Positions 1 through 64,000 of a DNA stretch of 64,000 bases are shown in pieces. The DNA lies in the NCBI GenBank assembly GCA_030407315.1, contig JALQPE010000143.1:40163-104162 (forward strand). Reading direction: 5' to 3'. A model generated the notes under the pieces. That model did no database searches. It was given only the letters and a program-made list of their open reading frames with translations, and was not told the origin of the DNA. The DNA is from Asparagopsis taxiformis (lineage: Eukaryota; Rhodophyta; Florideophyceae; Bonnemaisoniales; Bonnemaisoniaceae). Position 1 is the stretch's first letter. Each line of letters begins with the position of its first letter. Made by a program: the position numbers and the translations under genes.

Positions 1-1148
1 CACCACGGGCCACGGACGGACAACACGTCAGATTTTTCGCGCGAAAAATTATGCTTGGGCCAGCGGGCCATGGACGCACGGTACGAAAAATCGGCCCGAT
101 TACAGTGCGCTAATCCGGCCAAATCTCGGGACACGCGTGCCCCGAGAATTTCGTAATTTTGGCATGTCACGTGAGCCATCGTACGTCCCCGTGGACAGCC
201 GCTGACAACGAGTCGCATCGACCAACGAGGTCAACGCCAACAGCTCGCGAGCTAACGGCAACGTGACGCCGGAAGGCGGAGAAACGACGTAGGACGGACG
301 CGTCCCCAACGAAGATGGCAACGGCCTCATTACGAAACTCCACGCACGAAGCGGAACGAAGCTATACGTTAGCCGACGAATTAGACCAACGGGTCTCGGC
401 GCACGAAGCGCGCGGGAAAAGCGCGCGAAACGACGAGCCAACGAGGCCGCAACAACGGACGGCGAACCGTTATCGCCATCGTGAGGCACGATGCCGAACA
501 CGGTAGCCACGTACGGCAACTACGGAACGACACAACGGTGTCCTGCCACGCGGGCATAACGAATAACGCGCGAAAGCGAAAATCCCGCCGCCTAGTCGAA
601 ACGCACGAGCAAACCCGAAAGGCGGGTAGACCACGTACGGTCACGAAGGCTAAGACGCGCACGTCCGCGTCGCAAAACGAGTAAGCTAACGAGCTTAGAC
701 CCCGTTCGAATTCGAAGGCGCACGCGCCACCGGCCACGTTGGCCAGGATACGAGCGCGTACGCGGACGTCGTAACGATAACGACGTAGTACGTCGTAGGT
801 ACTACCTCAGCGGGTCGACCCCGCGAAACAAAAATACGAATACGCGACGGCGTACAAGCTGGTAGCCAACGTAAACGGCACAGCCGAAGGCAACGAGCCG
901 ACGAAAAACTGGCTCACGTAACAGCCTCAAACGCCCGCGGACATGCGAAACGACTTCGTCAATCGCGTCCTCGTCGGGTTCGCAAGTCGAATAAACGAAA
1001 TTACGCAATGGCGTAGACGGCGAGCATTACGTATGCCCAGGCGCACGTCGCACCACATAACGGATGAGCTAACGAGACGCTCCTCGGACGCCGCGGCGAA
1101 CTACGCTGCCACGCGAAGCGGACTAGCGCAACGATTGCGCCACCGGCT

Positions 1149-1928
1149 AACGTGAAGCCGCGGGAACGTGAAGCGCGACGGCGCTAACGATGTTCGCTAA
1201 TGATGTTAACGGCTATACGAAAAGCCAAGCCCGCCGGCAAAAACGTTGTCAACGGAACCGCGACGCACCACGACGCACTGCCGCGTACACGCAACGGCGT
1301 GAAATGTCAAGCCAACTCACGCGCGAGTCGGCCTGACGTTTAACGAATTTTCCGTCCAGCTCATCGGAGCAAATTAAAATTGGCACCGACGTGCTACGTG
1401 CCAAAGAGCTCGAATGCTCAACGGAATTCGACACCCGACGGGGTTATCCGCACGAGAAACGAGGGCGGAAACGAATTCCGAGGTAGTTACAAAATGATAA
1501 CGCCAGTGGCCAACGTGAAGCCGCGGGAACGTGAAGCGCGACGGCGCTAATTACGTCAACGGCTATACGAAATGCCAAGCCCGCAGGCAACCACGTCGTC
1601 AACGGAACCGCAACGTACGGCGACTAATTGCTGCGTACACGCCACGGCGTAGAACGTCAAACCGACTCACGCACGAGTCGGTCTGACGTTCGACGAATTT
1701 TCCGTCCAGCTCCGAGCTGTTGAGCATTCGAGCTCTTTAGCGCGTAGCACGTCGGTGCTAATTTTAATTTGCTCCGATGACTCATCGGAGCAAATTAAAA
1801 TTAGCACCGACGTGCTACGCGCTAAAGAGCTCGAATGCTCAACGGGATTAGACACCCGACGGGGTTATCCGAACGAGAAACGACGGCGGAAACGATCTTC
1901 GAGTTAGTTACTAAATGATACGCACGCC
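1149..1928. repeat. Two-copy tandem repeat of about 360-415 bp
   Basis: Copy 1 spans about 1149-1505 and copy 2 about 1512-1928. Both open with the same AACGTGAAGCCGCGGG word and close near a TAGTTAC(A/T)AAATGATA word. They share most of the sequence between, including an arm beginning ATCGGAGCAAATTAAAATT. Copy 2 is longer because it contains an extra inverted copy of one internal segment, which makes the palindrome at 1719-1843. Confidence 0.8.
1719..1843. repeat. Perfect palindrome, 62-bp arms with 1-nt spacer
   Basis: Positions 1719-1780 are the exact reverse complement of 1782-1843, separated by a single C at 1781. Read base by base I find no mismatch. The upstream tandem copy has only the right-hand arm (around 1353-1421), with a few substitutions, so the left arm was added in copy 2 only. 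A hairpin this perfect suggests recent formation, or an assembly fold-back. Confidence 0.9.
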
Positions 1929-2236
1929 AACGGGCTCTACGATCGAGGTTAACGTACCACTCGCAGTGAAAAGCCGCCGCTACGCGCCGCCGCTTTGCCG
2001 AATAGTTACGTGTGTTACGAACCTGCCAACGGGCACGCGCCGCCGCGAACTCGAAGCACGGGCTACGTAAGCCATACGACACCCGACGGGGTAGACGCCA
2101 TAACAAAAAATTGTGGGGAGGGGCTTAACACTAACCCCTCCCCCAACGCAGACGACCTGCCAGTACGAATTACGAAGCTCAACGGAGCCGTGCGGTTACG
2201 CAGAAAACAAGACGAATTTTACGAAGCAGCTCGATG

Positions 2237-4645
2237 CTAAAGCCGACGTGGCCTACGAACTAACCTAGGAACGACATAGTAGCGACGGGAACGCTTGCCC
2301 GCAGGGTCATACGGACCAGGGCCTTCGCCGCGGCTATCGTGGCTGCGGCTGCGACTGGGCTGAACGAAGCCCGGCGCGTACGGATCGACGGTCTGCGTGA
2401 CCACGGGGGCTCGCTCGCGACGCGACGCGGGATCCCTAGCGTAAGGATCCGCAGTCCCGTGACTGCGCGTATCCGAAGGGCGCGCCGAAGCGGGGTCGCG
2501 TGGCAGGTACGCCGCTGCGTGACCATACCCGACGGGGTCGCCGAAGCCGCCGCCACTCGCGTAACCGTAAGGTTCATTACGAACGCCAACGGGCGGTGCG
2601 TAACCACGAGCCGCCGCGGCGAGACGCTCGGAAATCGCGCGTTCCGTTGCCAAGCGGGCAGTCAGGTCCAACGTCTGGGCCCTGAACTCTTCGGCTGCGC
2701 GAGCCACGGACGAGATGAGGGAACGAATAACCCAGCCGTCCGCACGAGGCGGAGCGGCCATCGACGTACCGAGAAGCCGACGGGCATCCTCATCGGAGAC
2801 GCGGTCGTCCAGGCTCACGAAGCGTGGCGCGCGCTCGGCCGGCGTGGCCACATCCGGACGACCGACGCGGGCAACGTTGCCCCCTCCCGTAGCCTCGCGT
2901 GGCACGATCTCTCGAGGATCCGGCGCACGCGGCGCTTCGTTTTGATGGCCACGACGGCCAGAACGCGTCCCGCGGGGGCGCTCGTTGCCCCCGAGGCCGC
3001 CGAAATAACCGGTACGATTGCCACGACGGCGTTCGGAACGGGAAGCGACCCGCAGCACGTAAGCCCCATCGCTGCGCACGGAGACGAACTCCTGGTTATC
3101 GCCGCTTGCGTAATCGGGACGTATAACCCGATACTCCGGCCCCAACGCAAGGGCGCCGCGAGCCTCAGCCAACGCGCTGGTAACGGAGACGAACGTGTCG
3201 GAACCGTCCACCGGGATTGCACGAAGCATCTCGTAGTCGGCCAGGAAGTCCAACGTGGACTCCGGCAGTAGGCACGCGCGCCCGAACACACGACGTTCCA
3301 CGAACAGCGAGCATGCGAGCATCGCTGCGTGTTCGATATCCACGGCCATGAGGAAACGTTCCTTCACGGGGGCAGGCGCGTCCTTCACGGCATCGGTAAA
3401 GTAGTGCACCACGCGTGGTAGCAACGTGGACGACCCACGGGGGTACGGAAACTCCTCTACTACTTCCGGCAACGGCGGGAAGTAGAGTTCGCTCGGGATG
3501 GCCCACGGAGCCGACGCGTGCGACACGCGGTAGTCGTCCGCGTTCACGTGACGGAGCGCGAAATGGTCGTACGACACCACGCTCTTGGAGATGACGCTCA
3601 ACGAAAGAGCAGTCTTCCATTCGGCACGTTGCCTTTCGGAAAGTGTCCGCGGACATACGAAGACGGACGCCACCGAGATGAACGGCGGTTCCTCGGGCGT
3701 CCCCTTCCACAGGAACGCGTCCATACGATCGACGTAGATCGCGTCGTTGACGTCACGCAACCACGAGCGGTCGCAACGTATCGACGCCGGGATCTGGTAA
3801 CGTTCCAATCCCGGTGGCCCGTTGGCGAAACGACGCCCGGCTGCCCGCCCCCACGTATCCTCGGCGGAACGCATGTAGTCGACAACCGCGCGGGCGTCTA
3901 GACGATCTTTTGCCAACGTGGCGAGATCGTCATCCGTGATACCCACACGGGGCAACGCAGCCCACGCGTGGGTCAGGACGCCTACGTTTAGCGCCGCACC
4001 GCCACGTGAGGCGGTGCCGACTGTCCCAACGGGGTCACCACCCTCCGGCGAGGGATCCTGGCGAGGGGAACGCGGCGAGCCATCACGACGAGGCACGCCC
4101 GTGAGGGCCGCCGCCACAGCACGACGCGAACGAGCGGCCGCTACCATCGCGTCTACACCCATCGACGGGGCCGCGGCATCCGGAATGATGGGTGACGAAT
4201 TCCCCGAGTCGGACGCCGTTGCGTCATCATCACGTGGGGCAACGGCCCTAGCAGCCTCGGCAGGCGTCACGGAAGCCACCAGGCGAGACGGAGCCATCGG
4301 GCGAGACGACGAGGCGACGGCCTGCGAAGCAACGGCTTGACCCGCCCTAACGGATGGGGCGGGCGCGACGGACGCTTCCGTCGCTGGCGCCGCACCGGCT
4401 CCGACGAGGGAGGGAGCGCCCTGCGAAGGGTTCCTCGCTCCACCTCCAGCAGAGCCGGCGGGCCGCGGAGTGTTAGCATCGGTACTACGAGTCGTAACCA
4501 TCGTGGTTACGCTGTACACGATAATTACGACGAGTGCAACGAGCACGACGACGAGAGCCACGCGGGCTGGACGAAACAAGAGAACGAAAGGAACGGAGGT
4601 AGTAGTACCCAGCGGGGGAAAGAGGAAAGGGAGAACGAAAGGCAA
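2237..4645 (-). CDS. Gag-like protein of an LTR retrotransposon (putative)
   Basis: This is an uninterrupted 802-codon frame on the minus strand. The more likely start is Met49 (codon at 4501-4499), which gives a 754-residue protein beginning MVTTRSTDAN, a typical gag-like opening. Starting at 4645 would add a hydrophobic stretch around residues 28-43 that looks like antisense leader sequence. The protein has a low-complexity Ala/Pro/Ser N-terminal third, a denser middle (roughly residues 240-500) with regular hydrophobic spacing, and an Arg/Gly/Tyr/Pro-rich C terminus. I see no CCHC zinc knuckle, protease or reverse transcriptase. The assignment rests on the adjacent LTR (5097-5758), the composition and the C-terminal basic region, not on a recognised domain. 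An unrelated GC-rich host gene cannot be excluded. Confidence 0.45.
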   Translation of the reverse strand: MPFVLPFLFPPLGTTTSVPFVLLFRPARVALVVVLVALVVIIVYSVTTMVTTRSTDANTPRPAGSAGGGARNPSQGAPSLVGAGAAPATEASVAPAPSVRAGQAVASQAVASSSRPMAPSRLVASVTPAEAARAVAPRDDDATASDSGNSSPIIPDAAAPSMGVDAMVAAARSRRAVAAALTGVPRRDGSPRSPRQDPSPEGGDPVGTVGTASRGGAALNVGVLTHAWAALPRVGITDDDLATLAKDRLDARAVVDYMRSAEDTWGRAAGRRFANGPPGLERYQIPASIRCDRSWLRDVNDAIYVDRMDAFLWKGTPEEPPFISVASVFVCPRTLSERQRAEWKTALSLSVISKSVVSYDHFALRHVNADDYRVSHASAPWAIPSELYFPPLPEVVEEFPYPRGSSTLLPRVVHYFTDAVKDAPAPVKERFLMAVDIEHAAMLACSLFVERRVFGRACLLPESTLDFLADYEMLRAIPVDGSDTFVSVTSALAEARGALALGPEYRVIRPDYASGDNQEFVSVRSDGAYVLRVASRSERRRGNRTGYFGGLGGNERPRGTRSGRRGHQNEAPRAPDPREIVPREATGGGNVARVGRPDVATPAERAPRFVSLDDRVSDEDARRLLGTSMAAPPRADGWVIRSLISSVARAAEEFRAQTLDLTARLATERAISERLAAAARGYAPPVGVRNEPYGYASGGGFGDPVGYGHAAAYLPRDPASARPSDTRSHGTADPYARDPASRRERAPVVTQTVDPYAPGFVQPSRSRSHDSRGEGPGPYDPAGKRSRRYYVVPRLVRRPRRL

Positions 4646-5096
4646 CGGCCTGGATGACGATGGTGAGAGGAAGGGTGAGCGACGATCGCTATCACGTTAA
4701 GCCGCGGCTTAAATAACCTTCGGACGACCGTTGTCGTAATGCCCGCTGGCAGATTCACGAAAGGGCCGCGGCCTGCGCACGTATCGCGCTGAATTGAAGC
4801 ACACCCGCGTGGTGGAATTGGACACTGCATTCGTTGCAGGGAAACGCCTAAGCGAGGCATTGACGAACGATGCCAACGGGCGGGCCTCGATGATTACGAA
4901 AGAGCCGGAGCGCACGCGCGCGCTCCGGCGCCGTGGCGATTCGATCAGCCAACCGGGCCGCGTACGTTTAAACGAGATTTTTCGGGACAACTGCCACGTC
5001 CGCAGTTGTACCCGAAAAGGCGCCACGGCCCCGTGTCTCAGGCGCGTCCTGACGGGCCTCGCGTGGCCGGGACGTCCACGTGTGGGGCTGGGGCTG

Positions 5097-5758
5097 TGTA
5101 GTATACGTGGCAATTCCGAAATTACAAATATTTGCGATTTCCGCGGAATTCGAATTTCGGCGGACACGACCGGCGACAGCAATGCACGAACATTGCTGGC
5201 GAGTGCGCGCGCGCAACCGGCACACGTGTGCAACGAACGTACTGGCAACGGACAACGGACCAACGGGTCCCTACGTGCGACCCACAAGGTTCTTTCCCAT
5301 TCGGGGACGTTACGAGCGGTGTTTACACTGTAAAGCGATGCCATCGTGGCTATATAGGTATTGGCATCGTGCCGGGAGGGAAAGGGGACAATACATCGAA
5401 CGAGCAACGGCTCTAGTCTACGACTGACTTCTACATTTTACGTTTACGTTTTGCCTAGCGAGGCTTCGTCTCCGTCGAGCTGCGTACTCCCTACCCATCG
5501 CCGCACGTAAGGCTGATTGCGTGTAGTGCCTCCAGGCTTGGTTGAGAGCGCCTCTGGTGACGTACCACCTCGTTTGCTAACGTAATCCTCGCGTGGATTG
5601 TTGCGTCGTGACGCTCGTGTCTACTCGCTAACCTATCTCTACCGTTCTACCTAACATACAGTCAAAACACCAGCGGGTGGACTGTTCGTTTCGTTTCGTA
5701 AGGACAGCGTGTCCACTAGCTCGTACCAGCTACTTCGTCACCGAACTATCGTTCCACA
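5097..5758. mobile_element. LTR, family A, copy 1
   Basis: About 660 bp beginning TGTAGTATACGTGG and ending CCACA. The same sequence recurs at 18057-18731, 22632-23305 (inverted) and 57343-57687 (truncated). A palindromic CTATATAG box lies about 250 bp from the TGTAG end, so the transcription direction cannot be read from it. Unlike copies 2 and 3, this one has no matching 5-bp duplication on its two sides (GGCTG left, CATAG right). That fits one LTR of a longer element, most simply the 5' LTR of the minus-strand gag-like gene. Confidence 0.75.
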
Positions 5759-6336
5759 CATAGAATACAGGTAGTGTAATACATGTTATTATTTTACAGT
5801 GTAAAGGCGCTCGTCCAAAATAAATTACCACTTGTGGGTCAGTCGTAGTGGACCCGAGGTCCGATAAGCACCCAGCTCACCTTTAAGATGGTTTACAGTG
5901 AGGGAGGGTCCTACAAGTGTGTCTCGTGGGTAGTTTGACGGCTTACCTGACTGGCGAGTCCCGGGCTTCGATTTGGCCAATCATGTGGCAGCACTTGCCT
6001 ATTCGGGGCAAGCCCAAAATGCCTACTACAGATAGAAGAGAAAGGAACTTTTGATTTTGGGTTTGGTGCGGGAGATTGTGACCCGTTGATTGCGATCCCT
6101 TTTGCGATGCCGTCGGGGTTCGTTGATAATGTGAGAGCGGGCAGATTTCTGTAGTGATCGTCTAGCAGGGGGAGTGGAAGAAGGACGTTTGAATTTAATT
6201 CGATCGCGTAGGTGTTTTCTAGTGACTAATTTAGAGGAGATGGTGCGTGCAGTATGTTCCTTGTGGAAGGAGAGTGACTTGCGAGGAGAAGCGTTGCTGG
6301 AGAGAATTTATATACCTTTATCCTTTGTGGCAGTGG
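5759..6336. other. Intergenic, nothing recognised
   Basis: No frame with protein-like composition and no repeat shared with the rest of the window was seen. The base composition drops sharply from GC-rich to mixed at about 5770, marking the edge of the retrotransposon. Confidence 0.5.
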
Positions 6337-7747
6337 CTAGGACATTTCTGGGGGACGGGGGGATGACGTTCTTGTGATGTATGCCTTGTCATGTTGGAAG
6401 ACAACATCGTGAGACTTGGTCACTTGGGCAACTGAAAGGAGGTTGGAGTGAAGATCTGGTCCGACTATAGCCGTATGAGAGGGAAGCAGGACATTGTCAT
6501 CAATAGGAATGTATATATTGTCACAGTGGGTGATACGAGATGTGTGTCCATCGCCGGTGCGCGTGCGGGACGAGATTTTTTTCATTCCTGGTACAGGATG
6601 GATGAGATGCGACGGGTCAGCACCGGAATCTAAAATCTAGGATGTACAGAGAGCGGTGCCACAACGTACGGTGTCGTCTGATTCAGCGTCATCGGAGGTG
6701 TTTGGATTGTACACGGGATTAGAGAGGTTGGCCTTGCTCCTGGGTGTCTTCTTGGTGGCTGTAGGATGCCGGGAGGTGGAAGATAGGTATGAATTGCGCA
6801 AACGACATTCGGAGGTGGAGTGGTAGAAGGAGCCGTGCACAGTGCACCATGGTCCGGAATGGCCAAGAGGGGGTTTGCTGTGGTTTTGCGGATTGGTGCG
6901 CCGTGGCAAGGGTGATCTGCGGGTACGGTGGCGAGGTGAATGACGGGGTTGTACGGAGCGAGGGAGAATTTGGGGTTGTGCGCGTGTGACTGTAGCTGTA
7001 CGCTTAGTGATCTCGTCGTGCCTGGCCATCATGGCAACGATGTGGTCTTTGGATAAGGGGGAGCTAGGATGAAGAGCATTAAGTGTTTCGATTTTCGGGG
7101 TAGTTAGCACGAATCATCAACGCGCGTATTTCATTGTGTTGCGCCACGTAATCGGAGACAGTGAACGAGGATTCTCATTTGATGCTTTGTGATTTTCCGC
7201 GAAGGTTTTCATCAGTGTGTTCCGGATTTCGAGCGGTTAGGTGACTGTGGATCTTGGAGAAAAGAGTGTGCACGGAGCCAGAAAGTTCTACATCCGTAAA
7301 GAATGTCATGACTTCCGTGGACAGGGATGGTAGAACGAGGAGTTGGGCTTGTGAGTTTTTGTCACGATGTAACGCAGCTTCCTCCGGTATGCTAATGTTC
7401 GGTACAGCTTGGAGGAGATAGTGGAGTACCTTGTGCATTCGCGCATAGTGTTCGATACTGATTCGCCAAGGGATATAGTTGGGGAATGTGAGGAGGGGAA
7501 TGTCCACCTGATGTTGGGAAGGGAAAGAAGGGGTAGACATCGGAAAAGACGAGATAATGGGCACGGACGGCGTCGGGTGAGTGGGGAGTTGGCGGGAGTT
7601 GTCGTCGCCGGATGGTATAGTGTGGCGGGAGTTGTTGTCGCCGATAGCTGGTAAGGAGCCGGAAAAGGGAGATATGCTGTCAGGGGGATTGGTAATCTGA
7701 ATATGGATGACGGCTGGTGGGCTTTCGCAGTGTGCATCTGGGTCCAT
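6337..7747 (-). pseudogene. Ty1/copia gag-protease remnant
   Basis: Read 5' to 3' on the minus strand, 7747-7175 encodes a gag-like segment (TFPNYIPWRISIEHYARMHK resembles the UBN2/copia gag N terminus). 7110-6637 carries the nucleocapsid-like CTVHGSFYHSTSEC box. Then, after an in-frame TAG, comes LDSGADPSH, the active-site motif of a retroviral-type aspartic protease, ending with the copia pre-integrase signature SNLLSVAQVTKSHDVVF. A frameshift separates the first two parts, and everything after the protease (integrase, RT, RNase H) is missing. This is a dead 5' fragment of a copia element. Confidence 0.8.
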
Positions 7748-9188
7748 AACCTGTGAGGAGGATCAATGTCTCTTGGTTCAGTTTACTGAGCAGGAGCGAC
7801 GGCGGATGATCTAAGTGCTGGTTGTGTACTGTAATTCATAGTGAATATGAAAGTTATTTGTTAGAGCGAAATGACGTAACCCTTCGAGCTGTATAGCTCA
7901 TGTATCACCACCAGGTATTTCCACCTTCATTTTAACACTGATTCAATGTCTCTACTTTCACCTCTACCCTTGGAGTTGGAACTAGCGACCGAATATGGTA
8001 CGAAATGCTTTCTTCGTGAAAGAAAAGGAAGAGTCAGCTTCGGAGGACGAGAAGTCATAAATTGACGATAAGAACGGTTGTTGCAGCATTTTTTTGGAAG
8101 TGGAGGTCGTTAATATCAGATGCAGGTATCAAACTGTCGCGGAGTTGCTTTGCAAATTCGCCATCCATTCATCCCCCCCCCCCCTTTTTTGATGTGTGAT
8201 CTAACGAATTGTTTTCCATATTTCTTCTGTCCAACCAATCAGAAAGCGCTGAATACCGGATAAATGGAATGGATGGTTCTATTGGTCCAACTGTCTCGGG
8301 CAACGAAGGAATATGATTGGGGCACAGTACGGTTTGAAGCCGTGGGGTTTCTCTACATTTCCGCCGAGGTATCCCTGTTCTTTTCCGATTTTGGCCACTG
8401 GGGAAGCGGTTACTGACGAGCAATTGGCGATTCAAGCACTACCCATATAGACTATTTGAATCGATGTTGGTATGTTGTGCACTGCTGAACGTGACACGTC
8501 CTGGCAGTGATGCTTTCCTTATGTTATATGTCCGGCCAATGGTAGGACAGTTGTCTTCCTCTCGCGTCTCGTTACGTTGGGCAGGAAGAAAGTCTGAAAT
8601 TGAATACAAAATTCTGGCGGATGCAAGAGTGACTGGGATCGGTGGTATATAATGCGAGAAAGTGCCAGCTCAGCTCTCGCAACCACACCAATACTCGTTC
8701 CTCCTGACAAGATTGCGACTGTATGGCCAGACGAGTCTATTTCCCCGTCAACAAAGTGATGTGGCATATCCTGCTGGAAGGGAAGTATGGTTGAATACTT
8801 GCATGCAGAATAACAATCATCAATCCACACGAGTAGGTTTCAGCTTGCACGAAGAGCCTCCTTTGGCGATGTCAATTCATTATGTATCCGCCAGAGTTGA
8901 CGATTATATGCCAATTTTATTCACAATTCTTTGTCAGGGGGATCATGTCAGTTACACAATTAGATCACGTCGTCCTTCGTTCTTCCAAAGTTGCCAGCTC
9001 AGTGCAAAATATATCACACCAACTTACATCGTTGTGCCGAAATAAGCGAGGGAAGGCTTTCCGCAGACGCAGGTAACGGTATTTTACTACACCCTCTTCG
9101 CCTCACCCGACCAGACCATTACCGCCCATCTTTATCTCCCGATGTACATGTATAGCGCATGCCGAGACCACGTTTTCATTAAGCCGAC
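7748..9188. other. Intergenic, nothing recognised
   Basis: Only short unconvincing frames occur. A run of ten C next to six T (about 8174-8190) is a simple-sequence feature. The last few hundred bases are presumably the promoter and leader of the receptor-like gene that starts at 9189; I see no clear TATA box. Confidence 0.4.
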
Positions 9189-10967
9189 GTGTTTCAATCT
9201 CAACTCTCGTCCTTTCCTATGCTTCGGCTCTCTGCGATTCTCCCTTCTGTGCTTCTAGCACTCACCTGTTTCTCACGTGTTCATTCTATTTCTTCTCCAG
9301 TTTCGGGCGAGTACGATTGCGAAGCTCACGACCCCTTTCAGGGCAAAAGCGAACCTCCCAACTGCCTAGCCCGACTGAAACAATTTCCACAGGAATACGA
9401 CGTCTGCAGGAATTCAATTTGCTACCTCTTCCTCCAGGAGCCTCCCTTTATTTTTCTTGACCCTAAACAGTTCAACAGTTCTGCCGAAGCCATTCAATTG
9501 CAGAAGCCTTTCAGATGTGGTGATCCGACATCGTTTCATCCCTCGCTAGGAGGGATTGCCTTTGAACTTCACCGAGTCACCAGTTCCAGAGACTACTACT
9601 GTATGTGGGCTGGTCATGGCAGCAACTGCACCTTCAACCAACTCGTTGACTACACACAGATTCAGGCAGATAACGGTTATCAATTCGGTATAACCGGTTT
9701 GCTTCTTGAAACCCCCCAGCGCCAATGTCATCATGAGGCTTCTGCCCCACTAATTGACAACTCAGTTATTATTATCGGCCGCCGTAACACAGAATCACAA
9801 AAGGGACAGGACGCCCTCAAGCAACTCATACGGCCTTTCAACTGGGCTACATGGCTCATCTTCCTTCTTGTTGTCGTTGTTTTTGTCTCTGTTTGTTTCA
9901 CAATTGCTGTCCGCTTCCATGTGTTTCGCGGGCGCTCCCTTGTCACTGCGTTTTTCATTTTCACCGGCGAGCGCGATGAGGCGATGGCGTACGAAGCGCA
10001 GACACACGCAAGTCGTCATCTTGCATCGCCTTCCAAGTCTTCGAATCATCTGTACAACATTTCTGAAAGTTCAGATATTGTATTCGCCACAAAGTATGGT
10101 TTGTCAATGACTCTTTATCGCATCGCTCTCGTGGCATTTCTTGGCATTTTCATTCTATTCTATGAGGTTGCTGTCGTTAATTTCCTCTTTCAGCAGCAAT
10201 CGCTGTTCATTTCACAGTCTGTTCGCGCACTTACTGTTGAAGAGCTAAAAAAGTATTCGGTACTCAAGGGTTCTGCTTTGGAAAATGTTTGGAACGCCAC
10301 TGTGAACAGTCAGGAAAATCTAAAATTTCAAGGAGACAACGTTCCTTGGGCGAGATGTGATAGCGCGACACAATGTGTAAATTGGACAGAAAGTGGCCGA
10401 TCTGATTTTGACGTCACTTTCGAGGTGGTTGGTAAGTTCTTAATTAACGAAGTGTCGTCATGTGACAACCTGACCATATTCGAGACACAGGATGTTCTGT
10501 ATCAATTCAACGGTGGCTGGTTGTACAATAGTAGGGTGAATGATACCGATCGCAAGCTCATTGATCGCGAGCTAATTTCCCTGCGCATTGACGGCACTGT
10601 CCGTCGATTTATCGAAGATGAAGTTGGTGGCTTTTCGTGCAGCAGTGGTCTGCGCGCCGACATTGGTCCCATGATCATTTTGGTGCCTTGTCTCATCTTT
10701 GTATTTCCGCCGCTGCTTGGTTCTGTTCTTGTATTATTGCTCTGGAAGCATACGAAAGGACTGGGACGTTCAGTGCATGCAGGTTCGGTCGCAACATCTG
10801 TGAGCAATCACAGTGACGAAGTTGATGAGTTTCCGGATGTTGAAATGATTGAAGAGTTAGATCCGATAAGTTTGGAAGACGGGGTTGAGCAGTCTCCAAG
10901 CTCGACCAATAACGCGGCGGTATCGGATAGTTCAGAATCAGCTTCCTGGAAGTCGGCGTTAGGATGA
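9189..10967 (+). CDS. Receptor-like membrane protein with iGluR-type topology (intronless paralog)
   Basis: 592 residues. The N terminus is a secretory signal (hydrophobic core LPSVLLALTCF, likely cut after VHS near residue 34); Met11 is an alternative start. A Cys-rich extracellular-type region (residues about 35-215) is followed by a membrane helix at about 219-243 and a conserved cytosolic block, VFRGRSLVTAFF. A second helix lies at about 308-333, a second Cys/Asn-glycosylation-rich region at about 345-490, a third helix at about 495-519, and an acidic Ser-rich tail. The order S1-helix-helix-S2-helix matches ionotropic glutamate receptors, and the spacing of the last extracellular segment fits. 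I cannot identify ligand-binding residues, so the channel function is inference. It is paralogous along its whole length to the minus-strand gene at 12472-14544. Confidence 0.75.
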   Translation: MFQSQLSSFPMLRLSAILPSVLLALTCFSRVHSISSPVSGEYDCEAHDPFQGKSEPPNCLARLKQFPQEYDVCRNSICYLFLQEPPFIFLDPKQFNSSAEAIQLQKPFRCGDPTSFHPSLGGIAFELHRVTSSRDYYCMWAGHGSNCTFNQLVDYTQIQADNGYQFGITGLLLETPQRQCHHEASAPLIDNSVIIIGRRNTESQKGQDALKQLIRPFNWATWLIFLLVVVVFVSVCFTIAVRFHVFRGRSLVTAFFIFTGERDEAMAYEAQTHASRHLASPSKSSNHLYNISESSDIVFATKYGLSMTLYRIALVAFLGIFILFYEVAVVNFLFQQQSLFISQSVRALTVEELKKYSVLKGSALENVWNATVNSQENLKFQGDNVPWARCDSATQCVNWTESGRSDFDVTFEVVGKFLINEVSSCDNLTIFETQDVLYQFNGGWLYNSRVNDTDRKLIDRELISLRIDGTVRRFIEDEVGGFSCSSGLRADIGPMIILVPCLIFVFPPLLGSVLVLLLWKHTKGLGRSVHAGSVATSVSNHSDEVDEFPDVEMIEELDPISLEDGVEQSPSSTNNAAVSDSSESASWKSALG

Positions 10968-11270
10968 GTGATGTAGAACACACTATTTATAGGATCAACA
11001 TGTAATTTATTGCCGGGACTCAACCCCCACATCAATGTAACTTTGACCCATAAAACTACTAACAGGACCCCACGGCAGACAATTCTAGTCGAATGGAGGC
11101 AGTCAAGAGACTTAGCTGCCGTACCAAAAAATTGAACATTTTACTACAAATTTATTTGGTGATACATAATCTCGCAATGCTCCGCGCCCACGATCGCGCG
11201 TCGGCAGCACGAATTCGGTTCATCCGGCCAGCTAGACATCGGTCACTCTTGGCACTGGCTATCTCGCGTC
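10968..11270. other. Intergenic spacer
   Basis: Short AT-rich spacer between the receptor-like gene and the Tim17-like gene, both on the plus strand. It presumably contains the first gene's polyadenylation site and the second gene's promoter. No motif stands out. Confidence 0.4.
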
Positions 11271-11846
11271 ATGTCGTCTCTTGCCTATACCTCGAGTTGC
11301 CCTTTGCGTCCACGCGTTTCAAGACGAACGCATTATCCGCAACTAGCCTTCGCTTCGGCAGCCATTGCGGCATCATCGATTACTGACTCTGAACCCTTTC
11401 CGGTAAAGCCGCTGCAATCTCTCGGTCCCACGGAACGTGTGGTGGATGTGATCGTTGCAACCACATCCAATTTACTGAATGGCGCAATCTACGGTGCATT
11501 GTTTGGTCTCTTCTCGGGCGCATGGAGCACAAGATCATTTTCGGGCGCCTTTGCTGAAGCGCGAGCGAACAGTAGATCATGGGGTGTGGTCAGCGGAGTG
11601 TATGCGGGCCTGCAAACGGCATCTAAAGTTATTCGAAATCGCGATGATCGTGTGAATAGCATCGTCGGAGCCTGTGGATCAGGCGCTGCGTTTACCGCCA
11701 AAGCGGGTCCGAGAGCTGCTATGCAAGGTTGTGCTTCTTTTGCGGCATTGAGTTATCTCATTGATGTGCTTACTGCTCCGAAAGAGGCGTCGCAAGACGC
11801 GCAAGATCCGAATTCACCTGAAGTTATTTTACGCAAGAAGCGTTAG
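11271..11846 (+). CDS. Tim17/Tim22/Tim23 (PRAT) family protein, probably organellar
   Basis: 191 residues. The first about 45 are rich in Ser, Arg and Pro with no acidic residues until Asp41, as in a transit peptide. After that come Gly-rich hydrophobic segments spaced like the four membrane helices of the PRAT family: NGAIYGALFGLFSGAW at about 75-90, WGVVSGVYAGLQTASKVI at about 105-122, a Gly/Ala-rich segment IVGACGSGAAFTAKAG at about 133-148, and a final one, MQGCASFAALSYLIDVL. Members form protein- or metabolite-transport pores in mitochondrial and chloroplast membranes. The exact member and the organelle cannot be told from sequence alone. No intron is needed. Confidence 0.7.
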   Translation: MSSLAYTSSCPLRPRVSRRTHYPQLAFASAAIAASSITDSEPFPVKPLQSLGPTERVVDVIVATTSNLLNGAIYGALFGLFSGAWSTRSFSGAFAEARANSRSWGVVSGVYAGLQTASKVIRNRDDRVNSIVGACGSGAAFTAKAGPRAAMQGCASFAALSYLIDVLTAPKEASQDAQDPNSPEVILRKKR

Positions 11847-12471
11847 CATATTTCTACGTGTCGCCAGTTCGTCAAAGTTTTGCGTGTCACTATTGCAGTT
11901 GAAAATATGATCAGTGTGTGATCGACAGGAGGAAGTTTGTGATTATAGAAGCTGTTGGGAAGGGCAAAACGCAATTTGTAGTGTGCAAGGTGGTCAGCGT
12001 GATGAACGTAAAGTGTATGCAGTCAGTTAACGCAAGGGGTAAGGACGAATATAAAGTGCCGCCGGGGGACAGCAATTGTGATCGAATACTTTGGATGGCA
12101 TGGCATCTTCAGTCGGCACATGAACGAATTGGCTTGATGGGCTGTTTCGCGATTGCACACTCGCCGATGGCATTTGGATTGGTAGCGTGCTGATCGAAAA
12201 ATAAATGTCGAAAGTAGTTCCGGCGTCTCAGAATGAACTGAAGTTCAGTAAGTTTTAAAGAGTTGAACATGCACCAACATGGAACCGAACCAGTACGTTG
12301 CTGTTGCGATCGCAAGTGCTGTAGTAACGCCCATATAATTGCGCAGCCATTACCATATTCACGCCTCGAATCACAAACGTTGTTCTTGGGACTCGCATTG
12401 CAGTCGCTGAGCAGAATGATGAACAAATCGTATTCTAGTATACAACATAAATAAAGTAGTATGCTATCGTT
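11847..12471. other. Intergenic, convergent gene ends
   Basis: This lies between the 3' end of the Tim17-like gene and the 3' end of the minus-strand receptor-like gene. Small frames (for example 11918-12193 on the plus strand) have no recognisable features. Nothing else is supported. Confidence 0.4.
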
Positions 12472-14544
12472 CTACCGTCCAAGCCACATTGCGGTACTAC
12501 TCTGGGGGCCGTCGAACGCATCATTCACAGCATCGGGAGCTATGTTGAGTGTCGCAGCACGGGTACTGTCTGTACTACTCACACTTTGCCTGTCAATTTC
12601 ACTTGGATCTCGATGGCTTTCAGTCTTTGATCCCGCAGTCTTGCTCATTTGCTCACCGATCATATTCGAACTGCTACTCATTGGTTTCTTCCAACACAGC
12701 AGCACTAGGACAGAGCACAGCAGTGGTGGTAAGACAAAAAGACTACAGGGAATTAGGATGATTAGTGGTCCTATATCCGGACTTGCATTTTCAGCGCATT
12801 CAAAATCTCCGATCTCTCGGTCTATCAACTCGCGAATCTACAGATCAGCGGCATCACGGGTTAGTACACGATAACTTTGCAAGGGAACATAAAGACACAT
12901 GTCATTCATATACGTACAGTTCCATTAATTCGCAAGGCAACAATTTCACGATCAATTTGCTTCTTCTGTGTGTTGTTGACATTTCGATTGTACAACCAAC
13001 CCGCATTGAAATTGTACAGAATATCCTTGGTGCGGAACACAGTGAGTCTTCCTGTGCGAAGGACAAATAGAAATGTGTCAGTACAAGCAGAGTAATAGAC
13101 CCAGCAAGCATTGCTGTACGACATTCACTTACGGCAATCGGACACAGCCTTGATCAGATGTTTGCCAACAATCTCGAAAGTTACGTCGAAGGTAACAGGA
13201 TGGGTAGGGTCGGCTGCCCATTCAATGCATTGTCTACCGCTACTGCAACGTTGCCATGGGATGTTTGCCGCATTGCTGCCGTCATACTTGAGGCCTCTCG
13301 GATTCACTGTTGAGAAAAATAAATACTGTGGTTAGACACAAGATCAAGGATATGTCGAGAAGAATTGTTGCAATCTGTGTATTCATACCTGATGCGTTCC
13401 ACACATTCTCAAGCGCTGAATTCCGAAGAACAGAGTATCTCTGCAGCTCCACAACTGATAATGACCTGACACTTTTGCTCAATTCAAGAGATTGCTGTTG
13501 AAAAAGAAAATTGACAACAGCTACTTCATAAAACAGCGCAAAGATTCCAGCAAACGCAACTAGCGCAATTCGAAAGAGTGTCATGGAAAGACCGTATTTG
13601 GTGGCGAATGAGGAGGAATACTTCCTCGGCGGCGAAACATCTTGCGACATTGGGTGTTCGGCAGGTGATTTTTCGCCAAGTATTCTCCTGCGCACACTGT
13701 TATACCTGACTTGCTCTCTATACAAACGCGCGTTACGGCTTTGCATATCATTCTCATGCGCCATAGCCTCGTCGCGCTCGCCCGCAAAAATGAAGAATGC
13801 GGTAATTAGAGACCTACCTCGAAAGACATGAAAGCGGACGGCGATGGCCAAGCAGACGATGACGAAAAGAAGAATGAATGCGGCGAAAATACCCCAAGCT
13901 CCAGCACGAAATGGTTGTGTGAGCTGATATACAGGACCTGGAGCAATAGCTTTGTCGTCGGTGCTGGAGCCAATAACGATCATGGCATTGTCAATAAACG
14001 GTGCACTTGGCTCATGTGTGCATTGGCGACGAGGAGTTTCCAGCAGGAGTCCAGTTATGGCGAACTGATAATCATTTTGAGCCATCAAGTCTGTAAACTC
14101 CACTAGAGCGTTGAAGGAGCATTGGTTGGGATGGCCAGCCCAAACGCAGTAGCTTTCGCGAGATGAAGTGTTCATGTGCAAGTCGAATGCAATGCCACGG
14201 ACAGAGGGATGCAGGCTACTTGGCTGACCACATCTGAACGGGACTTGGTATTGGGAAGCAGCCTGAGGGGAGTCGTCAAAGACTTTCTTGTCGAGGAAAA
14301 TGAAGGGTTCCTCGATGATGAATAGGTAGCATATATTGGTCTTGCAGAGCTCAAAACGAGAAGGCTGTGATGTTAATGTGGAGAGGCAGTTATTAGCGCC
14401 AGAAAGACTTTGGAGGGCAACGGAGGGATTGTGGGCGGCGCAGTTGAACTCTCCGGAAACGCGTGAATTAGCAGTGGACGGATAGGCGAAAATTAGCAAG
14501 AAAAGGAAGATGAGTAGGACCATTTGGCAAGTCTGGAACCACAC
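12472..14544 (-). CDS. Receptor-like membrane protein with iGluR-type topology (four-exon paralog)
   Basis: Four exons on the minus strand: 14544-13389, 13306-13133, 13051-12918 and 12837-12472. They add up to 1830 nt, 609 residues plus stop, with no internal stop. The exons were placed by matching the intronless paralog at 9189-10967. The joined protein has a signal peptide (MVLLIFLFLLIFAYPSTANS), a Cys-rich extracellular part, the shared VFRGRSLITAFF block, helix 2 ending NFLFQQQS, the second extracellular part, and a last helix near LIILIPCSLFVLPPLLCSVL. The two proteins align end to end except in the cytosolic linker and tail. All three introns lie in the 3' third. Function as a ligand-gated channel is inferred from topology only. 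Confidence 0.8.
12838..12917 (-). other. Intron 3 of receptor-like gene (80 nt)
   Basis: The donor is ACT|GTACGTAT and the acceptor CTGTAG|ATTCGC, with a perfect TACTAAC branch site about 27 nt upstream. It joins INGT to IRELIDREIGDFEC, matching DGTVRRFIEDEVGGFSC. A donor four bases further on would break the frame. Confidence 0.85.
13052..13132 (-). other. Intron 2 of receptor-like gene (81 nt)
   Basis: The donor is GCC|GTAAGTG and the acceptor CGCACAG|GAAGACTC, with branch candidate TACTGAC about 30 nt upstream. It joins VSDC to RRLTVF, matching SSCDNLTIF in the paralog. Confidence 0.85.
13307..13388 (-). other. Intron 1 of receptor-like gene (82 nt)
   Basis: The donor is CAG|GTATGA and the acceptor TCAACAG|TGAATCC, with a CTAACC branch-site candidate about 25-30 nt upstream of the acceptor. 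Splicing restores the alignment of NAS-VNPRG with NAT-VNSQE in the intronless paralog. Confidence 0.85.
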
Positions 14545-15432
14545 CAGAGTGGCAGGTTGAGCAGCCGTTGCGACCTAGGAGGAAGGCAATCGATAAGTCA
14601 GCAGTGGGAGCGCGTCGAGGGTAGTGATGTCTGGTTAGATAAGCGGCATGATCACTAGAACCTTATTGTCTTGCTGGATTATCAGCACTCGTTTTGTGCG
14701 CCGTGCCTCGTTGTTCGGTATGTGTTAAATTTTTCTCTATCCTCTGCTCAGCCGCCTCTTCAGTTCACATGGCGCCAGAGGTTCAGTACCGGCGTGCTAC
14801 TGAGTATCCGTGCTTGCCCTCATTGAGTAACACACTTGCTCCGCTTGGCTTCTTCTCTCCTCGAGTCGCCGAGTCACGCTGTAATGCACATTTTATTTTT
14901 ATCACCTTTGGCCCATTTATATCGCTTACCCACCGCATCTCTCTCAGCCACTTGGCCAGCTTCGTCTCCGAATGGCTTGCCAGAACCATTGATGAAAATA
15001 ATATTCGATGAGCGACCGTGATCTCCACAGTAACGTTTTCGAAATTTTTTCGTTATTTAGCATCAAGTTCCAGGACATATATTGTCATGATTCCGCCTGC
15101 CACCAATATGATTCTACATGTGGTCCCTGCAAACCGCAAGCATCAGACACGAGCAGTTTGTTCGATCTCCTAGCTCCCACTATTTCAGCGTAGAATTTCG
15201 GGATAACACTACAGCTGTGAACATAAGAAAACGGACGAGCAAGCGACTGACGGCTAATTAGGATACCAAAAGTCATGCCTGTTTATCGGAGAAACAGAAA
15301 AGTAAATTGTCAAGGTTCAATTAAAACTAAAAGTTTGAAAGATTTCAGTGACACGTGTACTCTTTAGCCAATTGCCTCTCGAGAAGCGGATGCGGTAGCC
15401 CAATGCGCGCGAATGAGGCGATCTGTCACTGG
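14545..15432. other. Intergenic, nothing recognised
   Basis: Upstream of the minus-strand receptor-like gene. A few short frames on both strands have no recognisable composition or motif. The promoter of the receptor-like gene should lie near 14550-14700 but shows no obvious box. Confidence 0.4.
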
Positions 15433-15720
15433 TCACATCCGGTAAGATGGGTAGCTGGGGACCGTTCCAATACAACAAATGTGCACGAAATAGAGACCTC
15501 CCATTGGCTCAAGTTGATAAGTTATAGTGCTTTTTATAAGTTGTTGAACTGAGACGACCAGTGCAACTTCTACTCTTCCGCTGCAGTGTGGAGACCTCTT
15601 GTGGTATCCGCTGCAGCTGCGAGCCACTGTTAGTATCCCATCGATTCTTAGCACATCTTTTCACTTCGGACAGATTCCTATATCTGCTTCATACTCCACC
15701 AGTACGGTTACCCAAAGAAG
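15433..15720 (-). repeat. Dispersed repeat C, copy 1
   Basis: On the minus strand this matches 20,570-20,613 plus 21,399-21,640 on the plus strand at roughly 75-80 percent by eye. Shared words include AGTATGAAGCAGAT, AGAATCGATGGGATACT and GATACCACAAGAGGTCTCCA. This copy is continuous where copy 2 is split by a solo LTR, so it serves as the empty site. What family it belongs to is unknown. Confidence 0.75.
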
Positions 15721-15945
15721 TACTTTTAGGCTAGCCTTTCCATTGAACACAGGCGATCCAAAATTACCAGGGTTAGTACCAGATGGATCTGAAAATAGGC
15801 AATGAGTCGAAACAGGGGATACTATGCAGTCGACAGATAGTGAAGAAGCTCGTTCACCACAGAAACATGATTCGAAACAAACGGTGGTTTGTCCGGAAAT
15901 AAAAAATCATGTTGTGGGGAATGGAGGTAGCAGGAAACAAAGAAG

Positions 15946-16350
15946 TTGTTGTTTCATGGGAGATTCTGCGCATCCTCGCCTCAAGTGGATAAAGTTGGTT
16001 ATGATGAAGGGGAGTGTTGCACACCCCCCACACAGATAACAACATATTACTCATCTCCAAGCACACACAGCGTGAAGCGTAGGAGAAGTTTCGAAATTGG
16101 AAGACGAACTGTTCGGCTTGATGCTTTTGAAGATACAATGCGGGATTACAGCAGGATTCAGAAACTAAAGCTAGAAAGAATGGAGGGGAAGACAAAAAGG
16201 CGGCTCATGTCATCAGGGACAGACAAAACATTAGCTTCAGATCGAAGTTTGGAACAAAAAAGCGCCTTTGAAACCAGAACGATGCTTTCATCTGAATTTG
16301 AGCTGGACAAGATTATGGTACTTCTAGAACGCGCAGAAAGAACGCTTTAG
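15946..16350 (+). CDS. Hypothetical protein, possibly partial
   Basis: 134 codons. From about residue 40 the protein is highly charged (SVKRRRSFEIGRRTVRLDAF, then Lys/Glu/Arg-rich to the end) and predicted helical. I recognise no family. The start is arbitrary, because the frame runs through a Cys-rich stretch that may not be coding. It lies in a repeat-rich region and could be the C-terminal part of a decayed gene. Confidence 0.25.
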   Translation: MLFHGRFCASSPQVDKVGYDEGECCTPPTQITTYYSSPSTHSVKRRRSFEIGRRTVRLDAFEDTMRDYSRIQKLKLERMEGKTKRRLMSSGTDKTLASDRSLEQKSAFETRTMLSSEFELDKIMVLLERAERTL

Positions 16351-16516
16351 TCTACAAAAGAGACAATCTATAGTTTTATCGAGATTGCTCAGGGTTATTA
16401 CGAGGAAATGGTGAAAATACAAGTAACTGAACAGAGAGGTTCTCAAAGAAGGAATAAATTACGAATGAAGTCCATAGAGTTTTAGAAAACATTGTCATGG
16501 TCTGCAAACTTTTCAC

Positions 16517-16894
16517 TCACTCATGAATCTTTTGACTCCACGCTAAGTCACTTAGAATTTCCCTTTTGTTAGAAATAGTTCTATCTTTCCGTGTTTCGAA
16601 ATGGCCAGGTTCTAAAGCCGAACTATGTAAAACTTCATTAAGAGCTCGTTTTGCTCGTTCTTCATACTCATTGCTCTCATCCATCACACCAATAAAACAT
16701 TTAATGCATCCTGTTCTAATGCAGAAAATGTGCTTCTTCATACAGAGACAAATAAGCTTTGAGTTACGATGGAGAGAGTACTCAAGTTGAAGCGAATGTG
16801 TATACGGGATAGCTGAGTGGTAGTTGTTTTCGTTGAAGGATCGATGATGCCTCCGATCCCCCAAGACCGGAGTTGAGCATGCCTTTTTATACAC
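16517..16894 (-). CDS. Hypothetical protein, doubtful
   Basis: 125 codons. The middle is Cys-rich (ICLCMKKHIFCIRTGCIKC) and the C-terminal third is charged and helix-like (SNEYEERAKRALNEVL). No family is recognised. It runs antisense to the neighbouring hypothetical frame at 15946-16350, and the two may be parts of one decayed element. It could equally be chance. Confidence 0.2.
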   Translation of the reverse strand: MYKKACSTPVLGDRRHHRSFNENNYHSAIPYTHSLQLEYSLHRNSKLICLCMKKHIFCIRTGCIKCFIGVMDESNEYEERAKRALNEVLHSSALEPGHFETRKDRTISNKREILSDLAWSQKIHE

Positions 16895-17737
16895 ACCATA
16901 GAATTGTAGTTCGATGTCGAACTAATTCTAGAAAATACTAATCAAATAAAATTATGTCATCAAAATAAATCTAACATGATGCCATCATGACATCACTCGA
17001 TGACATAGCCAACTAGATACTTCTAGGCGTAACAGCAAGTTACTTTCTAGCAGCCTATAGTATATGAGTAAACTTAGTGTAACTTGTAGTGTCTAGAATA
17101 AACTAGTTTATGCCGGCCATTGCTGGCATCAGCTTCAGTTCGTTACACAAGTCCTCCCAGAATTCTCCATCGTGCCATCAACGGCCCGAAAGCTTGTTCG
17201 ACTTGTACGCGGAATGATGACAGCAAATATGTGGAGTACCTATCCTGTTTAGTACATTCAATCCTCACATAATGTCGTACCGCCTGGCGGTCCTCTCATA
17301 CTGAGTCGTGTCGCATCCCTATTGGGTACCCACTTAAGGGACGTGCCAATCGGAAGGCTCCAACCAACTGGGCGTTTTTCCTGTAATTGGAACAAGCTCA
17401 GGGCTGTAAGAACCCTAATAGGGCCTATAGGCCCTAACTAAGAACCCAAAAGGGGCAAATTTTAACTTAAAGGCTGATCAGCTGTCTATTACAATGTAAG
17501 CCTTACTGGCAATGACCTCGCGGGTAGGCGATTGCCGTTATCTGAGTTCTGATTGGTAAACTAACTGCATATTCATTTCTAATCACTAAATTTAGCTTAC
17601 AGTAGACTTAGTATAATTTTGCCACTAGAATAGCCAGTAGGCTCGGTTCCTAGAGTAACATAAACTCAAGTGGAATTACGACCCATTGGAAAAGTGGTAG
17701 CATACCTACCGTTTATCCCTGACAGGGACAACCTTAG
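16895..17737. other. AT-rich intergenic stretch
   Basis: No gene. A segment from about 16,909 (starting TGTAGTTCGATGTCG) to about 17,152 (ending GTTACACA) has TG...CA ends like a short LTR, but I see no second copy and no target duplication, so it is not called. A short GGGCCTATAGGCCC inverted repeat lies near 17,425. Confidence 0.3.
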
Positions 17738-19207
17738 TGTAGGACCAGCCGAGATGGCGGTCACCAAGAGAGTTCTAGAATCGCTTGCCGTATCAGGGCG
17801 TGTTGAACCGGATCGCGCAGTTGAACTTGCGTTTCGCACGTTGCTCGGTCGCGGTGGCGATCGGGTGGTACAACGGCGGAACGCACAGGGGTCGATCGCA
17901 ACACGGGATTCGCGGGCCGGCGCAAGCTGTGATCTCAGGGTGAGATCACCGTGTAAACTCGAGCTCAACACGATCCACGCAGGGGTCGTAAATCCCTGGC
18001 CTAGCGGTATGCGACGCAACGCGCGGTCTCGCGGTGCGACGCAATTCGACGGTCGGTGTAGTATACGTGGCCAATTCGAAATGGCAATTATTTACGATTT
18101 CCGCGGAATTCGAATTTCGGCGGACCCGAGCGATAACAGCAATGCACGAACATTGCTGGCGCGAGCGTGCGCGCCACCGGCACACGTGTGCAACGAACGT
18201 ACTGGCACGCGGCCAACGGACCAACGGGTCCCCACATGCGACCCACAAGGTCCTTTCCCATTTTTGGACGTTACGAGCAGTGTTTACACTGTAAAGCGAT
18301 GCCATCGTGGCTAAATAGGTATTGGCATCGTGCCGGGATGGAAAGGGGACAATTATCGATCGGGCAACGTGCTCTAGTCTACAACTGACTTCTACGTTAC
18401 GTTTTACGTTTACGCCTAAAGAGGCTTCGTCTCCGTCGAGCTGCGTACTCCCTGCCCATTGCCACACGTGAGGCTGATCGCGTGTCGTGCCTACGGGTTT
18501 GGTTGAGAGCGCCTCCGGTGACGTGCCACCTCGTCTGTTGACGTAATCCTCGCGTGGATCGTTCGTCGTGACGCCCGTGTCTACCTGCTAACCTATTTAC
18601 TACCCTATCCTTTCTTTGCTACCAAACAAACAGTCAAACACCAGCGGGTGGCACTGTTTCGTCGTCTCGTTCGAAGGACAGCGTGTCCACTGGTTCGTAC
18701 CAGCTACTCTAGAACTACCTATCCTACCACAGTCGGTAAACGCGGCGCGCGCGCACGTACGTCGGCGATCGTGAACAATCCGCTCGAAACGTCGTAACGC
18801 AATCAGTCCTCGCGATGCGCTCAACGCTTAACTCGTAGCCGCGAAAGTGCTGACTGTTTATTGGTAGGGAGCGAAGCAGTGCGACCACTAATAGCTAACT
18901 ACTTGGAACATACTGTCCTTGTGTGGCCGGCCGGCGGCGGCCGCACGCTCACACGCAAAAAGGGAAATATTTGGGAAAAAGACTTTCGTCATAAAAAACC
19001 CAAAAGGGGAAATTTGCAAAAGGGCTACACGTGGCGCCGGGCTGATGGTTTCGTTGCAACGTTCGCGCGCACGCGTTCGCATTGAAGCTCCGTGACACGT
19101 AATCAAACGCCACGCGTACGCTCGCTTACTAACTAACTCTGATGCATGCGGACTTAAACGCGCGCACGTTCGCATCGACGCTATCGACCAACTTAAGTAG
19201 CGCCACA
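17738..19207 (+). mobile_element. Solo LTR, family B, copy 1, with a nested insertion
   Basis: It begins TGTAGGACCAG and ends GCGCCACA, and is flanked by the direct duplication CTTAG (17733-17737 and 19208-19212). Removing the family-A LTR inside it (18057-18731 plus one 5-bp duplicate) leaves about 790 bp, which matches copies at 20614-21398 and 23317-24121 in inverted orientation. Shared words include AAAGACTTTCGTCAT and a GGCCGGCC-rich stretch. No internal region is present, so this is a solo LTR left by recombination between the two LTRs of a lost element. Confidence 0.88.
18057..18731 (+). mobile_element. Solo LTR, family A, copy 2, nested in LTR B
   Basis: 675 bp, TGTAGTATACGTGG to CTACCACA, flanked by the 5-bp duplication GTCGG (18052-18056 and 18732-18736). 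The uninterrupted family-B copy at 20614-21398 reads straight across this site (reverse complement GTTCGAAGTTCGGTATACG), so the pre-insertion site is visible. No PBS, gag or pol flanks it. Confidence 0.92.
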
Positions 19208-19429
19208 CTTAGGGTAAGCGAACAGCTCGACGGATTACGTCACTCGCTCCATTCATACGCACCTCGCGTGAGCACCCCGATCGCACGACCCCATCTGGGT
19301 AGCGATCTATTCTCTCATACGAGACCACCCGCTGGGTACACCATAAGGTTCATTTGCTCTACCACTTCCTCTACCGAGGCTAGGGACACCTGTCGGGTGG
19401 TTTTGCCAAAGCAGCTGGTTTCCTACCTG

Positions 19430-20467
19430 CTACACATACGGAGTAATGAGCCATTCACTACACACGTACGATTCGTCTCCACAAACCCAGAATACTTCCA
19501 GTAATCTACCTTTATTTAGATACTCACCAAGCTCCGAAACAGCGTATGCCATGGCGTCATGCGTAGAACCTACGCAACGGGCCGAGAAACAGAGAAAGCG
19601 ATAATTTGCGTCTACGAGAGCTTATAAAGTTCTTAAATAGTATCCCTTGCGACAATAGTAAGCAGCAGGGCGGTTTTTTTTGTTTGGTTTAGCAATTTTT
19701 ATGGCAATACCATCCAAGCATCCAACACAGTCATTGAGCGGATTCATATGTCTTCCAGAAGCCCTGAAACTACCCTATAAGAAAAGGAATATGTACCCCT
19801 GATATGCTTTAGATGAACCAATGATGTACGTGATATCTCTACTGTACGCAAGGGATACTTCGCTGATGTCCGGGAGATGAGCGTATGGACATCTCCCGTC
19901 CATCATTGGTGTATCGCTATGCGGCCATCAGCTGAAGAGCAAATGTTCGTTATCCGTACATCAGAGGAACACCATGCATGTCATAGGTTCATCATTCGGC
20001 CATCTTTGGTACATCTTTAAGGCTTACTGGGCTATCTGATAGACTTTGGAGACCTTTTTGGTCACGGGGAAGGCCTAGTAGAGTCAGTGATTCCGTCAAT
20101 TTTGCGCACAAGGCATGGGAAATTCGGGAAGTCCCTGACGCAGATATACCGAAGAACATACTTTATCCAAATAGCTTCCACCTGCTACAATTCGCAAAGC
20201 TACGGCAAGGCGGGCTTATTCATCTATTCTCATGGATTTCAAAGGTGAGCTTACTGTAGATTGATGGTTTGTAATTTTTCTGGAGAGAGAAAGGAAGTAG
20301 TCGAACGCTTCATGGCTTACCCTGAATGTTTTGCAAAACTGGGAGGCTGAGAGAGATGATGTAATGAATGAAAAGAATAACAACGGTTCTTGTATGGGCA
20401 TGGGCTTGTTGTTATGCCATTCTTTTCGAATTACATAATCTCCTCTGCGAGAAAAACGGACACCCAT
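19430..20467 (-). pseudogene. PIF/Harbinger (DDE_Tnp_4) transposase remnant
   Basis: On the minus strand the N-terminal part (20467-20216) has the typical opening FCKTFRVSHEAFDYFLSLSR. After a degenerate stretch, the DDE core is recognisable: CVGCLDGIAIKIAKP (first Asp), AAYYCRKGYYLRTL, an in-frame TAA, then ALVDANYRFLCF with the second Asp and CVGSTHDAMAYAVSEL, and finally VCGDESYVCSEWLITPY before a TAG. The order and spacing match Harbinger nucleases. The stop codon, the frame breaks and the missing C terminus show it is dead. No terminal inverted repeats or 3-bp target duplication were found. Confidence 0.85.
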
Positions 20468-20569
20468 CCGATTAGTAACACCTAGCCAAAATCTTCATCA
20501 TCACTAGTAAGTATATCATCCATTCCAGTCGAAAAATTGCTAGATGGTGGGAGTCTAGTATTCTAACTC

Positions 20570-21640
20570 CAGATTAACCTTCTGGTAGAGTATGAAGCAG
20601 ATTTAAGAATCTATGTGGCGCAATCTATTTCGTCGACGCGTGCGCGTTTGCAGCGATTGCGTCGAGTTGAGTCTGCGTGCATCCGCGTTAGTTTGTTAGT
20701 GAGCAAGCGTACGCCTGGCGTTACGATTACGTGTCACGGCGCGTCTGCACGAGCGCGTGCGATTGCGAGCCCAGCGCCACGTGTAGCGATTTCTATGAAT
20801 TTGCCTTTGTTTTCGCCGTTTGGGTTTTTCATGACGAAAGTCTTTTTCCCAAATATTTCCCTTTTGCGTGCGGCCGCCGCTGGCCGGCCGCGCAAGGACA
20901 GTCTTTCCTCAGTAGTTAACTATTAATGGTCGCACTGCTTCGAACCCCACCAATAAACAGTCAGCACTTTTGCAGCCACGAGTTAAGCGTCTAGCACGTC
21001 GCGAGGACCGATTGCGTTATGACGTTACGTGCGGGTTGCTCACGATCGCCGACGTACGTGCGGGCGCGCTGCGTATACCGAACTTCGAACTGCGTCGCAC
21101 CGCGATACCACGCGTTGCGTCACACACCACTAGGCTAGGGATTTACGACCTCTGCGTGGATCACGTTGTGTTTGAGTTTATTCGGTGACCTCCCTCTGAG
21201 ATCACGACTTGCGCCGGCCCGCGAATCCCGTGTTGCGATCAATCCCTGCGCGCCTCCGCTGTTGTACAAACTGGACGCCACCGCGATCGAGCGACGCGCG
21301 AAACGCAAGTTCAACAGCGCGATACGGTTCACCTCGCCCTAGCCCAGAAAGCGACTCTAGAACTCCCCTTAGCGACTGCCATCCCGGCTGGTCCTACAAT
21401 CTGTCCGAGGTGAAAATATGTGCTGAGAATCGATGGGATACTGACGGTGACTTGCGGCTGCAGCGGATACCACAAGAGGTCTCCACATTGCAGCGGAGAA
21501 GTGGAGGTTGGAAAGGTCGTCTCAGTTCAAATATTTATTAAAAGCATTATAACTTCTCAACTTAAGCAAGCCAACGGGAAGTCTCTATTTGGCGCATACA
21601 TATGCATACATATATATATCTGTTGTATGGGAACGGCCCT
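20570..21640 (+). repeat. Dispersed repeat C, copy 2, split by a solo LTR
   Basis: The left part (about 20570-20613) and right part (21399 to about 21640) align to continuous repeat C copy 1 (15433-15720, minus strand). The break at AATCT|GTCCGA coincides with the family-B solo LTR. The outer limits are approximate because similarity fades. Confidence 0.75.
20614..21398 (-). mobile_element. Solo LTR, family B, copy 2
   Basis: 785 bp in inverted orientation, reading TGTGGCGCAATC on the left and GGTCCTACA on the right. The flanks are ATCTA and ATCTG, a 5-bp target duplication with one changed base. It is uninterrupted, so it gives the family-B consensus needed to recognise the nested copy at 17738-19207. 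Confidence 0.85.
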
Positions 21641-22631
21641 GAGGATACGAAACCGGAGCTCAAACGGGGCCGGGGATGTCAATTATTTGCATTTTGATGT
21701 GCAGAAGGGGAATTAAAGATGATAGGATAGTGTTGGGATGCTAAATCATGGTAGCTGTCCTAAACAGTGAATCGTCTGTCGCCGGCCATCAAATACAAAC
21801 TAGAGCATTAAATTAGGGAACAATATACTGAGACTAGAAAGTCTGCCTTTTCAACAAGATTTATGTCTTATACATCGCCCCACTGCGAAGCGGTCCCACT
21901 TGCCCATTTGTGATAGACCAAGCACACGTCCCTCAAGTCGACTAGACAACTACCAATTATGACTGCGGAACGTTCGAGCTGTCGCATCCAATCTCAAGCT
22001 CGATATCCTTCTCAAAACCCCTGTCATAGGGCAATCTAATTCCGAAAATTTTGCAAAATTAAAGCGTTGGAAAGGGAAACCAACTCTACGTATTCTCTGA
22101 AGCCAAATCAAGCCCATTTACTCGCAAATCTTCCGAAAACACTCGAGCTCCCCCTAAACCCGTCGAGCAGAAAATGCTCCACTCAGTAACCTAACTAACA
22201 GCAGCAGATCATCAAATACGCGAAGCCTGTGGCAGAAATATTGCTATCCAAGACAGAATTAATATTGTTAAAAATCTCGCCCTGAGCGATAAGAGGAACA
22301 TCAAGATCCACTATGTCGCTTACCCATACCACGGCAAAAAGAAGTAGCTCCTATTCATAATTGAAAGAATCAGCTGGAACCCCAATACGCCATGACTCAT
22401 GAATTGTCACACTAGATCCGCTATCCTCTATTTCAGAACTCCCCACCGGCCTTCCCAGAGCCTATGCGGTTATAGAATGAAAATTTGAACAGACCACCGC
22501 AGCATAGCTTCCACCATATTCCCTTTAATTCCAGGCCCATCGAATCCCTCCCCACCTTCCCAGAAATAACGGATTGAGAATATTGTCTAGAAACGAGGAT
22601 ATAACACAAATGCTCAAAAAGAGCTGATGGT
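21641..22631. other. Intergenic, nothing recognised
   Basis: Mixed-composition sequence without a protein-like frame of useful length or a repeat shared with the rest of the window. It ends at the target duplication of the next solo LTR. Confidence 0.4.
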
Positions 22632-23305
22632 TGTGGAACAATAGTTCGGTGACGAAGTAGCTGGTACGAGCCAGTGGACACGCTGTCCTTTAAACGAAAC
22701 AACGGAACAGTGCCACCCGCTGGTGTTTGACTGTATTGGTAGTTAGGAAGGTAGAGTAGAAGGCTAGCGAGTAGACACGAGCGTCACGACGCAACAATCC
22801 ACGCGAGGATGACGTTCGACAACGAGGTGGCACGTCACCGGAGGCGCTCTCGACCAAACCCGTAGGCACGACACGCGATCAGCCTCACGTGTGGCGAGGG
22901 GTAGGGAGTGCGCGGCTCGACGGAAACGCAGCCTCGTTAGGCGGAAACGTAAAACGTAAACGTAGAAGTCAGTCGTAGACTAGAGCCGTTGCTCGTTCTT
23001 GTGCTTGTCCCCTTTCCCTCCGGGACGATGCCAATACCTATTTAGCCACGATGGCGTCGCATTACAGTGTAAACACTGTTCGTAACATCCCCGAATGGGA
23101 GAGGACCTTGTGGGTCGTGCGTGTGGACTCGTTGGTCCGTTGGCCGCGTGCCAGTTCGTTCGCGTTGCACACGTGTGCTGATTGCGCGCGCGCATGCGCC
23201 AGCAATGCTCGTACATTGCTGTCGCCGGTCGTGCCCGGCGCCGAAATTAGAATTCCGCGGAAATCGTAAATATTTGCCATTTTCGAATTGCCCACGTATA
23301 CTACA
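22632..23305 (-). mobile_element. Solo LTR, family A, copy 3
   Basis: 674 bp in inverted orientation (TGTGGAACAATAG to GTATACTACA), flanked by the direct duplication ATGGT (22627-22631 and 23306-23310). It has the same length and ends as copy 2, and no internal sequence. Confidence 0.92.
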
Positions 23306-23316
23306 ATGGTGGCTGG

Positions 23317-24121
23317 TTTGGCACAATTTATTTCGTCAATCCAATCGCTGCGAACGCGCGCGTCGCGATAAGTCGGCATGCATCCGCCTTAGTTTGTTAC
23401 CGAGCGAGCGTTCGCGTGGCATCGCCATTACTTGTCACGGAACGTCGATGCAAGTGCGCGTGCGAATGTTGCCACGAAATCGCGAGTCCGGCGCCACGTG
23501 GAACCCTTTCTACGTAATTTCCCTTTTACTTCCCCTTTTGGGTTTTTTATGACGAAAGTCTTTTTCCCAAATATTTCCTTTTTTGCGTGCGAGCGAGTGG
23601 CCACCAGCCGGCCGCGAAAGGACTGTCTGTCCTGAGTAGTTACCTAAAACTGGTCGTGCCGCCCTCGCAAGCTACCAATAAACAGCCAGTACATTCGCAG
23701 CTACGAGATACCGGTTCAGCGCGTCGCGTTGACCGATTGCGCTACGACTCTGCGTGCGGGTTGCTCACGATCGCCGACGTTTGCGTGCGCGCCTCGCGTG
23801 TACTGATTGTCGAATGTGCCGCACAGCGATACCGCGCGTTGCGTTGCATCCTACTGGGTCAGGGATTAACGACCCCTGTGTAGATAGCGTTGCGCTCGAG
23901 TTTACCCGGTGACCTCCCCCTGAGATCACGGCTTGGGCCGGCCCATGAATCCCATGTTGCAATCATCCCCTGTGCGCTTTAGTCGTCGTGACGCTCGACC
24001 GCTACCGCAACCATGCGACACGGGAGACGAAGGTTCGATAACACGATCCGGTTAACCACGCCCTAGCCCGGAAAGCGATTCTAGAACTCCCCTTGCGACC
24101 CCCATCCCATCTGGTCCTACA
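23317..24121 (-). mobile_element. LTR, family B, copy 3 (more diverged)
   Basis: About 805 bp in inverted orientation, from TTTGGCACAATTTATTTCG to TCTGGTCCTACA, aligned along its length with copy 2. The left terminus has decayed (TTTGG for TGTGG) and the flanking pentamers GCTGG and ACTAT do not match, so no target duplication is left. This is probably the oldest of the three B copies. Confidence 0.8.
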
Positions 24122-24575
24122 ACTATCTGCTGCTACAACTAGATGTAGTCCCAGTGAGCCGTACTGGTGCTGTTTTTCCACTGTTTTAGGAAAAGGCGTA
24201 TGAGTTGTGGGTGCCAATTCAGCTTTCCTGTTTCTTTGTTACAAAATGTTTATTTTAGTTTGTGCTTATGCTTATAGTATGGTAGTACCTTCTGATATAT
24301 AATCTGCATCGCGTTCTGATAGCAAAAAGGGTTATTATTCGAAGTTTGTGAGTCAGAAAGCTACCAATATGGACTTTTGAGTAAAGCAATGATTTCACCT
24401 GCCCGATTTCCCTTCAGTTTTTGCTATTTTCATTCTAGAGGAACTGAAATGTAGTGATGGCAATGGAGCCAGACCACTAGGGAGAAACTTATATTAGCCA
24501 TATTGTTGCTTAGTAATGGAGGGGATGACTGCTTATATTGCTCCATAACGATTTGATAAATGTGGGACACTCCAT

Positions 24576-24884
24576 TCACTGACCAAAAACCCTCAGAATG
24601 GCTCTTACATCATGCTCTGATGAATTTGCATCTACCCATACTTTTACGGGGACTCCATTCAGATTCTTCACCTCTACCTGCACTCCTCGGCATGACCGTA
24701 CAATCGCTCGATCAAATCCTTTAGGTACAGATAAGATTTCTGTTGAAATGTTACCTATTTGAACCATTACTTTAGCTCTTCTTCCTTTAGAGAGGTTCAA
24801 GATATGGATTTCAGTTTCTCCTGAAGCAGCAGTTCTGAAGAACCTACTTGCGTTCTTCTCCAGCAGTGTTGTTGTAGATGACAT
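24576..24884 (-). CDS. Small hypothetical protein, 102 aa
   Basis: A compact frame with balanced composition. A Ser/Thr-rich start is followed by alternating hydrophobic and polar residues (AKVMVQIGNISTEILSVPKG, VQVEVKNLNGVPVKVWVD) that suggest a small beta-sandwich. No signal peptide or membrane helix is present. It stands alone in about 2 kb of AT-rich sequence. No family is recognised, and a domain left over from a larger gene is equally possible. Confidence 0.45.
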   Translation of the reverse strand: MSSTTTLLEKNASRFFRTAASGETEIHILNLSKGRRAKVMVQIGNISTEILSVPKGFDRAIVRSCRGVQVEVKNLNGVPVKVWVDANSSEHDVRAILRVFGQ

Positions 24885-26318
24885 TACTGATGAACGGAAG
24901 ATAAATTGATTTATACCTTACGATATATACTTATGTCTATTCTAGAAAGTAAAACTCTTTCTAATTCATTCACCGATCTTACTTGGAGTCAAATGAGTTT
25001 ATTTCAATCCTCTTCCTATATATACTAAATTCCTCATCGACAGTGGCATGCTTGAGTCATTTTCGACTGACTTGGAGTAATGCAAACTCGACAAAATAAT
25101 CACTGTCATTTCGTGATGCGAGAGAATCATCTAGACACTAAAGATGATATCCTTCCAAATGCCGATCCAGGCGCGGGAACTATATCTGTCAGAAGCTAGA
25201 AGCATAACCAATATAATTTCTCCTCGAATATGTGTCATTGACTAGAACAGAATCTGGTCCTAAGGCCCCTCTGAGAACCAGTTTAGTCTACACAAACCGC
25301 ATACCTGATGTCAATGAGCACCAAAGGTAGTCCTGATTAGATTTGAGTCAAGAACATATGGCCACTCTATTTGCTTATTTCATAGATTTTTAGTGAGTAA
25401 AAGTCCCCTATTGACGGAAACATTTTCCGGGATCGTGGATCTGGTCAAATCAGCTCGTAGCTATAGCTTTCTGCATAGTACAAATAAGGGTTATAATATT
25501 CTCTTCCATTAGATAAAACTAGAATTATTTGAACGGAATCATGTAACTGCAATGGATTCAGGCCAGTGGCTGACAGTACTGTAAACTAACTCATTCATTC
25601 ATAATGACCTCTAAATTCATTAGTGGATTGATGGTTTCAGCAGAGTCAAATTCGATAAACCGAGGCACAACTCATTAAATAATTTTTTTCTGTCGCTTGG
25701 AGTCAACGTCCTGAATTGCGTTACGGGTGAAGTGCAAGGTAAGTTCATTATCTTATCCAAAATCAGCCTAAACAAAAGCGTAAAATCTGTCATTGGTCAA
25801 TGTGAGCTTCGTAACTGTCAAACGATTGAAGAGAGGTACCATAGTGACCACTCCAAGTTCATAGTTTATACACTGTAAATGTACATTTAGGATCATAATT
25901 TGTGATATAAAAAACATATCTAATGTCAAATCAGATCTCATGACGGGTGCATCTCATGTAGTTAGAGCGTGCCCCGGAGAATACACGTTTTCCGCGAGAG
26001 AGCAGATATTTTATCTAAATTCACTGCTTTAGCGCTGAAGGAGAGCAAATGCTAATATTGTCGAGACCAAGAGATTTTCTTGTTCACATCCCCAACAAGG
26101 AGAAAAAGCTATCTGTGCGAGCATATGCTGAGCATCAGGAGCGCTCGACTAGGCTTCCCTCTCCCAATATCACCTCTTTTACCATCCATGGTAGAAGAGA
26201 TCTCTTTCCGAAAATAATCTCAAATCTATCTTTTTTTTGAGGTGCATTTTGATATCTTTCATACGACTGGATTCATTACTCGTAAAAGTATTCTTCCGGC
26301 TGCGCGTTATCAGAGCTC
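24885..26318. other. AT-rich intergenic stretch
   Basis: No protein-like frame above about 60 codons, no tRNA-like fold and no repeat shared with other parts of the window. It ends where the duplicated subtelomeric block begins. Confidence 0.4.
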
Positions 26319-28472
26319 CTATACCTATTCCGATTTGAGAAATGCGCCAGAAAGACTTTATTACAGGGCCAAATACTCTATTAAAAAAATTTTACAATTT
26401 TTGAAATCGCAGTAGAAAACGCTTGAAAGGTATAATCCTGAATTATATGTGATTTGGTGCTGTTTGACGAAGAACAGTCCGATGGGATGATGTAGCGAGA
26501 TAAGAGAAGAGACCGAAATGAGTTGTTTTTGGATGGTAGTAGGCTAGTACGCACCTGTCAGTCTACTTCTGAATAAGAAATTATTTCTCCGAGAGAACCT
26601 TTGAAATGTCTCGTTTTACGTGATAGACTGTGAGATCTAGAATAGGAATGATCAAGTAAAGCACTTACTCCATCTGTTCCATCCATACACCATCCCAATC
26701 CACAACTGACCCTCTTTCTCGCCTCTTCTCTTCACACACTTGTCTAGCCATGGGAAATTGCTGCGCCATATCTAACTGCTCCAACTCCAACCATGTCTCT
26801 ATCTCCAGCCCATCATCATCTCAGCAGCCTCCTCAATGTACCCACTCTGACCGTCCGATACCTCGATCTCCCGCCGAAACTCCTGCCGAACCCCTGTCGG
26901 ACCCCCTGCCGGACCTCCCGTCACATCCCCCACATCACCTGCTTCCTCTGAATCACTGATCACCTCCTTGCCCTCACATCCGTCTCCACTCCAATCATCT
27001 CCCCCCACCTACTTGCTCTCTTCCTCACGTTACAGCGATAAGAACCCCACTTCCAGCCTATCTCCCACCATCATGGGTACCCATACTCCCCCATCCAACC
27101 AATCGCCCTCTACTGCACCCATGCCCTCTTCCTCCGTTCATCGCCATCTCCAGCAGCCGCACTCCTCTCAGATATTGCCCCACCAACATCCGGCCCGCAT
27201 CACCCAGCCACCCGCCTTTCATGTTCCTCCCAATACCTGCGAGGTCCTCGACTTCTCCCGAAACTCGCGCACCCCAGAAAGCAAAGTCAAGACAGCTGTG
27301 CTATCTGAAGACCCAAACCAGAACGCCGTTGCGGTGGTTGGCATGGATGTTGTAGGCAAAACAACCATGCTGCGTGCCCTCGGTAGACATGAACATGTGT
27401 GGGCCAAGTTCCGTGATGGCGTGTGGTTTGTACAACTTGGTCATGACGCCACTGTGCAAACGGTGCTAGACGATCTGGAAGAAGTTGTCGCCAAAACACT
27501 CCCAGGTTTCCTTTCCTATTTCACCTGACTCGCAGCCAAGCCCAATATGCACCTCAGATTGATGAACATGCTGGTCGAGCATCTCGCCTGCAAGCGCTTC
27601 CTGCTAATGTTTGATGACGTGTGGGACCTAGACGCCAATTTGTACAAGCTGGTGGGTGCGGTCTGCACGGGTGTCCAAAAGATGGAGGGAACCGGCTGCA
27701 TGATGTTATCGTCGACAAGAAATGAGGCGATTGGGCGTGTTCCCAAACATGATGTGTCGATCGGAGTGAGTGCTGAAGACTGGCGGGGAGATAGATGTGT
27801 TGATATTCTATGCTGCTACGCTGGGATCGACAGAGAGAGCATTGCCAGCAAGTTGCTGGGTGTAGTTTGTAAGATGTGGTGGGGAGAGGGTCGGGTGGGT
27901 GTGGGGGGACGGAATCGAGCAATACCGGAAGAGCCTGAGGGCGAGGTCTACACAACGTTGAGTTGGGAAACGAGGGAGCAGGCATGGTGGACTGAAGGTG
28001 GCAGTGGAGACGAGTTTATTGTCGCTGGAGAAGAACTGGAGAGGGGAGGGCATGAGAATGGGATCCCATTATTTCTCGAGAAATATTTCAGTCTTCTTAT
28101 TGCATTGTGCACAAGCAGCAGATGCTTCCGTTACGGGCGATTGAGAAAGTATGGGGGTGAAGGATGGGCTGTGTGGGGTGAGAATGATTTCACGGTACAG
28201 TCTTCTGTCGCTTATTAAAGATGAGTGTGGACTTGAGGTAGGAGTGGTGCTGCACGACTTGGTTCACGACATGTGTGTTGAACAGGCTGTGGGGAGCGAG
28301 GGGGTAGGATTCCGGCACAAGAGAGTTGTTGATGGATATGGAGCATCGATTCAGACTGGCAGAAGCAGTAGAGATGGCGAAAGTAGTAGGATGAATGGAG
28401 GAAGTGGTAGTAGAGAAGTTAGATGGTGGGAAGTAGACAGCGATGACAAGTACATTGATGATAATGTAGTAC
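26319..28472 (+). repeat. Subtelomeric duplicated block, proximal copy
   Basis: 2154 bp that recurs at 61343-63563 in the same orientation at well over 90 percent identity by eye, starting at the shared word CTATACCTATTCCG and ending at ATAATGTAGTAC. The distal copy stops there and turns into telomeric repeat, while this copy continues as genomic sequence, so this is the more complete locus. It contains the NB-ARC part of the gene below. Confidence 0.92.
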
Positions 28473-29296
28473 GGCACCTACTTGGTGCTGGTAAGGTCAC
28501 CATGTTGAAATGTTGACACGGAATTGGCGTTCGGTGTGTTTGGAGATACGCGACGTGTGTGACTTATCGAAGTGTGTCGATTGCGTTGTTTCAAGTGTCG
28601 ACATTTCATATTTTCCTTATCTCCTATTAAAAATCACGGTGCCGAATGATCGGAAATATGTCGCTTACTCTACGAGTTGGGATTCTTCTGTTGTGCATAT
28701 CTATGACGTAAACGAAGGAGTTTTGCTGCGCACACTATCAGATGTGAAACAATTGGTGTGGGCTTCAATCGGCTATCAACGAGAAAACTCAGATTCGGAT
28801 GGAGGGTCCAGAGATTCTAGTGATTCAGCAAGTGACGAGCCAGACGTAGATATTGATTTATTTTTGGTTCAGCGCAGATGGGTCCACTATCTCTGCAGTA
28901 GCTGAAGTTGAGATAGAGGGAGAAGATGGTGAGTGGACTTGGATGAAGAGCAAACCCATATGCTGGAATGTGTGTCCAGGAGCAGTTCTAGATGAATCAT
29001 GAGTTGACGGCGAGACGAATGCATCGAACAGCGAGACGAATGCATCGAACAGCTCTGCCAGCTCGGGAACAAATTGTGGAGAGCAATCTTCGACTCTCAG
29101 CGTTGATTCGGATGGCGTGGTGAGGTGTGAGCATGACAGTTTATCTTTCACCATAACCACCCTGGAGGATAGTGTCAAACATTGGCATTATTGCTGAAAT
29201 ACATCTCGGTTGTGGTTTGCGAGTTCGAGTGGGGGTGTATTTCACATTGATCTCATAACTGGAAACAATCAAACCAAACTGTACGTCAATCGCTAA
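26750..29296 (+). pseudogene. NB-ARC/WD40 STAND-type protein gene, broken (proximal copy)
   Basis: The start MGNCCAIS fits N-myristoylation plus palmitoylation, followed by a Pro/Ser-rich linker. Around 27,338 is a P-loop, VAVVGMDVVGKTTML (usual form GxxGxGKTT), then an in-frame TGA at 27,526. At about 27,595 is the Walker B/kinase-2 motif FLLMFDDVWD, then CMMLSSTRN, the RNBS-B/sensor region. The GLPL region is lost by a deletion of about 80 bp near 27,845 that the distal copy does not have. From 28,560 to 29,296, beta-propeller-like repeats are readable (YVAYSTSWDSSVVHIYDVNE; later LWFASSSGGVFHIDLITG) with one more in-frame TGA. Such proteins act as intracellular sensors and switches in immunity. 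This copy cannot make one. Confidence 0.75.
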
Positions 29297-29375
29297 CCTT
29301 TCCCACCCCTCCCACAACTGCATCTACTCCCATCAGAAGATGCTACCGAACACAAAGACCAAGAAATGACCTGTG

Positions 29376-29892
29376 GAGCAGAAGAGGTGTCACACCTATT
29401 CTGCTCCTCAGGTCATCTACGATCTACTGGTTGCACTAGGCTTGAAAGTGTTTCTGGACACGGCCTAGCTGAAGCCCGGGGAGCACGTACCGGAGAAGAT
29501 GATCCATGCGATGCAGATTGCGAAGATTACAGTGGTGATTCTGTCGCCAGAGTTTGCAACGAGGAAATCGACGATGAAGGAACTGATGTGTTTCCTGGAT
29601 TGATATGGTGCGGATGGGGAATGTGGAGTGATTATCATTTCTGTGTTCTATCGATTGTTGGACTGAAGATCTTCATTCGAATGATGCTGGCGAGAATGCA
29701 CTAGTAGCGGGCGGCTTTCTACAGCGGAGTGGGAAAGAAGTAAAATATAGAAAGGAGGAGATTATGGGCGCTCTACAGGCTATGACTGTAATGACGGGGA
29801 TCGAGAATAGAAGTGGGGTAAAGAATGGGGGCAGTGCTGAAGAGATCGCCGAGCGGAAGGAGTATGTCGAGAGTATCGGGGATGCAGTCTAA
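29376..29892 (+). pseudogene. TIR-domain remnant
   Basis: With stops and one frame change, the translation reads VIYDLLVALGLKVFLDTA, stop, LKPGEHVPEKMIHAMQIAK, ITVVILSPEFATRKSTMKEL, then CGVIIISVFYRLLD. After a frame change it continues GALQAMTVMTGIENRSGV and ERKEYVESIGDAV. The order (helix before FLD, then GE.IP..I..AI..S, VVILSPEF...K..EL, a hydrophobic strand, ALQ...TGI and a closing helix) is that of a eukaryotic TIR domain. It lies 80 bp past the WD40 remnant on the same strand, so it may be the C-terminal domain of the same gene or a separate one. Confidence 0.75.
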
Positions 29893-30641
29893 AAGGCGAA
29901 TGGGCGATTGGAGAGCGGACGAGCTGCTGGACCCAGCGATTCGAAAGAGTGAAAGTTTAGGAGACCGCAGTTTAATAAATACATTGAGTGATTCATGACG
30001 ATTGCTAGTTGATTGCATGGCAGGGAACTGCGGTGACCAACACCGCAAAAATTTGCAGAACACGAGATATCCCGTTTGAGTATCGGCCAACGCGAGTAAA
30101 TTTTACCATGCAGATGTGTGCAAGAGGGCAGGGACGATCTGGACGCAAGCGGTCGGCAGGGACAACAATATATTGACACGATCGCGACGCTGTTGGTGCG
30201 AAGTGCATAGAAGGTGTGCTTCTGCTTCTGTGCGCCGCAGCGGTGAATGTTTGGAAGGCGACCATGATTTTCTTGATTCGCAGCGTCGCAAAGTGAGTGG
30301 TCTCCAGTAACGGAGGGCCGCTGATCACACGCAAGTGATGTGAATGTTGCGCTCGGATGAGAATGTTGCGACGGCTGAAATGATAGGATTTGAATTGATT
30401 TGTATGATGCTTGGAATAGTTTTCGTTTCGCATATTATTTCCCTCTGGTACTGATGGAGCTCCAGTTCATGACTAAGCGTGCCCATCACCATATAAGCGA
30501 AACTTAAGATGAGATTCGGAGGCATGGTATGCGATTCAGATCACGACTACGAAGGATCTATACTTTACCCAGATACAAGCGTTGTTCACAGTTTTACTTG
30601 CAGCTTGACTTTCTCGAGCCACGTTTTCTATTGATCAAGAG
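29893..30641. other. Intergenic, upstream of helicase-fusion gene 1
   Basis: No gene. It should contain the promoter of the gene at 30,642. I see no TATA box and no similarity to the region before the second copy at 44,413. Confidence 0.4.
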
Positions 30642-33600
30642 ATGGACATTGAAAGTCAGCATGGAGCAGAAAGCGTTTCGAAATCTAGGACGATGTCTCT
30701 GAATGAGAAACTTCAATCTTTCTACTTCGATGATAACTGTGGATATATAATATGCGCGAAACACTTCATCGGGATTCAGAGTATCACTGCTTTGAGAACA
30801 CACTGCCGCAACAAGCATGACTTTTCTCTCGACGGTTGCACAACCAAGGAGATTGGTGCATTCCTTCTTGGAAGATGTAGCCAGTATGAGACCCTTGAAG
30901 CCGCTGTTCTACAAGGAAGTGTAAATGGAGATCTGCTACCTAGAGCTTTTGGTGGTAGTCAGGAAAACCCTTTGCACAAAAAGTATCGTGACGCCCCTCT
31001 CCAAGATGAAATTCTTGGCGTTGTCGATGGTCTTGAGGTAATGGCTGGATTGAAATGTCCTGATTGTTTATTCCACCACTCTGAAAGTAACCAGATCTTC
31101 AATCATATGCAGAAAGAACACAAACATACTGCAGAAGCTGCTCGGGATGCAATAAGACGTCTATCACTCGTTCCTGTTCAATCATTTGTCAAATTAGGAA
31201 GACATGTTCGTTACTTTCCTGTTCTAGTTCGAGATGGTACAAGATCTTGGGAGAGATGGGTTTCAATACAGAATCAGTTGAGGTCCAAAGGTGTACAGGT
31301 TGAGACCATGAGTCAAAACGACAAAAAACATCTGGAAAAATTGATTGAAGGAGTAGCAGAATTCATGAGCCCAGCAGGCGGTCTGGGATTGCCTTCATCG
31401 ACGGCGAGCATAACCAACTATTCCGAGGAGGACGATAAACGGTCTAAGAACTTCATCGTTAAACTTCTAAAATTCGACGAGGTCCTATCGGAGGCAGGGT
31501 TCCCTGAGCTCAGTTTGGTGCCGATTCACCTTGTACTCAGTGCAGCAGAAGCACGACGTAACACTGATGCTGTTGTCGTTGCATCCTGCAGCGGAGCTGA
31601 AGATCAAGTCAAGAGGGATCTTACTGTTTACATGAATCATGCAAAAAGAGCTTGGCATACTTCATCTCATCACGTACAGCGAGCAATTGAAGTGAGTTCT
31701 GGGCCAGGTCACGCTAAACATTTTCAGCCGCTGACTACAATGAATTCCGTACAACGATACGCCGATGAGATCGCAAGACTTATTTTGTTTATCCTTCGGT
31801 GTTTCTGTCAGGGAAGGGAAGAAGAACAAGCACAACTGGATAAGCATAACTTCTTTTCTGGTTTTCAGTGGAACGGGAGTAGTCTACAGTTGGCACCAGA
31901 TATTGTAATGGCATCTGAATTGTACTTTCTTTCACTTCAAGAAAGGTTTCCGACCAAGTACCAGGGACAGGAAGATCATAGTGATGTTGTTCCTGAACCG
32001 TCAGCGAAAAAGAAGCGGTCTTCCGAATACGATTCACGCTGTTTCAGAGCAAGATCGCACTCTCGCCACTGCGAGCCATTATCTGCACTTCACTATCTGC
32101 TTTGTAAGCTACTCTTGGTTGACATAGAACATACGAACTCTGTCAAGCCTTTAATCATACGGCAGTTCACTGCCCTACGAAGTATTAGAAACAACACTGT
32201 CAATAATCGTCGATGCTTCAAGAATGCTGAGGACCTCTCTCACATGTATGCATCTCTTTTGTATATCTCATCCTGCATTTGCCTACTTGAGCTTTGTCGA
32301 GATGAGATCCCGTTCCTATCCCATGATTTATGTCAAATTACAGAGCTTTATATAAGCGGTGAGCATTCTCTACAAGAAAATCCTCGAGAGAAAATGACGA
32401 TTAAGAAGGTCAAGGATGTTCTCAGCGTTGAGAAAAATACAGCCGCAGGATTTCTGCGACATTCACTGAGTTGCTGTATGGCCGTCATGAAGAACACACC
32501 GTCATCTATCCGGTTCATAAACTGTAGCATTCACGACAAGTGCGGTGTTGTTCAAGGGAAAGAAATAAGTCTTGATCAGCTGAAACGCTTCCTACTTGTT
32601 ACATTGCAAGACATAGAGAGTCTTCTCTACAAAACTGCGATGCTTGACATGACTGATCCACCAGGTTTTGACAATAGAATTCTCACTATTGTTGACGATT
32701 TCACGCAATCTTCTCAGGGCCATTGGTTCCTTTCCCACACGGTGTCTTCCGAGTGGTCTGCCCAAATGCAGGTGAGACTACTAGAGCATATATGGCGAAA
32801 CGATGCGCTAAGAGAGAAATGGTTCATTCGCGGACAAAGTGCTGCATGCAAGTCACGAGATGAATTTGTTCAGATAGACTGCACGCAATCGCAAACTCCG
32901 GATGAGCGAGATGGTGTCTCCCTGAGCCGGGTCACCGCATTACAGTGGCTGAAGAGCTGCGCCAATCTTCAAGAAAGTTTACTCTGCATAGCACATATTC
33001 TCGGCGGTGGTCCGGCGAGAGCGACGGAAATTGCAACATACCAACTTCGAAACAGTCATGACTCTCCTAGAAATATCTTCTGCGTTCAGGGGGAGTTATT
33101 TATTCAGTCCGTTTACAACAAAACTGATGCAATGAAAAACGCACAGAGACCTATTGTTCGTGTTCTGAATAGGCAAATATCGAAGTTGTTCTTTCGCTAT
33201 TTTGTGCTGGTTCGGCCGTTGGAAAGCTTTTTAGTCTCGATCCTCTTCGGAAATGACAAAGGAGTTGCACACAATACACACCTATTCGTCGCGGAGGGTA
33301 CTCCATTTTCCAGCTCCAAAATAATTTCGATATTCCAGAGGGCGCTTTCTGGCCACCAGATAAATATTAGCTTCGCAGAGTACCGACACTACCAATGCGC
33401 TATGTCAAGACGGTATTTGAGTTGTCCGCGAGTACGGTTAATTGCTTCAGTTGGTGCGAAAGAGGACTTCAGGAATTTGGATGAAAATTATCCCGATTTA
33501 CCTATTCACTTGCAGGCAGGTCACACCAATGAGACCTCTGACAGAGTTTACGGTGTTATGGGCACGAAGTCAGGTGAGCTGATGTACGAACAAGTTGCAT

Positions 33601-36077
33601 TGTTTCGAGATGCTTCTCTCTTGTGGTCCGAGCTATTGCTGCCATCTGGGGAACTTGTCTTTTCTAGCGATAACCCAGATTCAAGCAAAAGTGTTGATCT
33701 GAAAGGCAATCTGAACGACTCTGGTCAGACTTTATTGAGAGAAATAGGAAGAATCGTACAAAACACTTTGGAAAAATCCATACCGAGTGCCTTAGATGCA
33801 TTTATACATCGAAACGGAGAAGCCCAAAATGACGACAATGATAATTCGGGGTGTATGAAAACACCTTCGCAAAGATTTGCAAAAGTTTCAGGGGTCCAGA
33901 GCTCATCTGAACTGGATATTCAAGAACCTATAGTCCCGAAACTCGATGGAGATCACCACCAAAGACTATCGACGCACATCGATAGCATGGGCTTCTCTAA
34001 CTACAAAAGATCTCATATATATCTGAGGAGAATGCTCCAGGATGGAAAGGCGAATTTCAAAAGCTTGGGCCAGATGCGTGCTATCTCGTGTGCGATGGAT
34101 GCTAAGACAGACGCTATTGCAGTTTTACCAACTGGTGGTGGGAAGTCGATCATTTATATGCTACCTGCATTTATGTCTGATGGAAATACTACGAACATAG
34201 TAATTGTTCCCTTAGTGGCTTTGGTGCAGGACCTGATACGTCGCTGTGCATCTTTTGGTATCAAAGCAGGTGAATGGAGCTCGAGACACGATCCTTCCGT
34301 GAAACTGTTGTTTGTTGCAGTCGAACATGTTGGAAGTTTCGATTACAGTACATTGATCGGAGAATGGTCAATCTCAGGTCGTTTGAAGACGATTTTCGTT
34401 GAGGAAGCACATGTTACTGGACTGTGGAGAACGTTCCGAGAACCACTGAGGAATTTGGAATTCACAATATGCCCAGCAAACAAACCAGTCCAACGAGTCC
34501 TCATGAGCGCCACGATACCTCCCGAAATTGAGTCGAAAATCTGTGAGATTCACGGTGTGGAGAAGTTCATTACCATCCGTTCTCCTACGATCCGGAAAAA
34601 CCTTTCTTACAACGTCTATCGACATAAGCAGAGTAGGTTCTGCTCAGCAAAACAGTCTTTATTGAAGCTCACAGTCGGAACTATTGAGAACGAGCTCAAG
34701 AAGATTTCGGATAACTTTCCGTCGCCAATATCGACTCGGAAAAGACAAATTATAGTGTACTGCCCGACAAGGGCTCTGGTTGAAAGCTTGAGTGAGTCAA
34801 TTTCAAGGGTTCGAGGACAAGATGCTTGGAGCAGTGCAGTAGATGTGCTGAAGTACCACGCTGGCATGTCCATTGATGAACGGGATGCTTCTTTCTCGAA
34901 GTGGACTGTAGAGCTCAAGAGCTCCTCGGAAGAAACTGGTACTCAGTTAATGATAGCTACCTGTGCATTCGGTATGGGTGTTGACTCGTCCGATGTGCGC
35001 TGCGTAGTTCATGTTGGAACTTGCGAAAGCCTTCTTCAGTACGTACAAGAATCTGGGAGGGCAGGGAGAGATGGAAATACAGCCAGATGCGTTCTGATTT
35101 ACTGTGAAAAGATGTCTCGAGAAATGAGAGAGGCGCTGCAAAGCAAGAAACCGGAACTGGAACAACAAGATTCAGAGAAGGTGGTGGACTCTATCAACTC
35201 ATCAACATTGAGTATTTTCGACGTTGAAGAGGAATTGGAGATGTTTCATTCCTGGGCTAAAAATCATGATAGCTGCAGAAAGCAAGCTCTATTTCTCCGC
35301 ATGGATGGTTTCACCAGTGAACCATGCTGGATGATGGGAAAAGATACGTCTTCTTGGTGTGACAACTGTGTGCAGTACAACAGTCTCATCGAGACTGAGG
35401 GGTGTATTGCTAGCTTGTACAATTCTTCAGATCCCCCTTTGTCTCTGCCTGAGAATGGAATTTCAGCGGAAACTAAGCACAACCACCGCGAAAACACAAT
35501 TCTTCGGGGAAATATTCATCGTGCTCGAGAGGATTTCCGACGGCGATGTTTACATTTGCAAGAGCATTGCGTTGCTTGCATTGTTTCAAGCGGATCCTGG
35601 CATCGAAAAGAAGAACAGTGTAAACGGATTGCGAAACCTGGTTGTTATCGGTGCCTTCTATGGGGACATGGAGCGTCTCAATGCCCGACTTTGTCGACTG
35701 AGTCACTAGAAGAAGAGATGAAGCAAAACAGAAAATGCAATGTTTACTGCTTTGCTTGTGGTCTCAACAGCGTTGGCGGAGAGGCACTTCATGAGGGGAA
35801 TGAGTTTGGTTCCCGCAAGAGATGCCCTCTCCTACCATCCATTCAGCTTTGCCTTGGTTATCTCGACAAAATATATTCTATGAAGGACGGGAGAGGGAGT
35901 GATGCATTGAGCGACTTTCTTAGCCTTCATCCTATCGAAGCTGTTCAGTACGACAGATCCAGGTCAGCAGAGCGGCACAATTTACAAAAACAATTTTTCA
36001 AGTGGCTTACGTCTCCAGACGGAAGTAACAGCTCTATTAATCTCATGAATGTGATTAACAATCTGGTTGAGGTGTGA
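30642..36077 (+). CDS. Zinc finger / tyrosine-recombinase-like / RecQ helicase fusion, telomere-linked-helicase type (copy 1)
   Basis: 1811 residues, no intron. N-terminal C2H2-like fingers lie at C33/C38/H54/H59 and starting at C139/C142. A tyrosine-recombinase-like domain follows: GGGPARATEI with Arg793 (as GxRxSEL in XerD), YRHY with Arg915, and GHTNETSDRVYG, where His961 and Tyr970 are nine residues apart as in Xer/Cre. The His of the usual HxxR box is replaced by Ala. Then comes a RecQ-type SF2 helicase: Walker A PTGGGKS (Lys1168), motif II EEAH (1254-1257, Asp replaced by Glu), SATIPP, CAFGMGVD and QESGRAGRDG. A RecQ-type zinc region (CRKQ...WCDNC) and a CCHC knuckle CYRCLLWGHGASQC end it. 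Fungal subtelomeric TLH proteins combine similar parts. Role in end maintenance or mobility is inferred. Confidence 0.85.
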   Translation: MDIESQHGAESVSKSRTMSLNEKLQSFYFDDNCGYIICAKHFIGIQSITALRTHCRNKHDFSLDGCTTKEIGAFLLGRCSQYETLEAAVLQGSVNGDLLPRAFGGSQENPLHKKYRDAPLQDEILGVVDGLEVMAGLKCPDCLFHHSESNQIFNHMQKEHKHTAEAARDAIRRLSLVPVQSFVKLGRHVRYFPVLVRDGTRSWERWVSIQNQLRSKGVQVETMSQNDKKHLEKLIEGVAEFMSPAGGLGLPSSTASITNYSEEDDKRSKNFIVKLLKFDEVLSEAGFPELSLVPIHLVLSAAEARRNTDAVVVASCSGAEDQVKRDLTVYMNHAKRAWHTSSHHVQRAIEVSSGPGHAKHFQPLTTMNSVQRYADEIARLILFILRCFCQGREEEQAQLDKHNFFSGFQWNGSSLQLAPDIVMASELYFLSLQERFPTKYQGQEDHSDVVPEPSAKKKRSSEYDSRCFRARSHSRHCEPLSALHYLLCKLLLVDIEHTNSVKPLIIRQFTALRSIRNNTVNNRRCFKNAEDLSHMYASLLYISSCICLLELCRDEIPFLSHDLCQITELYISGEHSLQENPREKMTIKKVKDVLSVEKNTAAGFLRHSLSCCMAVMKNTPSSIRFINCSIHDKCGVVQGKEISLDQLKRFLLVTLQDIESLLYKTAMLDMTDPPGFDNRILTIVDDFTQSSQGHWFLSHTVSSEWSAQMQVRLLEHIWRNDALREKWFIRGQSAACKSRDEFVQIDCTQSQTPDERDGVSLSRVTALQWLKSCANLQESLLCIAHILGGGPARATEIATYQLRNSHDSPRNIFCVQGELFIQSVYNKTDAMKNAQRPIVRVLNRQISKLFFRYFVLVRPLESFLVSILFGNDKGVAHNTHLFVAEGTPFSSSKIISIFQRALSGHQINISFAEYRHYQCAMSRRYLSCPRVRLIASVGAKEDFRNLDENYPDLPIHLQAGHTNETSDRVYGVMGTKSGELMYEQVALFRDASLLWSELLLPSGELVFSSDNPDSSKSVDLKGNLNDSGQTLLREIGRIVQNTLEKSIPSALDAFIHRNGEAQNDDNDNSGCMKTPSQRFAKVSGVQSSSELDIQEPIVPKLDGDHHQRLSTHIDSMGFSNYKRSHIYLRRMLQDGKANFKSLGQMRAISCAMDAKTDAIAVLPTGGGKSIIYMLPAFMSDGNTTNIVIVPLVALVQDLIRRCASFGIKAGEWSSRHDPSVKLLFVAVEHVGSFDYSTLIGEWSISGRLKTIFVEEAHVTGLWRTFREPLRNLEFTICPANKPVQRVLMSATIPPEIESKICEIHGVEKFITIRSPTIRKNLSYNVYRHKQSRFCSAKQSLLKLTVGTIENELKKISDNFPSPISTRKRQIIVYCPTRALVESLSESISRVRGQDAWSSAVDVLKYHAGMSIDERDASFSKWTVELKSSSEETGTQLMIATCAFGMGVDSSDVRCVVHVGTCESLLQYVQESGRAGRDGNTARCVLIYCEKMSREMREALQSKKPELEQQDSEKVVDSINSSTLSIFDVEEELEMFHSWAKNHDSCRKQALFLRMDGFTSEPCWMMGKDTSSWCDNCVQYNSLIETEGCIASLYNSSDPPLSLPENGISAETKHNHRENTILRGNIHRAREDFRRRCLHLQEHCVACIVSSGSWHRKEEQCKRIAKPGCYRCLLWGHGASQCPTLSTESLEEEMKQNRKCNVYCFACGLNSVGGEALHEGNEFGSRKRCPLLPSIQLCLGYLDKIYSMKDGRGSDALSDFLSLHPIEAVQYDRSRSAERHNLQKQFFKWLTSPDGSNSSINLMNVINNLVEV

Positions 36078-37337
36078 GGATGATCCTGGTGGATAACAGC
36101 TTGCGAACTAGACGATATATGGAGGATAGATGGAGTCGAATGGGTTCAAAACGAGGATTCAAGGAGCACTGGTGATTTTTTGGGATGATATGAAGAGATC
36201 TCACAGATGATACAGAATGATTACATAGAAGTTTTTTCAGGATAGTAAATCGAGGATATTGGTAAGATATACAGAGCACAGCAAGTGTATCCGACGTTCG
36301 CGAGCATATTGGTCACGATGCCCCCACCGAAATGGAGTGTGGCTTACCGCATCGTGTTCAGATCATTCCCGTTCATACGATATCAACAGAGACGGAAGAT
36401 ATGCTTCTTCCATACATACACTGTCCACGTCATGACGCTCTCGTGACCGAGAAAAGAGCCTCTGCATGATTCCGCGAAGTAAATTCCCATAATGCAGCCG
36501 TTTTGAAGGCGGCCAAAAGGGTTGCGGGTAGTAAGGACATGTTTAATCTGTTCGCGATTTATCGCTTGTCGCACACAGAACTAGTCGCCGTACCACCGTA
36601 GAGCACGGCAGCAGTAATGCAGAGTCAGGGAGATCTCTTGTACCACTACTGGTAACAAAATCGTTCAGCACATAGTCAAGGGTAGGCACCCTCTTCAGAT
36701 TTCACTGACGAGTTTCATTGCACCGCCGCTGGGGAAATCCTTCTTAGCTTGGCTAGACTTCTGAGAAGACATTGCCAAGCATCGGAAAAACTCTTCCCTC
36801 AACTCAAAATTTTCGATGAGCACTAACGCAGCTGAACAAAGTGCCCATAACAGAGTAGCCCAAGCTTCAAACCCGGATGCACTCGATTCAATTTTCTGTG
36901 AATCTGATGTCGTGGTATTCTTTCTGCGACCATACTTCCTCGTTGTTTTTCTTGACTTTGCGCTCAGTCGTGGAGCGAGGTGGCCTGAAATTGCACCATA
37001 AGCCCATATTAAGAATACCGCCCCAAGCTCGGATATCTTATTCCACCGCATACCACAGAAAATAAGTGACGTCACCACGCTTTTGTTGATCTTTGATTGC
37101 TTCCCCTTCCCGTTCATGCCAGTCAAGAGCTGAATCAAGCTGTTCGCGCCAGAATGTATTGATTGGCTTCACCTTGGCTGGAGATACGCAGCTGGCGATT
37201 CTTCAACATGCTGCACGGGATTGAGGGTTGTTTCCCCGAGGAATCAACAGTGGTTTCAAAGCTTCACCAGCAAAAATCTCCTCAACATAGGTCTTGAGTT
37301 CTGGATTTGCTGATTTTTCAGCGATCCCCCATATGAA
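36078..37337. other. Intergenic with one doubtful frame
   Basis: A minus-strand frame at 36695-37138 (147 codons) has two hydrophobic stretches (FLIWAYGAISG and WATLLWALCSAALVLI) separated by a basic linker. It might be a small membrane protein or an exon of one, but nothing is recognised. The rest is empty. Confidence 0.3.
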
Positions 37338-38008
37338 ATGCCTGTCCGCGCAGAGCCTTGCGGCGCCGTAGAATTAGCGTTAGATAGACAGGGTCGCATT
37401 GCACTCCTACAACAGTGGCGCCCTGCCCCAAATAACTACCCAACTCTCTGTGCCTTCCCTGTTACTGACTTGAGCACTCACGGCTTCGTATCGCTAGAAA
37501 TGCTGCCTGGATTTCCGGATACGGCGAATATGGTGCCGTTGCAGCTCGCAGGGAAACGTATGAATAACTCGGAGTTGCTGTGCTGGCTGTTGAGCTGCTT
37601 GGATGGCTCAATTTTAACACATCGATAATGTTGAATGATATTCCTTTATACACAGTGCTTGTGGACGACGAGCATACGGGAAATTTACAGTAAGGTGCAC
37701 ACGAGGCAATTGAATCGCTTTCATGGTACGCCCTAGAGCAGCTGAGTGAAAAGATAAGCGCTGGGGCGATTCGATGTGCTATTACCGTCGCAGCTGCTGG
37801 ATTCGCGTTTGCACCTCGTGCCACTCTGGACAAACTGCTCAAGCGCATTCCGATAGGAAATCCTGCGCGAGATGCCGTATGTGAAGTGTTGGGAGATGGC
37901 GAGCTGTTTGTGGAAAGGGGTATGGCAGTTTTGTGGAAGCTCGGCGTGGGGCTGGAGAGTATCGTAGTGCGTTCTGTTCGGTACTGTGTCAAGGATTCGC
38001 GGCTTTAG
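37338..38008 (+). pseudogene. NUDIX hydrolase remnant
   Basis: The first frame reads AVELALDRQGRIALLQQWRP, the usual strand before a Nudix box in ADP-ribose-pyrophosphatase-like enzymes. After a frame change at about 37,515, GYGEYGAVAARRETYE, TAA, LGV is readable. This is the Nudix box (GX5EX7REUXEEXGU) with its last Glu codon (GAA) turned into a stop, then AVELLGWL. A further frame change gives LSEKISAGAIRCAITVAAA, the C-terminal helix region. With two frame breaks and a stop in the metal-binding box, the gene is dead. The family's job is to clean up nucleoside-diphosphate derivatives. Confidence 0.7.
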
Positions 38009-38460
38009 TGCGTTCTGGAAAAGATGAGACAAAACGGCGAGGTAAACAGATTAGAGCTTTGTGATGCCTATGATGGAATGGTTTCGGTAGTGATACTCAA
38101 CAAGATTATCCTCGGTGGATTTGATATTCCAGCCATTGCTGTTTCGAAAAGGTCTTGTAGTAGTTTGTACGGGTTAGATATCAATGTCGATAGTGGATTG
38201 CGCAAGGTTGCAGATCAGTTGTTGCTGTAAGCTAGGATTGGTCATTGTGGCACTGAGGTTAATAAGGGTTCAGTGAACATTGTCACGAGTGAAGTGGAGA
38301 TTAGAATCTCACAGGAGGAAAGTGGAATTGCATATGATGTACAGATAATATGGTAAACAATGCCACCAACAGCTTCTTATCAAAACTGGTGAAACAAGAT
38401 CTGCGTATTGGCGGTGAGTATACATCCCAAGTTGGTACAAAGCGCACCATCAACACGGTT

Positions 38461-39868
38461 TTAGCGGTCATCTAACAAGAGATTGACAATCTTTTTCGTA
38501 TCTTCGTCAATTGAATCTCTCAGAGCTCCTTTCAAAGATGCCGTGATCAGCTTGCCCGACTCATCCTCTCCGCTTTCCAGATCCGCATTTCCACTGTTCC
38601 GCGTAGGCATCCGACTTTCGACGTTACTCCAATACCTTCTCCACCACTCTTTGCAGTGCAAACCATCCCTGACAACGCAGGAAATCTCCTCCAATGGTGT
38701 AGTCTTATCAAAGCACCCTAACACACTTCTCGTAATACCAAATAGTAGCGTCATGAACTTGAGAGTAGAACCCTTGGTCCTATCCCCAAATGAAGGGCTC
38801 TTGTCTCCTTCATCGGGCTCAACTCTAATAGAGGTAACTTCTATAATGGCGGCCTTCAAGAAAATATCGATTACTCTTTCATAGTTGCCTTTCCAGTCCG
38901 CCTTGATATCCTTCAGCCACACCTTTGCCTGAAGACCCGAAGATCTGTATGGCTTCTCATCGAAGACTCCATGAATGCTTCGACAGATCCGCGAATCACG
39001 ACGCAACAATGCAGGTAAAAATACGGCTTTATGGCTCGATCAACAAGTTTGGAGCTAATAGTTCCGCCCAGTTGCAATGAATCGATATAGTCTAATATGC
39101 GCGCGCGCAAATGCACTCCAGGTTTCACCGAAGCGTATTTGGGGAATGGATCATATACATCTAACGGAATCGCTCGAACACTCCACAAACACATCAACGG
39201 ATCGATCTTTGCCAGAACGGATCTTAAATGTAAGCGCCATAAACTGATAGAGTTTGGCTGAGCACTTTGACTGACGACCCACAATACGCCCAACTCTAGG
39301 GAATTTTCATTCTTGATGCCAGAAATGGCGATAGCACGACGCCGTATCTCCTGTTCCCTTCCCCTCAACATGTGATTCTCTCTGAACATCTGGATAGGGA
39401 GGCTCGGCACGGCGTGGTCGCGAAATACGTAGTGCATTACCAGCGAAGTCTCAATACCTCTTTGGCCAAACTTGAAGTGTTCGCGCACCATAGGGACAAG
39501 CTCGTTGCGAGTATATCTGGTGCGCATCATTTACATAACGGCACAGCAATTGGAAAGCATTCCAACTACCTTTCGTGCCTCGGGCGCCCATGGATCGATC
39601 ATGAGTGCGAGCAGCCACCATGAAGCAGATGAAGTCGTTCCATTTGAGAGCGAATGCAAGGACGGATACCATCAAGAAGAACTGAATGAAGAAGATAACG
39701 ATCGCGCGACACCAGCAGCAGTAGACATCATATTCCGACTGGTCAGTAACGCCCTGATGACGTTCAGGATTTGAGACAACGTCATACAGAGCATCAAGGA
39801 ATGATGTTAGGAAAGCTGTTGTTTCAAAGGCACCGAAACCTATGAAGCGTGGATCGTCATCGAATTCC
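38461..39868 (-). CDS. Probable multi-exon or broken membrane protein, unknown family
   Basis: On the minus strand three protein-like pieces follow one another. 39868 to about 39530 begins after an AG that could be an acceptor; it reads FDDDPRFIGFGAFETTAFL and then a membrane helix IVIFFIQFFLMVSVLAFAL. 39530 to about 38950 contains EHFKFGQRGIETSLVMHYVF and LWRLHLRSVLAKIDPLM. 39009-38461 contains VWLKDIKADWKGNYERVIDI and a charged C terminus. The frame changes between pieces twice. I could not find clean splice sites that join all three in frame, so either introns are unrecognised or the gene has frameshifts. No family is recognised. The true 5' end lies upstream of 39868. Confidence 0.4.
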
Positions 39869-40468
39869 TATTCCGGAGAATGAATTTTTTGTTGCTATGT
39901 CTGGGCCGAAGTAAAAAATTCTCCAGATTTTAATTTTTTGCAAATCTCATTTTATTCCTCGCCGGTAACGAGTCCGGTCTGGGCAGTATGAATTCTGGAC
40001 GGGCCAAACCTGTAACGAGTCTTATTGGCTCCTCGTTTTGTCCCGCTACAGACATACTGAACACGGTGACGTGTGCACAGTTCTTGACGCAGTGTTCGTA
40101 AGTCCGACGAGTCAGGGAACAAGTCCGACATCGGACTTACGGACACGGCGCAATTCTATTGGTGCGACGATTCCACTACTACTACTCACATGTGACCTAC
40201 GTGAGTGCAACTCAGACGTGTAGAATGTTGGGTGTAATGCACTGCACATCCACACAACCAACGTGTATCACACAGCCAGCGTGTACGATTTGTACGTCAC
40301 ATCACATACTTCACACGTATGGCTCATCCTGGCAGAAGCTGTACACGTAGGCAGCGTGTGATAGGCGTTCAATGCACAAACATTGTGGAAGAAATTGTGG
40401 GTCGCCCTTGCAAAAGACATACTTCTGTGGAAGACGGGATGCGCGTTCAATTCAAAACCATTCCGTGA
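39869..40468. other. Intergenic with frequent ACGTGT words and a GTAAGTCCGAC inverted repeat
   Basis: No gene. GTAAGTCCGAC near 40,098 and GTCGGACTTAC near 40,132 form an inverted repeat that also occurs, with a different spacer, near 55,923-55,965. Between about 40,210 and 40,360, CGTGTA, CACACGTA and GTACACG words recur every 20-40 bp; a similar field lies at 56,005-56,300. Confidence 0.5.
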
Positions 40469-41262
40469 GCGTATACCACGTGTACAATGCTATCGTTTGG
40501 CAGCCTGTACCAGTCCACATTAGAACAACACATCCACAGAGTGTTCTACAAACTAATAGATGTAAGCAAGGCAGACGTTGAGGCACAGGGGGGTGTTAAC
40601 AGCTAGCCTGTAGGACCTGGAAGCATCCCAAGCCAAAGGAATGCATGTAGATAGTGTAGAGTACCTATTTCAGTGGCAGAAAGGGTCATTCTGTTTGCAT
40701 ATTACACATTTTGAAGACTTTAATACGGGCATCACATTGACGCGCTTTGGAGGACTCAGCTACAACAATATTACCTATGCTTGAGATTATGATCAGAAAC
40801 TGCATACTGAGCTGTGGAGTAAACTATATTCGTCGCTTTATTTGTCTTCGACAACATCCCAGAAAATCGGTTCATACAAAAATCCCCGCCCTACGACCTA
40901 CTGTCCATCCCCATCAGGACAGCGGCTACCAGCATCTCTTCCGGGAGAGGACATTTCGGACAGGACAGACTGGGACAATCAAATCTGGTAACCATGGAAG
41001 GGGCGCTAAGGTTAACCTTTGCCAGCAGGAGCTGACGCCAGGGTTTACTATCCCGAAGCTCCCCAAATCAATTTTTATAGTGGTAGAAACCAACCCACTG
41101 CTCCCGGAAGCGCTTCATGCAGGACGGCGGCGCGGAGGCAGTGTGGGATGATCAGTCCCCACCACCTCCTCAATTATATAAAAAGAGGATTTCGGATTTT
41201 TGGCAAGACTCGAACTCAAGTTCTCCAAATCGTATGTTTTATATTATCCAACTGAGCCAGAT
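40469..41262 (-). repeat. Repeat D, copy 1, SINE-like with tRNA-related head
   Basis: The body 40469-41170 matches 55071-55772 almost base for base. On the minus strand it is preceded by a tRNA-like stretch (about 41262-41195) with an A-box, TGGCTCAGTTGG, and a B-box, GAGTTCGAGTC, at normal spacing, but without a foldable acceptor stem. A pol III promoter followed by an unrelated body is the layout of a SINE. The long body (about 700 bp) and the lack of a visible tail are unusual, so this is a tentative class. Confidence 0.65.
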
Positions 41263-42911
41263 GTGCAAGCTCGCTATTGATGGCACCTCTTTACCCGTAC
41301 TTGATACTCCGCTCCGAAACTTTAACTAGGTATGTTACATACACAGATGAGTGACAGGGCTCGGTCTGGTCTCCATTACACTGTAAGCTATCAGATATCA
41401 ACGTGTACGCGTGTATCTACTGTACACGTGTATATATTGAGTATAGCATGTCTACCATCCTTTCCTTTTCCCTGCTCTATCCCCCATCTGATGGAAATCA
41501 CACCCAGTTCTGATGACTACCGGAATTGTATTGTCTACAGCAGTACATCAGCGCTACATCACATGTGCGTATCTATGTTCGGCATGAAAGGATTGTAGTA
41601 CGAGTGAAAATGGACCAATCGGAACAATACAAATCTATATTTAATCAATTTGCTGATTTCACGGAGAATCGGCAATGTCACGGCCGGGGAGGAATGCATC
41701 CGGAAATTAGCGCAAGCATGGTGGACCACTTGGTACATATGAGCAAAATGACGGCGCAGCACTCAGCCGAAAAACCAGAAGGTCCACACTAACAGACCAG
41801 ACGGTCCACCAGACTATGGTAAGTGCAGCTCGGATATTGAGACCCAAAAATTCTGGAGGTAGCCCAGCTCAAGCATATGCCTCGACTCCAGCTCGAAGTA
41901 AATACTAGCCCGCCATAAACTTTGGACGGGCCTATGTTATGATCGATGTGTTCTGCTTTCAAGACAATTCGAAAATAGACGTGCGGATATCATACTTCAA
42001 ATCGCTGTGTTTCGCTATCCGCCCATGTGTGGAAAGAAGTTTTGTTCTTCGTATGCATGCTATAAAATAATTGTACTCTCTTCTATGTTCACCTGTAGAC
42101 CACAATGCCAGTACAACAGTCGAAAATCCATTTCCCAATGAGGGAGTAAACTATGCAAGCCTGCGCTGGATACCCATACTATGCAATGCGAAATCTGAAT
42201 TGTGTATCGACCACAGGTACACCATTGACAGAAACTGGATACTCGTGACACTCCTTCGGTATGGTAGTTATGTATATTCAGTACAGGATAACTCCCAACG
42301 GACCCTTACAGTTTTTCTGATGCAGATTGAAGACGACCTCAGGTTACCCTCGGAAGCACATCATGTGCACAGATGCATGCATCGTCCGTAGATTAGTAAA
42401 ACATCATATGTGCATATTAATTGCTAGCTGCCTTTCTGGAAATCACTAAATATACATTAGAGCTATAGAAATGATACACACTTCGGAGCGGGAGAATCGG
42501 TAGACTGACTGCATCGAGCCATGAACACTGACAGGACTGGGATTGCCACGTTTACGACGCGTAACCTCAGTTTGAAGCCGGTCAAGAGCATGAGATGGGA
42601 GAGTTTTGGATCTATTTTATATTATAGAGCACTAAGTTTTTGCTAAAGCATGCATACCCACCCAGATACAGTGCAGCTAATATCTTTAAAGCACCCCCAA
42701 ATTCTTCCAATAAACTGACACTCCAGGCAGCTTCACTTTTCTTCCACCCACCATACTACTCTAACCAGTGCACACCACACGACCGTTCAACAAATAATGC
42801 CATCAATTGGCCAACTGAATTCTCCTGAACGAGTAGAAATGTTTCAGTACCATGGATAAAAATTATACGGCACCTACAGCGATTTCAGTCCGAACTCACC
42901 AATATTTCGTT
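41263..42911. other. Intergenic, nothing recognised
   Basis: Several frames of 60-110 codons on both strands have no recognisable motif. The region before the Tc1/mariner remnant may contain that element's outer end, but I could not pair terminal inverted repeats. Confidence 0.4.
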
Positions 42912-43907
42912 TCAATACTTCATCACGATGCCACCAAGTTTGACAACCTCTCCGATGCGTCTCGGCATCGATTCCAGCAATGAGTCTAGGTACTTTTGAC
43001 CACTATCGAGCCAAGTATCCATTACGCACTCTTCGAGTTCTTCGCAGCTCTTGAATTGCCTGCAACCGCTGTATACCAGCCTAGCCATGATACCCTAGAG
43101 GTTCTCCATTGGGTTTACGTCCGGACTTCTCGCTGGCTGTTCCATCACCTCTATTTATTTCCGTTTAACCACGCCATTGTCTCCCGAGATCTGTGAGCTG
43201 CAGCTCCGTCATGCTGAAGTATGAAGTCCCCTGGGTGATTTTATTCGCGAAATGGAACTAAGTAGTCCCAAAGAGTTGGGTAAAGTTCTCGTAGTCCTGG
43301 TTGCCATCCAAAATTGCTAGTTCTGTCTTTCCCTTCGAGGATAATCCACCCCAAACCATCAAAGAGCCTCCACCGTTCTGCCTCTTCGAGAATATTCTCC
43401 GCTCCCTCCGCAAGTCATGTCAATAGTTTCTAAACCCGTCTGGTCCATCCATATTGAACTTCTTTTCATCAGTAAACACTACCTGTTTCCATTTTTCCAC
43501 ATTCCAACTAATCTTCTCCATGCCCCATTCCAACCTCTTTTCTTCATGTTTTCCGTCATCGATGGTGCAGTCACTATCGGAACCCACTACAATGCTGCAT
43601 TATTCTGTAGAATTTCTTTTACCCTTGACAAACACAGAGGTAAACAAAGGGATAATCGCAATTCATTAGCACTCATATTGCCTTTATGAGCTTCTCGCAG
43701 CAGTGCTCTTTTTGTAGTGAATGACATCCTCGGCTTCCAACCCGATCTTTACGCTGTACTATATCTGGCAGTATCACGCAGAAGGTTCTGAAAGACAGCA
43801 CCGCTCCGTTGCAGCCGTTTTGCGATTGACACTTGCGACAAACTTTCTTCGTGGAGTGCGAGAATCCTCCCTCGTTCCACGTCTGAAAGTGACGTTCCTC
43901 TCGGCAT
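42912..43907 (-). pseudogene. Tc1/mariner-type transposase remnant
   Basis: On the minus strand the start at 43907 reads MPRGTSLSDVERGRILALHE with a helix-turn-helix LSQVSIAKRLQRSGAVFQNL. After frame breaks comes FTDEKKFNMDGPDG (a catalytic-core Asp), RQNGGGSLMVWGG, SKGKTELAILDGNQDYENF, then RSPDVNPMENL followed by TAG where Trp is expected, and GIMARLVYSGCRQFKSCEEL to the natural end MKY-TGA at 42914-42912. The order matches Tc1/mariner transposases closely. Several frameshifts and stops make it inactive. Confidence 0.88.
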
Positions 43908-44412
43908 TTCAGGTGATGATTCCTAAATTTAGGTTCATTAGAAAAAATCAAATTTTCGTACGAAAATTCCAGGTGTGAAAAATCATGGATATTCTTGAAA
44001 TGGTCTTTCTTGGGGAAGAAAACCGGGCCAAATTGAAGTGTAGTGTTTTTAGTATGAAATTTGCTTGAGACCGTAGTTTGGCACCGTAAATGAAATGTTT
44101 TGCTTGTCATACTTTCTCGTAGGAGTGGTTTAAATTCTGGGTATCTCTTTATACGAGGCTGAAATGAGCTCTCGAGCACGTCCCAGATTGACTGTCTCTC
44201 ATATGCTCCAAATAAAGAGAAGTGATCGCTCTGCTATGGGAGAAAGTTGAACTGAAGTGATTTTGTTTCATCAGGATGTATTTGGTACGTTTGGCTAGTT
44301 AATTACGGGAAGATAGTTTGGTACTGTACATCTGTGAGAAGGGACTCTAAATTGGTGATTTCGGTTCAGATCGCCTCACATTCTCCTGTAGTTTGAGCAA
44401 GTATAACATGTT
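43908..44412. other. Intergenic, upstream of helicase-fusion gene 2
   Basis: No gene is supported. The minus-strand frame running through 43,673-44,179 is an out-of-frame reading of the transposase 5' end. The promoter of the gene at 44,413 should be here. Confidence 0.4.
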
Positions 44413-47400
44413 ATGTCCAGCCTTTTAATCACATCTAGAGCCTTTTCGGTCTCTTCATTATTGTCTGACCTGAATACGAAAGCAGTAATGAGCGGTTCCA
44501 GACCTATCGATTGTCATGAACATGACTACATCATTCTTGACAATGTTTGCGAAATAACTATATGCAAGCTGCATAGGAGGGGTTTCACAAACATCCATTC
44601 TCTCCGGGCACATCTCCGTGAAAAACATGGCTGTGAGAAAGAATGCATTCCATTGATTCGAGAGAAGTTGTGTCGCGATTATGCCACTCTCCAGGGACGA
44701 GGAGAAGACGGAAATGGTGATCTATCAGGCGAGCGTTATGGGATGGGCGGAGCTAACCAATCAAGAGAAAACGATGAACATCATCCTATTCGTTCCCTGG
44801 ACTATCCAGTATGCCTAGGTGGGAAGAAGGTTCTGACAACAATCGCTCGGAAGTATAGGAATGAGCTACCTGACGGTCTGGAAAGAAGTGAAAGACTCCC
44901 GAAAATTCCATTTCTTCCAGTCTGCACTGGTTTCCAATGTCCGTACTGCGCTTTCTGTGCAGTTCTCGAGGCCTCATTTGTTTCTCACATCAAGGCAATG
45001 CATGGAAATACTACAGAGAAAAGTAAAACAATATTTCAAAATGCATCAGTTCTGGAATTACAAACAATTGGCCTAGGGAGGGCAGCTGTGTACTTTCCAG
45101 TAGGCGATACGGCAATCCTGGCGCAAAGCGCTTCCGCTTCCGATCAGCAATCCTCTGGAGTGCATTTCCAGGAACAGCTCGAACTTCCAAAAAAGACCCT
45201 CAACGAACTATTCAAGACTCGCATTCTATCTCTACACCCTGCATCAAGAAGTCTCCAGGGATCCAGCAGCTCGTCCGAGGGCGATCCGCCCCTCTCTCAT
45301 ATTTCAGGAAGGGAGAAAAATTTGTTCCTCAAACTATGCCATTTTGAATATATCCTCGAGGAGGCTGGTTTTGACAACATATCGAAAGCCCCAATTGAAT
45401 ATGTGTCACTGCAAATCTCGGATGTGGACTCAAATCTGAGAGACTTCATTCCTCGTAATGATCCAGCACCATCCCGATACTATGAGAAATATGTTTTGAA
45501 ACACGTAGAGTGGTACTTACGAAAGACTTCAGAACTTGTCGGTAACTCACCGCCATTTTTGCTGCGCATTGTGAAGCCGAACTCATGTAACGAGCCGGGA
45601 AAGAAGAGAGTTTTTACTGCCCTGACTACTCCTGCATCATACCGCAATTATTCTAGACATATCTGTCGTCTTGTCCTTTTTCTTTTGCGACTTTGGGAAG
45701 CTTCAATGATAGAAGAGCAGGAAAGCTCCGAAGCTAAATGCTTTGCAAGCATCATGAATGGTATAGGAAGGGATCAAATATCCTGTGCAGGAGGGTATGG
45801 CATGCAGTGGCAAGTAATTTGCAATTCCGAACGCGATTCCCCCGATGTCGACAATGCTGGAGAACAGCACCCTTTTCAAAGCAAGGAACGTTGGCGGCTC
45901 GACCGAAAATGGGAAAAGCTTGACATAGACTTGCACATGCTTCTCAGAAACGTTCTCCTTTATTCTCGAGATGACACAACTTCGGCTAGCCCTTTTCTTA
46001 TTCGGCGATTCTGCGCTCTTGTCAGTATTCATGAAGAACCAAGATCATGCATAAGAACATTCAAGGGGGCGAAAGATCTATCGCAACTCTTTGCTGCGTT
46101 ACAGTACGCCACCAGCCTCGTTGGTCTCATGGAGCTCAGGAATTCGGACACTTTCTTCCGGAAAGAACTATTACCATCGAGATTGGAATCTGTTGATCTC
46201 TCCAAAAGCTCACTTCTGCCGCTGCATGAAGATTATGAACCAATTTCACAGTCTTCTATAGAGGCAAAACTGTCAACGAACAGAAATACTTCTATTGCCT
46301 ACATCAGAGACTTCCTGGACAAGAGTATGGGAATTCTCAAACACGACACAGCTCATGTTCGCTACATGGCTTGCTCCATTCACCCTGACTGTGGGTTGAT
46401 TGACGGTCGAGAGCTATCTCTCTCTCATTTAGCTTTGGCAGTCCAAAATTGGAAGGAATCATGCATGTCTGACATCAGAAAATCTCTTCTTCTTGGAATG
46501 GAGATCCCTGAGTCATTCTTCGAGAAGATAGGCCAGCTGCATGACAACTTTATGCAAGACTTGAATGGTTTCAATTTTTCATCTGTTGGGAAGCAAGCAG
46601 AATGGGCAAAAGAACAAGCAGGGCTACTTTTGGATCATATTATGCAATCTGAATTTCACTCATCTGCATGGCTGACTCCACAGCCCACAATTTCTTCCTG
46701 TGATATCGCATCGAAAGATACAGCGAAGATACCATCTATTGAAATGAGAAGAGGTATAGATGGTGATGACAGTGTAGATCGAAGTTCAGCAGACGGGTTA
46801 GGCAATTTTATACAGAAAGAAGAGGCAGCTCAATGGCTCAAGAAAGTTCAGAAGCTCCAGAATGGACTTCTTGCATTGATCCATGTCGTGGGTGGTGGGA
46901 CGGCCCGAGCTACCGAGATTTCTACTTACCAATGCGAGAATGGATTCGACTCTATTCGAAATGTATACGTGAACCAAGGAGAAGTTATCATCATTTGCAG
47001 GTACAACAAAACGCAAGCCATGACAAGGAAGGACAAAATTATTGCAAGGGTACTCGACGAAGAAACATCCAAGATAATTTTAATCTATCTCATACTTATC
47101 AAGCCTTTTGAGGTGATGCTAGTAGAGGCTATTCATGGTGAGAGCGAAGCTAAGATCCATGCAAGATACCTCTTTGTTGAAAATGGTATACCCCATGGAG
47201 AAACTCGCATTCGAGCCTCAATTCAGTCAACCTTTTCATCCTCCTCGATACCGCTCAATTTCATACAGTATCGACACTACCAAAGTGCTATGTCAGCTAG
47301 GTTTCTCTCGCCAACTTTTGTGAGGCTTTTGTACGAATGCTCAGAGGGTGCGGAGGAATTCCAGGGATCGGAGGAATACCATCCTTCTCTTGTTGAAACT

Positions 47401-49983
47401 ATGAATGGGCAATCAGGACATTCTACATGGACTGCTAATAGAGTATACGCAACTGGTGCGCATACGGTACGAGGTCTCGCTTCTCAGCAGCTCTCTGCTT
47501 TTCGAGATGCTTCTCGATCCTGGCAACGTCTGATTGCAATTGCGAATAGTACTGATAGGCAAGACAAGCAAAGAGAAAAGGCACCAGAAATGTCAATTGT
47601 TTCTCCCAATGTCGATAATGAAGCCGTTTCTCATGGGGCATCTGGCTCTGAAACAGCCAGTATGGTCAAAGAAATCATTTCTAGAGAACTGAAAAGAAGT
47701 CTGGGAAGCTTCTTCAGTCTCAGTAACCCGCTTTTCCAAACTTGTGAAGCTTCACTCGGTTCAAAGGTTAATGGATCAGGAAACAAAACTCTTCCTGCTA
47801 CTAATCGACAACCATCACAACCAAATGAATCTGTGAAAAGAGCAAGAATATTGGAGAGGCAGGATGACCTTGAAGACCTGAAGAGACTACTCCCAAGTTT
47901 GCGGGCCATGCACAGGAATGAATTTGCACAGTTCCGGAGCATTACACAAATGCAAGCGGTCTCTGCAGCGCTGGAAAGGAGAGAAGACCTTATCGTGGTC
48001 ATGCCCACGGGCTCCGGCAAGTCAGAAATATTCTTCCTTGCTTCATTTATTGAAGGCCCTAAGATGGTAACGATTGTTGTAGTTCCTCTCAAAGCACTTA
48101 TGGAGAACTTGAAGGCCCGCTGCGCTGCTTATGGCTTATGTGTTGCATCCTGGCATGAGAGAGAAATGGAGGGAGTTCAGATTGTGGTAATCTCTGTGGA
48201 ACATGTCGGATATCCTGAATATTGTGTCTTCGTTAGTGAGCTCTGCAACTCAAGGAGGCTCTCACGAATTGTTGTCGATGAAGCTCATCTAACAGCTCTA
48301 TGGTCCTCATTCCGTGAACCTTTGCGTAGTCTCCATCAGACTTTGTGCCCTTCTTCTATTCCCATTCAGAAGATACTTCTCAGCGCTACAATTCCTCCTT
48401 GTCAAGAACCGCTTGTTGCTACATCCCACGGAATGGATCATTATGTCGTTCTACGTTGCCCAACACCTCGCCAAAATCTCAGTTACAATGTTTACAAAGT
48501 TCCAAGTGAGAGGTTTGTCAGTTCTCTGACCACTATCCTCAAATCTGTTGTGCGAATAGCATTACAAGAGCTAGAAATGATCAAACCTGCTGACCAAACA
48601 GGAAAACTGATTCTCAGTCGAATGATAATTTTCTGTCCAACTCGGGACTTGGTGGAGAAGGTCTTCGAGCTTATGAAAGATCTTGACGACAACAGAATTA
48701 AATCAGTGAACAAATATCATGGAGGAATCGAAAATAGTGAGAGAATATCCGAGCATAAGGAGTGGAGCCTCCAAGCCGATGGATTAGTACCGGAGAGAAC
48801 TACAGTGAGGATCATGGTGGCAACATGTGCCTTTGGAACTGGACTGGATACTCCTCAAGTCAAAAGCGTCATTCATGCCGGATATGCCCGGAGTATACTT
48901 GAGTACGTTCAAGAGAGTGGTAGGGCTGGAAGGGAAGGTATATCTGCTCGATGTGTTCTCGTTTATAATAGGAGATTTGCACTCTCTCAGGCCCATGTTG
49001 TGAAAGGGGCACCAGATAAACTGAGTGTTCTCGCGGCAGAGCCCAGCTTCTCCTCAAGGCTCTCTGGAAGCATATGGAATGATTCAGAAAAACTCCTATA
49101 CAGGTTCATGTCATGGGCTGAGCATGAGTCCATCTGCCGCCGTCAGGCTCTTTTCCATGAGATGGACGGCATCAATCCCAATCCCTGTCCATTCTCAGGT
49201 GCCGAACGAGCTTCATGGTGTGACAATTGTGCAAACCAAATATCGGAAGGTTCACCCGGCCTCTCAAATATGTTTGAGGAATCTGATGTAATTCCGATAA
49301 GCACCGAATCTTCTGAGTTACCTCCAATTGTTCCATCTGACAGAAGTGGACGAAATATGAATTTTGTTGCTGAATTAGAACCACGTGTACTTTCAACGCA
49401 ACACAATTTTCAGGCAAGAAACACATTCGCAGAGAGCAGTTCTACGGTGATGCATCGCGCAAAGGAAATATGTTCACGTCTTATCGGCAAATGTATTCTT
49501 TGCCTTGCGATGCAGCAAGGGTCACACGTTGTTTCGCCATCAATCAAGCCACCTTGTGTCTCCTGGAGATGTCTCCGCTGTTTCCAGAAAGGGCATGGAT
49601 ATATAGCATGTCCAGTATTCTCTTCAAAGGGATGTGTTGGGGAAAAGACTGAGAGTGGCAGTTGTTGTTACGCTTGTGGGATGAATACGCTAAACGGAGT
49701 AGAGATGCATGAAAGGTGCGAGTATGGATCACGCCTCAGATGTCCATGGTATTCTGGACTCCAGCTCTGCATTTTATATTTGCAAAAAGCACTTGAGGAC
49801 CCAGGAAAGCTCGAAGAACTCAGAAAAGATTTCAGCGAGGATTATGAGATTCTATTGAGCTCCGTCCAGAACCAAAGAAGCTCTGCTGCCATGTACAAAT
49901 GGTTGGTCTCCCTGGACAGCAAATGTATGGCTCTAAACATCATGAACGTTCTTCCAGCAATTGCGAAGCAGCTTGACCTATGA
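44413..49983 (+). CDS. Zinc finger / tyrosine-recombinase-like / RecQ helicase fusion, telomere-linked-helicase type (copy 2)
   Basis: 1856 residues, no intron. Met25 or Met27 may be the true start, since copy 1 has nothing matching the first 25 residues. The domain order is as in copy 1: C2H2-like fingers (second one CPYCAFCAV...H...H), recombinase-like GGGTARATEI with Arg832, YRHY with Arg954, and QSGHSTWTANRVYA with His1003 and Tyr1012 again nine apart. The helicase has Walker A PTGSGKS (Lys1203), a canonical DEAH (1289-1292), SATIPP, CAFGTGLD and QESGRAGREG. C-terminal WCDNC and CLRCFQKGHGYIAC are followed by a Cys/His-rich end. Similarity to copy 1 is clear along the whole length but the two are well diverged, so the duplication is old. 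Both frames are intact, which argues for selection. Catalysis by the recombinase domain is unproven. Confidence 0.87.
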   Translation: MSSLLITSRAFSVSSLLSDLNTKAVMSGSRPIDCHEHDYIILDNVCEITICKLHRRGFTNIHSLRAHLREKHGCEKECIPLIREKLCRDYATLQGRGEDGNGDLSGERYGMGGANQSRENDEHHPIRSLDYPVCLGGKKVLTTIARKYRNELPDGLERSERLPKIPFLPVCTGFQCPYCAFCAVLEASFVSHIKAMHGNTTEKSKTIFQNASVLELQTIGLGRAAVYFPVGDTAILAQSASASDQQSSGVHFQEQLELPKKTLNELFKTRILSLHPASRSLQGSSSSSEGDPPLSHISGREKNLFLKLCHFEYILEEAGFDNISKAPIEYVSLQISDVDSNLRDFIPRNDPAPSRYYEKYVLKHVEWYLRKTSELVGNSPPFLLRIVKPNSCNEPGKKRVFTALTTPASYRNYSRHICRLVLFLLRLWEASMIEEQESSEAKCFASIMNGIGRDQISCAGGYGMQWQVICNSERDSPDVDNAGEQHPFQSKERWRLDRKWEKLDIDLHMLLRNVLLYSRDDTTSASPFLIRRFCALVSIHEEPRSCIRTFKGAKDLSQLFAALQYATSLVGLMELRNSDTFFRKELLPSRLESVDLSKSSLLPLHEDYEPISQSSIEAKLSTNRNTSIAYIRDFLDKSMGILKHDTAHVRYMACSIHPDCGLIDGRELSLSHLALAVQNWKESCMSDIRKSLLLGMEIPESFFEKIGQLHDNFMQDLNGFNFSSVGKQAEWAKEQAGLLLDHIMQSEFHSSAWLTPQPTISSCDIASKDTAKIPSIEMRRGIDGDDSVDRSSADGLGNFIQKEEAAQWLKKVQKLQNGLLALIHVVGGGTARATEISTYQCENGFDSIRNVYVNQGEVIIICRYNKTQAMTRKDKIIARVLDEETSKIILIYLILIKPFEVMLVEAIHGESEAKIHARYLFVENGIPHGETRIRASIQSTFSSSSIPLNFIQYRHYQSAMSARFLSPTFVRLLYECSEGAEEFQGSEEYHPSLVETMNGQSGHSTWTANRVYATGAHTVRGLASQQLSAFRDASRSWQRLIAIANSTDRQDKQREKAPEMSIVSPNVDNEAVSHGASGSETASMVKEIISRELKRSLGSFFSLSNPLFQTCEASLGSKVNGSGNKTLPATNRQPSQPNESVKRARILERQDDLEDLKRLLPSLRAMHRNEFAQFRSITQMQAVSAALERREDLIVVMPTGSGKSEIFFLASFIEGPKMVTIVVVPLKALMENLKARCAAYGLCVASWHEREMEGVQIVVISVEHVGYPEYCVFVSELCNSRRLSRIVVDEAHLTALWSSFREPLRSLHQTLCPSSIPIQKILLSATIPPCQEPLVATSHGMDHYVVLRCPTPRQNLSYNVYKVPSERFVSSLTTILKSVVRIALQELEMIKPADQTGKLILSRMIIFCPTRDLVEKVFELMKDLDDNRIKSVNKYHGGIENSERISEHKEWSLQADGLVPERTTVRIMVATCAFGTGLDTPQVKSVIHAGYARSILEYVQESGRAGREGISARCVLVYNRRFALSQAHVVKGAPDKLSVLAAEPSFSSRLSGSIWNDSEKLLYRFMSWAEHESICRRQALFHEMDGINPNPCPFSGAERASWCDNCANQISEGSPGLSNMFEESDVIPISTESSELPPIVPSDRSGRNMNFVAELEPRVLSTQHNFQARNTFAESSSTVMHRAKEICSRLIGKCILCLAMQQGSHVVSPSIKPPCVSWRCLRCFQKGHGYIACPVFSSKGCVGEKTESGSCCYACGMNTLNGVEMHERCEYGSRLRCPWYSGLQLCILYLQKALEDPGKLEELRKDFSEDYEILLSSVQNQRSSAAMYKWLVSLDSKCMALNIMNVLPAIAKQLDL

Positions 49984-50768
49984 ATCATTATCGGCTCGGA
50001 GCTTCCAAATCAATTAATTCAGGGCAGCAAGAATTCTTTCTTCATCTTCCAGTGTAGTGAGAGATGAAAAGCTCATGTTAGCTCTGAAAATACGGAGAAT
50101 TTGTTTGTCCGAGTGAGAAAGCCAGTGATCACCCATGACAGATTGTAAGTTTGCGAAGGCATTCTTGTGAGCTCTACAATATTGAAATCCTATGGAACAA
50201 TACTGTCACACTTCTATCATTTTATGAATACGAACTCACGGTTAATAATAGTTTCGTGGCCATCCTTCAATGAAATATGAGACACGGAAAGGTGAGCATC
50301 ATCCAACGTATCTTCTTTGGTCGATCGTGATCATACCACGATATTCAGCTTGTATTTAGCAGATTATCGGCCATAACCCGCTTAAGCACAAACTGGACGA
50401 TCCAGAACTTGAATCCCGGGCTATCCCATTTACGTCGGAATATTCGGTGGAGACTCGCTCAGCACCGTAGCTGTATCGATCTGAGAGTGAGAATGCTTCA
50501 TTGTGTGTTTGAGTAATTGCTGCAGAGCTTCTCATGCGAGCCCATCTAAATTCGTGGAAGAGGTATTGCCTCGGAAGTACTACAGACACCCGAACCCAGA
50601 AATATGGGAAAATAGTAGTATAAACGAGAGAAAAAACGTAGGCTATTGAGCTCCGACTCAGCTAGAGGGAACGTAAATCTCTCGATAGATTTCAGCAATT
50701 TGGTTCTTTGGTTCCTTCCTGCAGGGCCGAGTAGGAGCTTTATCCCCTCTCAATGTGCTTCAAGGACG
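49984..50768. other. Intergenic, nothing recognised
   Basis: Between the end of helicase-fusion gene 2 and the end of the minus-strand Sel1-repeat pseudogene. No protein-like frame or repeat is seen. Confidence 0.4.
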
Positions 50769-53700
50769 CTACATACTGCATCTGAAACAATTACGAAGTG
50801 GAGTGGTACCACGAAGCCAGATCGGATCACCCGACGGGCCAGATGGAGTTCTTAGCCACGAACTGTCATGTGCACCAGCCGGCGTGTACACCAGCACGTT
50901 TGATTCCTCATGGACATGATGCAGCCGCTCCCTGTCGTACTCAAACAGTAACCAGACTTCATCCACCGCCCGCTCGTACCACTCCAGCGCGACACGCATG
51001 TCGACTTCCACACCGCAACCCCCGCTGACGTAAATTTCCGAGAGCACGACCCTGGCGTGCACGCCGCGTCGTTTTGCGACGCATATGGTGCACAACCTGA
51101 CCGCGAGCTCCGCGTCGCCAGCCATCCACTCGGTGCCGGTGGCAACAATCATCGCTAGAGACGCGACGAGATTGTCGTGTCTGTTGTCGTCGATGGACTG
51201 CTCGCAGAGCTGCATGGCGTATCCGACGGTGCGCTCCAGTTGCGGCGTGTCTGCAAGCATGATTTCTGCCAGAGTCATCGCTGCGTGTGCATCGGTCTTC
51301 TTCGCCATGCAAATCTCGCACAGGTGAATGGCTAGCGCTCTGTCCCTCTCCACCCCGTGCGACCCAAACGCGACCTTTCTTGCTAGTTCAGCCACGCGCA
51401 CACACCGGCTTCCGTCTCGGTCGATCGCTGCTTGACACAGTTGTATAGCACGGTCGATTCCGGCTTTGCTTGTAGCTGCCGCGATGAGTAGCTCTGCCAT
51501 AGTGGATGCACTGTTGGAACGCGATAGGATTACGTTCTCGCCGTATATATTGATAGTCGTTTCGAGTAGTCGTAGCGCGAGCTCTGCGTTCCCAGAGGTC
51601 CCACGTTTTCCATGCGTTGATACCTGCCTAGCTGTTTCAGCAATTTGGTCATTACCGACTTGATGTCTACTTGTCCACATACTCCTTTCGCACAGCTGCA
51701 ATGCACAATTGATCTCCGCGTCTTCCTTTACCTCCACAAGAAGAATTTCATCAAGGGTATAAATCGCATATAGATCACCGCTGGAAACGAACATCTCACA
51801 AAGCTCGATCGCTAGCGGCACATTCTCCACTATACGTCCACTCCCATATGCAATATCCTTGATTATCTTTCTATCCTCGAGAAATCCATTTTTGCTTGCG
51901 AGATTGAATCCATACAAAATTGCTTTGCACGATCGACATCTTTGCGAAAGTCCGTGCATTCGCTCATCAATATCTCCCCCATAACGACCCCCCCCTGGAT
52001 CGTTCATTTCAATACACATATCACATAGTTGTATGGCAAGCTACAAGTCTTTACGGTTCCCACGTCTTCCATACGCTATCGATTGCGCAAGATCGGTCAG
52101 CCTATCATGGCTGCCCTCTAGATCCAGGAATTGTTGGCAGAGCTTCATTCCACGATAGATATCTTGATCGATACCCACAGGTTCAGTCATCAGTATCTCG
52201 GCCAAAATAAATAGTGCGTCGGTAACTTTCTTGTCCATACAGAGCTCAAATAACTGCACAGCGAGCTGAATATATCTAGCTATTCCAAATGTTCCCTGCG
52301 CCATCTTATCCGCTAGAATAGCTAGCTTGCCGGTGTACATGCAGTTATCCAGAAATGTTTCACTAACTTTCAATCCACGATCACGTGCGTTCCCAATGCC
52401 AGAACCTTGCGTCCAAAGCAGCTTTGCCTGCAAAAGCAGTGCAGCCTCGTCGTTCTTCTTCTCGATGCAAATCTCGTTCAATCGTATCGCAACATGCACA
52501 GCCACAGCTCTGCCGAATCTTGCATCCGACACTTTCTTCGCGAGATTTGTTATTTCGGAACAGAATCCATATCTATTCCTCCTTGTGTCCATATACATTG
52601 CACACAAGTCCACCGCACGATCAAAGTCTCGCTCGAAGCCCGGAGCACCGCTCATGATCATGCTCGAGTATATCAGCCAGCATGATCATGGCCTCGCAGT
52701 CTTTTCTCATGTCGATACACATCTCGCACAACTGCACAGCAACTTGCGCATTTATAGCTATACCAAACGTTCCATACGCAACTTTCTCCGCCAGAAAATT
52801 GACATTTCTACAAATCGCATTGCGCTCCAGATGCTTCTCGCGCAGCTGCAGTGCACGATCGACGTTCTTTTTGACGCCAACAGCGCCAGTAATGACCATC
52901 TCAGCAAGAACGAGCTCTGCGCCACTGTCATCAATCTTCCCCATGCTCAATTCAAACAGGGACACAGCCACTGGAGCAATCTGCCACGCCCACCAATGTC
53001 TATCCTCCATCTCCTGAACAAGGTCCGAAATCTTTGTGCAGTGCAACCTCTGCTCATGGGTGCGCTCGAGCGCATCGGCCCACAAGCGCAAGGCGCGATC
53101 GACATCTCTCTGCACGCCAGACGCGCCAAAGAGGAGCAAATAGGCGAGAATAACCATCGCCTGTGCATGGTTACCTTTCCGCACGCAAACTTGCAACAAG
53201 CGCACAACCGACGGCGCACTACCCTCGAAATCGCGGCCCGCGCGCTTCCTAGCCGTCCCGTAGCAATCGGCCTCGAACACTTCATTCGCGTCCGGCACGG
53301 CCTCGATACACTTTTCGACAATGCGCATTGCACGCGCAAAATCCAACTGATCTTCATCCGAAGCGCTCACGACCAATTCCACAACGCCGCGCACAGCCCT
53401 TCTCTCGCTTCCGGGCTCGTCCGTGCAGCTGTCGTAGAGATGGAGGGCGCGACAGACGTCGCGCGGCACGGCGGGGCGCCGCGGCGGAGAATGGCGGCGA
53501 GTTCGAACTTTGCCCGACGGTCGTTTGCGGCACGGACGCAGCTATCGTACAGCTGGACGATGCGGGCAAATATGTCGCGACGCGGGAGGTCCAATTGCGC
53601 CGAAGATTGTAACGTCACGGCGAGACACATCTTGGCGTCGGTGGTTTTTCTTTCGACCACGCATCGTTCGTATAGCGCTACGGCGCGACGGAGATTGTCG

Positions 53701-53880
53701 CGTCGCTGCGAACGGTGCTGCGATTTGCGATTTGAGGAGCGTCGCAAGATCAAACATCGCGGCGACGTGTTTCTCCTCGTCGATGCAGCGCTGGAATAGC
53801 TCCATGGCGGCCGGGACGTCCTTCTCGACGGGTAGAGCGTCGCGCTCCAGCCCGGCTAGTCGGCGCGCTGTCGTGTACAT
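50769..53880 (-). pseudogene. Sel1-like repeat protein gene, broken
   Basis: On the minus strand about 1040 codons of Sel1-like (TPR-related) repeats run with a period of roughly 36-40 residues, each of the type A..L..CI..K...A...LA.....G..G...D...A. Examples are AMELFQRCIDEEKHVAAMFD near the start, AVQLCEMCIDMRKDCEAM in the middle and ALEWYERAVDE near the end. Frame changes lie near 53,720, 53,460 and 52,640, and a TAG at about 52,039 interrupts one repeat (RKDL, stop, LAIQLCDMCIE). Between these breaks the frames are long and clean, so inactivation is recent, or some breaks are sequencing errors. Sel1 proteins are scaffolds; nothing shows the partner. Confidence 0.75.
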
Positions 53881-55070
53881 TTGGATGTGCGCGGATCGGG
53901 CGGGGTAGCGGGACTTGCACGCAGAGGTCGTGGGTCATGCGGGATGGCGGTGGAGTGGTTCGGATGGGATGGGATCATACGTGTAGGAAGGTGGAGATAG
54001 AGGTATGCGGTTTGTTTGTTGGATGTGGCATGGACGACCGAATCGTGGCCGCAGGACGGCGCAAGTTGTGGAGAACGGGAATGCGTTTTTGACATGCGGA
54101 TGATTGTCTGCGAAGGGAGAATCGGCTGTTTGACGACCACAGCTGCTGCCACAGGCGACGGTTCACTGGATGCGAGATTGAGGTTGGTGCATGGCGGACA
54201 GGATTCGCTGCTGCTGCATCCGGTGGGCTCTGCTGCCTTGCCGAGGATTCGTGCCGCAGTGTGCGCCAATCAAATTTTCGATGCCAAGGGCAATTGGACC
54301 AATGGACTCAACACGGGCTGCGTCCTGCGCACCGCATTGGTCTGGAGCGTATATATTCGTAAAATTCCTGCAGGGGCATATCTGGGATAATGCCTGCAGC
54401 GCGGAGTATCCAGCGCCTTCAACTGAAAAACACTCCGTATTGCGAGAATTGTAAAACCAAAAATTGGAAATTTTCGTAGCCACTATCACAGGTGCAAATG
54501 GTCCGTTGTGACTTGCGTCTTTCTATAGACATGAGAATCTTTCAACGATGCCTCCGTCACGTCCCCACATCATGTCCATCAACTTGCACTCCGATCTGTC
54601 CACATTCTCCCACAGCGGCACGTGCACGAGAACTGTCTTCATATCATCCATTTTGCGCCTTGTACACGTATTAGCTTTCACTCTGAAATCTCAACTATTT
54701 CATTGCAAGTTTCAGAATACTTGAACGAAACCAGCTCGGGTTTTGTGCATCCTCTCAGCCAATCATATCAATTTTATTTAGGTGCAAGTAAAAAGTCATT
54801 GCTGTGCATCCACGTAATTGCATCCCGCTATCCGCCCTGATGAATCGACTTCGACACAGCCACTTCTCCAAAACCTTGTCTACCCGCGATGCCCCGATCC
54901 CTTATATGCCGATCGTCTCTTTTTCATGAAACAATCCAAGTCCCATTCGGATGGCTGTTGCCATCACTGCCTCCTCCGTCCGCGTTCCATTCCGAGCTGC
55001 AAACGCCATAAAACTCAATCCAATCGTCTTCGATGGTACACGTATTCCCCTCTCCAAAAACATTGCGTTA
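53881..55070. other. Intergenic, nothing recognised
   Basis: Upstream of the Sel1-repeat pseudogene. A few short frames of 60-140 codons are unconvincing and no repeat is shared with other parts of the window, until repeat D copy 2 starts at 55,071. Confidence 0.4.
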
Positions 55071-55772
55071 GCGTATACCACATGTACAAGGGTATCATTT
55101 GGCAGCCTGTACTAGTACACATTAGAACACCATATCTACAGAGTGTTCTACAAACGATTAGATGGAAGCAAGGCAGACGTTGAAGCACAGGGGGTGTCGA
55201 CAGCTAGCTTGTAGATCCTGGAAGCGCCCCAAGTCCAAGGAATACATGTAGATAGAATAAAGTACCTCTTTCAGTGGCAGAAAGGGTCATTCTGTTGACA
55301 TACTATACATTTTGAAGACTTCAATACGGGCATCACATTGGCGCGCTCTGGAGGACTCAGCTACAAACAATATTACCTATGCTTGAGATTATGATCAAAA
55401 AGTGCATACTGAGCTATGGAGTAAAATATATTCGTCGCTTTATTTGTCTTCGACAACATCCCAGAAAATTGGTTCATACGAAAATCCCCGCCCTGTGACC
55501 TACTGTCCATCCCCATCAGGACAGCGGCTACCAGCATCTCTTCCGGGAGAGGACATTTCGGACAGGACAGACTGGGACAATCAAATCTAGTAACCATGGA
55601 AGGGGCGCTAAGGTTAACCTTTGCCAACAGGAGCTAACGACAGGGTTTACTATCCCGAAGCTCCCCAAATCAATTTTTATAGTGGTAGAAACCAACCTAC
55701 TGCTCCCTGAAGCGCTTCATGCAGGACGGCGGCGCGGAGACAGTGTGGGATGATCAGTCCCCACCACCTCCT
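55071..55772 (-). repeat. Repeat D, copy 2 (no head)
   Basis: Near-identical to 40469-41170 with scattered substitutions and small indels, in the same orientation. Where copy 1 goes on into ATTATATAAAAA and the tRNA-like head, this copy breaks off after CCTCCT into unrelated sequence, so the head is missing. Confidence 0.9.
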
Positions 55773-56426
55773 TATCATATTCCTCGACGTTTTCAAGTCC
55801 ATTCGCCACACCTACAGTTCCCACCAGGCCAGATTTGCCACGGGTCCCATTGGTTCAAGCGTCTGGCCCGGTCCATCAGCCAGCTCCGCGCCATGGTATG
55901 AGAAATATTACGCCGTTCGGCTGTAAGTCCGACAACCCCAACCAGAATTCCGACGTCGGACTTACCGTCCAGCGCCCTCTCATTAGTGCTTCAAGTCGCC
56001 ACCTCTGCACAACGTGTACATGCTCCCGCTAGCTCTCCAGTGCCACTGCCAAACGTGTACTGTTGCAGTCACAGCACAATGCTCCGAGTACACGTGTGGT
56101 ACTGCAGCCACGGTAGTACATGTCGCGGATTAGCTGTAGCCTACAGGCTGGCACACATGTCCAGGCGCCCACTCTGAAGCACGTGTGCAACGTAGTACAT
56201 GAACCATAGACAACTGCGCGATGTACACAGCCAATGTTCCGACCACACGTATGCCATGTCCACACCTCATCCACAGTTCATGCATGTGCGTTGTGTACAG
56301 CACAATGTACCTCTACTCCGACCTCTTTTCTGTAAGGGACTCATACTCGACCTCTGATCTAAACAATATCTCTGCAAATAGATCTCAAAAAGATCCACCC
56401 CTGCGATCTCTCTCCCACGAGACCGC
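55773..56426. other. Spacer with ACGTGT-rich field
   Basis: No gene. It contains GTAAGTCCGAC and GTCGGACTTAC near 55,923-55,965. Frequent ACGTGT, GTACAC and CACGTGT words lie between about 56,005 and 56,300, as in the spacer before repeat D copy 1 but without long sequence identity to it. Confidence 0.5.
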
Positions 56427-56775
56427 GGCCACCAGCATCTCTTCCGGGAGAGGACGTTTCGGACAGGACGAGCACACAACACAACGAAATCACGTAACCA
56501 TGGAAGGGTTGCTATGAGTCACCTTCACCTAGATGTAGGCAGCCTCCAGGATTTACTGTCCCAAAGCCCCCCAAATCAATTTTTATAGTGGTAGAAACCA
56601 ACCCACTGCTCCCGGAAGCGCTTCAAGCATTAGGACGGTGCGGAGGCAGCATGGGATGATCAGTCCCACAACCACCTCCTCAATTATATAAAAATAAATT
56701 TTCAAATTTTGGCGAGACTCGAACCGGGGCCCTCTCATTCTTGAAGGGATAATTACCCAGATGAGCTATTCTTTC
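56427..56775 (-). repeat. Repeat D, copy 3 (short, with a different tRNA-like head)
   Basis: Shares the ACCAGCATCTCTTCCGGGAG to AATTATATAAAAA part of repeat D with internal differences. On the minus strand it is headed at about 56775-56700 by a second tRNA-like stretch with A-box TAGCTCATCTGG and B-box GGTTCGAGTCTC. This head differs from that of copy 1 in the anticodon-arm region. Confidence 0.65.
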
Positions 56776-57342
56776 TATTTCGGTGCTGGTACTGTTGGGA
56801 CAGAGTATATATATTGACAGAGCGAGGACCCCTGCCGTTATGCTGACATAGGATGCCGTCTGAACAACTTATAACCAGGCAATAATGCTTCTACTAATGG
56901 TGATCGCATTCACAAGAACACTGGTTCAAGAACCACTGAACAGGGATTGAACTGGCACCTCGACCATCATCTCGTCTAGGCAGCCCGTTGTTTGAAAATG
57001 GGAAAAGTATAACAAATGTTGTCCGCACAAACAGGCACAGGGGCGGGGCGAGAGCCCAGACCCACACATAAAGGTTGCAGTACACTAAAACAATATCATA
57101 TAAGGGACGGAAGTGTATTCGTTCACAGGAGTAGGGCAGACTTTCTGCTGGTGCGTTTAAAGAAGAACTGCGTTTTAATGTGCGGAACACAGTGTGATTA
57201 TTCAGACTAGACTTTCGGGGGATAACAGAACTGCCATCGCTGACACTATATCGGCATGTAGGTATGTGCCTTGAAGGCAGTGCTCCCATTGCACGTTTTT
57301 AGAGCAGGAAGCAGTAGTGATGGTCTCCACTGTTGAACACTG
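56776..57342. other. Intergenic, nothing recognised
   Basis: No frame of useful length and no repeat. It ends at the first base of the truncated family-A LTR. Confidence 0.4.
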
Positions 57343-57687
57343 TGTAGTATACGTGGCAATTCCGAAATTGCAAATATTTACGATTTCCGCGGAATTCGAA
57401 TTTCGGCGGACACGACCGGCGACAGCAATGCACGAACATTGCTGGCGCATGCGCGCGCGCAACCGGCACACGTGTGCAACGAACGTATTGGCAACGGCCA
57501 ACGGACCAACGGGTCCCTACGTGCGACCCACAAGGTCCTTTCCCATTCGGGGACGTTACGAGCAGTGTTTACGCTGTAAAGCGATGCCATCGTGGCTATA
57601 TAGGTATTGGCATCGTGCCGGGAGGGAAAGGGGACAACTAACGATCGGGCAACGTGCTCTAGTCCACGATTGACTTCTACGTTACGT
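57343..57687 (+). mobile_element. LTR, family A, copy 4, truncated by telomeric repeat
   Basis: Starts TGTAGTATACGTGG and follows copies 1-3 closely for 345 bp to GACTTCTACGTTACGT. There the other copies continue for about 330 bp more and this one switches abruptly to ATTTTTTAGGGGATTAGGGG. The missing half is not found distal to the telomeric tract. Confidence 0.93.
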
Positions 57688-57783
57688 ATTTTTTAGGGGA
57701 TTAGGGGATTTTTTAGGGGATTTTTAGGGGGATTAGGGGATTTTTTTAGGGGATTAGGGGATTTTTAGGGGATTTAGGGGATT
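57688..57783 (+). repeat. Interstitial telomeric tract
   Basis: About 96 bp of irregular (A)T2-7AGGGG(G)A units, G-rich on the plus strand, the same unit and strand as the terminal array at 63,564-64,000. It joins the cut LTR directly to the Penelope-like element, whose repeat starts within the last AGGGGATT unit. Confidence 0.95.
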
Positions 57784-58118
57784 GTTAGTGAAAGCCGATT
57801 GCTCGACCTGGGTGCTGAGCGCGCGGTGACCGTTATTCGCAGTGAAGAGCGTTGTTTTCGCTAAAGAGTAGTCTGATCGCCCAGTCTAGAGTGAAGAGAA
57901 CGTTTCGCCATTTACAATGGCTTCATCAGCTCTTACCTCTGAGGAGGAAACTACTTTTCCTATGCTACTCTTATATTCTGACTTGTGGTCTCGAATTGGC
58001 AATTCGAGGGCATCGATGTACACTGTACATCTTCAGTGCGGCGGCGGCGGTGAATTCAGCCCTAGATGGTCTTTCACAAATTTTCCAGAATTTCCAGAAA
58101 CCGTTTGTGAACATTGCT
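57776..58118 (-). repeat. Terminal direct repeat (pLTR) of the Penelope-like element, proximal
   Basis: 343 bp, repeated 3226 bp further right. It contains the hammerhead-like motif at 57888-57941. Its first eight bases (AGGGGATT) are indistinguishable from a telomeric unit. Confidence 0.93.
57888..57941 (-). ncRNA. Hammerhead-ribozyme-like motif, copy 1
   Basis: On the minus (coding) strand: core box CUGAUGA at 57929-57923; one extra A; a perfect 6-bp stem II, GCCAUU/AAUGGC, closed by GUA (57921-57907); core box GAAA at 57906-57903; a two-base-pair palindromic stem III (ACGU); then U at 57899 as the cleavage position (GUU). Stem I pairs AAGAG before CUGAUGA with CUCUU right after the cleavage site and extends with bulges. 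A very short stem III is typical of type I motifs that work as dimers. The extra A after CUGAUGA departs from the consensus. Activity is not shown. Confidence 0.65.
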
Positions 58119-58347
58119 GTGGCCATTCGAGTTGTAACTGGTTTTCAGGAGATGAATTTTGGGCAATTTTCTCAGGGCAACGGCTTTTCGATCAAGCACT
58201 GCCATTGGTAGTTGGAGTGAAACTATCCATCCTGAGATCATCAGCTTCCAATATCTTCCTCTCACCGTGTGATTTGTATGTGTAGTTCGTAATTCCGCAC
58301 TACTTTTTCCTCGCTAATTTTTTTGTGCAAGGGTTTCCACGCTCTCA

Positions 58348-60180
58348 TTATTCTTCCTGTGCATTCTGGTCTCTTTCACGTATGCATTTGTATTTCCAAT
58401 GCTGCTTCGCTGATATGAGACTTTTTCCAATCTTCTCAAAGTCTTTGAACACAATCATCGGTGGATATGATTCAAGAAGGATAATTTGGCGGTTGCTGAA
58501 TTTGTTCAGCTTTTTTGTGATGAGTAGGGGTCGAAGTGGGTATTTCGCAATCCATCTACTCAAATAATATTTGAGCAAGGGATGGAAAGCGGTAAATACC
58601 ATCTCTTTGTCTGGTTTCTTCGACACTCGCTGTTCATAGATGTATTTCTGTCGGTCATCATATTTGATATTTTTCCAGTGGCGCTGGATTATTGCAGCGG
58701 GATATCCTCTTGCGCGGAGGCCTTTGAAAATGATATTCATCGCTGCCAGCCACTCTGACTTACTTGAACTGTTTCTCATACACCGGATTGCCTCTCCCTT
58801 AATTATTGCAGTTTTGTGCTGGATAGGGTGACCGCTGTTGAACAGCAGATAGAGGAACCGGTTTGTAGGTTTGAAGAACACCTTTGTGTCTAATTTTTTC
58901 TCCAGTTTGTATCGGAATCCTTTGTAGATTTCGATGTCCAGGTACCGTGCGTTATATTCACAAATATTATGAGTGAGGCGGAGAGAGGATGCTCTGTTGA
59001 GCTCTCCTATAATTTTTTCCCCAATTTCCTTTGTCGTCGTGATCAAGAAGCCATCATCTATGAAACGGCTTTGAAATAGGATGTCTGGATGTGACAATAC
59101 CTCTTTGAATTTGTAATACAAGTAGAGGTTCGCGAACGGCGGAGCCACTTGTGTTCCGGTGGCTGTGCCTGTTATCTGTACGTAGATGCTGTTGTTAGCA
59201 CTGACGTAATTATTGAACATTATAAGCTGTAGTATCTTGGTCCAAAAATTGTTGGAACTGCGCATACAGATAAGGTTTCTCCGTAATGTTCTTATCGCGT
59301 CTCTGATGTCTATGCTTGGATATAGCTGTTCGACCTCGTATGTGACGAAGACAAATTCATTGTCTTCTCTGAAGTCTTCTATTTGTTGTATGATTTGTCT
59401 CGAATCTCTAGCAATTTCCGAGAATTTCTCGACTTCGTTCTGTAGTACTTCTGCGAGTGCCTTGCTTAATGGTGCCAACATATACGAATGTTGTGCCGTT
59501 ATAGGGCGTGTTCCGAGCGTTGGTTTGTGCAGCTTGGGGATTATATAAAATGGTGAGGGGTCTTTCGCTTGTTCAGCGTGTGTCAGCCATTTGTTTTTTC
59601 GCCATAGTTGTATATCCCAAGTACTATTTAGAATATTCTTCAACCTGTGAAGAATTTGGCTGTGGGGAAATATGCTGACTTTCCTGAATGAAGTTGTGCT
59701 CAAGTTTGAAGATAGGAGGCTGTTGTAGTAATCTCCTCTTATTGCAACAATTCCAAAGTTCTTGTCCGCTTGTTTGATCACCACATCCATTGATTTTAAA
59801 TCTTTGATTCCTTTCTGAACTTTGTAGACGAGACTCGATGTTCTCGGCTCTCTTATTTTGTCCAGTTCCTGGAGCATAAATTTTTTCCAGGTATCCCAGT
59901 TGGTGTTTTCTGTTGTGGATAGGGAGTCAAAGTGGTACCGTAGGGTACTGTGTATTTGCGAGATGACGCCTGCTAATTTTGGTTTGAGACGATTGGTAAT
60001 CGCAAATTTGTGACCGAGGCGTAGGACTAATTTTGCTTCGGGCGAGAACCTTTCTGGTTTGATCCCGATTGGCCTGTTGTATGCTTGGAACGGGAAGGGT
60101 GTTTTCGGTTTACGCTTCCGCTCCCGCTTCCTTGTTCGCTGTTGTTTTCCTTGTGCAAAATAATTTTTTTCGTTCGTCCT
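58348..60180 (-). CDS. Penelope-like reverse transcriptase
   Basis: The conserved protein begins before the first Met of its frame (59877). Upstream codons up to about 60,164 encode a basic stretch and then RFSPEAKLVLRLGHKFAI, the typical Penelope N-terminal block. The core follows in order: VVIKQADKNFGIVAI, FYIIPKLHKPTLGTRPIT, FVTYEVEQLYPSIDI, ITGTATGTQVAPPFANLYLY, the catalytic RFIDDGF (YxDD replaced by FIDD), and LYLLFNSGHPIQHKTAI with RARGYPAAII, the thumb. After it only a basic tail occurs; no GIY-YIG nuclease. Uninterrupted from about 60,433 to 58,348, so probably functional or recently so. Expression would need a -1 frameshift from ORF1. Confidence 0.88.
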   Translation of the reverse strand, partial: RTNEKNYFAQGKQQRTRKRERKRKPKTPFPFQAYNRPIGIKPERFSPEAKLVLRLGHKFAITNRLKPKLAGVISQIHSTLRYHFDSLSTTENTNWDTWKKFMLQELDKIREPRTSSLVYKVQKGIKDLKSMDVVIKQADKNFGIVAIRGDYYNSLLSSNLSTTSFRKVSIFPHSQILHRLKNILNSTWDIQLWRKNKWLTHAEQAKDPSPFYIIPKLHKPTLGTRPITAQHSYMLAPLSKALAEVLQNEVEKFSEIARDSRQIIQQIEDFREDNEFVFVTYEVEQLYPSIDIRDAIRTLRRNLICMRSSNNFWTKILQLIMFNNYVSANNSIYVQITGTATGTQVAPPFANLYLYYKFKEVLSHPDILFQSRFIDDGFLITTTKEIGEKIIGELNRASSLRLTHNICEYNARYLDIEIYKGFRYKLEKKLDTKVFFKPTNRFLYLLFNSGHPIQHKTAIIKGEAIRCMRNSSSKSEWLAAMNIIFKGLRARGYPAAIIQRHWKNIKYDDRQKYIYEQRVSKKPDKEMVFTAFHPLLKYYLSRWIAKYPLRPLLITKKLNKFSNRQIILLESYPPMIVFKDFEKIGKSLISAKQHWKYKCIRERDQNAQEE

Positions 60181-60973
60181 TTCTTCGCTGAGGTTTGCGT
60201 TTGATTCTTGCCTTGGGTTTTCTTGCTTTGGCCGCTGCCGGTGAAGTTGTTCCTTCTTCCATCCGACATGGCCGTTTGGTTTTTTAGCTTTTTTACCTGT
60301 GCAGTAAGATTTGTCACTTGCTTCTGCAAGGTATCGATGGCTGGATCCGTTAGGGTTGTGTGCAGGGCCTGTTCTTGTTGCTTCTGCAATTTTTCTTCTT
60401 TCCTTTTGAGTGCCTTCTTCCTGTTATGAAAGTCAGCTGTACGGAACCTTTTTTCCTGCTCGGTTCTCAATTTCTTGAAGCTGTCAAAGTAGACGATTGC
60501 CAGAGCAACAGGTTGTTCGGAGTCGTCAATAATTTTTTCCTGTTGCATTTGTACAATAGTTGTGTGCATTTCTTGTCTCCACTGATTGACTTTGGCTGCA
60601 GCATCTTCTTTGAGCTTCTTGAGTTCCTCGCTACGAATGTCTTTGAGTGCATGGAGTATTGTTGTGTGAAATGTCTCCTTTGCTGCTCGCATAATATTGT
60701 CCATATTTTCCTGCCTTTCCTCTGTGACCTTGACAACCACATTTATCTTGAGGCTAGCGGGACAGTATTTTCCGATAGATGTTCTTCCAGTCTTGCGATA
60801 GCGTTCTCCTTGTTGATGATAGAGCGCTGTAGGTTACCAATTTCCTGGAGCCATATTTGTACTAGGTTATTTACCCAGTCTGGTATGTTGACATTCGGGT
60901 TGTTCGGGGTCTGCATAATTTGGTTGCTTGAATTCCCGGAACTGCGTCTGCGTTTTTCGAGTCGTGGCGGCAT
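60027..60973 (-). CDS. ORF1 of the Penelope-like element, coiled-coil and basic
   Basis: Starts at MPPRLEKRRRSSGNSS (60973) and runs 76 codons with a heptad-like NKENAIARLEEHLSEN. One frame change near 60,760 leads into a 237-codon frame (60740-60027) with long charged helices (SEELKKLKEDAAAKVNQW; KKALKRKEEKLQKQQEQAL; LQKQVTNLTAQVKKLKNQ) and a Ser/Lys/Gly-rich basic end. Such proteins bind element RNA in other retroelements; here that is inference. The frame change near 60,760 is either damage or an error, and the last 400 bases overlap the open RT frame. Confidence 0.7.
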
Positions 60974-61001
60974 CTGGCGTCTGACAAAAGTAGTCCTGGA
61001 T

Positions 61002-61344
61002 AGGGGATTGTTAGTGAAAGCCGATTCCTCGACCTGGGTGCTGAGCGCGCGGTGACCGTTATTCGCAGTGAAGAGCGTTGTTTTCGCTAAAGAGTAGTCT
61101 GATCGCCCAGTCTAGAGTGAAGAGAACGTTTCGCCATTTACAATGGCTTCATCAGCTCTTACCTCTGAGGAGGAAACTACTTTTCCTATGCTACTCTTAT
61201 ATTCTGACTTGTGGTCTCGAATTGGCAATTCGAGGGCATCGATGTACACTGTACATCTTCAGTGCGGCGGCGGCGGTGAATTCAGCCCTAGATGGTCTTT
61301 CACAAATTTTCCAGAATTTCCAGAAACCGTTTGTGAACATTGCT
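61002..61344 (-). repeat. Terminal direct repeat (pLTR) of the Penelope-like element, distal
   Basis: The copy at the 5' end of the coding strand, offset 3226 bp from the proximal copy. Its inner edge reads GGATAGGGGATTGTTAG, so one telomere-like unit separates it from the ORF1 leader. Its outer edge (TTTGTGAACATTGCT) joins directly to the duplicated NB-ARC block. Confidence 0.93.
61114..61167 (-). ncRNA. Hammerhead-ribozyme-like motif, copy 2
   Basis: Same motif as copy 1, 3226 bp away and about 140 bp upstream of the ORF1 start on the coding strand. Both core boxes, stem II and the paired part of stem I are unchanged. Two copies flanking the coding region would release a unit-length RNA if active. 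Confidence 0.65.
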
Positions 61345-63563
61345 ATACCTATTCCGATTTGAGAAATGGGCCAGAAAGACTTTATTACAGGGCCAAATAC
61401 TCTATTAAAAAAATTTTACAATTTTTGAAATCGCAGTAGAAAACGCTTGAAAGGTATAGTCGAATTATATGTGATTTGGTGCTGTTTGACGAAGAACAGT
61501 CTGATGGCATGATGTAGCGAGATAAGAGAAGAGACCGAAATGAGTTGTTTTGTAGGGTAGGAGGCTAGTACGCACCTGTCAATCTTCTTCTGAATAAGAA
61601 ATTATTTCTCTGAGAGAACCTTTGAAACGTCTCGTTTTACGTGATAGACTGTGAGATCTAGAATAGGAATGATCAAGTAAAGCACTTACTCCATCTGTTC
61701 CATCCATCCACCATCCCAATCCACAACTGACTCTCTTTCTCGCCTCTTCTCTTCACACACTAATCTAGCCATGGGGAATTGCTGCGCCATATCTAACTGC
61801 TCCAACTCCAACCATGTCTCTATCTCCAGCCCATCATCATCTCAGCAGCCTCCTCAATGTACCCACTCTGACCGTCTGATACCTCGATCTCCCGCCGAAA
61901 CTCCTGCCGAACCCCTGTCGGACCCCCTGCCGGACCTCCCGTCACATCCCCCACATCACCTGCTTCCTCTGAATCACTGATCACCCCCTTGCCCTCACAT
62001 CCGTCTCCACTCCAATCATTTCCCCCACCTACTTGCTCTCTTCCTCACGTTACAGCGATAAGAACCCCACTTCCAGCCTATCTCCCACCATCATGGGTAC
62101 CCATACTCCCCCATCCAACCAATCGCCCTCTACTGCACCCATGCCCTCTTCCTCCGTTCATCGCCATCTCCAGCAGCTGCACTCCTCTCCGATATTGCCC
62201 CACCAACATGCGGCCCGCATCACCCAGCCACCCGCCTTTCATGTTCCTCCCAATACCTGCGAGGTCCTCGACTTCTCCCGAAACTCGCGCACCCCAGAAA
62301 GCAAAGTCAAGACAGCTGTGCTATCTGAAGACCCAAACCAGAACGCCATTGCGGTGGTTGGCATGGATGTTGTAGGCAAAACGACCATGCTGCGTGCCCT
62401 CGGTAGACATGAACATGTGTGGGCCAAGTTCCGTGATGGCGTGTGGTTTGTACAACTTCAAGTTCCAAGACCAAGTTGGTCATGACGCCACTGTGCAAAC
62501 GGTGCTAGACGAGCTGGAAGAAGTTGTCGCCAAAACACTCCCAGGTTTCCTTTCCTATTTCACCTGACTCGCAGCCAAGCCCAATATGCACCTCAGATTG
62601 ATGAACATGCTGGTCGAGCATCTCGCCTGCAAGCGCTTCCTGCTAATGTTTGATGACGTGTGGGACCTAGAAGCCATTTGTACAAGCTGGTGGGTGCGGT
62701 CTGCACGGGTGTTCAAACGATGGAGGGAACCGGCTGCATGATGTTATCGTCGACAAGAAATGAGGCTATTGGGCGTGTTCCCACACATGATGTGTCGATC
62801 GGAGTGAGTGCTGAAGACTGGCGGGGAGATAGATGTGTTGATATTCTATGCTGCTACGCTGGGATCGACAGAGAGAGCATTGCCACACTTGCAGCTCGAA
62901 ATCTCGATGCGCTGGACAGCATAATTGATATGTGTGCTGGACTGCCATTGATGCTGAGTGTTGCTGGGTGTAGTTTGCAAGATGTGGTGGGGAGAGGGTC
63001 GGGTGGGTGTAGGGGGACGGAATCGAGCAATACCGGAAGAGTCTGAGGTCGAGGTCTACACAACGTGGAGTTGGGGAACGGGGGAGCAGGCATGGTGGAC
63101 TGAAGTTGGCAGTGGAGACGAGTTTATTGTCGCTGGAGAAGAACTGGAGAGGGGAGGGCATGAGAATGGGAGAAATATTCCAGCCTTTTTTTTCATTGTG
63201 CACAAGCAGCAGATGCTTCCGTTACGGGCGATTGAGAAAGTATGGGGGTGAAGGATGGGCTGTGTGGGGTGAGAATGATTTCACGGTACAGTCTTCTGTC
63301 GCTTATTAAAGATGAGTGTGGACTTGAGGTAGGAGTGGTGCTGCACGACTTAGTTCACGACATGTGTGTTGAACAGGCTGTGGGGAGCGAGGGGGTAGGA
63401 TTTTGGCACAAGAGAGTAGTTGATGGATATGGAGCATCGATTCAGACGGGCAGAAGCAGTAGAGATGGCGAAAGTAGTAGGATGAATGGAGAAAGTGGTA
63501 GTAGAGAAGTTAGATGGTGGGAAGTAGACAGCGATGACAAGTACATAGATGATAATGTAGTAC
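61343..63563 (+). repeat. Subtelomeric duplicated block, distal copy
   Basis: 2221 bp matching 26319-28472 in the same orientation. It is longer because it keeps the segment deleted from the proximal copy (around 62,886-62,970) and has a 20-bp insertion near 62,458. It is joined on the left to the Penelope-like repeat over a short shared CTATACC/GCT word and on the right to telomeric repeat at ATGTAGTAC|TTTTAGGG. Confidence 0.93.
61771..63563 (+). pseudogene. NB-ARC gene, broken and cut by the telomere (distal copy)
   Basis: Has the same MGNCCAIS start, Pro/Ser-rich linker and P-loop VVGMDVVGKTTML (about 62,360) as the proximal copy, and the same in-frame TGA after LSYF (about 62,565). Its own lesions are a 20-bp insertion after VWFVQL, which shifts the frame, and a 1-bp deletion in the kinase-2 region. 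It keeps the GLPL motif (MCAGLPLMLSVAG, about 62,930) that the proximal copy lost. The WD40 part is absent because the gene ends in telomeric repeat. Confidence 0.8.
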
Positions 63564-64000
63564 TTTTAGGGATTTTTTTAGGGGATTAGGGGATTAGGGG
63601 ATTTAGGGGATTTTTTAGGGATTAGGGATTTATTAGGGGATTAGGGGATTAGGGGATTAGGGGATTTTTTAGGGGATTTTTTTTAGGGGGATTATTAGGG
63701 GATTTTTTTAGGGGATTTAGGGGATTTTTTTAGGGGATTTTTTAGGGGATTAGGGGATTAGGGGATTAGGGGATTAGGGGATTAGGGGATTAGGGGATTA
63801 GGGGATTAGGGGATTAGGGGATTAGGGTTAGGGGATTAGGGGATTAGGGGATTAGGGGATTAGGGGATTAGGGGATTAGGGGATTAGGGGATTAGGGGAT
63901 TAGGGGATTTAGGGGATTAGGGGATTAGGGGATTTAGGGGATTAGGGGATTAGGGGATTAGGGATTAGGGGGAATTAGGGGATTAGGGGATTAGGGGATT
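63564..64000 (+). repeat. Terminal telomere-like array, unit TTAGGGGA
   Basis: 437 bp to the window edge. The first about 170 bp are irregular, with T runs of 2-8 and occasional AGGG or AGGGGG. From about 63,737 the array is nearly pure TTAGGGGA with rare variants (one GGGTTA near 63,826). The G-rich strand runs 5' to 3' to the right, the correct polarity for a right-hand chromosome end. Confidence 0.93.

Follow-up and report, generated by a model that had tools for sequence, protein, structure and literature searches.

How an element with a reverse transcriptase (RT) comes to stand with its 3' end against a telomeric array in the interior of a contig is the question raised by one end of the window, i.e., the whole 64,000-nucleotide stretch of DNA analysed here. 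We interpret it, with a probability of about 0.86, as an endonuclease-lacking, telomere-attaching Penelope-like element (PLE) that primes its reverse transcription on the G overhang. This reading was already put forward in the first-pass annotation and is supported by the genome-wide polarity of the 3' ends, as far as these are readable; the accompanying guess of a probably algal lineage is borne out by plastid rpoB, which points to a florideophyte red alga.

Layout of the locus

As first described, the interstitial telomeric array (Table 1) directly adjoins the 3' end of the antisense element. It is oriented like the terminal array (63578-64000) at the end of the window, which is also the contig end (104162), and is an old chromosome end carrying the attached element. 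The span 57688-61344, originally taken as one element, does hold a full unit, whose borders agree with those of 16 other full units on contigs C40, C997 and C2361, but it also takes in a truncated second unit. The latter lies head-to-tail with the first, and a single base differs between 57775-58118 and 61001-61344. Its truncated end is not telomere-capped but joined to a copied subtelomeric segment, which is 94-96.5% identical to positions 26321-28472 of the window.

Table 1. Features at the telomere-proximal end of the window (positions in the window)
Feature	Position	Strand	Remarks
Interstitial telomeric G-strand array	57688-57783	+	TTAGGGGA-type with variable T runs; 96 bp
Full-length PLE unit, family 1	57784-61000	-	3' end at 57784, 5' end at 61000
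Hammerhead ribozyme motif	57886-57941	-	in 3' untranslated region; core pattern
RT reading frame	58348-60423	-	691 aa stop to stop
ORF1	60027-60973	-	start codon at 60973; overlaps RT frame; frame-broken in this copy
Lone telomeric repeat	61001-61009	+	unit junction
Second unit, 5'-truncated	61010-61344	-	3' terminal 335 bp
Hammerhead motif, second copy	61112-61167	-	
Copied subtelomeric segment	61345-63570	+	NB-ARC gene fragments; joined to truncated unit
Terminal telomere	63571-64000	+	closes copied segment; contig end

Reverse transcriptase, ORF1 and the lack of a nuclease domain

The RT is of the PLE-type, TERT-related kind, with a predicted TERT-like fold. Pfam returned no RVT_1 match for the window RT; among six relatives scanned, four matched above the cut-off, one just below it and one weakly. 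Motif C (RFIDDG) is intact, while motif A carries Glu in place of the catalytic Asp (codon 59337-59335), on account of which the RT is not fully intact and cannot be called complete, as it had been. The Asp is kept in all 16 other family-1 units compared, several of them frame-broken. Judged by this substitution and its broken ORF1, the window copy is probably inactive. ORF1 encodes a predicted long-helix protein and is uninterrupted, with 315 aa, in units 3 and 4 of C40 and units 1 and 3 of C997. The RT lies in the -1 frame relative to ORF1 in families 1, 2 and 4, though not in family 3, and a search for a shared frameshift site yielded no slippery heptamer common to the families.

The reported lack of a GIY-YIG domain stands: Pfam at E <= 1 detects none in the ORF1 and RT frames of the window copy, nor was one seen in any longer copy. 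The scanned frames hold neither the C-terminal GIY-YIG nuclease of canonical Penelope and Neptune elements nor the N-terminal GIY-YIG nuclease that Naiad/Chlamys elements possess. The genome has five GIY-YIG matches, none on any contig of two RT match lists (which scored 64 of 177 and 76 of 178 candidates), and in the RT tree the 44-row clade with the families (96/90) leaves out all four GIY-YIG rows. No relatives turned up when collections of viral and prokaryote contigs were scanned.

Unit boundaries and arrays across the genome

In the 141.5-Mb assembly, 55 3' ends were read from five PLE families with RT similarities of 48-65%. The 22 outermost ends, from the five families, continue without exception into telomeric repeats of the expected polarity. 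Each of the 33 internal ends is followed by a single telomeric word (AATCCCC and a few further bases), behind which the next unit starts. In family 1, where 28 of the 29 located ends were read, 10 of 10 outermost ends and 18 of 18 one-repeat internal junctions conform to the earlier prediction that 3' ends abut telomeric repeats in one polarity. Copies in unique non-telomeric DNA, which had been named as contrary evidence, do not occur among the 3' ends read, a count that leaves aside the flanks of some other RT matches, e.g., C956, C613, C90 and C1972. Thirteen sequences reading CCCTAAC match the family-1 end word with one mismatch; they belong to an unrelated repeat (10 of the 13 read) and are not counted.

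The units measure 3.0-3.4 kb and are free of accessory genes; in the four families that were read through, they have two ORFs, which overlap. As many as 13 unit ends stand on a single contig. Wherever both boundaries of a unit were read, the unit is full length (27 of 27). The internal junctions read within a family always show the same single repeat; the length of the boundary word varies by family, from 7 nt to some 14 nt according to how A-runs are assigned. Further, on the telomere side all array ends read, across the five families, coincide with a unit boundary. The unit counts come from one assembly, in which indels and stops in several units represent possible errors or decay.

Distal units, where visible, are 5'-truncated, and several are telomere-capped (C2361, C188, C442 and, twice, C901); the distal side is not telomeric repeats in the window, C2598, C842 and C250 copies. 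On C442 two end words lie 170 bp apart, of which the outer was read, and a short unit seems to stand next to the outermost end of the array. On C901 a telomere is followed by a truncated copy of family 1 with two telomeric repeats behind it, then by some 130 bp of other DNA including a little telomeric sequence, and finally by a truncated family-4 copy and a telomere. In terms of sequence, six of the seven C250 units are identical, counting the reference unit, and units 3-5 of C40 equal units 2-5 of C997, a different contig, over 3227 bp. Motif A is arranged in blocks in C40, with TYDI in units 1, 2, 6, 7 and 8 and TYDV in units 3-5, and in C997 TYDI is confined to the telomere-side unit. Both of these arrays reach contig ends.

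Two metagenome proteins closely match the families. P0003, whose contig of 3271 bp has exactly the length of the 3130-bp unit plus 141, shares 99.7% identity with the family-4 RT; P0121 is 99% identical to the window ORF1, on a contig of 3370 bp, two above 3227 + 141. We take 141 to be the assembly k value, whereby unit plus 141 would be the length expected of a cyclic path. Only these near-identical cases are kept, because distant PLE rows share the relevant size range: the metagenome contigs of relatives in general (73 of 99 in 2.9-4.2 kb) were rejected as unit-length cycles, as 9 of 20 distant PLE rows fall there too.

Hammerhead motif

The window motif, which is predicted to be self-cutting, has the layout CUGAUGA, stem II, GAAAC GUU, stem I. 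It recurs in all five families with compensatory stem changes (covariation), 144-493 nt upstream of the unit boundary. Rfam reported no ribozyme at gathering or lax thresholds, and the motif was located by its core pattern. It had been overlooked in the first-pass annotation, as had the tandem arrays and the junctions with one repeat between units.

Proposed attachment at the G overhang

We propose that, at the unit boundary, the element RNA would carry a telomere-complementary stretch (AAUCCCC and a few more bases), with which a single-stranded G overhang ending in GGGGATT could pair. The TERT-like RT would then extend the 3' end of the overhang without a nuclease, thereby placing the 3' end of the element, on the G strand, behind the telomeric repeats. 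Copying would break off at a point on the 5' side, the new end would be capped by telomerase or end repair, and several units may come to stand in a row. The telomeric word of the RNA is deduced from the internal junctions only, because the outermost words are indistinguishable from the host telomere; the sequences likewise suggest, rather than demonstrate, the RNA-DNA pairing and the independence from a nuclease.

Source of the arrays and alternative explanations

The multi-unit arrays could derive from circular or multimeric RNA, or from later DNA exchange. The latter possibility, namely one telomere-primed insertion followed by DNA-level amplification or exchange (unequal exchange, break-induced or rolling-circle replication), is a serious contender at somewhat less than even odds. 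It would account for the frequent identity of units within one array, as on C250, for the identity of the C40 and C997 units and the TYDI/TYDV blocks, and the subtelomeres here clearly share segments. However, DNA exchange need not respect the unit boundary, at which the telomere-side array ends always fall, and it leaves the conservation of the ribozyme unexplained.

More tentatively, the hammerheads might cut array transcripts to unit RNA that closes into circles, around which the RT could roll to lay down a head-to-tail array in one event. Each RNA circle would have exactly one telomere-complementary boundary site for pairing with the G overhang. The mixed unit types within the C40 array speak against a single round of copying, and under this reading mixed arrays would call for at least two events or for subsequent exchange.

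Serial attachment of independent single elements to the previous end, with telomerase adding a little telomere between them, is unlikely to have built the arrays in general. The series of truncated family-1 and family-4 copies with telomeric stretches on C901, the closely spaced end words of C442, the two unit types within C40 and the description of Terminons as tandem or interspersed arrays would all fit it; yet it should yield varied truncations and repeat numbers, as on C901, and not the uniformly full-length bounded units with the same single repeat at the internal junctions of a family.

It is very improbable that a nuclease acting in trans, e.g., from another PLE, cuts telomeric repeats for ordinary target-primed insertion: although the assembly has five GIY-YIG stretches and the C901 family-1 copy is flanked on both sides by telomeric repeats, none of those stretches shares a contig with the RT matches of the two lists, which weakens this reading, and the window, C2598, C842 and C250 copies have sequence other than telomeric repeats on their distal sides. 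Least credible are the arrays as assembly artefacts, collapsed or expanded from a single element, for even if the C40 and C997 arrays reach contig ends and polishing can make units identical, the two metagenome contigs and the ending of arrays on telomeric repeats in five families tell against it.

Implications

With these families the range of telomere-attaching PLEs comes to include a florideophyte red alga, for which the literature searched, by titles, gave no described example. Five families in one genome follow one plan of a ribozyme motif, one telomeric word per unit and arrays anchored at telomeric repeats, and such regular arrays make the question of how these elements copy themselves testable. 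If RNA circles are indeed involved, the hammerhead of PLEs would have a function, and the circles would lengthen chromosome ends beside telomerase. The host genome has a telomerase gene; telomerase loss was rejected. Additionally, attachment of elements, capture of copied segments and a new telomere together offer a route of subtelomere growth. Telomere data for this algal group are, according to a 2020 review, mostly missing or fragmentary, and papers matching TTAGGGGA are, by title, not on telomeres; the repeat is a candidate telomere repeat for the group.

Comparison with known elements

This kind of element is already known from Athena, Coprina and Terminons, and the compact red-algal arrays are a new variant of it, placed by features. 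Coprina is a fungal endonuclease-lacking, telomere-associated PLE and, likened by description, shares such an RT with the red-algal families. Terminons and Athena of bdelloid rotifers, as described (PMC6431247, PMC3846280), attach without an endonuclease, 3' end to G-rich telomeric ends. The same accounts describe further features common to both groups: 5' truncation, a telomeric cap, head-to-tail arrays, helical, probably coiled-coil ORFs, and, close to the 3' end, a hammerhead motif together with a short telomeric stretch in reverse complement, both of which the red-algal units likewise have. In contrast, the red-algal units are not giant and lack accessory genes, as against Terminons of up to 40 kb; each of their internal boundaries has just one telomeric word, unlike the described rotifer elements; their hammerhead lies well upstream of the boundary, not adjacent to it; and their host has TTAGGGGA-type telomeres. 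Endonuclease-deficient PLEs of fungi, protists and plants are also mentioned (PMC3846280).

A Poseidon-type PLE of Anolis, as described (PMC11167929), resembles the red-algal families in its PLE RT, tandem units with pseudo-LTRs, hammerhead and a reverse transcription that begins inside the RNA, for which a multi-copy RNA was proposed. Unlike them, it has a GIY-YIG nuclease and cuts AT-rich sites, and its hammerhead was dispensable for insertion in vitro (PMC11167929). Finally, in retrozymes (PMC7761336), as in the red-algal families, tandem hammerheads would free unit-length RNA able to circularise; retrozymes are non-autonomous, whereas the red-algal elements encode their own RT.

Telomeric ends in five element families

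A reverse transcriptase (RT) search of the genome drew on 177 candidates, of which 64 were scored and listed as places; a second search, with a distant relative as query, listed 79. Copies of the Penelope-like elements (PLEs) form tandem arrays of fixed period in five families, numbered in this analysis, with between-family RT identities of 48-65%; the nuclease-less element of the window belongs to family 1. End words, i.e., boundary sequences, were searched for families 1, 2 and 4, yielding 29, 15 and 42 ends (the last including 13 on C2578 and 12 on C2579, C numbers being contigs of this assembly), of which 28, 9 and 12 were read; family 3 ends come from C188 only (4) and family 5 ends from C581 only (2). 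Among the 55 3' ends read, all 22 outermost (telomere-side) ends run into telomeric repeats (10, 2, 1, 8 and 1 in families 1-5), these being only short at two of them (C2014, C901). All 33 internal ends carry one telomeric word, then the next unit (18, 7, 3, 4 and 1). The C842 and C250 flanks are 99.96% identical and probably represent one locus; those of C997 and C2598 are 95% alike, with the telomere joined at different points.

Arrays and unit boundaries (in element orientation, in three parts) of the five families
Family	Arrays	Period	Left	Middle	Right	Remarks
1	C40, C997, C2361	~3227 bp	CACTAAC	AATCCCCTA	TCCAGG	first bases slightly different in some C40, C2361 units
2	C250, C316	3109 bp	TTTGCCC	AAATCCCCTA	TCAAAGG
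3	C188	3002 bp	TTTCAAG	AAAAAATCCCCTAA	ACAAGG
4	C2578, C2579, C442, C865	3130 bp	GAAGCCC	AATCCCC	AATCAAAAG
5	C581	~3376 bp	CTTGCCCT	AATCCCC	AACAAAAG

Outermost ends have the same element sequence as internal boundaries, followed by AATCCC(C)TAATCCCC-type repeats. Read on the G-strand, the boundary is ...GGGGATT and then element sequence, the joint to be expected if the overhang pairs with an AAUCCCC stretch of the RNA.

The chromosome end carrying the element

The right edge of the window (40163-104162 of contig C143) is the end of the contig. Since the element 3' end is repeated past the lone telomeric repeat, the locus holds a complete unit, arranged head to tail with the beginning of another.

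Features of the chromosome end
Feature	Position	Strand or orientation	Remarks
Interstitial telomeric array	57688-57783	same as terminal array	
Element 3' end	directly after 57783	minus	
RT frame of element	58348-60423	minus
Element outer limit	61000
Lone telomeric repeat	61001-61009		after element limit
Second copy of element 3' end	61010-61344		one mismatch to first copy
Terminal telomeric array	63578-64000		right end of window; mostly TTAGGGGA, T runs variable

The history that we read from this order is that one and a tenth units were attached to a telomere, that the truncated unit was then joined, through 2 nt of identity, to a duplicate of segment 26321-28472 of this contig, and that a new telomere formed at 63571. 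The segment is 2.2 kb long, contains NB-ARC gene fragments and has two like-oriented copies (26321-28472 and 61345-63570; 94-96.5% identical); its distal copy joins the truncated element on one side, ends in the new telomere on the other, and looks like a capture through break-induced copying.

The subtelomeric sequence internal to the interstitial telomere (55774-57343) is 97% identical to the distal flanks on C2598, C842 and C250, where this DNA is joined to family-1 copies at their 5' truncations; it is a shared subtelomeric module. A dispersed repeat (5097-5731, 18057-18590, 22659-23305 and 57343-57657, the last close to the interstitial telomere) is 71-74% alike to one C2598 stretch. Two uninterrupted subtelomeric ORFs (30609-36077, 1822 aa; 44407-49983, 1858 aa) have DEAD and Helicase_C domains, with weak zinc-finger matches near the N-terminus, and are, we presume, reminiscent of fungal telomere-linked RecQ helicases. 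Two similar ORFs with hydrophobic stretches, on opposite strands (9183-10967, plus; 13282-14574, minus), are perhaps receptor or channel-like; a Pfam scan of ORF 9183-10964 gave no match.

The RT frame overlaps the upstream frame, ORF1, at ~60027-60423 and has no early ATG. Passage from ORF1 to RT needs a -1 step in families 1, 2 and 4; the related protein P0015 has both parts in one 898-aa frame. P0003, an RT from public metagenome data, shares 99.7% identity with that of family 4 (C2579, C2578, C442, C865) and sits on a contig of exactly unit + 141, a size that suggests that the element also exists in cyclic or tandem form in the environment sampled.

The host

Of six matches to the RNA polymerase beta family in the assembly, that on C469 is plastid-type; three further long frames are treated as nuclear (two of these were inspected), and two fragments on C600 overlap each other. 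The set is consistent with a single plastid-bearing eukaryote. Its plastid rpoB matches metagenome rows at 100, 92 and 91% identity; the best named row is Inkyuleea mariana (89%), followed by Ahnfeltia and others (87-88%), and those of the listed names that can be placed belong to florideophyte red algae. A telomerase RNA-binding domain lies in a 1168-aa open frame, and we infer that the window contig is from the same organism as these genes.

Array anatomy

All 27 units readable between two boundaries (C40, 8; C997, 6; C250, 7; C188, 3; C2361, 2; window, 1) are full length, and wherever the distal side is visible the last unit is truncated (1018 nt on C250, 834 on C2361, 402 on C442, 335 in the window, 192 on C188). 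The terminal telomere directly caps the C2361 and C188 arrays; the C442 joint has a few odd bases, and two end words 170 bp apart on C442 are an exception to the regular plan. On C901 a truncated family-1 copy comes first, then telomeric repeats and some other DNA, next a family-4 copy, likewise truncated, and last the terminal telomere; unlike the arrays, this order looks like separate attachments.

On C250, six of seven units are identical, reference unit included. Across 3227 bp no difference separates C40 units 3-5 from C997 units 2-5, and edge units differ from them in up to 43 columns, many being indels. Two unit types, distinguished by the RT motif-A variants TYDI and TYDV, occur in blocks on C40 (TYDI in units 1, 2, 6, 7 and 8, TYDV in 3-5); on C997 TYDI is confined to the telomere-side unit. 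A whole array therefore need not stem from one template; polishing or sequencing errors may also play a part. These blocks provide a marker for the mode of array building.

A hammerhead motif upstream of the boundary

In all five families the motif runs CUGANGA, a stem-loop, GAAAC and then GUUCUC, is completed by a matching stem I, and precedes the boundary by 146, 215, 144, 315 and 493 nt (families 1-5). The alignment was built without structure, the tested structure itself being drawn from the same five sequences, and 44 of 45 cells are paired, with two-sided changes in five of nine pairs. Out of 500 shuffles, none came up to the real sequences in pairing or in covariation score; 6 did so in the count of two-sided pairs and 32 in that of pair types. 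Slid controls gave 40-61% pairing. RNAs of families 1, 2 and 4 were folded alone: in family 1, stem II and the greater part of stem I are formed, but additional pairs span the core (z -2.8); in families 2 and 4 the hammerhead is less clear (z -1.6 and -1.7). Stem III is minimal (GAAACGUU), as in described PLE hammerheads, for which cleavage as dimers is considered possible in the literature.

Attachment mechanism and source of the arrays

Three features, namely the polarity, a joining base that hardly varies and the lack of a nuclease, point to telomere-primed reverse transcription that requires no nuclease, as the literature also holds for endonuclease-deficient PLEs. If hammerheads cut a linear RNA at both ends, its telomeric word would lie only ~0.1 kb from the 5' end (family 1), so that a primer annealed at this word would yield only a short copy; a circular RNA or uncut multimer as template would allow whole units to be copied. 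An RNA circle as the source of the arrays is doubtful (probability roughly 0.3); amplification at the DNA level after a first insertion is a possibility to which we give somewhat less than even odds.

In the nuclease-bearing PLE of Anolis, mutation of the hammerhead did not abolish insertion in vitro, and unprocessed RNA was taken to be the main substrate (PMC11167929), which counts against a needed role for the ribozyme. The Terminons, telomere-attaching PLEs of bdelloid rotifers, are described as forming tandem arrays and as having hammerheads and telomeric stretches in reverse complement (PMC6431247, PMC3846280), and hence the class of mechanism is already known. These data add a regular plan, found in five families: a single word in each unit, units of full length and one truncated distal unit (distal side visible in families 1-4).
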